NCBI GenBank assembly: GCA_008080685.1
Contig: VKGY01000018.1
Span: 14,534 to 63,641, forward strand
Reading direction: 5' to 3'
Origin: Spirochaetota bacterium
GTDB taxonomy: Bacteria; Spirochaetota; Spirochaetia; Treponematales; Rectinemataceae
DNA length: 49,108 nt
The translations under genes were made by a program, and so were the position numbers. Shown here one piece after another: positions 1-49,108 of the stretch; position 1 is the stretch's first letter; each line of letters opens with the position of its first letter. Under the pieces are notes generated by a model. It was not told where the DNA came from and searched no databases. It was given only the letters and a program-made list of their open reading frames with translations.

Positions 1-1730
1 TGGCCCTGCCTGTTGAAAACTTGAAAGCGTTGTCGATGAGGTTCCTGAGAAGGGCTTCCAGGAGGATCGAGTCTCCCTCACAGGCCATGGAGGTCTTTAT
101 AGAGATCGAAACGACCCGGTCGGGATCCTTTTTGATGTATTCTGAGATTATCGCGTTGGACATGTGCCCCAGGTCCACCGCTTCCCGACGCAATTCCACG
201 TTGGAAATCTTGGAGAGTGCAACGAGATCGTTGATGAGTTCGGTCATCCTGTGTCCGGCCTTCCGGATTCTGGCGAGGTAGTGCTTGCCCGAATCGTCCA
301 GCACCTTGGAGTACTGCTCCTCCAAGAGTTCGGCGAATCCCTCCAAGGATCTCAAAGGACTTCTCAAGTCGTGGGACAGGGTGTTCACGAAGGTTTGGAG
401 TTCCAGGTTGGTTCGCTCCAGCTGGGCTGTCCTCTCGCCCACCCAGCCCTCAAGACTGTCGTTCATTTCCCTGAGCTGGCGCATAGTCCTGCCCTTTTCG
501 GTGATATCGGTCATGATTTCCCCGATGAGGGATACGCCACCGTCAAGGCTTATCTTGAACTTTTGGGTGGAGAGATGAATCTTCTCCCCTGACCTATTGA
601 GCCAGGTTTCCTCGTATTCCACATAGCCCTTTTCCAAGGCCGCCTTGTCCCAGAATCGGATGCTATTCGCCATCTCGGGATCGAAAAGCTCCTCGACCGA
701 TTTTCCGATCCATTCCTTGCCCTTGTCCCTGTCCTGGAGGGCCTTATTGGCGAAGAGGACTATTCCCTTTTCGTTCTTTATAATCACGTAGGAAGGCATC
801 CGATCCATAAAGGCAAGGAATTTCCTCTCCGCCGTTCTCAGGTTTTTCTCGGTTTCCAGCAAGTTTTTAAAATACCGGGTGGATCGGGCATGGATGGCCA
901 CGTATCCTGCCAGCACAAAGGTGAGGCTGCCGGCGATGAATACAAGCCCAGCGAACACGAAGATGATAATCCAGGGAGCGAAGACTTCCTTGCGCGAAAT
1001 GGTGGATACCAGGATCCAATCGGTGCCTTCCACCGGTTTGGCCAAACCCAAAGTCCAGCGGCCTAGGTAGTTTTTTGCGACGATGAGCCCTGATCGGCTC
1101 TGAACCGCGAGGGTTTCCACGGTGCTTCGATCGTCCAAGGACCAGGAGGTAGAAAGCGCCGCGTTGGGAAGGGCCTTGAGGTGTCCCAATACTTCAACCC
1201 TTCCATTGATTTTCCTCAGCAGGAGGGATTCAGCGGAATCCGAGGGCCCCGAGCGGCGACATCACCGGAGTCCTGGTGACCGCGGCGTACCGGAGAAATC
1301 GCTCGAGGGATGTGTCGTAGGCAACCGAATCATGGGTTGAGATGAGGAGGGAGGAATCAGGACCAAGGGCGAGAGTAGCTGAATAGGGGTAATTTTCCTT
1401 GAAGTTAGAGAAGGTGGCGATGAGTTCCTTCTTGGCCTCCTCATCCTTGTGGTCGATCAGGCGGCGGAAATCTTCGACAATGTATTCCATGGTGGCGATT
1501 GTCTTCGCCTCCGTGAGATAGCTTTTACGGAACTGCTGGATCTGCCGTACCTTCTGGGTTGCCACGCTGTCCAGAAAAGCCTTGGTGTCCTTCATTATTT
1601 TATTGAAATGCGTGATGGCGAAGATCGCCAGGGCGGCGAAAAGAAGGCTTATGATGCCTCCTAGGACAATTTTTCTCCTGCGGAAGTCAAAGGATGGATT
1701 GGTGATGTGGCTCTCTTTCCGTTGGGGCAT
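1..1730 (-). CDS. Membrane sensor histidine kinase with PAS domain (3' end outside window); apparent 1-nt frameshift near 1247-1250
   Basis: N-terminal ORF 1230..1730 (TM helix, extracellular sensor region) stops at ...SPLGALGFR*. The adjacent frame continues GPSDSAESLLLRKINGR... through a PAS-like domain, HisKA 'LSHDLRSPLRSLEGFAELL' and N-box 'LLRNLIDNAFKFS' to the window edge. Removing one base of the GGGG run restores one frame. Confidence 0.85.
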
Positions 1731-1821
1731 CGCAATACGTCCTCGATCTTACCTTCTATTGGCTCAAAGAGGTAGGAATTTCAAAAAAGTATAGCACGCG
1801 TGCCGATGGATGCAAGGAGAA

Positions 1822-1849
1822 CCCGCGGGAAATGGCAATTTCCCGCGGG
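1822..1849 (-). terminator. Perfect 12-bp stem hairpin downstream of transketolase
   Basis: CCCGCGGGAAAT-GGCA-ATTTCCCGCGGG, followed on the minus strand by a T/C-rich stretch. Confidence 0.6.
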
Positions 1850-1861
1850 CCGGATCAAATG

Positions 1862-3760
1862 TCAAAGCTTTTGTTCTATCATGGCTGCGAAAGCCTCGGC
1901 GGTGAAGCCGAGATGGGAGGCTACCTCGTCTCCGGGACCAGATTCTCCAAATCGGTCGATTGAAAGTATGTGGTCTCGGGGCGCGAGGGCTTCCCAGCCC
2001 ATGGCGATTCCCGCTTCAGCAACGAAGACCTTGGCAGGCGGGGATAAAACCACATCCCGCACCGGCTGGGGGGCTTTGAGGAAGGCTTCCCTGTCGGGCA
2101 CCGATACGACGGCGATCGCGAGGCCGGGGTGTTCCGCCGCCACCAGGTCTGCAGCCTTCATGGCAAGGCCAACCTCCGACCCTGAGGCTAGAAGGACAGC
2201 TTCCGGCGCCTTGGGGGGATTCCTGGCCACATAGGCTCCCAATCCCATGGTATAGGGCCATTCGGGATCATCCTTGGCGAAGACAGCCAGATTCTGCCGC
2301 GAGAGCACAAGGGCGGTCGGTCCGTCCAGGCGCTCCATGGCCATTCTCCAGGCCACGGCGGTTTCTTCCCCATCCGCGGGGCGGACCACCGCCAGGTTTG
2401 GAATGGCGCGCAAGGAGGCTATGGTTTCCACCGGCTGGTGGGTGGGTCCGTCCTCGCCGATGTAGACCGAGTCGTGGGTGAGGATATAGATGACCGGCAG
2501 TTTCATGAGGGCGGCGAGGCGGATGGCGGGGCGCAGGTAGTCGGCGAATACCAGGAAGGTGGCGGCGAAGGGCCGCAGGCCTCCGTGGAGGGCTAGGCCG
2601 TTGGCTATGGCGCCCATGGCATGCTCTCTCACGCCGAAGTGGATGTACCTGTCGCCTTGGTGGTCCCTGGTGAACACCAATGGTTTGCCTGAGGGATCGG
2701 CGGGAAGTTGGGTGACGTTTGGACCCGTGAGATCAGCGGAACCTCCCACCAGGTTGGGCCAGGCCTTGGCCACGGCGGCAAGGCTCTTGCCCGAGGCGCT
2801 GCGCGTAGCAAGCTTTTCCCCAACAGCGAAGGAGGGGAGGTTGGGCTCAGACACCGGACGGTTGAAATACCAGAAGCTCAGTTCCTCCGCCAAGGCGGGG
2901 TTGGTCTTGGCCCAAGCTTCATACTTCTTCTGCCATACCGCCTTGGCGGATTCAAGCTCCTTCTTCCTAGCCTCGAAATAGGCGTAAGCCTCGGGTGCCA
3001 CGTAGAAAGGCTTATCCACGGGGATGCCGAGAGCCAGCTTGGTTTTTACGCCTTCTTCCTCGCCCAAGGGAGCTCCATGGGCTCCCGCCGTCCCCTGTTT
3101 ATTTGGGGACCCCTTGCCTATGATGCTTTTCAGGATGATCAAGCTTGGGCGCGAGGCATCGGCCTTGGCCTTGGCGGTGAGGGCAGCCAAGTCTCCATAG
3201 TCGTACATGTCCCCGGAGAGAACCTGCCAGCCATAGGCTTTGTAGCGCGAGGCCACGTCTTCGGAAAAGGCGAGGTCCGTGGATCCGTCTATGGAAATCG
3301 AGTTGGAGTCGTAGTAGACGATGAGTTTGCCCAGGCCGAGGTGGCCGGCGAGGGAGGAGGCTTCGGAGGCGACGCCCTCCATGAGGCAGCCGTCCCCCGC
3401 GAGGACGTAGGTGTGGTGGTCGATTATCTCATGTCCCGGAACGTTGAACTTGTCCGCCAGCATCCTTTCAGCGATAGCCATTCCCACGGCCGCGGCAATG
3501 CCTTGTCCCAAGGGGCCCGAGGTGGTCTCCACTCCCGGGGTCACTCCGTATTCGGGGTGGCCCGGGCATTTGGAGCCGACTTGGCGGAAATTCTTTATAT
3601 CATCAAGGCTTAAGGGAAATCCCGCCATGTGGAGGATGGAGTAGAGGAAGGTCGAGCCGTGGCCGGCGGAAAGCACGAACCTGTCCCTGTCAATCCAATA
3701 GGGATCGGTGGGATCGTATTTCATCGCCAGGGCAATTTTTTCGAGGGATAGCGTATCCAT
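1862..3760 (-). CDS. tkt: Transketolase with apparently missing N-terminal SGHPG segment
   Basis: Motifs [57 protein letters not shown] upstream of ATG at 3760. The N-terminus [12 protein letters not shown] joins directly to [16 protein letters not shown]. Confidence 0.93.
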
Positions 3761-3831
3761 CTGAAGCGCTCCTTTGTGGTTGCTTAAGGTGATAAGATAC
3801 ACCTATTCGCGATGGATTTGTAGCCTGAGCT

Positions 3832-5643
3832 TCAGGTCGCGCGAGATCCGCCAGGCGCGAGCGACCTGGAGGTCGCGATCGCTTTTTCCTTCACGATGCG
3901 CGCCACAGATTCAGTCACGCCCGCGGTTTTGGCGATTTCGCCTATCTCAGCCAAGGCTAGGTCTTCCAGGGATCCGAAACCCACGATGAGCTTTTTTGCC
4001 CGCGCCTCGCCGATGCCGTCCACTGAGGTGAGGATCGAGAGCCTAAGGTCCTTTTCCCTCATTTTGCGGGATAGGCCGGTGGCGAAGCGATGAGTTTCAT
4101 CTCTGACGGCCACAAGGACCCTCAGGGCTGGCGAATCCTTGGGAAGCGCGATAGGGTCATCCCGGTCCGGAAGGTAGATTTCTTCGTTTTTCTTGGCTAA
4201 TCCCGCAAGGTCGCAATCCATGCCCAGGGCATCGAGTATCTCTTTTGCGGCCGAAACCTGGCCGGCCCCTCCGTCTATGAGGACCAGGTCGGGAAGCTCC
4301 GATTCCTCATTCACGAGCTTGGTGTACCGTCTCGCCACGGCCTCCCTGAGGGCGCCGAAGTCGTCCACGGCTCCCTTCAAACTTCTGATCTTAAAGTACC
4401 GGTAGTTTTTCTTGTCCGGCACCCCGTTCTTGAAACTGATCAAGGAGGCGATGGTGTGCTTGCCCGCCAAATGGGCGATATCGAATCCTTCGATTTTCAC
4501 GGGGAGGGCCCGCAAGCCCAGGGATTCTTTCAGGTCAATGAGGGCTACGCTGTCCCCCGCCTCTCTTCGCTTCTTGATCAGTTCTTCCTTCGCATTCTGG
4601 ACCGCGAGGTTCATCACCGCTTCGTGCCGTTCCTCCTTGGGGGAAAGGAGCTGGACCTTCGCGCCAAGGCGGCGCCTGAAGTAGTGCGTCAGGGATCGCA
4701 AGCCTGAGATTTTCTTGAGATACACGGTGGGCGGAGGATGGTGTGTCTTGTCGTAATAGTAGGCGCAGAAGGTCTGAACCGCTTCATCCTCTTCATCGTA
4801 CAAGGGAAAGATGAAGGAGTCCCGGCCCACCAGCTTCCCTTCCCTCATGGCCAGATAGTCCCTGGCGGCGGGGTCGAAATCCTGAACCTTGGAATTCCCG
4901 ACAAAACCTTCCACCGCCCGGATCGCGTCCCTCAATTTAGCCGCTTCCTCAAAGCGGAACGTCCCCGCCGCTTCCTCCATTTTGGTTTTCAGGTTCAGAA
5001 CCAAGGCCGCAGTTTCTCCGGAAAGGAGGGTGCGGATCTGGCCTACCCTCTCCAGATAGGCTTCCTTGCTGATCTTTCCGGCGCACGGCCCTGGGCAGCG
5101 GCCGATATGGTAGTACATGCAGGGAGTCTGCCGCTTTTTCATCACCGCGCAGCGGCGGAGGGGGAAGAGTTCCTTGATGAGTTCCAGGTATGTGTCAATC
5201 ATCTCAGCGCTGGGAAAGGGGCCGAAGTACTCGCTTCCATCGGCGATGATTCTTCTGGTGCGAAATACTCTGGGGTACTCTTCCTTGGTGATCCTGATGG
5301 AGGGATAGGTCCGGCCGTCCTTGAGGCTTATATTGTAACGCGGCTTGTGCTCCTTGATGAGATTGTTCTCCAGGATGAGGGCGTCGTATTCGCTTCCCGC
5401 CAGGGTCCACTCGATCTGGGCCACCTTGGATACCAAGTGGCGGGTCTTGGTGTCCTTTTTGCCGGAAAAATAGGAAGCTAGGCGGTTCTTGAGCACCTTG
5501 GCCTTACCGACATAGATGATATCGCCCTGGGCGTCCCGCATGATGTAGACGCCCGGCGCTCCGGGGGCTCGGCGGGCAAGGGCGCGAAATTTTCGGTTTT
5601 TTTCCCCAGGCCCTGTGGGGACCTCGTCATCCATATCTGCCAT
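3832..5643 (-). CDS. uvrC: Excinuclease ABC subunit C
   Basis: GIY-YIG N-terminus 'GAPGVYIMRDAQGDIIYVGKAKVLKNRLASYF', UvrC core 'PDLVLIDGGAGQVSAAKEIL', C-terminal HhH. Confidence 0.97.
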   Translation of the reverse strand: MADMDDEVPTGPGEKNRKFRALARRAPGAPGVYIMRDAQGDIIYVGKAKVLKNRLASYFSGKKDTKTRHLVSKVAQIEWTLAGSEYDALILENNLIKEHKPRYNISLKDGRTYPSIRITKEEYPRVFRTRRIIADGSEYFGPFPSAEMIDTYLELIKELFPLRRCAVMKKRQTPCMYYHIGRCPGPCAGKISKEAYLERVGQIRTLLSGETAALVLNLKTKMEEAAGTFRFEEAAKLRDAIRAVEGFVGNSKVQDFDPAARDYLAMREGKLVGRDSFIFPLYDEEDEAVQTFCAYYYDKTHHPPPTVYLKKISGLRSLTHYFRRRLGAKVQLLSPKEERHEAVMNLAVQNAKEELIKKRREAGDSVALIDLKESLGLRALPVKIEGFDIAHLAGKHTIASLISFKNGVPDKKNYRYFKIRSLKGAVDDFGALREAVARRYTKLVNEESELPDLVLIDGGAGQVSAAKEILDALGMDCDLAGLAKKNEEIYLPDRDDPIALPKDSPALRVLVAVRDETHRFATGLSRKMREKDLRLSILTSVDGIGEARAKKLIVGFGSLEDLALAEIGEIAKTAGVTESVARIVKEKAIATSRSLAPGGSRAT

Positions 5644-5714
5644 ACTCTATACTAATAGTACGGAAAGCGGGGCTTTTGGAAAAGTGTGTCCCGCCTCCGC
5701 CGCTGGAGGAAGGC

Positions 5715-7187
5715 ATGGAAAAAAAAAGAACTAAGATAGTCGCGACCCTAGGGCCGGTCTCGGGAAGACCCGAACTTATAGAAGCCCTGATCCGCGAGGG
5801 AGTGGACGTCTTCAGGCTGAATTTTTCCCACGCCGACCACGGTGTGGCGGATCGCCTTGTGCAGGCGGTTCGGGAAGCCAGGGAAAGGCTCAATACCCCC
5901 GTCGCGGTGATGGCTGATATAAAAGGACCTGCGCTCAGGCTTTATGGCTACGCAGAACCCATCCCCCTCTCCCAGGGTTGCAGTCTTACCATAGAAAGCC
6001 GGGACGCCGCGGGCATAGAATCCTTGGTTTCCGATTCGCCCTCCCGGGTCTTCACCAATCTTCCCGACATAGATAGGCTCTGCTCGCCAGGGCAAAGAAT
6101 CGTTCTCATGGACGGATATTTTTCCAGCCAGGTCGTGGAGGTAGGCAGGGATTTCGTGACGATCCGAATCGAAAACGAGGGAGCCTTGCGGCCCAAGGCC
6201 CACCTTACCATTCCCGGGGCCGACTATCCGATACCCTTCCTTTCGGACAAGGACATCGCCGATATCCTTTGGTCGGTGGGAAAGGACATCGAGTACATCG
6301 CCCTTTCCTTTGTCCGTTGCGCCACGGATATAGAAGAGGTGCGGCGATTGGTCCAGAGGGCAGCCGTTTCCTCAGGGAAAAAGCCTAATTTCAAGCTCAT
6401 CGCCAAGATCGAGTCCGCTCGTGGCTTGTCCAACGTTGACGAAATCATCAGGGAAGCGGACGGGATTATGGTGGCCCGGGGAGACATGGGCGTGGAAATG
6501 CCCATTGAGACAGTCCCCATCGCCCAGAAAAACATTATCCGAAAAGGCTATCTGGCGGCCAAGCCGGTGATCACCGCCACGCAGATGCTGGAATCCATGA
6601 TCGAGAATCCCATGCCTACCCGCGCGGAAGCCTCGGACGTGGCCAACGCCTGCTTCGATTCCACTTCCGCGGTCATGCTCTCCGGCGAAACCGCCATAGG
6701 AAAATACCCTGTACAGGTGGTGCGCACCATGCGTTCCATCATCGATGCGGTGGAAAAGGAATTCGACTACGACGATTTCCATCTTCTGGTCCCCCCTGAG
6801 GTCAAGACCGGCGACGTGCCCGCGATCCTTTCCTACTCGGCGGTATCCGTAGCCTATCTCTGCGGTGCCAAGGCGATAATCGTCCTCACCGAGACAGGCC
6901 AGGCGGCGCGGCTCATCTCTCGCCTTCGTCCCAGGATGCCCATCCTCGCCTTCCTCACGGATAAAAAGCTTTACAACCAAATGGCCATGAATTGGGGCGT
7001 CAGGCCGATGCTCCACTCAGGCAAGGGCGCGAGGCTCGACGAAGTGGTGGATGAAGCCTTGGGAATTTGCAAATCCTCGGGGATCCTTAAGCCGGGCGAC
7101 AAGACGGTGATCATCGCGGGCCTTCCCCTGGCTCAGCAGGGCAGCACCAATATGATACGGATAGAAACGCTTCGAAGCGATTCTTGA
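5715..7187 (+). CDS. pyk: Pyruvate kinase
   Basis: MEKKRTKIVATLGP, VARGDMGVEMP, ITATQMLESMIENPMPTRAEASDVANA, AVMLSGETAIGKYP. Confidence 0.96.
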   Translation: MEKKRTKIVATLGPVSGRPELIEALIREGVDVFRLNFSHADHGVADRLVQAVREARERLNTPVAVMADIKGPALRLYGYAEPIPLSQGCSLTIESRDAAGIESLVSDSPSRVFTNLPDIDRLCSPGQRIVLMDGYFSSQVVEVGRDFVTIRIENEGALRPKAHLTIPGADYPIPFLSDKDIADILWSVGKDIEYIALSFVRCATDIEEVRRLVQRAAVSSGKKPNFKLIAKIESARGLSNVDEIIREADGIMVARGDMGVEMPIETVPIAQKNIIRKGYLAAKPVITATQMLESMIENPMPTRAEASDVANACFDSTSAVMLSGETAIGKYPVQVVRTMRSIIDAVEKEFDYDDFHLLVPPEVKTGDVPAILSYSAVSVAYLCGAKAIIVLTETGQAARLISRLRPRMPILAFLTDKKLYNQMAMNWGVRPMLHSGKGARLDEVVDEALGICKSSGILKPGDKTVIIAGLPLAQQGSTNMIRIETLRSDS

Positions 7188-7217
7188 CAGGGGATGGGGC
7201 TGGTGGAATGATGGGCT

Positions 7218-8363
7218 ATGGATGCCAAAACAGCCTTTGCCCTCCTTCTCGGCATGAATTTTCTCATTCTCCTTCTTCTGTTCTTCCATAGGAAAAACAA
7301 CACTGACCCTGCGGTCTCGCTGCACATCCGGGCGCAGGTTTTTATCACCCTCTCCATGGGGTTCATTCTCCTCAGGCTTTTCTCCAATCTATGGATCTTT
7401 CCATTTTTGAATTCTGTCTTTCTCCTTGTCAGCTCCTATTCCGAAGCCCTCGCCCTTCTCACCCTCGCTGACGCCATGACTCCACGAAGGAAGCTTCATT
7501 CCTCAGCCATGCTTGGCCTTTCCATTATTCTCTTCTCCCTTAGTTTTTTCATATTCGAGGCTCCCTTTGTGCGGGTTATAGTATTTTCCATCTGCAACAC
7601 AGCCCTTCTCTTCCAGCCCTCCATAGAAGTGCTCAAAGCCAAAGATCCGTCGCCGTTGCGTGTGCTTTTGGGAGTGCTCTTTATCGCCATGATGGCTGGT
7701 TTTGTAATCCGCATCGTGGATGCGATCCGCCTTGGGCCTGCCCTTGTACCTTTGGGGCCTACCTTCGGCGAAATCACGGTGATTGTCTCCCTCTCCACCT
7801 ATGTAATCCTGGGCGGTGTGGGCATCGTGCTCCTGGCAAAGGAGAAGACAGACCGCACTCTTATCCGGATGTACAAGTTCGACCGCTTCACCCAGGTGCT
7901 GAACCGTGATGGATTCATCGCCGATCTGGAAGAGCTGGTCGGAAAGGCAAGCTACCATAATTTCTCCTTCGCCATAGCCCTCTGTGATATCGATAAGTTG
8001 GACGAAATCAACAATGCCAGGGGGCACGAGGTTGGGAACGCCATTATCCAGCATGCGGCGAGGCGACTTCAGGCATCTTTGGGCGAGGGTGGTTTTGTCG
8101 GGCGCCTAGGGGGCGACGACTTTATGCTGTGCCAGCCTGTGGCCAACGAGACCGCGGTGCGAGTCTTGGCAAAAACCATAAGGGAAGCGGTTGAAACCGA
8201 ACGCCCCGAAGGGGTCGAGTACGCGATCAACCTTGGAGTCATTTGGTTTGAATACCCTTCGGGCAGGAAGCTGGAGTTTTCCCAGATCTATTCGTATTGC
8301 GCCACAGCCTTGAGCGCGGGGAGAAAACGCGGCGCTGGCAGCCTTGAAATTGTCGCGTATTGA
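7218..8363 (+). CDS. Multi-TM GGDEF-domain protein (putative diguanylate cyclase; motif GGDDF)
   Basis: Hydrophobic N-terminal half, then 'DIDKLDEINNARGHEVGNAIIQHAARRL...VGRLGGDDFMLC'. Confidence 0.85.
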   Translation: MDAKTAFALLLGMNFLILLLLFFHRKNNTDPAVSLHIRAQVFITLSMGFILLRLFSNLWIFPFLNSVFLLVSSYSEALALLTLADAMTPRRKLHSSAMLGLSIILFSLSFFIFEAPFVRVIVFSICNTALLFQPSIEVLKAKDPSPLRVLLGVLFIAMMAGFVIRIVDAIRLGPALVPLGPTFGEITVIVSLSTYVILGGVGIVLLAKEKTDRTLIRMYKFDRFTQVLNRDGFIADLEELVGKASYHNFSFAIALCDIDKLDEINNARGHEVGNAIIQHAARRLQASLGEGGFVGRLGGDDFMLCQPVANETAVRVLAKTIREAVETERPEGVEYAINLGVIWFEYPSGRKLEFSQIYSYCATALSAGRKRGAGSLEIVAY

Positions 8364-8463
8364 CCATGGCTTCCAACTCCCGGTTTATCGCCAGCCTCGA
8401 TTACGTGGAATCGGGGGAGGAGGCGAAGGCCTCTGTAAGCCGCATTCGGGGAGACGGTGTCCC

Positions 8464-10431
8464 TCAGCTAGGGAATTCCCAGCGACCGCGTGGCCGAGCT
8501 CGGCGCGGGGTACCTCGAGCTTCACCAAAGGGAGGTGAAAATCTCTCCGGTTGCCTTGGGGCCTTTGTCTCCTTAGGGGCAAGACATTTCGGTCCCGATC
8601 CTATCAGATCTTCCCGATTCGCCAGGCGAAGGGCTTCTCGGACAAGGGGAGCGTTTTCCGGGGTCTTGTAATGGAGAAGAGCTCTTTGCATCGCCCTTTC
8701 CCGAGGCGATTTGGCTATATAGACCGGCTGTCCGTCCAGGGGATTTTTTTCGCACCACCACATTGCTGTGGCCAAGGTTCCGGGAGTGGGATAGAAATCC
8801 TGGATTTGATCGGGGGTGAATCCCTGGTCGCGCAGATACTCCGCCAATTCGATCGCCTCAGGCAATCCCGAGCCAGGATGGGCGGAGATAAAATAGGGTA
8901 TGAGGTATTGGCGCTTCCCACGCGCGGCGTTAAGCTTCGCAAATATTTTCGCGAAGGCGTCATAGCGCGCCCGGGGCGGCTTGCCCATCAAGGCCAAAAC
9001 CTTCTGGGACACATGCTCCGGCGCTACTTTGAGCTGTCCCGAGATATGATGTTCCACCAATTCCTGCAAGATACTCATGTCCGGATCGAGCATCGCATAG
9101 TCGAAGCGAACCCCGGAGCGGACGAATACCTTCTTGACCTTGGGCAGGGAGCGAAGCCTCCTTAGTAGCTGAAGGTATTCACCATGGTCCACCTTCAGGG
9201 CGGGGCAGGGCTCGGGAGCCAGGCATCTCCTGTCCTCGCAGGCGCCGCGGTTGTCCATTTTGGCGCAGGCAGGAAGCCGGAAATTGGCCGTGGGACCCCC
9301 TACGTCGTGAATATAGCCCTTAAAATCGGGCAAGGCCGATAGGAGGGTGGCTTCCTCCACTATGGAGGCAATGCTGCGGGAGCTCACTTTCTTGCCTTGG
9401 TGGAATCCGATGGCACAGAAGGAGCAGGCGCCGAAGCATCCCCGCGAGGAGAGGAGGGAGAACTTCACTTCCTCCAAGCCAGGCACACCGCCGAAATCCT
9501 CGTACATGGGATGGGCCTTGCGTTCGAAGGGAAGGGCGTAGAGGCTGTCCAAGGCTTCCCTCTCAAGGGGAAAGGCGGGGGGCTCCTGCAGCACCGCCCT
9601 GTCCCCGTAGGGTTCCAGGAGTCTTTTTGCGGTGTGGGGATCTGTATTGGCATATTGGATCGCGAAAGATCGGGCGTAGGCGTCTTTGCATGGGACTTGG
9701 CTGCCGCGGACTTCCTCGTAGGAGGGGAGGACAAGGGCGTCGGAGAAGTTGGGGTTCGGGATGCCCGAGGCGAAGCGCACAGCCCTGGCCGTGCCCCGAA
9801 TGCCTCTTAGGTCGGCCTGGGGACCGAGGGCCGCCAGGCGGCCTAGGATTTCCACGATCTGTTGTTCTCCCATGCAGTAGACAAGAATATCCGCTTTGGA
9901 GTCCAGGAGGATGGATCTCCGCACCGTATCGGACCAATAATCGAAATGGGCCATTCTCCGCAAACTGGCCTCAAGCCCGCCCAGCACTACCGGCACTCCC
10001 TTGAAGGCTTGCTTGCAAAGGGATGTGTAGGCGATCGTCGCTCGGTCAGGGCGGGCGTTTTTCCTTCCGCCTATGCCTTCGCCTATGCTGCCGTCCGCCC
10101 TCTGGCAGAGTTCCGGCCTTCCCCCCGGCGCGTAGTCGTCCTTAGAGCGGAGTTTTTTGTTGGCGGTATAGGAAGAAACCATGGAGTCCACCGCTCCGGA
10201 GCTGACGAGCCAGGCGAGCCGGGGCTTTCCAAGGCTTCTGAAGACCTCGACATCGTCCGGATCCGGCCGGGCTAGGATAGCCACCGAATAGCCCTGGGAT
10301 TCCAGCAATCGGCCCAGGAGGGCGACGCCGAAGGACGAGTGGTCAACGTAGGCGTCTCCTGTGACGATTATCGCGTCGCAGGAAGGGGAACCTGGAAAGG
10401 GGGCTCCAGGTATTGCGGGAAGGAAGGCCAT
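8464..10431 (-). CDS. YgiQ-family (UPF0313) radical SAM protein
   Basis: 'SSRGCFGACSFCAIGFHQGKKVSSRS' (CxxxCxxC), 'QDFYPTPGTLATAMWW', 'GGLEASLRRMAHFDYW'. Confidence 0.93.
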   Translation of the reverse strand: MAFLPAIPGAPFPGSPSCDAIIVTGDAYVDHSSFGVALLGRLLESQGYSVAILARPDPDDVEVFRSLGKPRLAWLVSSGAVDSMVSSYTANKKLRSKDDYAPGGRPELCQRADGSIGEGIGGRKNARPDRATIAYTSLCKQAFKGVPVVLGGLEASLRRMAHFDYWSDTVRRSILLDSKADILVYCMGEQQIVEILGRLAALGPQADLRGIRGTARAVRFASGIPNPNFSDALVLPSYEEVRGSQVPCKDAYARSFAIQYANTDPHTAKRLLEPYGDRAVLQEPPAFPLEREALDSLYALPFERKAHPMYEDFGGVPGLEEVKFSLLSSRGCFGACSFCAIGFHQGKKVSSRSIASIVEEATLLSALPDFKGYIHDVGGPTANFRLPACAKMDNRGACEDRRCLAPEPCPALKVDHGEYLQLLRRLRSLPKVKKVFVRSGVRFDYAMLDPDMSILQELVEHHISGQLKVAPEHVSQKVLALMGKPPRARYDAFAKIFAKLNAARGKRQYLIPYFISAHPGSGLPEAIELAEYLRDQGFTPDQIQDFYPTPGTLATAMWWCEKNPLDGQPVYIAKSPRERAMQRALLHYKTPENAPLVREALRLANREDLIGSGPKCLAPKETKAPRQPERFSPPFGEARGTPRRARPRGRWEFPS

Positions 10432-10493
10432 AGGTCAGTATTATAGGCAATCCCCAGGCTTTGGCTACTGGGAAACAAGAGGATAAGAAAAGC

Positions 10494-11452
10494 ATGGTAA
10501 AGCAAAGAACGGCCGCCTCCATACTCATCGCCGCGCTGGTGCTCTTCATATCCTGCCCTCTGGCCGCCACGCCCATACCCACTCCTTCCGAGGGACCGCG
10601 GTATGTGTTTCTTTTCATCGGAGACGGAATGGGCAAGGCCCATGTCAGGGCTTTGGGAATCGAGCTTGAAGGGAAGGACATCTTTTCCTCCTTCCCCATC
10701 GCAGGGGAGATAGGCACCGACAACATTTCAGGCGGCACGACGGATTCCGCCGCCGCGGCTACAGCCTTGGCTACGGGATACAAGACATCCAGCGGAAAGA
10801 TCAATGTAAGCCCCTCAGGGCTCGCGGAGGCGGAGGCATCTTGGATCCTCTCGGGGTGGACGGCACAATGCCTGACCTGCGGGTTTTGGCGGCTGAACAT
10901 GGGTTTTCCGTGGTGACAGCCCGCTCAGCCCTTCCCTCCCTCAGCTCCGGCGCAGGTCCTACGATAGCCTTCGCCGAGGATTTGGACGCGGAATCTTCGC
11001 TGCCTTACCTTGCGGACAGGGAGCCAGGTGCCCAAAGCCTGGCGGATTTCGTAGCCGCGGGAATCCGGGTGCTCAACAACCCCCAAGGGTTTTTCTTCAT
11101 GATAGAAGGGGGCAAGATCGATTGGGCGAGCCACGACAATGACAGTCTCCGGATGCTGGGTGAAATGAAGGATTTTGACGCCGCGATCCGTGTAGCCCTT
11201 GGATTTTTACAGGCCCATTGGAATGAAACCCTGGTGGTGGTTACAGCGGATCATGAAACCGGTGGCCTTTCCGTCCAGGATCAGCCTTTCGCAGGCCGGC
11301 TAGACTGGTCCAAGACAGGCCACAGCGCCGCCAAAGTTCCGGTGTACGCCCAAGGAGTAGGCCAGGAACTCTTCCTCGGCATTTATGAAAATACGGGAAT
11401 TTTTGCCCGACTCAAGGCCCTCTTGGATGCCTCCTTGGCGGAGGATCCATGA
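10494..11452 (+). pseudogene. Alkaline phosphatase, split by frameshift/internal deletion near 10821-10838
   Basis: Upstream frame: signal peptide, 'VFLFIGDGMG', 'GGTTDSAAAATALATGYKT'. Downstream frame: 'GGGGILDPLGVDGTMPDLRVLAAEHGFSVV...FFFMIEGGKIDWASHDND...VVVTADHETGG'. The region expected between them is absent. Confidence 0.85.
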
Positions 11453-11871
11453 ACGTCTCCTTTATGTTCGCCCTGCTCTCGGGCTTGGTAGTCCTTGTCG
11501 CCCTGCTCTTAGGGATCCGAATCGGAAAAATGGCTGAAAAGGCCAGGCTTGAGGCCGCACTTGGAGAAAGGATCGGCTTGGAACGCGAAGATGCGATAAA
11601 ACGCTCCAAAGCAGTGGTCGGAGGCCAGGTTGCCGAACAAGTGGCGCCCTATCTTCCTGATTTTCCCTGCCCTCCTCGGTCGGCTCGATACATCGGCAAA
11701 CCCGTCGATTTTGTATGTTTCCCCGGCGAGGAAGGCGGAGAGATCGAAGAAATCGTATTCGTGGAAGTGAAGACCGGACTCTCCGAGCTGAGTCCTGGGG
11801 AGCGAAGCATCAAGCGGGCGATCTTGGAAGGCCGGATCCGTTGGGTGGAATATCGCATACCGCTGGAATAG
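11449..11871 (+). CDS. Holliday junction resolvase-related endonuclease-like membrane protein
   Basis: N-terminal TM helix, then 'VDFVCFPG...EIVFVEVKTGLSELSPGERSIKRAILEGRIRWVEYRI'. Confidence 0.75.
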   Translation: MNVSFMFALLSGLVVLVALLLGIRIGKMAEKARLEAALGERIGLEREDAIKRSKAVVGGQVAEQVAPYLPDFPCPPRSARYIGKPVDFVCFPGEEGGEIEEIVFVEVKTGLSELSPGERSIKRAILEGRIRWVEYRIPLE

Positions 11872-11884
11872 GGTTACTTTAGAA

Positions 11885-13309
11885 TTAAGTTCCTTGACGA
11901 AGTTCCGGGTTTTTTTTCATGTACGACTCGAATTGGGCGGCGAAGTCCTCGGCTGCGGAGTCCTCGTCCGCCTGATCCCTCCCTGCGGCGTTCTTCAGCC
12001 ATGGCACCACCATTTCTCCCTTTATCCTCTCCCAGTGAAGCGGCATGATAGCAGGAGGCTTGACCGCGTCGGGAGGAGGGGTAGAGCCGCTCAGCTCAGG
12101 ATAATATTTTGGAAATATCGAACCGCTCACATCCTTGAGCGCCGAAAAACCCCCAGCTATGCCAAAGGAACTCTCGGAAATCCGCAATATCTTTGACCTT
12201 TCCAACATCGCGGCTTGGTTTTCCGGATCGAAAAACCAAAGAATGAAGCGTTCCGCCGCCAATCTCCCCTTGGACTTTTTCAAGATTCCGAGATACCGGA
12301 TATCCTCCTTTACAGTCAATGCGCCTTCTTCGCCAAAATAGTTGAATCGCAACTTTCCTTTTACCACCGGAGCGAGGAGGAAAAAAGCCGCGGAATCCAT
12401 CGCGCCGAACAAAAGACGACCGGTTTCGATGTTTTTATAGGGCGGGGCGGAAAGATAGCGGAAGGCGAATATATCTTCCTTTTCCGCGGATCCGTTGAAT
12501 TCCGCGATGTAGTTCCGCAATTCCTTCACGGTTCTCTCAAGTCCTTCGTTATTCCAAGAAAGGGGATCCTGGGAGTCGGCGCGATCCCTTCGATCGATTT
12601 TTTCTTCGAAGGCTGAGCCTCGGGACTGGGCAAAGTGGAAAAGAAAATCCATATCAGGCCACCGAGGAGAGAAGCCCATGGAGTTCTCCCCAGCTTTTTG
12701 AAGAAGAAGGTTGCGCCGCAATCCATCCATGCCGAGGAGAGGATTCTGCGCCGCCGGCATATCCAGATTCGCAAAATTGCCTGTTGCGGGGATCCTTCGC
12801 GACAGAAGCAAAAGGGCATTGAAGCTCACCGGAACCAGGAGTTGCTTTTCCTCCCTTTTCCCCGCCATCAGGAGAGCAGGATAAAATGATTCGCGTCCAA
12901 GGCCTAAGCGGCCGAAAAGATAATCCAGATCGAGGAATCCATCCGCAAGGCTTGCTGTCCTTAGCCCTTTGCCTAGGACGAAGGTGGGATTCTCTCCTGG
13001 GGAAGTCCCGAGTTGCGAGAGCCGCAGGACGAGGTTTTCTTCGTGCTTGACGAGGATACGGTGTTTGTTTTGCGATGCGTTGAACATTTCCGCTGCCACA
13101 AGAATTTCCGGCGTATCCGTCAAAAGGGTGGCGGTTTGTCCCCGGAGGATCGAGCAGGAAGAGGCGAGGATGGCCAAGGTTGCGGCGCAAAAAAGAAGAT
13201 GGCGCAACGCCGGCTTACTTGCCGCCGGCTTACTTGCCGCCGGTCCTCTTGCCGACCTTATAACCCTTCTGACAGAATGAACTCCGAGCGCATCGCCATG
13301 GGAAACCAT
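11885..13309 (-). CDS. Putative extracellular solute-binding lipoprotein
   Basis: Lipobox-like 'LAILASSC', SBP-like layout ('TDTPEILVAAEMFN', 'ERFILWFFDPENQAAM'). Start codon uncertain. Confidence 0.65.
   Translation of the reverse strand: MVSHGDALGVHSVRRVIRSARGPAASKPAASKPALRHLLFCAATLAILASSCSILRGQTATLLTDTPEILVAAEMFNASQNKHRILVKHEENLVLRLSQLGTSPGENPTFVLGKGLRTASLADGFLDLDYLFGRLGLGRESFYPALLMAGKREEKQLLVPVSFNALLLLSRRIPATGNFANLDMPAAQNPLLGMDGLRRNLLLQKAGENSMGFSPRWPDMDFLFHFAQSRGSAFEEKIDRRDRADSQDPLSWNNEGLERTVKELRNYIAEFNGSAEKEDIFAFRYLSAPPYKNIETGRLLFGAMDSAAFFLLAPVVKGKLRFNYFGEEGALTVKEDIRYLGILKKSKGRLAAERFILWFFDPENQAAMLERSKILRISESSFGIAGGFSALKDVSGSIFPKYYPELSGSTPPPDAVKPPAIMPLHWERIKGEMVVPWLKNAAGRDQADEDSAAEDFAAQFESYMKKNPELRQGT
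13212..13256. repeat. 15-bp tandem repeat (two exact copies plus one degenerate)
   Basis: GGCTTACTTGCCGCC x2 followed by GGTCCTCTTGCCGAC. Confidence 0.8.
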
Positions 13310-13385
13310 GGCATGACCATATAGCGGAAAATCACTCCTGGCAACTGGCTTTTCGATGTCGAAGCCAGGAACCATAAGGAAAGCA

Positions 13386-14248
13386 ATGGAAGTCGCGCCG
13401 CGGAAATCCCGATGGAACAAGCATGGAGACAGGCTCCTGGAACGCCATGGGCAGAGAGTCTGGAGGCTGGGCATTGACGCAGGCTTCTCCTGTCCCCATC
13501 GGGAAGATGGTAGGGGGAGGGGAGGCTGTGCCTTCTGCGCTCCAGAGGCGGGATTGGCGGCCTACCAGCACAAAGGCCAGGAAGTAGTCAGGGGCTTGGA
13601 AGAGCAAGTCTCCCGGGCAGTGGGTTTTACACGGACCCGCTACGAAGCCCAGTCTTTTTTCCTTTATTTCCAGGCCTATTCCTGCACGAACCTCCCTGCC
13701 GCCGACTTGGGCCGTATTTACGGAAGGGCAATCGAAAGCCTTGAAACGACAGCCCCCGGTGCTCTAAGGGGCATGGTAGTCTCCACCCGACCTGATTGCC
13801 TTTCGCCGGAAAAGGCGGAACTCCTGGCCGGCTATGCGGCCCTGGGACTCGAGGTTTGGCTCGAACTCGGCCTCCAGAGCGCCCAGGACAAAACCCTGGC
13901 GCGTATAAACCGGGGCCATGATTTCGCCGCATTCATTCAGGCGGCCCGCCAAACCGAAGGACTCGGATTGAGGCGGGCCTGCTCCGCCTTGTGCGGGGTT
14001 CGCGCCTGGAGCGGACCTTTCCCGCAGGGGAGTACTCGCCCCTCCACCCCGCGCGGCTTCCCGGCCTTTTGGCGGATTTGCTGGAGATCGTCCCTTGGGA
14101 TGTGGAAATCCTGAGGCTCAGCGCGGATTTCCCTAAGAACCAATGCTTGGATGTTTTTCCCCCGGCGGAAAAATATCAGCTTCATAGGGCTTTGGAGAAG
14201 GAATTGGAGGCTCGGGATTCGTGGCAAGGAAAAAGGGTGGTTCCATGA
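13386..14248 (+). pseudogene. TIGR01212-type radical SAM protein, disrupted by frameshift/internal deletion near 13973-13990
   Basis: 'CPHREDGRGRGGCAFC', 'FFLYFQAYSCTNLPA', 'LELGLQSAQDKTLARINRGHDF' in frame 1. The tail 'LLRLVRGSRLERTFPAGEYSPL...RLSADFP...LEARDSWQGK' is in another frame. Confidence 0.85.
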
Positions 14249-14520
14249 AGGCAATCCATGGTTTTGCCGTGGGCGAAGTCCAGGGCGTTGGCTACCGGTA
14301 TTCGGCGGTCCGTCAGGCGCGAGGCCTGGGGTTGGTGGGTTGGGTGAAAAACGAAGAAGACGGATCAGTAGAGTTTTGGGCCGAAGGACAGGAGGAGGAT
14401 CTCAAGGCCTTTGTCCAATGGGCATGGGAAGGTCCTTCTTCCGCCCGGGTTGACGATGTACGGGTGGAGTGGGTCATGGCCTCCGGGCGGTATGCTTCCT
14501 TCGGCGTCGCTTTTTCTTAG
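14245..14520 (+). CDS. Acylphosphatase
   Basis: 'GEVQGVGYRYSAVRQARGLGLVGWVKNEEDGSVEFWAEG'. Its start overlaps the end of the preceding gene. Confidence 0.93.
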   Translation: MKAIHGFAVGEVQGVGYRYSAVRQARGLGLVGWVKNEEDGSVEFWAEGQEEDLKAFVQWAWEGPSSARVDDVRVEWVMASGRYASFGVAFS

Positions 14521-14559
14521 GAGCTGATCGGCAGTATATTTTCTGCACAAGGAGTTGCA

Positions 14560-15360
14560 ATGGAAACTGACTTGAAAGGCAAGGTGATATTCGCCTCCGC
14601 CTCTACGGACGGCTTGGGGCTGGCGATAGCGACAAGGGCTGTCGAGGAAGGAGCCCGCGTCTTTCTAGGCGGAAGGACCAAGGCCCGCCTGGAGGAGGCT
14701 GTCGGGAAGCTTTCCAAGATCGCCGAAGATTCTCAAGGCGGGGTTGTGGGCGCTGTTCTGGACATGGCGTCGGCGGATTCGATCCAAGCCTGGGTGCGGG
14801 AAGGGGAGAAGGAATTCGGCGAACCCTGGGGCCTTCTTGTCAACGCCGGGGGTCCGCCTCCGGGGGATTTTGAATCCTTCGCGGACGACAAGGCTTGGTA
14901 TACAGCCTTCGAGCTCACCCTCATGTCTTCGGTGAGGCTTATCAGGGCTGTCCTTCCTTCCATCAAAAAGCAGGGCGGATCGATTCTTGCCATCACCTCC
15001 AGTTCGGTCAAAGAACCCTGGCCTGGGCTGATTCTCTCCGGCATCATGAGGTCCGGAGTCGCAAGCTTGGTGAAGTCGCTTTCGATAGAATTGGCACCCT
15101 CGGGCGTGCGGGTCAACAACATAGCCCCGGGCAACATCGCCACAGGAAGGTTGGATCGCCTCATAGTTTCCGAGGCCGCCCAGAAGGGGATAAAACCTGA
15201 GGAACAAAGGGCGGTGAGACAGGCCGCCATTCCCTTGGGAAGAATTGGGGAGGTTGGAGAGTTCGGCGCCGTCGGTGCCTTCCTGCTTTCTCCCGCGGCC
15301 TCCTACATCACCGGCCAAACCATCATGGTCGACGGGGGAGCTGGCAAGTTCCTGTATTGA
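14560..15360 (+). CDS. SDR-family oxidoreductase with atypical active site
   Basis: Rossmann start 'IFASASTDGLGLAIATRAVEEGARVFLGGR', 'LVNAGGPPPGDF', C-terminal 'YITGQTIMVDGG'. No canonical YxxxK after 'ITSSSVKEPWPGLILSGIMRSG'. Confidence 0.9.
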   Translation: METDLKGKVIFASASTDGLGLAIATRAVEEGARVFLGGRTKARLEEAVGKLSKIAEDSQGGVVGAVLDMASADSIQAWVREGEKEFGEPWGLLVNAGGPPPGDFESFADDKAWYTAFELTLMSSVRLIRAVLPSIKKQGGSILAITSSSVKEPWPGLILSGIMRSGVASLVKSLSIELAPSGVRVNNIAPGNIATGRLDRLIVSEAAQKGIKPEEQRAVRQAAIPLGRIGEVGEFGAVGAFLLSPAASYITGQTIMVDGGAGKFLY

Positions 15361-15374
15361 TTTCTCGATACGGT

Positions 15375-16160
15375 TCAACGTTGCCAGGCCGCCGGGTCGC
15401 GTCGAAAAAATAGGGCGAGTTGTTCGTACACCCCCGGGTATTCTTTCAGCAAGACCCTGGGCATTTCCCAAAAGTATTCGCAGCATATGGCGAAGAATTC
15501 ATCAGGGCCTTCGGCTCCGTACACATCTATGGAGACGCGGCCTTTCCGCCGACCGGCGCGGGCGGCGTTTTTCCTAAAGTCTTCGAAGGCCAAGGAAAAT
15601 TCCTTAGTCCAAGCGCAGCCGTCCATCCCCTGGTGGAGGGGAGGGCAACCATCATAGGCTCCGTCCAATCCATCGAGTTTATGGGCCATCTCGTGGATGA
15701 CAACATTGTACCCATCGCCCCTGCCGGAGGCATGGATGTCCGGTATCGAAAGGGCTACGGGCCCTAGGGCGAAGGCTTCGCCGGCGAATTCATCCTCATA
15801 TTCGTGGATGATGCCGCCCTTGGCCTCTACCGTCTGGGTAACCGTATATGCCTGGGGGGTGAGATAGATGGTGGTGAAGTCCCGGTACCAGCGCAAGTCC
15901 AGGCCCAGGAGGGGGAGACAAGCCTGGGTGGCGACCGCAAGCATTAGCTCCTGGCTTGCCGAGGCGCCGCCCACGGGCAGGAATTTCTTGGTGGCCAGGA
16001 AGCGGGCGCTCAAGTCCCGCAGAAGCGCCTTGTCCACATCAACCAGGCCGCTGAAAATCCGATGTTGCAACAAAATGCGGAGCCAAAGCTCCTCGGGCAC
16101 GGGCGCAAAAGCCGGCGACTTCGCACCCAAACGATTTTTTAGCCTCTCCCATATACCCAT
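15375..16160 (-). CDS. mtfA: MtfA-like M90 zinc metallopeptidase
   Basis: 'NVVIHEMAHKLDGLDGAYDGCPPL', 'DVYGAEGPDEFFAICCEYFWEMP'. Confidence 0.9.
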   Translation of the reverse strand: MGIWERLKNRLGAKSPAFAPVPEELWLRILLQHRIFSGLVDVDKALLRDLSARFLATKKFLPVGGASASQELMLAVATQACLPLLGLDLRWYRDFTTIYLTPQAYTVTQTVEAKGGIIHEYEDEFAGEAFALGPVALSIPDIHASGRGDGYNVVIHEMAHKLDGLDGAYDGCPPLHQGMDGCAWTKEFSLAFEDFRKNAARAGRRKGRVSIDVYGAEGPDEFFAICCEYFWEMPRVLLKEYPGVYEQLALFFRRDPAAWQR

Positions 16161-16175
16161 GCCATTCAATATAGC

Positions 16176-16188
16176 GGGGTCAGACCCC
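16176..16188. repeat. REP-like palindrome GGGGTCAGACCCC
   Basis: Perfect 6-bp arms around A. It matches a palindrome often seen in REP/RAYT-associated elements. Confidence 0.35.
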
Positions 16189-16251
16189 ATCTTGACAACC
16201 CCAATTCTTTCGCGTAATGTCATCTCTCGCCGATTCATTGGATTTGCGTGT

Positions 16252-16336
16252 GGAGCGGTGTCCGAGTGGCTTAAGGAGGCGGTCTTGAAAACCGTTGTAC
16301 CGCGAGGTACCGGGGGTTCGAATCCCCCCTGCTCCG
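16252..16336 (+). tRNA. tRNA-Ser (anticodon TGA)
   Basis: Acceptor GGAGCGG/CTGCTCC, anticodon loop CTTGAAA, long variable arm, T-loop GGTTCGAATCC. Confidence 0.95.
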
Positions 16337-16356
16337 TAGCCAGTGGAAACTGGTCT

Positions 16357-16444
<88 letters not shown>

Positions 16445-16450
16445 TTTCAC

Positions 16451-16524
16451 GAGGCTATAGCTCAGCTGGATAGAGCTTCAGATTGCGGATCTGAAGGTCG
16501 GAGGTTCGAATCCTCTTAGCCTCA
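16451..16524 (+). tRNA. tRNA-Arg (anticodon GCG as read)
   Basis: Acceptor GAGGCTA/TAGCCTC, anticodon arm TCAGA-TTGCGGA-TCTGA, T-arm GGAGGTTCGAATCCTCT. Confidence 0.93.
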
Positions 16525-16534
16525 TTCTTCTTAT

Positions 16535-16621
16535 GGAGAGATGCGAGAGCGGCTGAATCGGGCGGTCTCGAAAACCGTTGAACCTTCATTGGTTCCGGGG
16601 GTTCGAATCCCCCTCTCTCCG
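16535..16621 (+). tRNA. tRNA-Ser (anticodon CGA)
   Basis: Acceptor GGAGAGA/TCTCTCC, loop TCTCGAA, long variable arm. Confidence 0.95.
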
Positions 16622-16690
16622 CCTAGCCGCTGTCTGTCTTTGCTCCCGGAAGGAAGATGCGGTTTTGATTTATTTTCGTTTTTGTTGTTT

Positions 16691-16777
16691 GGAGAGATGA
16701 CCGAGCGGCCGAAGGTGCGCGATTGGAAGTCGCGTGTATCCGTAAGGGTACCGAGGGTTCAAATCCCTCTCTCTCCG
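16691..16777 (+). tRNA. tRNA-Ser (anticodon GGA)
   Basis: Acceptor GGAGAGA/TCTCTCC, loop TTGGAAG, long variable arm, GGTTCAAATCC. Confidence 0.95.
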
Positions 16778-16788
16778 TAGCATCCTGG

Positions 16789-16901
16789 AGCGCAAGAAGC
16801 CAGGCACTGTGCTCGTAACCACTGCGGAACCCCGCCAGGTCCGGAAGGAAGCAACGGTACGTGGAAGGTGCGGTGCCGCAGAGCGCCTGGCTTCTTGCGC
16901 T
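16789..16901 (+). ncRNA. ffs: Signal recognition particle RNA (bacterial small 4.5S type)
   Basis: Conserved tip 'CCAGGTCCGGAAGGAAGCAACGGTA' enclosed by 17-bp terminal stem AGCGCAAGAAGCCAGGC / GCCTGGCTTCTTGCGCT. Located immediately upstream of dnaX. Confidence 0.93.
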
Positions 16902-16944
16902 TCAAGTGCTTTACCCTCTTCGCCCTCCATGCTATTTTCATCCC

Positions 16945-18774
16945 ATGCCCTATGAAGTGACCGCCTCGCGAAAAAGACCCCAATCCTTCGAGCAACTGGC
17001 GGGCCAGGATTTCGTCGCCGCGACCCTGGAAAAATCCCTCCAAACCGGACGAATCGCCCACGCATACCTCTTTTCGGGCCCCCGGGGCTGCGGAAAGACA
17101 AGCACGGCGCGCATTCTCGCCAAGGCGCTCAACTGCGAGAGCGGACCCACCCCCCACCCGTGTGGCGCCTGCGATTCCTGCAAGGCGATAGCGGCGGGTT
17201 CATCCTTCGACGTGATAGAGATTGACGGTGCCTCTAACACCTCGGTGGACAATGTCCGCCAAATCAAGGATGAGGTGCTATTTCCCCCCAACTCCTCAAA
17301 GTACAAGATCTATATCATCGACGAAGTCCACATGCTCTCCACCAGCGCCTTCAACGCCCTCCTCAAGACCATAGAGGAACCACCCCCCTACGTGGTGTTC
17401 ATGTTCGCCACCACGGAACAGCACAAGGTTCCCGCCACGATCAAAAGCCGCTGCCAGCAGTTCACCTTCAGGTTGGTCAACGCCGAGACCATTGTAGGAC
17501 TCCTCGGCCAGGCCGCCAAGGAGATGGGCGTGAAAGCCGAGGAAGAAGCCCTTCTCTGGATAGCCAGGGAGTCGGGAGGTTCCGTGCGGGACGCCTACAC
17601 GCTTTTCGACCAGGTAGTGTCCTTCGCTGATGGCGAGATAAGCGCGGCCCTCATCCGAGACAAGCTAGGCCTTGTGGGCCAAGACAGGATGAACGCACTA
17701 TTCGGCCGTTTCGCGAATGGCGATACCCCGGGCGCCCTCGAGGACTTGGACACGATCCTATCTTCAGGCGTTTCCTCCGAGCAATTCATCGTGGATACCG
17801 TGGAGTATTGCCGCGCCCTCTTGTTGGTGAAGAACGGGATTACCAAGGAAAGCCTCTTGGGGGCTCCGCTTTCCGCATTCGATCTTTCTATCTCCGAGGC
17901 TTTGGATGTGGAGAAAATTGAACGGCTCCTTTCGGTTTTCCTGGCCTCGTACCGGACTCTCAAGGATTCCATAGACCCTCGGTATGAACTGGATCTTGCA
18001 GTGGCGAAGGCTTCCCACATTTCCGACTATATCTCTCCAGGGGAGTTATCCCGCGCCGTGCGAACTTTGCGACAGGCCTTGGGAGCCGGCATCAGCCCCA
18101 GCCCCGGCTTTGGGCCGCGGCAGACCTCCGCCCGGACCGCGCCTTCCGGCAAGGCCCCGCCTTCTGGCGCAGCCCCGTCCACTTTCCAGGACAGGCCTTC
18201 CACCTCGACGGCGAAGGCCGCGGCCATGGCTTACCCCCAGACCCCCCAGGCCTCCCAGAACTTCCAGACCCCAGTGCCAACCCAGGAAGCGCCCCACGCC
18301 CCGCCTTCCCAGGTGGAATTGAAAAAATACCTTGTGGGCGAGATACGCAAAAGCAACATCCTTCTGGCCACCACCCTGGATAAAAGCACGGACTGGAAAC
18401 TCGGCGGCAGCAGCGTGAGCCTGGTTGCCACCTCTGCGATGGAGTACGATCTCCTCAAGCGTTTCGTGGGAATCGTGGCAGAGCTGATCGCCAAGCGATA
18501 TGGAGTTTCCCTTCGGGTCGATATAGAATCACCCCAGGCATCCTCCCACGCTTCTGCCCCATCCTTGGAATTCCCCCCGGCCAAGCCTTCGGCTTCCAAC
18601 GCCGAGGGAAACAAGGACAAGGAAGCCATCGGGCTGGTGGAACGCCTCTTCAAGGGGTCTGTCGTCGGCTATGTCGCCCCTGGGGGCGCTCCGGCGGTCC
18701 ATCCAAAGACCCTTAGTCCACCCGCAGTCCCTGACGACGAGGATAGACCCGATCCAATGGATTTGACGGATTAA
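16945..18774 (+). CDS. dnaX: DNA polymerase III gamma/tau subunit
   Basis: 'GPRGCGKTSTARILAKALNC', zinc module 'CGACDSC', 'IIDEVHMLSTSAFNALLKTIEEPP', Pro/Ala-rich linker. Confidence 0.97.
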   Translation: MPYEVTASRKRPQSFEQLAGQDFVAATLEKSLQTGRIAHAYLFSGPRGCGKTSTARILAKALNCESGPTPHPCGACDSCKAIAAGSSFDVIEIDGASNTSVDNVRQIKDEVLFPPNSSKYKIYIIDEVHMLSTSAFNALLKTIEEPPPYVVFMFATTEQHKVPATIKSRCQQFTFRLVNAETIVGLLGQAAKEMGVKAEEEALLWIARESGGSVRDAYTLFDQVVSFADGEISAALIRDKLGLVGQDRMNALFGRFANGDTPGALEDLDTILSSGVSSEQFIVDTVEYCRALLLVKNGITKESLLGAPLSAFDLSISEALDVEKIERLLSVFLASYRTLKDSIDPRYELDLAVAKASHISDYISPGELSRAVRTLRQALGAGISPSPGFGPRQTSARTAPSGKAPPSGAAPSTFQDRPSTSTAKAAAMAYPQTPQASQNFQTPVPTQEAPHAPPSQVELKKYLVGEIRKSNILLATTLDKSTDWKLGGSSVSLVATSAMEYDLLKRFVGIVAELIAKRYGVSLRVDIESPQASSHASAPSLEFPPAKPSASNAEGNKDKEAIGLVERLFKGSVVGYVAPGGAPAVHPKTLSPPAVPDDEDRPDPMDLTD

Positions 18775-18798
18775 AAGTAGGAAATACGAGGAAAAATC

Positions 18799-19146
18799 AT
18801 GGAACTGAACGATCTCTTCAACCTCATCAAGAATCCTCAAGCCATTCAAGCCCGGGCTGAGGAGTTGAGGCGAAAGACTCAGGCCCTCAGGGCTACGGGC
18901 CAATCCGGAGGCGGGATGGTTAAGATCACCCTGTCGGGAGAAATGGAAATGCTGGAATGCTGGATTTCGCCGGAGATCGTCGATCCATCCGAGGTCGGCG
19001 TCTTAGGCGACCTTGTCCGAGCCGCCCATCATGACGCGGCGGAGAAAATTCAAAATGAAATCCGCCAGCAACTGACCGAGAGCATGAGGGATATTCCCCT
19101 GCCCCCGGGCATGTTCGGCGGCAACAACCCCTTCGGCAGCCTCTGA
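18799..19146 (+). CDS. YbaB/EbfC nucleoid-associated protein
   Basis: About 115 aa, between dnaX and recR; 'VKITLSGEMEMLECWISPEIVDPSEVGVLGDLVRAAHHDA'. Confidence 0.9.
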   Translation: MELNDLFNLIKNPQAIQARAEELRRKTQALRATGQSGGGMVKITLSGEMEMLECWISPEIVDPSEVGVLGDLVRAAHHDAAEKIQNEIRQQLTESMRDIPLPPGMFGGNNPFGSL

Positions 19147-19784
19147 TGCAAGCCCTTGAAGAGCTGGCGTCCCTCTTCACGCGCCTGCCCGGCATAGGAA
19201 GAAAAAGCGCCCTAAGGATGACCTACCACCTGCTCAAGGCCGATCAACGCTTCGCCGAAACATTGGCGGAAAGAATAAGGACGCTTCAAAGCGAGGTGAG
19301 GTTCTGTTCGGTTTGCGGAGCCTATACCGAAGAAGATCCCTGCCCGATCTGCCAAGGCCTGGATAGGGACGGACGTACGATCTGTGTGGTTGAGCAGCCC
19401 CAGGATGTCCTGACCATAGAGGCTTCCAGAGAGTACCGAGGCTTATATCACGTCCTGGGAGGGTTGCTTTCGCCCTTGGACGGGATAGGGCCGGACAAGC
19501 TCAGGATTTCCTCCCTGGTGCAGCGCATCAGGAATTCCGTCGGCTATTCCGGCTACGCCGGCCAAGACGGGCCTGACATGCGACGCCCGTCCATTGAAGA
19601 GGTAGTGTTGGCGACCAATCCCACCGTGGAAGGGGATACAACCGCCTTATATATAAAGAAGGTTTTAGAGAGGGATGGGGTTAAGGTTACCCGCCTGGCC
19701 ACAGGCATACCTGTGGGGGGAGATCTTGAGTATGCCGATAGGCTCACTTTGGCGCGGTCCTTCATGGGCAGGATGCCTCTATAA
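19146..19784 (+). CDS. recR: Recombination protein RecR
   Basis: 'LPGIGRKSALRMTYHLL', Cys4 motif 'CSVCGAYTEEDPCPIC', Toprim 'ICVVEQPQDVLTIE'. Confidence 0.96.
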   Translation: MQALEELASLFTRLPGIGRKSALRMTYHLLKADQRFAETLAERIRTLQSEVRFCSVCGAYTEEDPCPICQGLDRDGRTICVVEQPQDVLTIEASREYRGLYHVLGGLLSPLDGIGPDKLRISSLVQRIRNSVGYSGYAGQDGPDMRRPSIEEVVLATNPTVEGDTTALYIKKVLERDGVKVTRLATGIPVGGDLEYADRLTLARSFMGRMPL

Positions 19785-19816
19785 GCCATAGCGCCAACCA
19801 CGAGGGAGGAAGGACA

Positions 19817-20032
19817 ATGATCATTCGAGAGATAGTGAGGACTCTAGACGCCCAGGTGTACTGCGGCGAAGACCACCTTGATGCGGATGTGCAGTCGGCA
19901 TGCGGCGCCGATCTCATGAGCGATGTCATGGCCTTTGTCAAGGAAAGAGTGGTTCTCCTCACGGGCTTGGTGAACCCCCAAGCCCTTCGCAAAGCGGGCT
20001 TGAAAAGCGGCGGCGTTCGGGAAATCTCCTGA
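19817..20032 (+). CDS. DRTGG-domain protein, apparently shortened (71 aa)
   Basis: 'MIIREIVRTLDAQVYCGEDHLDADVQSACGADLMSDVMAFVKERVVLLTGLVNPQ' matches a DRTGG N-terminal half, then jumps to a C-terminal-like 'ALRKAGLKSGGVREIS'. Confidence 0.65.
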   Translation: MIIREIVRTLDAQVYCGEDHLDADVQSACGADLMSDVMAFVKERVVLLTGLVNPQALRKAGLKSGGVREIS

Positions 20033-20040
20033 GGTCTGCG

Positions 20041-20496
20041 GTGAAGGTACGGTATACGATTCCCGCCATGGATTTTCAGGCGGCGGGCAAGGCATCCACC
20101 GAAGTCAAGCGCCTCCTCTCCCGCCTCGGCCTGGGCGCCGAATTCATAAAGCGCATCGTAGTAGCCATGTACGAAGGCGAAATGAATATCGCAATCCATG
20201 GGGGAGGTGGTATTGTCGAGTTGGATGTTGACCCTATGTCGGTGGAAATCCGACTCATTGACCATGGGCCGGGCATCGAGGACATAGGTCTTGCCATGAC
20301 CGAGGGATATTCCACCGCCAGCGAGGCGGTAAGAAGCATGGGGTTTGGGGCGGGCATGGGCTTGCCCAACATGAAGCGCAACGCCGACTCCCTTGAGATC
20401 GACAGCGCTCCGGGAGCGGGCACCAGGGTGCGCCTAGCCTTTTCGATCCCCGATTCCAGGGCCGAGGCCTTCCCTGCGGGAGGCGGGCTTGGATGA
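20041..20496 (+). CDS. Anti-sigma regulatory factor-type HATPase (RsbW-like)
   Basis: 'MYEGEMNIAIHGGGG', 'DHGPGIEDIGLAMTEGYSTASEAVRSMGFGAGMGLPNMKRNADSLEIDSAPGAGTRVRL'. GTG start. Confidence 0.85.
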   Translation: MKVRYTIPAMDFQAAGKASTEVKRLLSRLGLGAEFIKRIVVAMYEGEMNIAIHGGGGIVELDVDPMSVEIRLIDHGPGIEDIGLAMTEGYSTASEAVRSMGFGAGMGLPNMKRNADSLEIDSAPGAGTRVRLAFSIPDSRAEAFPAGGGLG

Positions 20497-21770
20497 GCGA
20501 AAACCACTTCCATTCCGTATATCTCGATGCTGCCCTCTGCGTGGGCTGTACGACCTGCATCAAGCGCTGCCCCACCCAGGCCATCAGAGTCCGGGAGGGC
20601 AAGGCGCATATAATGGAAGAACGCTGCATAGACTGCGGCGAGTGCATCAGGGCCTGCCCCAAGGGGGCGAAGAAATCCGTCTCTGATCCCCTGGCCATGA
20701 TGGACGGATTCGACTACAAGGTAGCGCTCCCCGCTCCATCCCTCTACGGCCATTCCTATGGGCTTGGCGATATTTCCAGCGCCCTCCTTTCCCTGGGCTT
20801 TGACGAAGTGTTCGATGTCGCCTGGGGCGCAGAAGTGCTTTCGGACGCCATCGTTCTGTGCCAAGGCTATGACCAAAGCCAAGGTTCGGCCCAGCCAAGG
20901 ATATCCAGCGCCTGCCCGGTGGTGGTGCGGTTGATACAGCTGCGCTTTCCCTCGCTCATTGCAAACCTGGTCCCCTTGCTTCCTCCGGTTGAGATCGCCG
21001 CAAGGGAGTTTCGCCGCCATCTTGCGGAAGGGCCTTCTTTCACTGAAGGCGGGACCCCCAAGGTAGGCGTTTTTTTCATAAGCCCCTGCACCTCAAAAGT
21101 CACGGCGATCAAGTCTCCCCTTGGATATGCAACCTCGGCGGTGGATGCTGTATTTTCCTTCCAGGACATCTACCCCACCCTCAAGAAAGCGCTGAAACGC
21201 GGGGAACAAGAAAATCCCGCGCAAAAAAATTCCTTTTTTGTCCAGGCGGTGCCGCGTTTGGGCAGGGGCTTGGGCTGGGCCAGGTCGGATGGAGAGTTGG
21301 AGGCCTTGGATTTGGCTGGCGCGGTTTCGGTGGACGGCATAGAGAACGTCATAGCGCTTTTTGAAGAAATCGACAACGGCAAATTGGATGCCATTCCTTA
21401 CATAGAAGCCTTGGCATGCCCGGGAGGCTGCGTGGGCGGACCCATGGCGGTGGCCAACCCCCATGTGGCCAGGACTGTCATTAAAGCCCTTTCAAGGGAG
21501 AACCGCGTTGATTCCCCTGTCCAGACACCCTTATTCCCTCTTTTTTGGGATAAGGAGCTTCAACCCAAGCCCGTGATGGTCCTCCACAGAGACATGAAGC
21601 GAGCCTTGGAGATGGCCGAAGGGATGGAAATATTGACCGCAGATTTACCCGGCCTGGACTGCGGAGCCTGCGGAGCCCCGGATTGCGCGGCATTGGCGGA
21701 GGATATCGTAAAAGGCCAAGCCCACCTGGAAGACTGCCTCATAAAGCTGCGATCTTCGTATAGATATTGA
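20493..21770 (+). CDS. [FeFe]-hydrogenase large-subunit-like iron-sulfur protein
   Basis: Two 4Fe-4S motifs (CVGCTTCIKRCP, CIDCGECIRACP), hydrogenase-like loops 'SSACPVVV', 'SPCTSKV', 'EALACPGGCVGG', and C-terminal Fe-S motif 'LPGLDCGACGAPDC'. Confidence 0.88.
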   Translation: MSENHFHSVYLDAALCVGCTTCIKRCPTQAIRVREGKAHIMEERCIDCGECIRACPKGAKKSVSDPLAMMDGFDYKVALPAPSLYGHSYGLGDISSALLSLGFDEVFDVAWGAEVLSDAIVLCQGYDQSQGSAQPRISSACPVVVRLIQLRFPSLIANLVPLLPPVEIAAREFRRHLAEGPSFTEGGTPKVGVFFISPCTSKVTAIKSPLGYATSAVDAVFSFQDIYPTLKKALKRGEQENPAQKNSFFVQAVPRLGRGLGWARSDGELEALDLAGAVSVDGIENVIALFEEIDNGKLDAIPYIEALACPGGCVGGPMAVANPHVARTVIKALSRENRVDSPVQTPLFPLFWDKELQPKPVMVLHRDMKRALEMAEGMEILTADLPGLDCGACGAPDCAALAEDIVKGQAHLEDCLIKLRSSYRY

Positions 21771-21777
21771 AGAAAAT

Positions 21778-21806
21778 TTGACAAATACCGATAAGATCAT
21801 TATAGT
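21778..21806 (+). promoter_or_regulatory. Sigma70-like promoter
   Basis: TTGACA - 17 bp - TATAGT upstream of the 21915 ORF. Confidence 0.7.
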
Positions 21807-21914
21807 GGTCTACACGATATTTCGCCAAAATCCGCCAAATGGGATACTTTGCATGTTCTTGCGTAAGAATATAGGCGTCGTAGTCCGTGAAAGCGTCCGA
21901 AAGAGGGTTCGTTC

Positions 21915-23405
21915 TTGAATAAAAAAGACTTTCCGCGTGTCCATTTCTATGATCAGGACTTTGTAGAGATCTACGATCGTACATGGGCATGGGTAGCCGA
22001 TTGCTGGACGAGCGGGGGACAGGGCTCGGGCTTCGAAAAAACTAAATTTTTCCACTACCCCCCAAAACCACTTTTGGATGTGATGGAGCAGGTTTTTTCA
22101 TCTTTTTTCCTCGTGTACAGCAATAGAATCTTCGCCGCCTCCAACGGCCTGGATGCCCTCTATGCCTGCCAGACCGAGGATGGGGCGATTCGCTCATCCT
22201 ACGATGTGGAAACCGGAGCTCCCCTTTTCAACCCCGATAACCCCGACGGCCTGATCCTTCCCCTCTTCGCGTGGGCTGAATACAACCTCTATCATAAAAC
22301 CGCCAACAAAAAGCGGGTCAAGGACATTCTGCCCTTCCTCGCCAAGCATTACAAATGGCTGGAAAAGACCTACAAGAATGCCAATGGACTCTATGCCACG
22401 CCCGTGGCCTCTTCGGGTATGGCGAATTCGCCTCGACCAAAGGCCAAATTCCTCATCGACTTCAACGCCGCCATGGCCATGAACGCACTCTACATCTCTG
22501 CCATGGGCGACATCCTCAACGACAAGGAAATCTCTTTCCAGTACAAGCGGGACTATTTTTCCTTAAAAACCCGCATCAACGGCAAAATGTGGAACGCCGA
22601 GGATGGCTTCTATTACGACCTGGGCGAGGATGAAGCCCAGATAAAGGTAAAGACTATTGGAACCTATTGGCTCCTTCTGGCTGAAATTCCCAACGAGGAG
22701 AGAGCTGAGAAACTGGTGGCCAAGCTCAAGGATCCCATGTATTTCGGCACCGAGAACCCCTTTCCCACCTTGTCGGCGGATCATCCTGAATACGATAAAA
22801 AGGGCAACGGCTACCGCGGCTCCGTGATAACCGCCTTTACCTTCATGGTCATCAAAGGATTGGAAAAGTATAATTTCTACGAGTTTGCCCGGGACTGCGC
22901 CATCCGCCACCTCTATTTTATCCTGGATTCCATGCACGCGGGCAATCACGAGGATGGAAGGGAAGGCCGGGAATCCCGGGGAGATGGCCAAGAAGGCCAT
23001 GGCCACGGCAAAGACCACAAACCCATAGTATGGGGGGCATATCAGCCCCAGTCCGAAGGCAAGGCATCTTGGTCTGGCCGGCCGGACTGGCCGTATCCTC
23101 ATTACCTGCCCTACAACGGACTTGCCAGCATCACCCTCATGATCGAGAACATCGTTGGCCTCTACGCCTCCCTGCCTAGGAAAACCGTGGACTGGATCAT
23201 TCCTAACCTGGAGATCATGGGCATAGAAAACCTCTCCCTCAAGCGCAACATGGTCACAATCCTCTCAAGCAAGTCTGGACGAGGTTGGGAAATCCACATG
23301 GAGAGCGAAAAACTCTATTATTTTACGATCAACGTGCTCAACAAGAAGAAAAAGACCCTGCCCATCCCCTCGGGCAAGTGTTCCATGCTGATCGACAAGA
23401 TTTAG
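21915..23405 (+). CDS. MGH1-like/trehalase-like (alpha/alpha)6 glycoside hydrolase
   Basis: 'LFAWAEYNLYHKTANKKRVKDILPFLAKHYKWLEKTYKNANGLYATP', 'SPRPKAKFLIDFNAAMAMNALYISAMGDIL', 'TRINGKMWNAEDGFYYDL'. Confidence 0.75.
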   Translation: MNKKDFPRVHFYDQDFVEIYDRTWAWVADCWTSGGQGSGFEKTKFFHYPPKPLLDVMEQVFSSFFLVYSNRIFAASNGLDALYACQTEDGAIRSSYDVETGAPLFNPDNPDGLILPLFAWAEYNLYHKTANKKRVKDILPFLAKHYKWLEKTYKNANGLYATPVASSGMANSPRPKAKFLIDFNAAMAMNALYISAMGDILNDKEISFQYKRDYFSLKTRINGKMWNAEDGFYYDLGEDEAQIKVKTIGTYWLLLAEIPNEERAEKLVAKLKDPMYFGTENPFPTLSADHPEYDKKGNGYRGSVITAFTFMVIKGLEKYNFYEFARDCAIRHLYFILDSMHAGNHEDGREGRESRGDGQEGHGHGKDHKPIVWGAYQPQSEGKASWSGRPDWPYPHYLPYNGLASITLMIENIVGLYASLPRKTVDWIIPNLEIMGIENLSLKRNMVTILSSKSGRGWEIHMESEKLYYFTINVLNKKKKTLPIPSGKCSMLIDKI

Positions 23406-24049
23406 GCTTCAGGATCCTGGGCCTTGACCACGATTGATCCCATCAGGGCGATGCCCGAGACCTCCAAATAGGGCCTTCCGCGCACAATCCGGCGTTCCAC
23501 CGACCTATGCACATTCGCCTCTCCCATGAAGGGGAAGGCCGTCATCTTGACCGGCAGCCCCGGAGGAACGATGATCTTCAACTCTCCCATGATCGCAAGG
23601 GCGTCTATCTTGAGCCGCCCCGGAGGGAGGGCCGTGTCCCGCAAGTCGAGGGTGGTGCTGCCCATGAGGGTGAGGCTGGTTGCCTGGTCGGCGTTGAGCC
23701 AATCGCCTGCGAGCTTCCTGTCTCCCATGATGCAAAGGGAAAACTCCGGAGAACCGCTTCTAGACTCCACAGCGTAGGTTCCTCGAGGGGCGGATTGGGC
23801 GGGAGGCTGGAGATTTTGGCGCCTTGTATTCTTCGACGAGGAAAGGGGAGGCGGGGGGGCGGAAAAAACCGATCTCGGAAGATCTAGGGTCTGGGCATCG
23901 ATATCGGCGAAAGACCGGGCCTTCTGCAATGCTGAAGCCCGGAATTCGTAGTCTTCCAGGACGATGTGGCCGTTCGCGTAGGCGGTTGTGAGGGCATCCA
24001 GGGCATAATCCCTGCGATCCTCAATGGTTTCGGCTTGGCGGTCGTTCAT
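23402..24049 (-). CDS. DUF1707/LiaF-like protein
   Basis: N-terminal 'RRDYALDALTTAYANGHIVLEDYEFRASALQKARSFADIDAQTLDLP', C-terminal LiaF-like repeats ('IMGDRKLAGDW...LTLMGSTTLDLRDTALPPGRLKIDALAIMGELKIIVPPG'). Confidence 0.8.
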   Translation of the reverse strand: MNDRQAETIEDRRDYALDALTTAYANGHIVLEDYEFRASALQKARSFADIDAQTLDLPRSVFSAPPPPLSSSKNTRRQNLQPPAQSAPRGTYAVESRSGSPEFSLCIMGDRKLAGDWLNADQATSLTLMGSTTLDLRDTALPPGRLKIDALAIMGELKIIVPPGLPVKMTAFPFMGEANVHRSVERRIVRGRPYLEVSGIALMGSIVVKAQDPEA

Positions 24050-24171
24050 ATCCGCTCCTCGTGGCCCAATGGCGCCACATGCTGAAATAGACGGGCCCCG
24101 GATAAGCTTCAGGCGCCTGTCGGATGACAACTTAACTAAATCCCGGAAAAAAATCCAGGGGACCGCTATTT

Positions 24172-24873
24172 TTAACCTATGACAGTTCCCACGAAAGGCT
24201 TGCCGTCCAAGATTCGGAAAAGATTGTCCAAGTCCTTGCCTGCCGCGCAAATCACCTTCATGCCCGCTGCTTCGGCCTTTGCCGAGGCGATGGGATCGAA
24301 GGGGAGGTTGGCGCCGGGAACCCATACCGTGCCGACCATGGTTCGGAAATCCGCCCAGGAGATGGTATCCAGAGGCGTGGCGTTTGGATCCAACCGAGGG
24401 TCGGCGGTGTACACTTTGGCGATGTTAGAGAGATTGAGCACTGTCGAGGCGCCGAATCGCTCGCCCAGATACACAGCGTCGAAATCGCTGGAGAAGCCCG
24501 GCTTCCATCCCGATGCCACCAAAACCTTGCCCTTGAATTGAATCTCCGCCGAAGGATCTTCCACCACGGGATCCAGGCAAAGCTCGCCCATGGTCGCGGC
24601 GACCAATTGGGCGTTGATCCTCGTGGCTGCTATGCCTATCCAGTCAAGGACCTCGTCCTTGGCCGCGGGCGACCCCGACCTGGCCAAAAATTCCTTGAAG
24701 GCAGTCTGGAAGGTCCTGGCCGGCCCCCCGCCTCCGGTGACGAGAATAACTCTTCGAGAATCCTCCTCGTTCAGCCAATGTTCCAGCTTCCTTCGGAATT
24801 CCACAAGAAAGTTGACATCCGGACCTTGGGGCGGGGCGACAATGGATCCACCCAGGGATAGTACATAGGTCAT
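24172..24873 (-). CDS. pyrH: UMP kinase (archaeal-like sequence type)
   Basis: 'MTYVLSLGGSIVAP', 'VILVTGGGGPARTFQ', 'LNLSNIAKVYTADPRLDPNATPLDTISWADF', 'GANLPFDPIASAKAEAAGMKV'. Confidence 0.88.
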   Translation of the reverse strand: MTYVLSLGGSIVAPPQGPDVNFLVEFRRKLEHWLNEEDSRRVILVTGGGGPARTFQTAFKEFLARSGSPAAKDEVLDWIGIAATRINAQLVAATMGELCLDPVVEDPSAEIQFKGKVLVASGWKPGFSSDFDAVYLGERFGASTVLNLSNIAKVYTADPRLDPNATPLDTISWADFRTMVGTVWVPGANLPFDPIASAKAEAAGMKVICAAGKDLDNLFRILDGKPFVGTVIG

Positions 24874-25523
24874 GGTTCCACCTCCGCGAGAAGCCCATAC
24901 TCGATTCGCAAGACCTCTTCCAAGGCTGCGGCGTCGGTGAAAAGATGGGTCTTTATTCCCATTTCCCGCGCCGCATCCAAGTTCTTTTCAATGTCATCGA
25001 TGAAAAGGCAGGCCTCGGCCGGCGCCGCAGCCCGGCCCAGGCAAAGCTCGTAGATCTTTCTTTCGGGCTTGATCAAGCCCACGTCGCAGGAAAGAATTAT
25101 ATCGTCAAAATAGGAAATCCAATCTTCGCCGCCGAGCCAGCGGGCGCGTCCGTACATACGGAGTTTACCTTCAAGGTTCATGTTGGACAACATGAGAATC
25201 CTGCATCCCTGCTCTCCCAGCTGCCTGGCCATGGCTACGGTATCGGGGTTAATGGTGAACCAACTGTCCATATCTAAGCTGGAAAGCTCCCGAACAAGGC
25301 TGGAATCCATGGGTTCGCCCAGCCTCAAGGCTACCGCCCGCCAATAATCCTCCACGGCGACAGTCCCCCGGTCGTATTCGCCTCTTTCAGCCACATAGGC
25401 GGTTTTGAAGGCTTCGATTTCGGCCTTGAGCAGCCTTGCCATTTTTTCCACATAGGCGGTGTTCCACCCCAAGGTGATCACTTGGCCGCAATCGAAGATG
25501 ACTGTGCTTATGTCTGCTGCCAT
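24870..25523 (-). CDS. HAD-superfamily hydrolase
   Basis: 'VIFDCGQVITLGWN', 'ILMLSNMN', 'VGLIKPERKIYELCLGRAAAPAEACLFIDDIEKNLDAAREMGIKTHLF'. Confidence 0.88.
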   Translation of the reverse strand: MAADISTVIFDCGQVITLGWNTAYVEKMARLLKAEIEAFKTAYVAERGEYDRGTVAVEDYWRAVALRLGEPMDSSLVRELSSLDMDSWFTINPDTVAMARQLGEQGCRILMLSNMNLEGKLRMYGRARWLGGEDWISYFDDIILSCDVGLIKPERKIYELCLGRAAAPAEACLFIDDIEKNLDAAREMGIKTHLFTDAAALEEVLRIEYGLLAEVEP

Positions 25524-25542
25524 GGTTTCCTTTTTCAGTGGT

Positions 25543-27204
25543 TCAGGCCTCCGGCTCGAGGATGGCGGCTACCAGCCGGGCAAGGAGCTGGGGCATTTCC
25601 TCGAAGCTGTAGTGGCGATGGATCCTTTCGCCGAGCTGATGGTATTCCCTGCCCCAAGGTCCCAGGTTGACCACCGGGCACCCCACCTTAAGGCGCGTTT
25701 CTTCGGAGCTGGATATATCGGCGACGGGGCTGAGATCGCGGACAAAGGCCCGCTGCTCTGCGCTGTCGGAAGGCGAGAGGAAGCTCATGTCGGAAATACC
25801 AGGAAAGTAAGGTCTGACCCTGATGCTCTTGCCGATTTCCCGGGAATACTTGGAAAGCTCCGAGCGAAGCATCTCCAAGAATGAAGCATGGGTTTCCCGG
25901 TCGAATTCCGCCCTGGCGTAGTAGGGAGGTGCGAATCCCAGGACAACCGCCGGTCCTTCCAGTCCCGAGAAGGGCAGGATGGATTGCAGGACCGACAAGG
26001 TTTGCTGAACCTTGTCGTCCGGGAACTGGGCTGCGGCGAAGCTCCTCGCGCTCTCCAGAATTCCCGGGCTGGTGCGCTCGGCCAGCTTCACATACTCGCC
26101 GAATTCCAACACCGCAGGTTGGGACGCAGGGATCTTGAACTGCCAGGAAAGGCGCCGGGACAGGGCTGAAGCCCTTTCGCGCAAGGTGGATATGGAGCGC
26201 TTCATGGCCGCATCCGCTAGCTTGCCGATGCCTTCAATGATGTCTTCGGGATTCCTGGTGTGGCTGAGGACATTTAGGGCGCAGAACACCGCCTGAGGGG
26301 TGGTGACATCGTAATTCCGACGGGATTCGCGGAAATAGAGTACAGTGGGCGGGGGCGCCTCTTCCCCGGGGGCGGCCTGCCGTTCCTGCAGGGCGTCGGG
26401 ATTGGATTCAATCTCTAAAGCGAACTCCGAGGCCAGAAGAACCGGGTTGATCCCGTCAAAGGGAGCGCCGGCGTGGGTGCATCGGCCAATAAAATAGGCG
26501 AAGGGAAGGGCTTTGCCCACTGAGCCGGCGAAAACAGCCCTTCCCTGTTCGCCCGATTCCTGGTCCACCGAGGCATCCAGGTTGATGATCGCCTTGGCGA
26601 TGAGTCCCCTTTCAACGAGATACGGCGTCAAGGCCGGGGCCGCGGCCTTCATGCCTCGGGAAGAGCCCTCCTCGTCCGCGACGACAAGGAAAAGGATGTT
26701 GCCCTTCCTCTCCCGGGGCTGGCAAAAACTCGAGAGGACGGATATTCCCGCCGCGAGGCCGGCCTTCATGTCGAGGAGCCCTCGGCCGGGAAGAAACTCT
26801 CCGGATTCCAGGTCTGTCTTGAGCCTATAGGGACCTTCGTCCTTGGCTTTCACGCTCTCCAGGGACTCGAGGATTTTTCGTTGGAGAATCTCGGGGTCGA
26901 AGGCCCACGGTTCTAGGGAGCCGTACATGGAAGTGTGGACCACGTCGAAATGGCCGGTGAGCACGACGCAGTCTTGGCCGCTGCCCCGGGCCAAAGCGAA
27001 GAGATTGCTCCTTCCCTTGGGATCCCCTTCGATATTCTGGAGCCAAATATCCCCCGGATTCGCCTTGAAGTAGGGGATTTTAGCCAATAGGGAGTGGAGA
27101 AATGCCGGAAAGGCCTTTTCTCCAGCAGAATCGGTAATGCTCGAGGCCTTGGTCAGGAGAATCGAAAGGGCCTGCACATCTTTATATGGTGTCTTTTTTT
27201 CCAT
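25543..27204 (-). CDS. M20-family metallopeptidase, RocB-like
   Basis: 'VVLTGHFDVV', 'GRGLLDMKAGLAAGISVL', 'VVADEEGSSRGMKAA', 'CTHAGAPFDGINPVLLASEFALEIE', 'PYFPGISDMSFL'. Confidence 0.88.
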   Translation of the reverse strand: MEKKTPYKDVQALSILLTKASSITDSAGEKAFPAFLHSLLAKIPYFKANPGDIWLQNIEGDPKGRSNLFALARGSGQDCVVLTGHFDVVHTSMYGSLEPWAFDPEILQRKILESLESVKAKDEGPYRLKTDLESGEFLPGRGLLDMKAGLAAGISVLSSFCQPRERKGNILFLVVADEEGSSRGMKAAAPALTPYLVERGLIAKAIINLDASVDQESGEQGRAVFAGSVGKALPFAYFIGRCTHAGAPFDGINPVLLASEFALEIESNPDALQERQAAPGEEAPPPTVLYFRESRRNYDVTTPQAVFCALNVLSHTRNPEDIIEGIGKLADAAMKRSISTLRERASALSRRLSWQFKIPASQPAVLEFGEYVKLAERTSPGILESARSFAAAQFPDDKVQQTLSVLQSILPFSGLEGPAVVLGFAPPYYARAEFDRETHASFLEMLRSELSKYSREIGKSIRVRPYFPGISDMSFLSPSDSAEQRAFVRDLSPVADISSSEETRLKVGCPVVNLGPWGREYHQLGERIHRHYSFEEMPQLLARLVAAILEPEA

Positions 27205-27248
27205 GCTGACGACTATACAACAGGCCGGCGAAACATGATAAGGCCTTT

Positions 27249-29198
27249 TTATCCTTTCTTCGTCAACTTGGCCAGAGTTTCCAGGTTCCTGGGATTGTTG
27301 GTTTTGGAGCCTTCGGAACTATAGGAATACTCCAGCAGCTCGCGGTACACCTCCGCGACTTTGTAGCGGACTATCTTCATGGTGGAATTCACCGTGCCGT
27401 CCTTTTCGTTGAAGGGTGCGCCGATGATCTGGAAGGTTCCAGGAATCCAGGCCCCTTGGACTTTCTTAGCCTTGGGATCGGTTTTGAAGGCGTAAAATTC
27501 CTTTATAAGTGCGTCCAGGATAGACTGGGGCGTCGAAAGCCCCTTGGTCGCCGTGAACCGTTGCAGCTTGGCCGTGTCCAGGGAGACCAGGGCGCAGGAA
27601 TATTTCTTGTGGTCGCACCAGACCATGATCTGGTCGATCAAATCCGTGGAGGTGATGATCGCTTCCTCAATCTCCTCGGGGCTGTATTTTTCCCCATCAT
27701 CGGCAATTAAAACCGCCTTGGCCCGGCCTACCACGTAGAGGAATCCGTCCCTATCCATGTAGCCCAGGTCTCCGGTCCAAAGAAGGTCGTCGTGGAGGGC
27801 TTCCGCCGTGGCCGCAGGATTCTTGAAATATCCCTTCATGACGTTTTCACCATGAACGGCAATCTCCCCAGAAACGCCCGGAGGCGCCTCAGTTCCGTCG
27901 GGACGCATAATCTTGCAGGTAACCGAGGGGGCGATGACGCCGGATGAACCAAATTTATGCTTCTTGGGGGTGTTGGAGGATATGATGGGCGCAGCCTCCG
28001 TGAGGCCATAACCTTGGAAAACGGGGACGCCCAGTGCGGCGAAGAATTCCTGCTGCTTTACGTCCAAGAGGGCACCGCCGCCGACGCAAAATTTGATGGA
28101 ATCTCCGAAAACCATCCGGACAATTTTTTTGAACATGATGGCCTTTGCCAGGAAATAGGGGAAGAAAGCCCCCACCTTGGTAATAAAGGAGGTCTTTTGC
28201 CAGCCGTCGCCGTTCCAGCGGATGCCCGCAGCGATTCCTGCCTTGAAGATTTTCTCCAGCGCCCCCCCCTTCTCCTCTATGCCGGCGATGATTTTCTTCA
28301 TGAAATTGCCCGAAAGCGAAGGGACGGTGAACAGGAAGGTCGGATTGGCTTCCTTGAGGTTGATGGGTATGTTGCGCAAGGTGGCGATGCCGCCCCCCCG
28401 GGAATCCACAAAGTAAAGGGCGATGCCGCAGACCAAGGCGGTATAGAGGCCTACCGTATGGGCGAAGGAGTGGTCAACTGGCAGGACCAGGAGGGTGCGG
28501 AAGTGGATGGGATCGTCGAAAAGGGCTACGGCGTCGTGGCAGTTGGACCAGTAGTTCAGGTGGGTGAGCATGATGCCCTTGGGGTTGCCCGTGGTTCCGG
28601 AAGTGTAAGAGATCGTGACGACGTCGTCTTCCTCCACAGACTGGGCGATCTGGTTCAGCTTTGCCTCGGCGCTTGAGGATGTATCGGCTAGGAGGGCAGC
28701 CCCCTCGCGCACGCAATCGGAAAAGCGGAAAATCCGATCCGCCGCGATGCCGTGCTTTTCCGCCGTGATCCGCGCCCAATCCAGGTCTTCGTCCAGATAG
28801 ACGACGATGCGTTCTTGGGATGAGGCCTGGGAGAAGGAGCTCAAGACCTTTTCAAGCTGGTTGTGGGTGGTGAGGATGCCTCGGGATTCGGAATGGTCGA
28901 GCCGAAAGGGAATTTCCTCGCTGAGGAGTTTGATGGAGAGGGGAACCGAAATGATGCCTGCGCACATGAGGCCGAACTCTCCGCAAATCCATTCGGGGCT
29001 TCCCTCTCCTAGGACGGCGAATCTTTCGCCCTTGGAGTATCCTCTGGATACGACCCAGGCGCCGAATCCGCGAGCCTTCTCCCGGGCTTGGGCGAATGTG
29101 GTAGCCGCATATCCTTGGTCGGTCTTCCTGAGGGCATAGGGGTCATGGGCCCAATTCGCCGAAGCTTCGTCAAGCATTCTGAAGACCGTTTTTTTCAT
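27249..29198 (-). CDS. AMP-binding long-chain acyl-CoA synthetase-like protein
   Basis: 'ISYTSGTTGNPKGIMLTHLNY', 'GYGLTEAAPIISSNTP', 'LLWTGDLGYMDRDGFLYVVGRAKAVLI'. Confidence 0.93.
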   Translation of the reverse strand: MKKTVFRMLDEASANWAHDPYALRKTDQGYAATTFAQAREKARGFGAWVVSRGYSKGERFAVLGEGSPEWICGEFGLMCAGIISVPLSIKLLSEEIPFRLDHSESRGILTTHNQLEKVLSSFSQASSQERIVVYLDEDLDWARITAEKHGIAADRIFRFSDCVREGAALLADTSSSAEAKLNQIAQSVEEDDVVTISYTSGTTGNPKGIMLTHLNYWSNCHDAVALFDDPIHFRTLLVLPVDHSFAHTVGLYTALVCGIALYFVDSRGGGIATLRNIPINLKEANPTFLFTVPSLSGNFMKKIIAGIEEKGGALEKIFKAGIAAGIRWNGDGWQKTSFITKVGAFFPYFLAKAIMFKKIVRMVFGDSIKFCVGGGALLDVKQQEFFAALGVPVFQGYGLTEAAPIISSNTPKKHKFGSSGVIAPSVTCKIMRPDGTEAPPGVSGEIAVHGENVMKGYFKNPAATAEALHDDLLWTGDLGYMDRDGFLYVVGRAKAVLIADDGEKYSPEEIEEAIITSTDLIDQIMVWCDHKKYSCALVSLDTAKLQRFTATKGLSTPQSILDALIKEFYAFKTDPKAKKVQGAWIPGTFQIIGAPFNEKDGTVNSTMKIVRYKVAEVYRELLEYSYSSEGSKTNNPRNLETLAKLTKKG

Positions 29199-29285
29199 TG
29201 TGCTTTCCTCCGCGCTACAGAGTACCATGGCGGTAAAAGGGAGTCTAGGAGAAGGTTTCCAGAAGGTCTCCAGAAAAATAGTTCA

Positions 29286-29315
29286 TTGACAATTCCCGAT
29301 AACCAGGTTTAAACT
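29286..29315 (+). promoter_or_regulatory. Sigma70-like promoter at head of sugar operon
   Basis: Perfect -35 TTGACA, 18 bp, -10-like TAAACT. Confidence 0.55.
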
Positions 29316-29318
29316 AAG

Positions 29319-29351
29319 GATAACTTTTTTTATGACGTAAAAAAAGTTATC
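29319..29351. promoter_or_regulatory. Perfect inverted repeat, candidate operator for the ROK regulator
   Basis: GATAACTTTTTTTA-TGACG-TAAAAAAAGTTATC: 14-bp perfect arms, 5-bp spacer, immediately after the promoter and before the SBP gene. Confidence 0.75.
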
Positions 29352-29407
29352 GCGTCCCTACGCTATTTGCCATGGATGACGCGATCAATGTTCTTCAAGG
29401 AGGCAAT

Positions 29408-30694
29408 ATGAGAATCAAATCCCTCGTATGCGCGTTTCTGGTTTTGCTTGTCGCAGGAACAGCCTTTGCCAAACCAACCGAGATCACGTTCCAACTCGGC
29501 TGGGCCGTTGATTCCAGCAGGGGCAAGGCGATCCAGCCGATCGTCGACTTGTTCAACCAGCAGAATGCGGAAAAGTATTTCGTTAAAATGATGTCGGGCG
29601 ACAAGATCGACGCATCCCGCCTTCTCACCCAAGTGACGAGCGGAAACGCCCCGGATGTCATGCAGGTAAACTTCGCTATTCTGCAGGCCTTCGCCGCGGA
29701 AGACTTGCTTTCGACTATAACGGGTTTCAACGCTCTGATGGCGAAAGCGTATTCCAAGGATGTCGTCGCGAAAGTAACCTATAAGGACGCGGTATACGGT
29801 ATTCCCTGGGTCGGCCACACAATACAGCTCGTCTACAACGAGGAGCTGTTCAAGAAAGCGGGACTTACCAGGGCTCCGGCCACATGGGATGAACTCCTCA
29901 CCTACGCTAAGCAGATCAAATCAAGGACAGGCGTGGACGGACTTGCGATCGCCGCCGCCCAGCACTACGACACGGTGTGGATGAGTATGCCCATCCTCTA
30001 CGCCTATGGTGCACCGATTCTCAAGGGAACCCCTGGTTCCGGCTCCGAAGTCATTTCTCTCAGCGACGAGAGGAGCCTTGCCGCGATGGCCAAGCTCCAG
30101 GAATTCTACGCGCTCTATGTGAACGCGCCCACCGCGAACGGTGGTAACGTCATGGAAGATTTCAGGAACCAGCGGGCTGCCATGGAATTCCAGGGTCCCT
30201 GGGGCGTGACCGACATTTGGAAGAATGGGCGACCTTTCACCGCAAAAGCGGCACTGATGCCAGCGGGACCTTCGGGCAGATTCGCCGATGTCGGAATCGA
30301 AGCCCTCGTTGTGCCCTTGCGCAAACCAGACAAGGCGAAGCGCGAGGCTATTCAGGCATTTCTCGAATTTATGCTCGCTCCCCAGGCCCAGATGATGGTT
30401 ATGAATGGCGAACTCAATCCGGCCGATGGAAAGTACTATCCTTTCCGCGTTCCCATAAGGAACGACCTGTCCGGAACGGATTTTTTCAAGCAGTTCCCGG
30501 AACTCTATCCCTTCGTCGAAGGATTCTCTATAATTTGCGACACCGCGCCAGGACCCTATTGGACCCAGCTCGGCGCCGAAGTATGGAGCCCTGTGATGAA
30601 CGAGCTCGCCCTCAAAAAGATCACTCCCGCCGAGGCGGCTAAGAAGATTGAGACCAAGGGCAACGCGATCATCAAAGCTTTCTATAACAAGTAA
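29408..30694 (+). CDS. ABC sugar transporter substrate-binding protein (YcjN-like)
   Basis: Signal peptide 'MRIKSLVCAFLVLLVAGTAFA', SBP motifs 'VTSGNAPDVMQVNFAILQAFAAEDLL', 'YGIPWVGHTIQLVYNEELFKKAGLTRAPATWDEL'. Confidence 0.9.
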   Translation: MRIKSLVCAFLVLLVAGTAFAKPTEITFQLGWAVDSSRGKAIQPIVDLFNQQNAEKYFVKMMSGDKIDASRLLTQVTSGNAPDVMQVNFAILQAFAAEDLLSTITGFNALMAKAYSKDVVAKVTYKDAVYGIPWVGHTIQLVYNEELFKKAGLTRAPATWDELLTYAKQIKSRTGVDGLAIAAAQHYDTVWMSMPILYAYGAPILKGTPGSGSEVISLSDERSLAAMAKLQEFYALYVNAPTANGGNVMEDFRNQRAAMEFQGPWGVTDIWKNGRPFTAKAALMPAGPSGRFADVGIEALVVPLRKPDKAKREAIQAFLEFMLAPQAQMMVMNGELNPADGKYYPFRVPIRNDLSGTDFFKQFPELYPFVEGFSIICDTAPGPYWTQLGAEVWSPVMNELALKKITPAEAAKKIETKGNAIIKAFYNK

Positions 30695-30704
30695 GATCCA
30701 TTCG

Positions 30705-30764
30705 CCGTGAGGGACTCGGCGCGAGCCGGATCCCTCACGGTTATTCTTCCCCGCCAAGGCGGGG
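30705..30764 (+). promoter_or_regulatory. Two tandem intercistronic hairpins between SBP and permease genes
   Basis: CCGTGAGGGA...TCCCTCACGG (30705-30740, inner CGGC-GCGA-GCCG) and CCCCGCC-AA-GGCGGGG (30749-30764). Confidence 0.7.
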
Positions 30765-30789
30765 TACCGCGAAAAATTCCGGTGGTCAC

Positions 30790-31701
30790 ATGAAGCAATC
30801 AACCGGCACACGCCGAGCCTGCGTGAAAGATATCGCGGCCCAGGCGATGTTCCTGCCTTCCCTGATAGTGATAGTGCTCTTCACGTTCTACCCGATACTA
30901 TGGGCTTTCGTATCGAGCTTCAAATCGGTGTCGCTGGGAGGCCTCAGAAACGCGGCATTTTGGCAGATTCCGGGGAAATTCGTGGGTCTGTCCAACTACG
31001 TGGGCGTACTCCGGAACGGGGCGTTTTTCGAGGCTCTCATCAATACCGGAAAATACGCGCTATTCAACGTTCCTGTGACGTTATGCGGCGCTCTCTTTCT
31101 CGCGAATCTCCTTCGTAGAAAGGGTCGCGGCGTCTCGTTTTTCAGGACAGCCTTTTTCCTTCCCTACGTCGTTTCCCTCGTTTCCGCGAGCCTCATTTTT
31201 CTGACTCTTTTCAACGGGCAGAACGGTATCATCAACTATTTTCTCACCCTCGCGGGAGCGGAACCGGTATATTGGATGGCCGACTCCTTCTGGGCCATGA
31301 TCGTAATCGCCATGCTTGGAGTTTGGCTGAAGACAGGTTACTATATGCTGTTCTTTTTGGCCGGTCTGCAGAATATTTCCGAAGATTATTACGAAGCGGC
31401 ACGAATTGACGGCGCAGGAGTGTGGAGGCAATTCGTGAGCATAACGCTTCCTTCCCTCAAGCCGATAATGCTCGTCGTTCTCATTCTTCTGATGAGAGAC
31501 GTACTGATAGTGTTCCAGGAAGTCTACGTGATGACGGGAGGAGGGCCGGCAAATACAACCACCACGGTCGCCTTCCTCATCTACCGTGAAGCGTTCGCCA
31601 ATTTTAGGATCGGTTCTTCCTCGGCCATGAGCTTCTTCCTAGCGGGAATCGCCGTGATGATATCGTGGCTTCAGTCTCGCGTTCTGGGGGAGAAAAAATG
31701 A
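30790..31701 (+). CDS. ABC sugar permease (YcjO-like)
   Basis: Multi-TM; intact EAA loop 'YYEAARIDGAGVWRQFVSITLPSLKP'. Confidence 0.92.
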   Translation: MKQSTGTRRACVKDIAAQAMFLPSLIVIVLFTFYPILWAFVSSFKSVSLGGLRNAAFWQIPGKFVGLSNYVGVLRNGAFFEALINTGKYALFNVPVTLCGALFLANLLRRKGRGVSFFRTAFFLPYVVSLVSASLIFLTLFNGQNGIINYFLTLAGAEPVYWMADSFWAMIVIAMLGVWLKTGYYMLFFLAGLQNISEDYYEAARIDGAGVWRQFVSITLPSLKPIMLVVLILLMRDVLIVFQEVYVMTGGGPANTTTTVAFLIYREAFANFRIGSSSAMSFFLAGIAVMISWLQSRVLGEKK

Positions 31702-32506
31702 GAAAGCTGAAAAGTCCCGGGCTGCCCCGTATGGCTATCCTGTTCGTCGTTGCTGTGGCTTTCGTGTTTCCGCTCGTATGGATTCTATTTTCCAGTTTCA
31801 AGACGGACCTCGAAATAGGAAAGTTCCCTCCTGTCCTCTTCCCCGCCCAATGGAAATTGACGAATTATTCCATCGTGTGGGAACTGATGGATTTTGGCGC
31901 GGCTTTTCGCAATTCGCTATTCGTTTCGACAGTGGGCACAGCCTTCAATGTTTTGCTGGCGGCTTTGGCTGGTTACGCGCTATGCAAGGGCAACGTGTGG
32001 GGTGCCAGGATTTTTCTGCCCCTCATCGTTGGGACCTTGGTCGTGCCGCCCGCTTCTATGATCCTGCCGAACTTTTTTATCATTAGTAAGATAGGTTTGT
32101 ACGATAGCCTTTGGGGGTTGATTCTTCCCTTCGCAGTTTCCAGCTTCGGCATTTTTTTCATGAGGAATTATCTCGAGGGTGTATCCAATGAGCTTATCGA
32201 AGCCGCCAGGATCGACTTTTCTTCGCCATTATCCTACCGGTCGCCAAGCCCGCCATCGCATCGCTTTCGATCATCTCCTTCGTCAACAATTGGAATGCGT
32301 TCACGATGCCCTTGGTGCTGTTGAAGAGTGAGGAAAAATTTACTCTGCCGCTCAGGCAGGCCTACATGGCACGCGCCACGGACAACCCGAGCTGGGTGCT
32401 GATCCTGGCTGCAACCTGTCTCGCAGTCATTCCTGTGGTATTCATTTTCCTTGCCCTGCAAAAACAGTTCGTCACGGGCGTAATGGAAGGCGCCGTAAAA
32501 GGATAG
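31698..32506 (+). pseudogene. ABC sugar permease (YcjP-like), frameshifted at EAA loop near 32216
   Basis: Frame 1 ends '...NELIEAARIDFSSPLSYRS'. Another frame resumes 'FFAIILPVAKPAIASLSIISFVNNWNAFTMPLVLLKSEEKFTLPLRQAY...GVMEGAVKG*'. Confidence 0.85.
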
Positions 32507-32511
32507 AAAAG

Positions 32512-33573
32512 ATGCACAAGGCACTAATCGCGACTGCGCCTCACGTGGCCTCGCTCGCGGAATACTCCGATCGGGAACTTGGTCCCGACGAGGCGTTGAT
32601 TCGCACCCTATTTGCGAGCCCCAAGCACGGCACCGATCTTTCCGATTTTCGGGGCGAGAGCGCGTTCATGGATGAGAAGTTTGATCCCGAGTGGAACATG
32701 TTTGTTCCGCGCGCCGCCGACGAGCCGAGAGGAGTGCTTTTCGGTTCCTGGATTATCGGCAACATGTTCGCGGGTCGCATAACAAGAACCGGACGCGATG
32801 TCGCGGATTTTCGAGAGGGCGATCTTGTGGTTTCATACGGTCCCATTCGCGAAACGCAGATCGTCAAGGCCAAGGGAAATTATAGGCTCAGGAAAATAAA
32901 CGATATTTTGTACGCGCCCAACGCGATGTGTTACGATCCGGCGCAATTCGCGCTGGGAGGCGTGCGGGACGCAAACGTGAGGCCAGGCGATGCGGTCGCG
33001 GTATCGGGGCTCGGTGCCATCGGGCTGGTAGCGGTGAAGTTGTGCAGGGCTGCGGGAGCCCGGCCGGTCTTCGGGTTCGACCCATTGCCAGGGCGAAGGG
33101 CTTTGGCGATTTCATGGGGCGCCGATGCGGTGTTCAATCCGCTCGAAGCTGATGTCGGGCTGGAATTGAAGAAGCATACGGATCGACGAGGTGTGGACGC
33201 AGTAATCGAAACGAGCGCCTCGCCGCTTGCCTTGCAGGCGGCGCTCAAAGGCTTGGGATACGGCGGCACGATAGCGTTCGTGGGATTCGGAAAGGAAATA
33301 AAGGGCGGTTTGAATTTCGGACGCGAAGCACATTTCAACAATGTGAAGATTGTGTTTTCGCGCGCGAGTTCGGAACCGAATCCGGAATATCCGCGATGGT
33401 CTAGGAGGCGGATCGAGGACACGGTGTGGCGTATGCTCATGTCGGGGGAGCTCGAATGCGCGGACATGATCACTCCCATAGTTCCATTCTCCGAATCTGC
33501 CGAAGCGTACATGAAATACGTCGATCGGGAGCCCGACAAGAGCGTTAAAATGGGAGTGAAATTCAATGTTTAG
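32512..33573 (+). CDS. ycjQ: Zn-dependent dehydrogenase, YcjQ-like (D-guloside dehydrogenase family)
   Basis: Remembered YcjQ-like stretches: 'KHGTDLSDFRG', 'CYDPAQFALGGVRDANVRPGD', 'NFGREAHFNNVKIVFSRASSEPNPEYPRWSRRRIE'. Confidence 0.8.
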   Translation: MHKALIATAPHVASLAEYSDRELGPDEALIRTLFASPKHGTDLSDFRGESAFMDEKFDPEWNMFVPRAADEPRGVLFGSWIIGNMFAGRITRTGRDVADFREGDLVVSYGPIRETQIVKAKGNYRLRKINDILYAPNAMCYDPAQFALGGVRDANVRPGDAVAVSGLGAIGLVAVKLCRAAGARPVFGFDPLPGRRALAISWGADAVFNPLEADVGLELKKHTDRRGVDAVIETSASPLALQAALKGLGYGGTIAFVGFGKEIKGGLNFGREAHFNNVKIVFSRASSEPNPEYPRWSRRRIEDTVWRMLMSGELECADMITPIVPFSESAEAYMKYVDREPDKSVKMGVKFNV

Positions 33574-34378
33574 ATTGGGAACCCAGGACAAGGATTTCCT
33601 GCCGATCGGTTTAGTAGAAAAGTTCGAGACCCTACGCTCGCTCGGTTTCGACGGATTCGAGATAGACGGGAAAACCCTGGTGGAACGATTCGGCGAGGTA
33701 AAAGCTGCTATAGCGTCTACCCGTTTTCAGGTGTTCTCCGTCTGCGGTGGTTACAGAGGGTGGATAGGGGATTTCGATGAAGTCCGTCGAGAATACGCAT
33801 TGTGCGACATTGAAATTATTCTAGAGAAGGCCGGTGAGATCGGCGCGTCGGGAATAGTGGTTCCGGCCGCGTGGGGCATGTTCTCCAAGCGCCTGCCCCC
33901 CATGACGCCGCCGCGGAGCGACGTGGACGACAGGGCAGTTCTTCTGGATTCCCTAGCCAGGCTCGAACGCGTGTCGGCGCGGACCGGGACTCGAGTGCAT
34001 TTCGAGCCGCTCAATCGGTACGAAGACCACATGGTCAACACGGTGGATCAGGCGCTCGCTATAATTGACAAAGGCGGCTTCGATCGGGTTTCGGTACTTC
34101 CCGATTTTTTCCATATGAACATAGAGGAAGCCGATATTGCGCAAACGCTTCATGACACGGCGGGGAGATATTCACAGGTACACCTCGCTTCTTCCCAACG
34201 TTTCCAACCCGGAACGGGGCATTTGGATCTTGTGTCCGCATTCGGTGCCCTCGCCTCGACAGGATTTGACGGCTGTGGAATATTCGAATGCCGAGTTCTA
34301 GGCAACAACCCGATGGAGGCATATAGGAGATCGGTCAGATTCGTCCGGGATGCGGCGGATAAGGCGGGGCTCGCATGA
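33566..34378 (+). CDS. ycjR: TIM-barrel sugar isomerase/epimerase, YcjR-like
   Basis: 'GFDGFEIDGKTLVERFGEVKAAI', 'CGGYRGWIGDF', 'GIVVPAAWGMFSKRLPPMTPPRS', 'FEPLNRYEDHMVNT', 'DFFHMNIEE'. Confidence 0.82.
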   Translation: MFRLGTQDKDFLPIGLVEKFETLRSLGFDGFEIDGKTLVERFGEVKAAIASTRFQVFSVCGGYRGWIGDFDEVRREYALCDIEIILEKAGEIGASGIVVPAAWGMFSKRLPPMTPPRSDVDDRAVLLDSLARLERVSARTGTRVHFEPLNRYEDHMVNTVDQALAIIDKGGFDRVSVLPDFFHMNIEEADIAQTLHDTAGRYSQVHLASSQRFQPGTGHLDLVSAFGALASTGFDGCGIFECRVLGNNPMEAYRRSVRFVRDAADKAGLA

Positions 34379-35457
34379 AAAAGATGCGGGTCGCCATCGT
34401 GGGCGCGGGAAACATAGCCCGTACCGCCCATATACCCTCGTACCTGGCCGATGGAAGAGCCGAAATAGTCGCGTTGTGTGATTCAAAAATCGAATCCGCG
34501 CGCGCAGCGGCTTCCTTGTGTGGATTTCCCATGATTTACGGGTCTATCGACGAGATACTCGCTTCCGAAAAGCCGGACGCGGTGAGCGTGTGCGTGCCGA
34601 ATTCGGCACACTACGATGCCGTCCTTCGCGCGATTGACTCGGGAGCGCATGTACTGTGCGAAAAGCCGCCAGCGTTGAATTCGCGCGAATCCCGAGAAAT
34701 GGAATTCTTGGCTATGCGGAAGAAAAAGGTGCTCGCCTACAACTTCCATCTGCGTGCTTCGCCGGAAATCGTCTTCCTCAAGGGCTTACAGAAATCGGGA
34801 ACTTCAGAACCGACATCAGCGCTCGGCACCGTGTACGCATCCGAAGCGCGGTACATCAGAAGGCGCGGCATTCCTGGATGGGGTTCGTTCACCGATTCCT
34901 CCGTCCAAGGTGGTGGTGCCTTGATAGACATAGGAGTCCACGCGCTCGATCTTGCATGGCACCTCATGGGGGAGCCTGTTCCAGTATCCTGCCTCGCGAC
35001 TACATCCGACAGGATTGGCACGCGCGGCGGAACCGGTGATTTCGGAGCATGGAGTGGAGAATCCTTCGGTGTTGAAGACTCCGCCTTCGGCTTCATCCTT
35101 TTCGAGGGAGGAGTTAGCCTATCCCTGCAGGCTTCCTGGGCGTTGAATATGGAAGAACGGAAAAAATTTTCTGTCCGCCTGTACGGCGACTGCGCAGGGG
35201 CGGAGCTTTTCCCGCTTCGCATTTTTGACGCCGCGGGAACAAGGCAAAAATCGGAAGGCCAACCTGAAGACAACCTCGCCGATACTACCGTCCTGTACCA
35301 AAAATCGGTCTCGGCTTTCCTCGACGCCTGCGAGGGGAAGGGGAATCCTTTATGCTCAGCGAGGGATGGAACCATCGTTCAATCAATGATCGACGCGTTA
35401 TATCTGTCCGCACGCACGGGTTCGGCGGCTCCGATCTTCGTTGAAAGGGATAGATGA
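34375..35457 (+). CDS. ycjS: GFO/IDH/MocA-family oxidoreductase, YcjS-like
   Basis: 'VAIVGAGNIARTAHIPSYL', 'AHVLCEKPPALNSRE', 'GGGALIDIGVHALDLAWHLMG'. Confidence 0.8.
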   Translation: MKKMRVAIVGAGNIARTAHIPSYLADGRAEIVALCDSKIESARAAASLCGFPMIYGSIDEILASEKPDAVSVCVPNSAHYDAVLRAIDSGAHVLCEKPPALNSRESREMEFLAMRKKKVLAYNFHLRASPEIVFLKGLQKSGTSEPTSALGTVYASEARYIRRRGIPGWGSFTDSSVQGGGALIDIGVHALDLAWHLMGEPVPVSCLATTSDRIGTRGGTGDFGAWSGESFGVEDSAFGFILFEGGVSLSLQASWALNMEERKKFSVRLYGDCAGAELFPLRIFDAAGTRQKSEGQPEDNLADTTVLYQKSVSAFLDACEGKGNPLCSARDGTIVQSMIDALYLSARTGSAAPIFVERDR

Positions 35458-37175
35458 TGGCAACCTTATCTGAAAAGACACAAGCGCGGCTGAGGACCGA
35501 ACTCAATTTTATTTTCGAGAGCGATCACGCAACCATTGAAAAAATCGAACGCGAGATTGGCGCAATGGCGGCCTCGGCGCGCACAGTCAGCAATCGGGAC
35601 ACATGGTTGATTACCTATGGCGACTCGCTCAAACAGCATGGCCAGAAAGGGCTTCATCTCCTCGCCCGATTCTATGAAAAATATCTCGGGGAAATCATCA
35701 GCGACATGCATATTCTGCCGTTTTTCCCTTGGTCGAGCGATGATGGTTTTTCGGTCATGGACTATTACCGCATAGATCCCAAACTCGGTGATTGGGACGA
35801 CGTAAAAGATTTGCGGGACAAATGCGGACTGATGTTCGACGCCGTTCTCAACCACATGTCGTCGGAAAGCGAGTGGTTCAAACGATTTCTCAACGGCGAT
35901 CCGCGATTTTCGCGATATTTTATCGAAGTCAAGGATGACTGGGATTTGGAGAGGGTGTTTCGACCGCGAACGCTCCCCCTCGTATCAGAATTTGAAAGCC
36001 CTTCCGGCATCCGGAAACTCTGGACGACTTTCAGCCGTGACCAGATTGATCTGAACGCGGGCGACCCCGACGTCTTTCTGGAATTCTCGAGAATACTGCT
36101 CTTCTATTCGTCGATGGGCGCGAGGGTCATCAGACTGGACGCCATCGGTTTCTTGTGGAAAGAACCCGGCACTTCTTGCATGCACCACCCCAAGACACAT
36201 GCGATAATTCGGTTTTGGCGAGCCTTACTGGACGAACTCGCGCCAGGAACCCTGGTTATCACGGAAACGAACGTTCCTCACGCCCAGAATATCTCCTACC
36301 TCGGATTAGGCGGCGACGAGGCGCACATGGTGTATCAGTTCCCGCTGCCTCCCCTCGCGCTCCACGCGTTGCATACCGGAAGCGCGTGTGAAATAAGAAA
36401 ATGGCTGGCTACCGTGGAGAGCTCGCCACCGGGCACGACGTATTTCAATTTCTTGGCTTCACACGACGGCATCGGAGTACTGCCGGCCTCGGGATGGCTG
36501 GACGAATCACAGTTGTCGGCGATGATCGAAAAGGTCATTCGTCATGGCGGTCATATTTCGTACAGGAAAAACCCTGATGGCTCCGAAAGCCCCTACGAGA
36601 TGAATATAACCTATTTCGAAGCGGTATCCGATCCTTCGGAGCCGGAAGACTTGAGAATAGCGAAATTCATCGCCGCCCATTGCCTCCTTCTTTCCGTGCG
36701 AGGCGTGCCGGCGATCTACATACACAGCCTTCTAGGATCGCTCAACGACGAATCCGGTTACAGGCAATCGGGGATTAAAAGACGAATAAACAGGGAAAGA
36801 CTCGATTTCGCCTCGCTCTGCGACGAGTTGGACGATGCCGCGCATCGTCGAGGCAAGGTTTTCAGGGGACTGTCGGCGCTTCTGCACGCTAGAAGTAATT
36901 TGAAGGCCTTGGATCCTTATAGTGCGATGAAGGTGCTTGAATGCGATCATCGCGTAATCGCGCTGGAAAGAATATTGCCTGACGGCGCGGAACGCGTACT
37001 GTGCCTAGTGAACGTGTCCTCGGACAGGATTTCTCTGGCAGAATTGCTTTCGGGATTGCGAGGAGAGGGGGCCGAATCATGGCCAGCCGGCAATGAATAT
37101 TTCGATGCGATTTCCGGTCAATCGGGAATACATCACATCGAGTCCTATCAGGGACTCTGGTTGTCGATTCGTTGA
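35454..37175 (+). CDS. GH13_18 sugar phosphorylase (glucosylglycerate phosphorylase/YcjM-like)
   Basis: 'DTWLITYGDSLKQHGQKGLHLLARFY', 'HILPFFPWSSDDGFSVMDYYRIDPKLGDW', 'GARVIRLDAIGFLWKEPGTSCMHHPKTHAII', 'VITETNVPHAQNISYLGLGGDEAHMVYQFPLPP'. Confidence 0.88.
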   Translation: MMATLSEKTQARLRTELNFIFESDHATIEKIEREIGAMAASARTVSNRDTWLITYGDSLKQHGQKGLHLLARFYEKYLGEIISDMHILPFFPWSSDDGFSVMDYYRIDPKLGDWDDVKDLRDKCGLMFDAVLNHMSSESEWFKRFLNGDPRFSRYFIEVKDDWDLERVFRPRTLPLVSEFESPSGIRKLWTTFSRDQIDLNAGDPDVFLEFSRILLFYSSMGARVIRLDAIGFLWKEPGTSCMHHPKTHAIIRFWRALLDELAPGTLVITETNVPHAQNISYLGLGGDEAHMVYQFPLPPLALHALHTGSACEIRKWLATVESSPPGTTYFNFLASHDGIGVLPASGWLDESQLSAMIEKVIRHGGHISYRKNPDGSESPYEMNITYFEAVSDPSEPEDLRIAKFIAAHCLLLSVRGVPAIYIHSLLGSLNDESGYRQSGIKRRINRERLDFASLCDELDDAAHRRGKVFRGLSALLHARSNLKALDPYSAMKVLECDHRVIALERILPDGAERVLCLVNVSSDRISLAELLSGLRGEGAESWPAGNEYFDAISGQSGIHHIESYQGLWLSIR

Positions 37176-39460
37176 AGCCGACACAAGAGATAGTCGAAAT
37201 CCGCACTTCCCGACAATAATCCCTCACGTATCCACGGCAAGTTGTCGTCAATCAGGATTCCCGCCTCCATGAGTTCATCTCCACCGGTGGTCCTGTCGCG
37301 GGCGAAAAGGAGAGATCTTACGCGGGATACGGCCTCCGGCGGGGTGGATTCCTTGAGCTTGCCGCTGTCGTACTGGAACGCGAGCGAATAGGATGCCCTG
37401 GGATCAAGGCCTGCCAGCCTAATCGACCGGAAGGGTGGATCGGGGAGCTGGAGCGGAAAGTATATGCCGCACAACGCTTCGGCGCCGTCAGGGCTGACTA
37501 CCAACCAAGCGCACTGCGAGGAGGGCGGTTCGGAGGGAGCGGCGAGCCTGAAAAAATTTCCGTGCGCCACTAGGTCGCGGACCTCCTTGTAAAAAGCCGT
37601 CCAACCCGCCAGAGCTTCCAGCTCTTGCCGGCTCGCCGCGAGCAGGTCGAGTTCGAATCCGTAGGAAGCGAATATCGCGACGGAAGCCCTCATTCCGGGA
37701 CGCGTTACCCGGGCGACCTGGTGATTGGGCGAAGCGCTGAAATGTGCTGACATTGTCCGAAGCGGGTATGCGAAGGAAGTGCCGTATTGAATTCCGATTC
37801 TCGATATAGGGTCGGTATTATCGCTCGCCCACGCCATGGGAGCCCAACGGAGAAGCCCAAGATCGAATCGTCCTCCTCCCGAGGCGCAGGATTCGATCAG
37901 CAAGGTGGGAAATGCTTCAGAAAGCCTGGCGTAGAGCCGGTATACGCCGAGCATGTAGCGATGGAACAATTCACCCTGCCTGTCGGCCGGGAGGAATGTC
38001 GAATAAAAGTCACTCATCATCCGGTTCATATCCCACTTGATGTACGAGAGGCGCGATTCGGAAATCAATTTCGACATCGATTCGAACATGAGATCGACGA
38101 CGGCAGGATTGGAAAAATCAAGGACGTATTGATTCCTGGAGGGAAGTGGCGAATAACGCGACGTGCCGATCCTGTATCCGGGATGCGCGCGGAAAAGTTC
38201 ACTGTCCTCAGACACCATCTCAGGCTCAAACCACAGCCCCATCCCGAGCCCCATCCCGGCTAGTTCTTCGGAGATGGGCCAGCCATCGTCGATTACGAAT
38301 ATTTCTGCTCCGACTTGTGCTGCGATTCTCGCCTGCTTGCGGATTTTTTCCGTCTCGATATCAAAATAATTACCCTCCCAGCTGTTGTAGACCACCGGCA
38401 TGGACCTGTCCCTCCATGCGGGAGCGAGGAGATTACCTCTGGTCAGGTCATGCATTCGATGGGTGAGGCCGGACAATCCATGTGGGGAATACACGCACAC
38501 CGCCTGAGGACTCGTGAATGTCTCACCAGGTCCAACAATCCAGCGGAACATGTCGGGCGATATTCCCATTTGCGCACGGACTACTCCAAAAGGATCGACT
38601 TCAGCGCCCGAAAAGAAATTACCGCTATACACCAGGTTGAATCCCCAAACTCGTCCGGATGTTTCGCTTGTTAAGGAATCACATAACGCAAAAAATGGAT
38701 TATGCCACCAACTTCCTGAGGTCCCTCCGGAAGATCCTATGACATGCCTTCCGGGAGTGAGAGTCGCGCGGCAAAAATTACGTTCCCTGTTGACCGAGCC
38801 CTGGAGGAAGATGAGGTCGTATCCATTGGGAGGAAGATCAATGGATAGACTCATGAGCGAAAGCAGTTCGACTCCCGATTTCCCTCTATTGGAGATTTCG
38901 GCCCACCGGATGATGGCGTCTCGATTGGGAAGGACTCCCCACATGAGGCGCAGCTCTAGCCCGGCGGCTTCATCGATAAAAAGTATAGAAAGCGTTTCGG
39001 CGCGGCTATCTGCCCAACGGCCGGAGCCAGTGTCGAGGCAGGGTAGATCCTGTAGTAAGGGGAGTCCAGGATTTACGGTATGGCTCGAGTACCGGAATTG
39101 CGTAACACAAGTGCCATCCGCGAGCCTTACGAGAAACGAGGGCGTCCTGAAATCCCCCCGGCCTGCCGAAGAATATTCCATTCTGACGCGCGACGCGCTC
39201 AGCGAGGCTAGAGCCGGATTTGCGTTCCATGAGACTTTGGCCACGTCGCTCAAGAAGCCCCAGGGAAATTGATTCTTTTCGCAAATCGGAACATAGCGAC
39301 TGGGTGCGTAGGCTCCCAATCCTCGATAACTCTTCTCCAGTGAAAGCTTTCCGCCATAATGCAGACTACCTGGCAGTCCATTGGGCAGAATGGTGAAAAT
39401 GTAACTCGAACCCGCGGTGGTCAGGTGAAATTCTGGACCGTCGTTCAAAACTTCTATCAT
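37148..39460 (-). CDS. GH36 alpha-galactosidase, apparently missing a segment after IDDGW
   Basis: 'VYNSWEGNYFDIETEKI', 'GAEIFVIDDGW', 'GMGLWFEPEMVSEDSELFRAHPGY', 'YIKWDMNR', 'LIESCASGGGRFDLGLL', 'WASDNTDPISRI'. Confidence 0.93.
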   Translation of the reverse strand: MIEVLNDGPEFHLTTAGSSYIFTILPNGLPGSLHYGGKLSLEKSYRGLGAYAPSRYVPICEKNQFPWGFLSDVAKVSWNANPALASLSASRVRMEYSSAGRGDFRTPSFLVRLADGTCVTQFRYSSHTVNPGLPLLQDLPCLDTGSGRWADSRAETLSILFIDEAAGLELRLMWGVLPNRDAIIRWAEISNRGKSGVELLSLMSLSIDLPPNGYDLIFLQGSVNRERNFCRATLTPGRHVIGSSGGTSGSWWHNPFFALCDSLTSETSGRVWGFNLVYSGNFFSGAEVDPFGVVRAQMGISPDMFRWIVGPGETFTSPQAVCVYSPHGLSGLTHRMHDLTRGNLLAPAWRDRSMPVVYNSWEGNYFDIETEKIRKQARIAAQVGAEIFVIDDGWPISEELAGMGLGMGLWFEPEMVSEDSELFRAHPGYRIGTSRYSPLPSRNQYVLDFSNPAVVDLMFESMSKLISESRLSYIKWDMNRMMSDFYSTFLPADRQGELFHRYMLGVYRLYARLSEAFPTLLIESCASGGGRFDLGLLRWAPMAWASDNTDPISRIGIQYGTSFAYPLRTMSAHFSASPNHQVARVTRPGMRASVAIFASYGFELDLLAASRQELEALAGWTAFYKEVRDLVAHGNFFRLAAPSEPPSSQCAWLVVSPDGAEALCGIYFPLQLPDPPFRSIRLAGLDPRASYSLAFQYDSGKLKESTPPEAVSRVRSLLFARDRTTGGDELMEAGILIDDNLPWIREGLLSGSADFDYLLCRLQRIDNQSP

Positions 39461-39472
39461 AGTTCCTCCGAA

Positions 39473-40639
39473 TTACGGCAGGGGGAAAAGGACATTCTTC
39501 ATAAATTCCTCCCCCATGGCCTCGAGGACCGAATCGTCGGGGAGAGCTGAAAATTCTATCCTCGCTGCCGATTTGAACGGCCAGAGAACTTTTTCCCTTA
39601 CGGTTTTTCGCACATGGTTATGAAATTCCAGCGGTGCGAGATGAAGCGGACCACCTACGACAATGAGCTCGGGATTTAGAAGGTTGACCACATTTGCGAG
39701 CACCGAGCCAAGAGTATCGGCAAGAAAGGAAAGCACTTCCAGAGCGATACGGTCGCCACGCACGGCGACCTTGCAGATTTCGATGTAATCGGAAACGACG
39801 ACCGTTCCCTCGCTTCGCCTCGTGTAGAGCTCAATCGCGTGAGCCTCCGACAATTCGATCCCGATACAGCCGGTATTGCCGCAGTGGCAGGCCGAACCGC
39901 CGGAAATCGAGGCGGTATGTCCAAGCTCGAAGCCTCCGCGCGGAAGAATGAGAAGCTGGCTGTCATGCTGGTACGACATGCCTACGCCGGCCTTTACCCA
40001 GACATAGACGGTGTTGGATGCTCCTTTCGCGCAACCCCGGCGCAGTTCGGCCAGAAGTAGGGCATCGGTGTCCTTGTAGACTTGGCAGCATGTTCCTGTC
40101 AAATTTTTCAGAATACCGGGGAGGTCGAATTCGGACAATTTTAACGGAGGGGAATTGAGTACGAGGCTGTCGGCGGCGCGGACTTGGCCTGGAACATTCA
40201 TCACGCAGCCTATGAGCGCTTTTGAAGCGGGATCGGACATTAGGCCGCCCGCTGTTTCCTCGACGAGGGCTTTCGCCGCATCGTTTCCAAGCACTCGTCT
40301 TTGGATGCTCCTTCGGGCAAGGATATTTCCCGCGAGGTCGATGAGGGTGCAGGACATTCCCGACACGCTCAGACTACCCGAAAGAACAGTTCTGCCTTTT
40401 GGATTCAACCCGACGATGACGGGCCTACGCCCTCCTGTCGAGCCTCCCATCCTCATTTCGCGAATAAGGCCTTCGGAGATGAGGTCATCGACTATGGCGC
40501 CGACGGTCGCGGGGCTGATACCAGTGGTTTTAGCGAGTTCGAACCGGCTGGTCTCGCGACCTGCGGCGATGACAGAAAAGATGATCGCTCTATTGTTCGT
40601 GCGGAGCGTTTCGTGATCGTAGCGTTTTTCTCCCACCAT
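39473..40639 (-). CDS. ROK-family transcriptional regulator
   Basis: N-terminal wHTH 'SRFELAKTTGISPATVGAIVDDLISEGLI', 'FELGHTASISGGSACHCGNTGCIGIELS' (ROK zinc motif), 'LNPELIVVGGP'. Confidence 0.93.
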   Translation of the reverse strand: MVGEKRYDHETLRTNNRAIIFSVIAAGRETSRFELAKTTGISPATVGAIVDDLISEGLIREMRMGGSTGGRRPVIVGLNPKGRTVLSGSLSVSGMSCTLIDLAGNILARRSIQRRVLGNDAAKALVEETAGGLMSDPASKALIGCVMNVPGQVRAADSLVLNSPPLKLSEFDLPGILKNLTGTCCQVYKDTDALLLAELRRGCAKGASNTVYVWVKAGVGMSYQHDSQLLILPRGGFELGHTASISGGSACHCGNTGCIGIELSEAHAIELYTRRSEGTVVVSDYIEICKVAVRGDRIALEVLSFLADTLGSVLANVVNLLNPELIVVGGPLHLAPLEFHNHVRKTVREKVLWPFKSAARIEFSALPDDSVLEAMGEEFMKNVLFPLP

Positions 40640-42499
40640 TCAGAGACTCCGCAAAGAGCTGCCTTCGCGGCATTCCAACAAAATGTCGCACATGCGCAGT
40701 GCGCCGGCCGCCGACCAGGCCTGCGGCGAGCAGGCGAAAGGATGAGGTACGGCGGTCAGAACAGCCTCGCATATGCGCGCCGCCTCGGAATGTAAACCGC
40801 GCTCGAACATTCCATCGGCAATGATCGCGTTGTCATGCGGCCACACGGCTCCATTGTGATAGGAGAGGGGATTGTAGCGGGCTGCTCTATCGCTCAACGT
40901 TCGTACGCCCCAGCCCGAGAACAGATCCGGCTTTAGAAGCCTGGCAGCAAGGGCTCGTGCTTCCTCTACGGATTCCAGGCAGTAGGGGAAGAAATGACCC
41001 GCATCGGAAGAAGGCGTTTCGAGGGCCTGGTTGTTTCCGTCGAGCGCCAAAGCGTACAAGCTATCTTTAGCCAGCCAGAATTTCTCTCGTATTCTTTTTG
41101 ACAGGGCGCGAGCTTCATTTCGGCAGATTATGGAAAGCTTGGCGTCGCCATCAATGGCCGACAAATCGGAGCACGCCATCAGAGCGCCGTAGGCGTATGC
41201 TTGTATTTCTGAAACCGCGAGCGGAGGTTCCGCCAAACTGCCGTCGGGGAAACCCATTGAATCCTTGGAATCCTTCCAAGACTGTACCACTAACCCGGTG
41301 GTGCCAAAGTCGGAGGAAAAACGTATAAACCCCCCGCCATCCTCCAACTTCAGGCGAAGCCATGCGAGGGCCGCCCGCCAGGAATCGCGTAATTCGGTCG
41401 AAAGCCGGGAGTTCCCGCTCTGGCGGGTAAACCGGCCCAAAAGAATGAGAAAAAGAAGCGTGGAATCGGCGCTCCCATAATATCGGGAAAAGGGTATAAT
41501 TCCGCGCCGCGAAAGTTCACCGGGCCGCGCTTCGTGAAAAATCTTGCCGGGTTCCTCTTGTTTCGTGGTAGTAAATTGCGTGCCCTGGATTGATGCGGCG
41601 TATCGTAAAACCCCTTCGGCGAGCTCGGGCCACCGCCCGAGGAAAAATCCCGCAGCAATGAACGAATCGCGCCCGAAGGGAACGGCAAAATAGGGTAGCC
41701 CCGCAGCCGGTACGAGCATTCCATTCTCGATCAACATAAGCGATTCGATATCGTACAACGCTATTCTCACAGATTCTGCGAATGGATTGCGTTCATTCAG
41801 CAAATCCTCGAATCTTTTGCGTAAGGGACTTCCCCTTGATTTGCCTGAAAATCCTGCGTAAAATTGGGCACCATCGTTAGGTTTGCCGCAAGCATCACCA
41901 CAGTCGCCATCGCGAGAGGCGTCTTTCACCCCGGAATCCGAAGAGAATTCAGCCGTAACCCTCAGGCCCAGCCTGCCCTTGACGGGGACTTCGATAGCCC
42001 AGGACGCAGAGCCATCTCGCTTAACCGCAGGCTCGGGTGAAAATGAGATGTCGCATCGCATCGGGATGCCATCACCTGCAAAAGCTCGCCACGAAAAGGA
42101 GTCGACTGTTTTTACCTCGGGAATTTCCTTGGAGAAAATCGGCAGTCTGAGGGCCATCATGTCGACAAAATCGGTATCGGCTGACAGGGTACATTCGAAA
42201 AATTTCGGCGCCAGGGAATAATTTTCAAAGAATATCTCATCGACAAAGCCGGAGGGATTGAGAAATAGCTGACGCAGGACGGCCCAATCGGCTCCATGTC
42301 GAATCGAGGAGGAGAAAACTTCCATCAATGAGCCAGGACCAGCTTCGGAACGAGAGAGCATGGTTGCATCCCGAAATTCCCATTCGTAACGCGACAAAAA
42401 GCGGGTATCCCTATAATAGAACCCCGCGAACGGCGCCTCCGCTCCCCGGAATGCACCGGGTAGAACGAGCATGGTATCCAGACTTTTCAGGCAAATCAT
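40640..42499 (-). CDS. Amylo-alpha-1,6-glucosidase/glycogen-debranching-like protein, apparently missing a C-terminal segment
   Basis: 'FAGFYYRDTRFLSRYEW', 'GLPYFAVPFGRDSFIAA', 'LSYHNGAVWPHDNAIIADGM', 'VPHPFACSPQAWSAAGAL'. Confidence 0.88.
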   Translation of the reverse strand: MICLKSLDTMLVLPGAFRGAEAPFAGFYYRDTRFLSRYEWEFRDATMLSRSEAGPGSLMEVFSSSIRHGADWAVLRQLFLNPSGFVDEIFFENYSLAPKFFECTLSADTDFVDMMALRLPIFSKEIPEVKTVDSFSWRAFAGDGIPMRCDISFSPEPAVKRDGSASWAIEVPVKGRLGLRVTAEFSSDSGVKDASRDGDCGDACGKPNDGAQFYAGFSGKSRGSPLRKRFEDLLNERNPFAESVRIALYDIESLMLIENGMLVPAAGLPYFAVPFGRDSFIAAGFFLGRWPELAEGVLRYAASIQGTQFTTTKQEEPGKIFHEARPGELSRRGIIPFSRYYGSADSTLLFLILLGRFTRQSGNSRLSTELRDSWRAALAWLRLKLEDGGGFIRFSSDFGTTGLVVQSWKDSKDSMGFPDGSLAEPPLAVSEIQAYAYGALMACSDLSAIDGDAKLSIICRNEARALSKRIREKFWLAKDSLYALALDGNNQALETPSSDAGHFFPYCLESVEEARALAARLLKPDLFSGWGVRTLSDRAARYNPLSYHNGAVWPHDNAIIADGMFERGLHSEAARICEAVLTAVPHPFACSPQAWSAAGALRMCDILLECREGSSLRSL

Positions 42500-42520
42500 T
42501 CGGCTCGGCCTCTTGCTTAC

Positions 42521-42549
42521 TTTATAACCCAAAAAAAGCCAGGCGCCAA
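42521..42549 (-). promoter_or_regulatory. Sigma70-like promoter for the amylo-glucosidase/ROK/GH36 operon
   Basis: Minus strand TTGGCG - 17 bp - TATAAA, ending about 20 bp upstream of ATG at 42499. Confidence 0.5.
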
Positions 42550-42577
42550 GTCATCATTGGCCCAGGCCTGGCTTGAT
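42530..42577 (-). terminator. Rho-independent terminator-like hairpin read on minus strand, overlapping the promoter
   Basis: Minus strand AAGCCAGGC...GCCTGGCTTTTTTT with inner GCCAA/TTGGC pairing, followed by a T7 run. Confidence 0.55.
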
Positions 42578-42858
42578 ATGGCTTATTGACCCTGCGTAGA
42601 TTGATCGAAGAGAGGGTTCTATGCGAAATATTTTCCCCCCTGCTATTCACCCCCCCCATATCCAGTACCTTTGGTAAGTAAAGCGAGGGAATTTTTACCC
42701 TGAGAACTTTTCTCGGATAGCCATTCGTCCAGTCAAGGATTACCTCCACAGCTATCCGCTCTGTTGAACAATAAGACTCTCTTTCTGGTTTTACCAAGAC
42801 ATTTGATGGTTCTGTGCACCCGCTGGGAGTTTAGCTAGAACTCGAGAAGAACTTTGTG

Positions 42859-42887
42859 TTGACATTGGCCCCTTGAGGAGGGATAAT
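42859..42887 (+). promoter_or_regulatory. Strong sigma70-like promoter
   Basis: TTGACA - 17 bp - GATAAT upstream of the 42969 ORF. Confidence 0.75.
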
Positions 42888-42968
42888 CCTTCTCACCGCC
42901 AATGACCACGCTTCTCCCTATTTTCATTGCCCTGGCCATTTCGGAATACACTCTGTCAAGGGATTGGT

Positions 42969-43520
42969 ATGAAAAAAACTTTTCTCCTCTGCGCTCTGTT
43001 CTTAGCATTCGCGGCTTCGGTTTCAGGCCAACAAGGCCTGGCGTTCGCAGAAAAGCCGGCCCTCGTCACCTCCATCGGCCAAAGCGCCGATTTTGAAATG
43101 ATCAAGGTGCTTCTCTCCAGGGCTAAGATCGCTTTTACCGCCGATCCCCTGATAAAGGCCGAGGGGCTCAACGCTTCGTCCAAGACGCTGATACTTGTCG
43201 TCGGAGCCAGTTCCAAAGGACTTGGCGCTGCGGGCATCAGCGCGGAGGATGAACTGAAGCGAACCAACGCCCTCCTGAAAAAAGCAAAAGAACTCAAGAT
43301 GAGCGTGATCACCCTGCACGTGGGCGGTGCTTCGCGCCGCGGCGCCATGTCCGATACGTTGATCAAGTCCTGCATGGCCGCCTCGGACTACGCCATTGTA
43401 GTCGCCTCGGGAGACGAGGATGGACTTTTCACCGCTCTGGCTGCCCAAGCCAAGATAGCCCTGACCAAGGTGGAGCGCTTGTCCTCCGCTGGAGCGCCCT
43501 TGGCGGCGGCGTTCAAATAA
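42969..43520 (+). CDS. DUF6305-family exported protein
   Basis: Signal peptide 'MKKTFLLCALFLAFAASVSGQ', then 'PALVTSIGQSADFEMIKVLLSRAKIAFTADPLI...KTLILVVGASSKGLGAAGISAEDEL'. Confidence 0.75.
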   Translation: MKKTFLLCALFLAFAASVSGQQGLAFAEKPALVTSIGQSADFEMIKVLLSRAKIAFTADPLIKAEGLNASSKTLILVVGASSKGLGAAGISAEDELKRTNALLKKAKELKMSVITLHVGGASRRGAMSDTLIKSCMAASDYAIVVASGDEDGLFTALAAQAKIALTKVERLSSAGAPLAAAFK

Positions 43521-43540
43521 GAGGCTTCTAGGAGATACGC

Positions 43541-44638
43541 ATGCATACGCGAAAATCCGTAGCCCTGGCCGCGGCGGCGCTCTTGTTTTTTTGTCTTTCC
43601 GTCCCCTCTCTCAGCGCCCAGGATATCCGCGGCCGTTACCTGATACAGCACGACTACCGCCCTTCCGATGGCCTTGCCAGGATAGGCTGGCTTTCGGACT
43701 ACTACCCCGGATTGCTCGGAACTCCGGGAGACAGCAAGGTGTACTATTTCGAAGGATCAAAACCCGGCGGCACTCTCTTTATAGGCGGTGGAACCCATGG
43801 GAACGAGATCGCCGGCATCATGGCTGCTGTGCTGTTGATCGAAAACCTGAAGGTGGAAGCCGGACGGGTCATTGTAGTGCCCAACATGAACAATTCCGCG
43901 GTGAGCCACCAGGAAAAAGAATCTCTCCTGCCCTCCTATACCACCCGCGGACCGGCGTGGATCAGCATTCAAAGCCCCAGCGGGCAAAGGTTTTTCAAGT
44001 ACGGTTCTCGCTGCACAAACCTCGCCCACCAGGGCGTGCCCGACCCCGCTGGCGGCTATGTGCACCCGGACAGCAACGAAGCTCCCTTGCCTGCTTGGGA
44101 GTTCAGGAACCTCAATAGGGCCTATCCCGGAAGGATTGATTCCGGGCTTACCCAGAAGATAGCCTATGCGGTGACCCAGGTGCTTATCCGCGAGAAGGTG
44201 GATATCGCCTTCGATTATCACGAAGCCGACGCAGGCGGGCGCTTGGCGAATATGATGGTAGCCAATCCAAAGAATATCGGTACCGCCGCCGCCGCGCTTT
44301 TCGACCTTGAGCTGGATCATGGCCTCTCCCTCAAACTGGAGCCTTCCAATATGGAGTTCCGAGGCCTTTCGCACCGCGAATGGGGCGCCGGGACAGATGC
44401 CCAAGCCTTTCTCACCGAGACCCCCAACCCTGGAATGGTCGAAAACGCTCCTCCCGATGTGGATGTGGTCAACGATCCCAAAAATCCCTTAGGCTCGAGG
44501 GTGGCGAAGCATATCTACAGCACCCTCGCGGTGGCGAGGGTCTATGGAGAATCCAATCCTGGGAGGATGATTCTAATGTCCGGGCTTCCGGCTTATGAGG
44601 ACCTTGCCAGCCAAGGCCTCGGCCCTTATTTGAGATAG
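43541..44638 (+). CDS. Exported M14/succinylglutamate desuccinylase-aspartoacylase-like metallohydrolase
   Basis: Signal peptide; 'GGTHGNEIAGIMAA', 'WEFRNLNRAYPG', 'DIAFDYHEAD', 'TETPNPGM'. Confidence 0.8.
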   Translation: MHTRKSVALAAAALLFFCLSVPSLSAQDIRGRYLIQHDYRPSDGLARIGWLSDYYPGLLGTPGDSKVYYFEGSKPGGTLFIGGGTHGNEIAGIMAAVLLIENLKVEAGRVIVVPNMNNSAVSHQEKESLLPSYTTRGPAWISIQSPSGQRFFKYGSRCTNLAHQGVPDPAGGYVHPDSNEAPLPAWEFRNLNRAYPGRIDSGLTQKIAYAVTQVLIREKVDIAFDYHEADAGGRLANMMVANPKNIGTAAAALFDLELDHGLSLKLEPSNMEFRGLSHREWGAGTDAQAFLTETPNPGMVENAPPDVDVVNDPKNPLGSRVAKHIYSTLAVARVYGESNPGRMILMSGLPAYEDLASQGLGPYLR

Positions 44639-44716
44639 GATCCGCCAAGTATCTTTTCTTTGGTTTTCAGGGCGGCGCCTCGCTGCGCGGCCAATATTTC
44701 TATAGGAGGATTGTCG

Positions 44717-46384
44717 ATGAAGGGACTTAAACGATGCATTTCAATAGCCCTGGTGGCGCTGTTTTTAGCCGCAAGCCTTGGGATCACTTTTGCCCAGAAG
44801 GCGCCGACTGTCATTCCCGAGGTGGTCTCCAGCCAAGGCATGGTCGCCTCAGCCCATCCTTTGGCATCCCAGATAGGGCTGGGCATCCTCAAAGCCGGTG
44901 GAAACGCTGTGGACGCGGTGGTAGCCACAGCCTTCGCCAACAGCGTGGTCGAGCCGAACGCCAACGGGATTGGCGGAGAAGGCTACATTGTCATCTACCT
45001 GAAGGGGGAGAACAAGGCAACCTCCATCGACTACCGCAGCCGTGCTTCCTTCAACAAGGCGGCGCCGGATGAGAGATGGCCCGCCGCGGGGCACAGGAGC
45101 GTGGCGGTTCCCGGCACCGTGGCCGGTTTGGCCCTGGCGCTGGAAAAATACGGCACCATGAGCCTTGCCCAGGTCATAGCGCCCGCTATCAAATTGGCCG
45201 AGGAAGGCTTTGTGGTGAGCGAAACCCTCGCAGGGGTCATTGCGGACAACTTCAAGCGCGCCATGCCCAACGCCTATCTCATGTCCATAATCGCTCCCAG
45301 CGGCCTCCCGCTTGAGGCTGGCGAAATCTACAAGAACCCCGACTTGGCAAAAACCTTGCGACTCATCGCCCAGGAAGGATCGGACGCCTTCTACAAGGGC
45401 GAGATCGCCAAGGCCATAGCCGCGGATATGAAGGCCAACAAAGGCCTGATCGACGAAAACGACCTGGCCACCTACAAGGCCATCGAGCGCGAGCCCGCGA
45501 GCGGAACGTACCGAGGTTACGACATCGTCTCCGCGCCGGCGCCTGTGGGGGGATTCCTCCTCATCCAGTCCTTGAACATGCTGGAAAACTACAACCTCAA
45601 ATTCCTCGGTTTCGACTCGGCCATGAAGCTCCACCTATTCTCAGAAGTCCTCGCCCGTGCCTTCGACGATTACTACGACGTGCTGGGCGATCCCGACTTC
45701 GTGGACGTCCCCATGAAAGCCCTGACGTCCCAGGGATACGCGAACGCCAAGGCAGCCTCCATCAAGCTGGACGCAATGACCCTCAAGTACGAGAAGGTTA
45801 ACCCCAACAGCGAGCATTGGAGCACCACCCACATGTCCGTGGTGGACAAGGCTGGCAACGTGGTCGCCCTCACCCAGACCCTGTCCAGTTTCTTCGGCGC
45901 CGCCGTGGCCGTTCCTGGCACGGGAATCATCCTCAACAACGAGATGGGCAATTTCAACGGCAAGAAGGGCTCTTCCGCCTATCTTCCCGGCAAGCGCATG
46001 AACACGACAATCGCGCCTACCCTCATCATGAAGGACGGCCAGTCATTCGCCACCTTGGGAACCCCTGGTGCCATGAGAATTATCCCAACCCTTACCCAGA
46101 TCGTCACCAATCTCATCGACTATGGTATGGGAATCCAGGAAGCCATCGAAGCCCCGCGCATGTACTGCACCTATCTCCAGGGACCGGGGAAAACCACCAT
46201 AGAACTCGAAGGAGCCCTTTTCCCCAAGAAAACCTTGGATGACCTAACGCTCCTCGGCTACAAGGTCAAAAGCTACGACAAGCGCGATCTCTACTTCGGC
46301 GGCGTACAAGGGATCATTATAAAAGAGGGCAAACTCTATGGCGGCGCCGATCCCCGCAGGGACGGGGCTGTCTTCGGGTATTGA
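44717..46384 (+). CDS. ggt: Gamma-glutamyltransferase
   Basis: 'ILKAGGNAVDAVVATAFANSVVEPNANGIGGEGY', 'STTHMSVVDKAGNVVALTQTL', 'VPGTGIILNNEMGNF', 'KDGQSFATLGTPGAMRIIPTLTQI'. Confidence 0.93.
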   Translation: MKGLKRCISIALVALFLAASLGITFAQKAPTVIPEVVSSQGMVASAHPLASQIGLGILKAGGNAVDAVVATAFANSVVEPNANGIGGEGYIVIYLKGENKATSIDYRSRASFNKAAPDERWPAAGHRSVAVPGTVAGLALALEKYGTMSLAQVIAPAIKLAEEGFVVSETLAGVIADNFKRAMPNAYLMSIIAPSGLPLEAGEIYKNPDLAKTLRLIAQEGSDAFYKGEIAKAIAADMKANKGLIDENDLATYKAIEREPASGTYRGYDIVSAPAPVGGFLLIQSLNMLENYNLKFLGFDSAMKLHLFSEVLARAFDDYYDVLGDPDFVDVPMKALTSQGYANAKAASIKLDAMTLKYEKVNPNSEHWSTTHMSVVDKAGNVVALTQTLSSFFGAAVAVPGTGIILNNEMGNFNGKKGSSAYLPGKRMNTTIAPTLIMKDGQSFATLGTPGAMRIIPTLTQIVTNLIDYGMGIQEAIEAPRMYCTYLQGPGKTTIELEGALFPKKTLDDLTLLGYKVKSYDKRDLYFGGVQGIIIKEGKLYGGADPRRDGAVFGY

Positions 46385-47463
46385 TGGCATACTACAAGGC
46401 ACACAGCGTGGGGTATTGTCCTTTGCTTTCATTCTTAGGCTTGGCCCTGGCCCTTTTATCCGCCTCGGCCCAAGCTCCTTCCCAAGGGCTTTCTCAGGCT
46501 CGGCACCCCGCCTTCCTGGCCGCCATGGCGGAGCAAAGGCCTGGGAAGGCTGTGTCCAGGATAGGGGCCCTCTCGGAGTACCAGCCCGCCCTCAAGGGGA
46601 CTGCCCTGGACAGTCCGGTGTATTTCATCGAACCTCAGGATCCAAATCCCGCCTTACCAGCCATCCTCATCCTCGGCGGCTCCCACGGCGACGAAATCGC
46701 AGGCGTCGCCGCCGCCTCGCTCTTCGTTTCCTGGGCGAGGCCTTCAGCCGCACGGCTCATCGTAGTCCCCAGGGCGAACGCCTCAGCCGCCACCTGGCCG
46801 GACCCGGACAGGCCTGGACCCCAGGCGGTGTACATTTCCGGCGCCTCGGGAGACAGGAGTTTTAGATATGGTTCCCGCCTTACCAAGCCCGAGGACGAAA
46901 CCACGCCTGAACTAAGCCTGGCGGACCGGGATTTGCGCAACTTGAATCGCCTGCATCCCGGCGACGCCCAGGGTTCCAAAACAGCCCAGGCAGCGGCGGC
47001 CATCTTTGCGCTCATAATAAAAGAGAACGTAAAGGCAGCCTTCGACCTCCACGAAGCAAGCCCCGTATCCGGCCTGGCGTGGAATATCATCGCCCACCCT
47101 AAAAACCTGACCTACGCGGCTATGGGGATACTCGCCGCGGACGAGAGGGGGGTGAGGATGGTCCTCGACCAATCCAGGGATACGCATCGCGGGCTTTCGC
47201 ACCGCGAGTGGGGCCAGGGCAGCGAGACGGCTGCCTACCTCATCGAAACCCTTAATCCCGGCCAGGTTTCAGGAGGTAGGGCGGATATGGATCATCTGGA
47301 CAATGCCGTCGCCCCCTTGTGGAAGCGGGTTGGCATCCAGGTCGAAACTGTCTTGGCCATCCTCTCGGCCCACTCCGAGATGGACAGTCAGGCCGGCTGG
47401 GCGGAGATCCGAGGGATGCCCGGCTTGGAAGACCTCAAGCATGAATTTACTAAGTACTTCTGA
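46384..47463 (+). CDS. Second exported M14/AstE-like metallohydrolase (paralogue of 43541..44638)
   Basis: 'GGSHGDEIAGVAAASLF', 'RDLRNLNRLHPGDAQ', 'AAFDLHEASP', 'RGLSHREWGQGSETAAYLIETLNPGQV'. Confidence 0.8.
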   Translation: MAYYKAHSVGYCPLLSFLGLALALLSASAQAPSQGLSQARHPAFLAAMAEQRPGKAVSRIGALSEYQPALKGTALDSPVYFIEPQDPNPALPAILILGGSHGDEIAGVAAASLFVSWARPSAARLIVVPRANASAATWPDPDRPGPQAVYISGASGDRSFRYGSRLTKPEDETTPELSLADRDLRNLNRLHPGDAQGSKTAQAAAAIFALIIKENVKAAFDLHEASPVSGLAWNIIAHPKNLTYAAMGILAADERGVRMVLDQSRDTHRGLSHREWGQGSETAAYLIETLNPGQVSGGRADMDHLDNAVAPLWKRVGIQVETVLAILSAHSEMDSQAGWAEIRGMPGLEDLKHEFTKYF

Positions 47464-47824
47464 AGTCGCAGTCCTGATAAAGGAATTCCTAGGACCACTC
47501 CATCCCTTGGCAAAGTGGGTTGCCTTCCTCGCTGGAACTTCCGCGCCCATGGAAGCAATCTCCGAAGCGGAGGAAGAGTTCGGCATGCTCGGCGATCCTA
47601 GCTCCCTGGATGGATCGGATTCGGCCCTCCTGCTTTGGCTTGGCAGGGGAGGGGGAAGCCAGCTTGTGCTGAAGCTTCCCTCCGGGCGATATAGGATAGA
47701 ATATTGGGCCTCCCGGAGCGAAAGCCCCCTAGGAGTCGAAATCGCCTGCGCTCCTTCCCTTGTCATAAGCCCTCCTTGCAGCAGACCCTTGGCTGCCCTT
47801 GTCAGGAAGCTTTCTTCGCATTGA
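47441..47824 (+). CDS. Small uncharacterised protein
   Basis: ATG at 47441 overlaps the preceding gene by about 23 bp; 127 aa, no recognised motif. Confidence 0.45.
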   Translation: MNLLSTSEVAVLIKEFLGPLHPLAKWVAFLAGTSAPMEAISEAEEEFGMLGDPSSLDGSDSALLLWLGRGGGSQLVLKLPSGRYRIEYWASRSESPLGVEIACAPSLVISPPCSRPLAALVRKLSSH

Positions 47825-47847
47825 CAAAACGACGGCCGAAGTATAGT
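47821..47847 (+). promoter_or_regulatory. Possible sigma70-like promoter for prs
   Basis: TTGACA - 15 bp - TATAGT; spacer is short. Confidence 0.4.
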
Positions 47848-47882
47848 TTTGAAACACACCTTCTCTCCAAGGCGGCATTCCC

Positions 47883-49108
47883 ATGAGTTTTTCTGATCCC
47901 ACGAAAATGGGCATCCTCGCTTGTCCCGGCGCAGAGGCCTTCGCCGACCAAGTGATCCGCAAGCTGGCCGGCATCTACAAGCGAAGGTTCGACAGAAAGA
48001 CCCAAGCCTTGGCCGCCCGATACCACATTAGCCAAGAACTCGCCATCCGGAAGATCAATTTCGCCAACGATTCCAATTCCTCCTCGGTGTACATACCCGG
48101 ATTGGTGGACAAATATAGACCACCTCAATTCAAGATCAACGCCCGGCATACCTTCTTCGCTAACGGAGAGATAAAAACCGAAATCCTGGAATCGGTGCGC
48201 GGCAAGGATCTCTTCATCTTCCAGGACATCGAAAATCACCAACCCATCGCCTTCAACGACGGCAGCGTGCACCGCACCATGTCGGTGAACGACCATATCT
48301 TCAACCTATTCGTCACCGTGGACGCGGCGATGCAGGCGGGAGCCAACCGCATCAACTTGGTCCTGCCCATGTACCCATATTCCCGGCAGCATAAAAAGAA
48401 GGGGAGGGAAGGACTCACCGCCGCCCGGATCGGCGTCATGCTGGAAAACCTGGGCGTCTCCCGGATTATCACCCTGGACATCCATTCCCGGGAGATAGAA
48501 AACTGCTTCGACAAGCTACGGCTTGAAAACCTCCACGCCTCCTTCCAGATTATTGAAAAGCTAATGTCCCTCGTGGATATCCAGACCGAACCCCTTGTTG
48601 TCCTGGCCCCCGACACCGGCGCCGTGGATCGCAACAAATTCTACGCCAACGCCCTCCAGCGCCCCCTAGCCCTGCTATATAAGGAGCGGGATTATTCCAA
48701 GGTCACCAAAAGCGCCACCGAGTCCAACATCAGCGAGATGCGGCTTTTGGGAAACGTCGAGGGAAAGACCGTCTTCATGGCCGACGACATGATCGGCACC
48801 GGAGGAACCCTCCTCAAGGGCATGAAGAACCTCAAGGAACTGGGAGCCAGCAAGGTTATCTGCGCCGTGTCCCTGCCCCTTTTCAACGGCCGGGCAATCG
48901 AGGATTTCGACGAAGGCTACCGCCAAGGCCTATTCTATAGGATAATCGGAACCAACGCGGTATTCCACAGGGAATTGCTCCAGAAAGAATGGTACATCCA
49001 CGCAGATGTGACGGGTCTTTTCGCCCAGATTATAAGCCTGGTGCATCACGACAAATCCCTCTCGTCACTTCTGGACAACAGGGACGTCGTAGCTAGGCTG
49101 ATTAAGAA
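47883..49108 (+). CDS. prs: Ribose-phosphate pyrophosphokinase (partial at window end)
   Basis: 'RINLVLPMYPYSRQHKKKGREGLTAARIGVMLENLGVSRIITLDIHS', 'VVLAPDTGAVDRNKFYA', 'VFMADDMIGTGGTLLKGMKNL'. Open to the end of the window. Confidence 0.92.
   Translation, partial: MSFSDPTKMGILACPGAEAFADQVIRKLAGIYKRRFDRKTQALAARYHISQELAIRKINFANDSNSSSVYIPGLVDKYRPPQFKINARHTFFANGEIKTEILESVRGKDLFIFQDIENHQPIAFNDGSVHRTMSVNDHIFNLFVTVDAAMQAGANRINLVLPMYPYSRQHKKKGREGLTAARIGVMLENLGVSRIITLDIHSREIENCFDKLRLENLHASFQIIEKLMSLVDIQTEPLVVLAPDTGAVDRNKFYANALQRPLALLYKERDYSKVTKSATESNISEMRLLGNVEGKTVFMADDMIGTGGTLLKGMKNLKELGASKVICAVSLPLFNGRAIEDFDEGYRQGLFYRIIGTNAVFHRELLQKEWYIHADVTGLFAQIISLVHHDKSLSSLLDNRDVVARLIK

Follow-up and report, generated by a model that had tools for sequence, protein, structure and literature searches.

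The closest described relatives of the locus analysed here are the ycj genes of E. coli, among them ycjQ, whose product is a D-guloside 3-dehydrogenase. The core of the pathway, as given in the E. coli annotation and in a recent report (PMC11543891), consists of an oxidation at C3 by YcjQ, an epimerisation at C4 by YcjR and a reduction by YcjS. A binding screen of YcjN from 2024 found no ligand (PMC11543891). The E. coli enzyme YcjM phosphorolyses glucosylglycerate, and two marks distinguish glucosylglycerate phosphorylases from sucrose phosphorylases within family GH13_18, namely a (T/S)ETN motif and a glutamate in loop A; the enzymes that carry these marks do not act on sucrose (reviewed in PMC7178133). 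The E. coli ycj enzymes have been assayed, and as far as our literature search showed their natural substrate is not established.

We examined a related locus at positions 29286-42549 of a 49,108-nucleotide stretch of Spirochaetota DNA (the window). All of the genes that an earlier sequence-only reading had listed here were confirmed at their places and in their order (Table 1). The coordinates bear out the plus-strand series SBP-permease-permease-YcjQ-YcjR-YcjS-GH13_18, as well as the convergent siting of a GH36 enzyme, a GDE-like enzyme and a ROK repressor (minus strand, 37148-42499). The same reading had remarked that a GH65 phosphorylase, a beta-phosphoglucomutase and a LacI regulator are missing, and we confirmed that the locus contains no genes of the YcjT, YcjU or YcjW type. 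Overlaps of 8 nt between Q and R, and of 4 nt both between R and S and between S and M, speak for a single coupled operon. A second operon, in which the GDE-like and ROK genes abut directly and are joined by GH36, runs towards it on the minus strand. For the GDE-like gene the ATG at 42499 was preferred as start over the TTG at 42532. The flanking genes, encoding an acyl-CoA synthetase upstream and a deacylase-like protein and a gamma-glutamyltranspeptidase downstream, were judged unrelated to the locus. An MGH1-like hydrolase gene at 21915-23402, which lies 6 kb off the locus among housekeeping genes, was considered as a missing pathway member and rejected; its product is 33% identical, over part of its length, to the MGH1-like enzyme of a Treponema locus (L020) described below.

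Table 1. Features of the locus, with positions in the window and the evidence for each.
Feature	Position	Strand	Evidence
Promoter-like pair TTGACA-18-TAAACT before transporter operon	29286..29315	+	consensus scan, 10/12 matches
Candidate operator, perfect inverted repeat GATAACTTTTTTTA-TGACG-TAAAAAAAGTTATC	29319..29351	.	14-nt arms 100% complementary, 5-nt spacer
Sugar ABC transporter substrate-binding protein, SBP (SBP_bac_8 / SBP_bac_1)	29408..30694	+	Pfam 1.8e-28
ABC permease 1, MalF/UgpA type	30790..31701	+	Pfam BPD_transp_1 3e-14; 29% to YcjO
ABC permease 2, MalG/UgpE type, frameshifted ~32216	31698..32506	+	EAARID, then LFFAIILPVAKPAIASLSII...KG-stop in other frame
YcjQ orthologue, zinc-type dehydrogenase	32512..33573	+	56% to YcjQ over 349 aa; clade SH-aLRT 100
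YcjR orthologue, predicted 3-keto-glycoside C4 epimerase	33566..34378	+	50% to YcjR; PDB 6wn6; clade 100/97
YcjS orthologue, predicted Gfo/Idh/MocA-type 3-keto-glucoside reductase	34375..35457	+	41% to YcjS; clade SH-aLRT 99
YcjM-type GH13_18 enzyme, predicted glucosylglycerate phosphorylase	35454..37175	+	44% to YcjM; TETN + loop-A SPYE
GH36 alpha-galactosidase-type enzyme	37148..39460	-	Pfam Melibiase 2e-110; PDB 3mi6 1.8e-152
ROK-family repressor, winged HTH + ROK	39473..40639	-	Pfam ROK 5e-31, HTH_24 2e-6
Glycogen-debranching-like (GDE-like) (alpha/alpha)6 hydrolase, GDE_N_bis + GDE_C/MGH1-like	40640..42499	-	Pfam 2e-17; PDB 7vma 3e-77
Intrinsic-terminator-like hairpin with T-run	42531..42574	-	fold -28.5 kcal/mol, z -3.2

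The identities to YcjQ, YcjR, YcjS and YcjM in Table 1 were obtained by BLASTP against the E. coli K-12 proteins, extend over most of their length and have E-values of 4e-138, 1e-94, 3e-87 and 8e-153, respectively. The best PDB match of the window YcjR is E. coli YcjR itself (6wn6, E 9e-82; the next match is at 1e-23). In an IQ-TREE phylogeny the protein sits inside a 31-sequence clade with its E. coli counterpart, and a paralogue from the same genome falls outside that clade. Quick trees similarly place the window YcjQ in a 34-row clade and the window YcjS in a 24-row clade, each holding the respective E. coli protein. All four metal-ligand positions of YcjR, as deduced from the AP_endonuc_2 family, are kept (E147, D180, H206 and E241). 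The naming of these three genes, made beforehand from the letters of the DNA, has therefore stood up both to similarity searches and to trees that might have placed the dehydrogenase and the isomerase outside the YcjQ and YcjR families. On these comparisons the window genes are genuine orthologues of YcjQ, YcjR, YcjS and YcjM of the E. coli ycj set, and the reactions that we assign to them below are predictions by analogy with E. coli biochemistry. None of the 29 genomes from the same family has a YcjR orthologue, and of the 392 others in the phylum sample 2 have one, so plain vertical inheritance was rejected in favour of either gain by transfer or widespread loss.

The importer is a different matter. 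Its SBP has no BLASTP match to YcjN and permease 1 is related to YcjO at the modest level given in Table 1, and the YcjNOP label of the sequence-only reading does not hold in the sense of orthology. By sequence, the SBP and permeases make up an importer of the same type as YcjNOP and are not its close relatives. An attempt to deduce transporter specificity from relatives was dropped, as a search of 344 further genomes from the phylum gave no relative of the SBP at E<=1e-35.

The assignment of the GH13_18 enzyme to the YcjM type is backed by its signature residues: TETN and the loop-A glutamate (in SPYE) are both present, giving the full glucosylglycerate phosphorylase signature. The ETN motif also occurs in 101/101 homologues collected from the loci, and the loop-A stretch was recognised in 58/102 sequences with a pattern that demands particular flanking sequence. 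Its similarity to YcjM greatly exceeds that to the solved sucrose phosphorylases. The signature residues support the prediction that it is a glucosylglycerate phosphorylase. In a tree of YcjM proteins it does not join the main clade of ycj-linked sequences (support 68, long branch).

To place the locus among its relatives we surveyed 80 loci with a YcjR relative, taking one genome per species, together with E. coli and two additional genomes from the phylum of the window. The full set of Q, R, S, M, T and U is present at 48 surveyed loci, two of which have GH36 nearby; U alone is missing at seven, and five have Q, R and M alone. Absence of YcjT is therefore uncommon, not unique, and no other surveyed locus combines Q, R, S and M while lacking T. 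No GH65 (YcjT) match was obtained anywhere in the window genome, which is 89% complete, and this is consistent with another route for removal of the outer sugar.

The survey also bears upon the substrate. Because YcjM releases glycerate, glycerate kinase neighbours fit the catabolism of glycerate glycosides, and a glycerate kinase (PF02595) is found in 14 ycj-type loci, mostly in Bacillota with one in Limnobaculum. Many of these 14 loci are related, such that the count overstates their independence, and the stronger argument comes from the differing lineages and positions of the kinase: between R and M in L010, after M in L019 and L052, and after T in Bacillaceae. In a Treponema MAG (L020) the genes for YcjM, YcjR, a 2-hydroxyacid dehydrogenase and a relative of MGH1-like glycerate-glycoside hydrolases stand in a row. 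The window locus itself is without a glycerate kinase, and no PF02595 protein was found in its genome, which does encode a GckA-type glycerate kinase (PF13660, E 3.6e-68). It is on the basis of the kinases in the 14 loci and of this GckA-type protein that we read the pathway as glycosyl-glycerate catabolism; the survey thus suggests a glycosyl-glycerate core, which the sequence-only reading had not proposed.

Based upon these observations we favour a model, at what we judge to be about even chances, in which a glycoside-remodelling cluster of the ycj type has become adapted to a glycerate glycoside taken up by the cell, the glycerate aglycone being suggested by the neighbouring genes. The ABC transporter would import the glycoside, and the GDE-like and GH36 hydrolases would probably trim outer alpha-linked sugars. 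YcjQ would then oxidise a gulosyl-type or comparable residue at C3, after which YcjR would epimerise C4 of the resulting 3-keto sugar and YcjS would reduce it to a glucoside, leaving YcjM to convert glucosylglycerate to Glc1P and glycerate. In such a scheme the outer sugar is probably hydrolysed and not phosphorolysed, with the GDE-like enzyme, and perhaps GH36, replacing YcjT and YcjU. Points that weigh against the model are the failure of the window YcjM to group with the main ycj-linked clade, the absence of a glycerate kinase from the locus, and the defects of permease 2 and GH36 described below.

A functional tie between the two operons is plausible, mostly from their adjacency in one genome, and it is the gene neighbourhood that suggests a trimming role for the GDE-like and GH36 enzymes and control by the ROK protein. 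GDE homologues occur in 5/393 genomes of the phylum sample, the window genome counted. In the four others, which belong to the same class, the homologue directly follows a LacI-SBP-permease-permease set, which argues that GDE-like enzymes belong with sugar import. The GH36 enzyme keeps its catalytic motifs (nucleophile KWDMN, acid/base SDNTD). The ROK protein matched both HTH and ROK domains, and its best NCBIfam similarity is to NagC/Mlc, below the cut-off.

The strongest competing explanation, to which we assign a real if lesser than even chance, is that the plus operon is an ordinary ycj pathway minus its kojibiose phosphorylase and mutase, and that GDE-ROK-GH36 is an unrelated alpha-glucan or alpha-galactoside neighbour. 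The two operons lie on opposite strands, and their combination is not repeated: a survey of about 120 related loci gave no other case of the GDE-ROK-GH36 set, neither GDE nor GH36 adjoins YcjM in any of 43 loci of glucosylglycerate phosphorylase homologues from the same phylum, and GDE adjoins YcjR in none of the surveyed YcjR loci. Against this, the 3' ends of the GH36 and GH13_18 genes overlap by 28 nt with no gene between the operons, and two Paenibacillus (L057 and L063) have a distant GH36, 31-32% identical to that of the window, in the vicinity of their ycj genes.

The control elements speak to the same question. The promoter-like pair ahead of the transporter operon is weak alone, since 10/12 matches are equally frequent in shuffles. 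Its -10-like hexamer is followed at once, still ahead of the SBP gene, by a candidate operator that occurs as the sole copy in the 2.54-Mb genome when up to three mismatches are allowed, and the ROK protein is a reasonable candidate to bind this repeat (29319-29351). An operator common to both operons was looked for and none was found; the candidate precedes the plus operon only, with no site linking the two, a point in favour of unrelated neighbours. On the other strand, a strong terminator-like hairpin precedes the GDE start codon by about 31 nt, and no upstream gene is obviously ended by it. A riboswitch before the GDE gene was rejected, there being no Rfam match above the gathering score.

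Two genes of the locus are broken in this assembly. The reading frame of permease 2 shifts inside the EAA motif, where about 19 nt seem to be missing relative to the usual motif, and GH36 is without 26 residues after DDGW that are present in 9/9 aligned homologues (junction ~38278/38279). These defects could mean that the locus is decaying, with a frameshifted permease, a deletion that has removed part of the GH36 barrel, and all four ycj proteins on long terminal branches (0.91 for R, 0.68 for Q, 1.31 for S and 1.34 for M), but we consider this unlikely. Similar internal gaps with a frame change affect two conserved genes elsewhere in the window, one for an alkaline phosphatase (around 10.85 kb) and one for the tRNA-modification protein MnmL (around 14 kb). 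As these unrelated genes are broken in the same way, assembly error in a genome of 215 contigs is likelier than decay specific to the locus, and is the simplest account of both the permease 2 and the GH36 defects. Moreover, the reading frames of Q, R, S and M are unbroken, and R and M retain the active-site motifs that were examined in them.

The sequence-only reading took GH36, the GDE-like enzyme and ROK as a sign of a branched or alpha-galactosylated substrate. This is not supported as stated, because the evidence amounts to a single convergent operon, a distant GH36 in two Paenibacillus and an incomplete GH36; an alpha-galactosyl substrate is nevertheless possible. A 3-keto-guloside is chemically identical to a 3-keto-galactoside, and such a substrate would therefore be compatible with YcjR if YcjQ accepts galactosides. 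QRS might then act as a nucleotide-free galactoside-to-glucoside converter, in which imported alpha-galactosyl-glycerate becomes glucosylglycerate for YcjM and GH36 trims further alpha-galactosyl units. We hold this to be improbable; if true, galactosyl-glycerate would be a natural substrate of a ycj pathway.

A GH36 enzyme together with a GH13_18 phosphorylase is a classic raffinose-family combination, and a locus of this kind is reported in Ruminococcus gnavus (PMC6521584). Raffinose-type use, with GH36 freeing galactose, the GH13_18 enzyme acting as a sucrose phosphorylase and QRS contributing a side activity, is very improbable here, as TETN and the loop-A glutamate mark phosphorylases that do not use sucrose (PMC7178133), a signature on which we rejected a sucrose/raffinose reading of the enzyme, and the closeness to YcjM speaks against it too.

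Returning to the glycerate-glycoside model, YcjM and a glycerate kinase are repeatedly found in the company of YcjQ/YcjR, in Bacillota and outside them. This recurrence points to glycerate glycosides and would offer a concrete set of compounds, and a physiological role, for the E. coli ycj genes. The window variant suggests that the importer can be replaced, and likewise the step at the outer sugar (YcjT/YcjU). Since these are swapped and QRS and YcjM are retained, the conserved core would be QRS plus glucosylglycerate phosphorolysis.

Compared with the ycjMNOPQRSTUVW-ompG cluster of E. coli K-12 (NC_000913 1370216-1383961), the window locus has the same Q-R-S order, an SBP-permease-permease set ahead of it and a YcjM-type phosphorylase in the operon. 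It differs in lacking YcjT (the GH65 kojibiose phosphorylase), YcjU, YcjV, the LacI-type YcjW and OmpG, in having an importer that is not closely related, in placing YcjM last where E. coli has it first, and in adding the convergent GDE-ROK-GH36 operon. Three Bacilli loci (L010, L019 and L052) resemble the window locus in that Q and R adjoin a YcjM-type phosphorylase, and L019 and L052 further share a non-YcjNOP transporter and an ASS sequence after the metal-ligand histidine of YcjR. Unlike the window locus, all three have a glycerate kinase beside M and are without GDE, ROK and GH36, and L019 and L052 also contain GH4, a glycosyltransferase and GH65. The GH13_18 glucosylglycerate phosphorylases of Meiothermus and Spirochaeta thermophila, and E. 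coli YcjM, carry TETN and the loop-A glutamate as the window enzyme does; at most glucosylglycerate phosphorylase loci the enzyme stands alone or beside a glycosyltransferase, whereas the window copy is tied to QRS. Finally, four LacI-SBP-MalF-MalG-GDE operons (L096-L099), all from genomes in the class of the window, encode GDE proteins homologous to that of the window (32-34%, near full length), but there the gene comes directly after its own transporter and under a LacI-type regulator, while in the window it heads the ROK-GH36 operon.

YcjR of the window carries ASS after the metal-ligand histidine, a feature shared with the YcjR proteins of L019 and L052 (comparison loci from Bacilli) and L020 (from a Treponema MAG); the other YcjR proteins have ADN or ADS at this position. 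Since the importer is not YcjNOP-like in any of these four ASS-type loci, the variant may mark a different substrate.

Other features of the window (window coordinates)
Feature	Position	Strand	Remark
Alkaline phosphatase gene	10500-11450		Internal gap and frame change
MnmL/YtqA (tRNA-modification radical SAM) gene	13356-14250		Internal gap and frame change
Five tRNA genes, then small bacterial SRP RNA	16252-16895
MGH1-like (GH63-type) hydrolase gene	21915-23402		6 kb upstream of ycj locus
Strong terminator-like hairpin	42531-42574	minus	~31 nt upstream of GDE start codon

The interruptions in the alkaline phosphatase and MnmL/YtqA genes resemble those of permease 2 and GH36, which suggests that small deletions are systematic in this assembly. 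The hairpin ahead of the gene for GDE, the glycogen-debranching-like hydrolase, has no gene upstream of it on the same strand, and an Rfam scan of it returned nothing above the gathering score; it is possibly a leader attenuator or a remnant.

Relatives of the MGH1-like hydrolase adjoin YcjM in L020 and L139. Within the window's phylum, a glycosyltransferase related to that of L019 adjoins YcjM, often convergently, in nearly half of the loci with a glucosylglycerate phosphorylase homologue (among them L134, L137, L138, L140-L142, L144, L145 and L147), and the two enzymes may form a synthesis/breakdown pair for glucosylglycerate. Elsewhere in the locus survey, a glycerate kinase recurs in ycj clusters of Bacillota and of one Enterobacterales genome (including L017, L018, L024, L031, L047, L053, L058, L060, L064 and L067), and this recurrence provides a lead as to which compound the E. 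coli ycj cluster acts on in nature.
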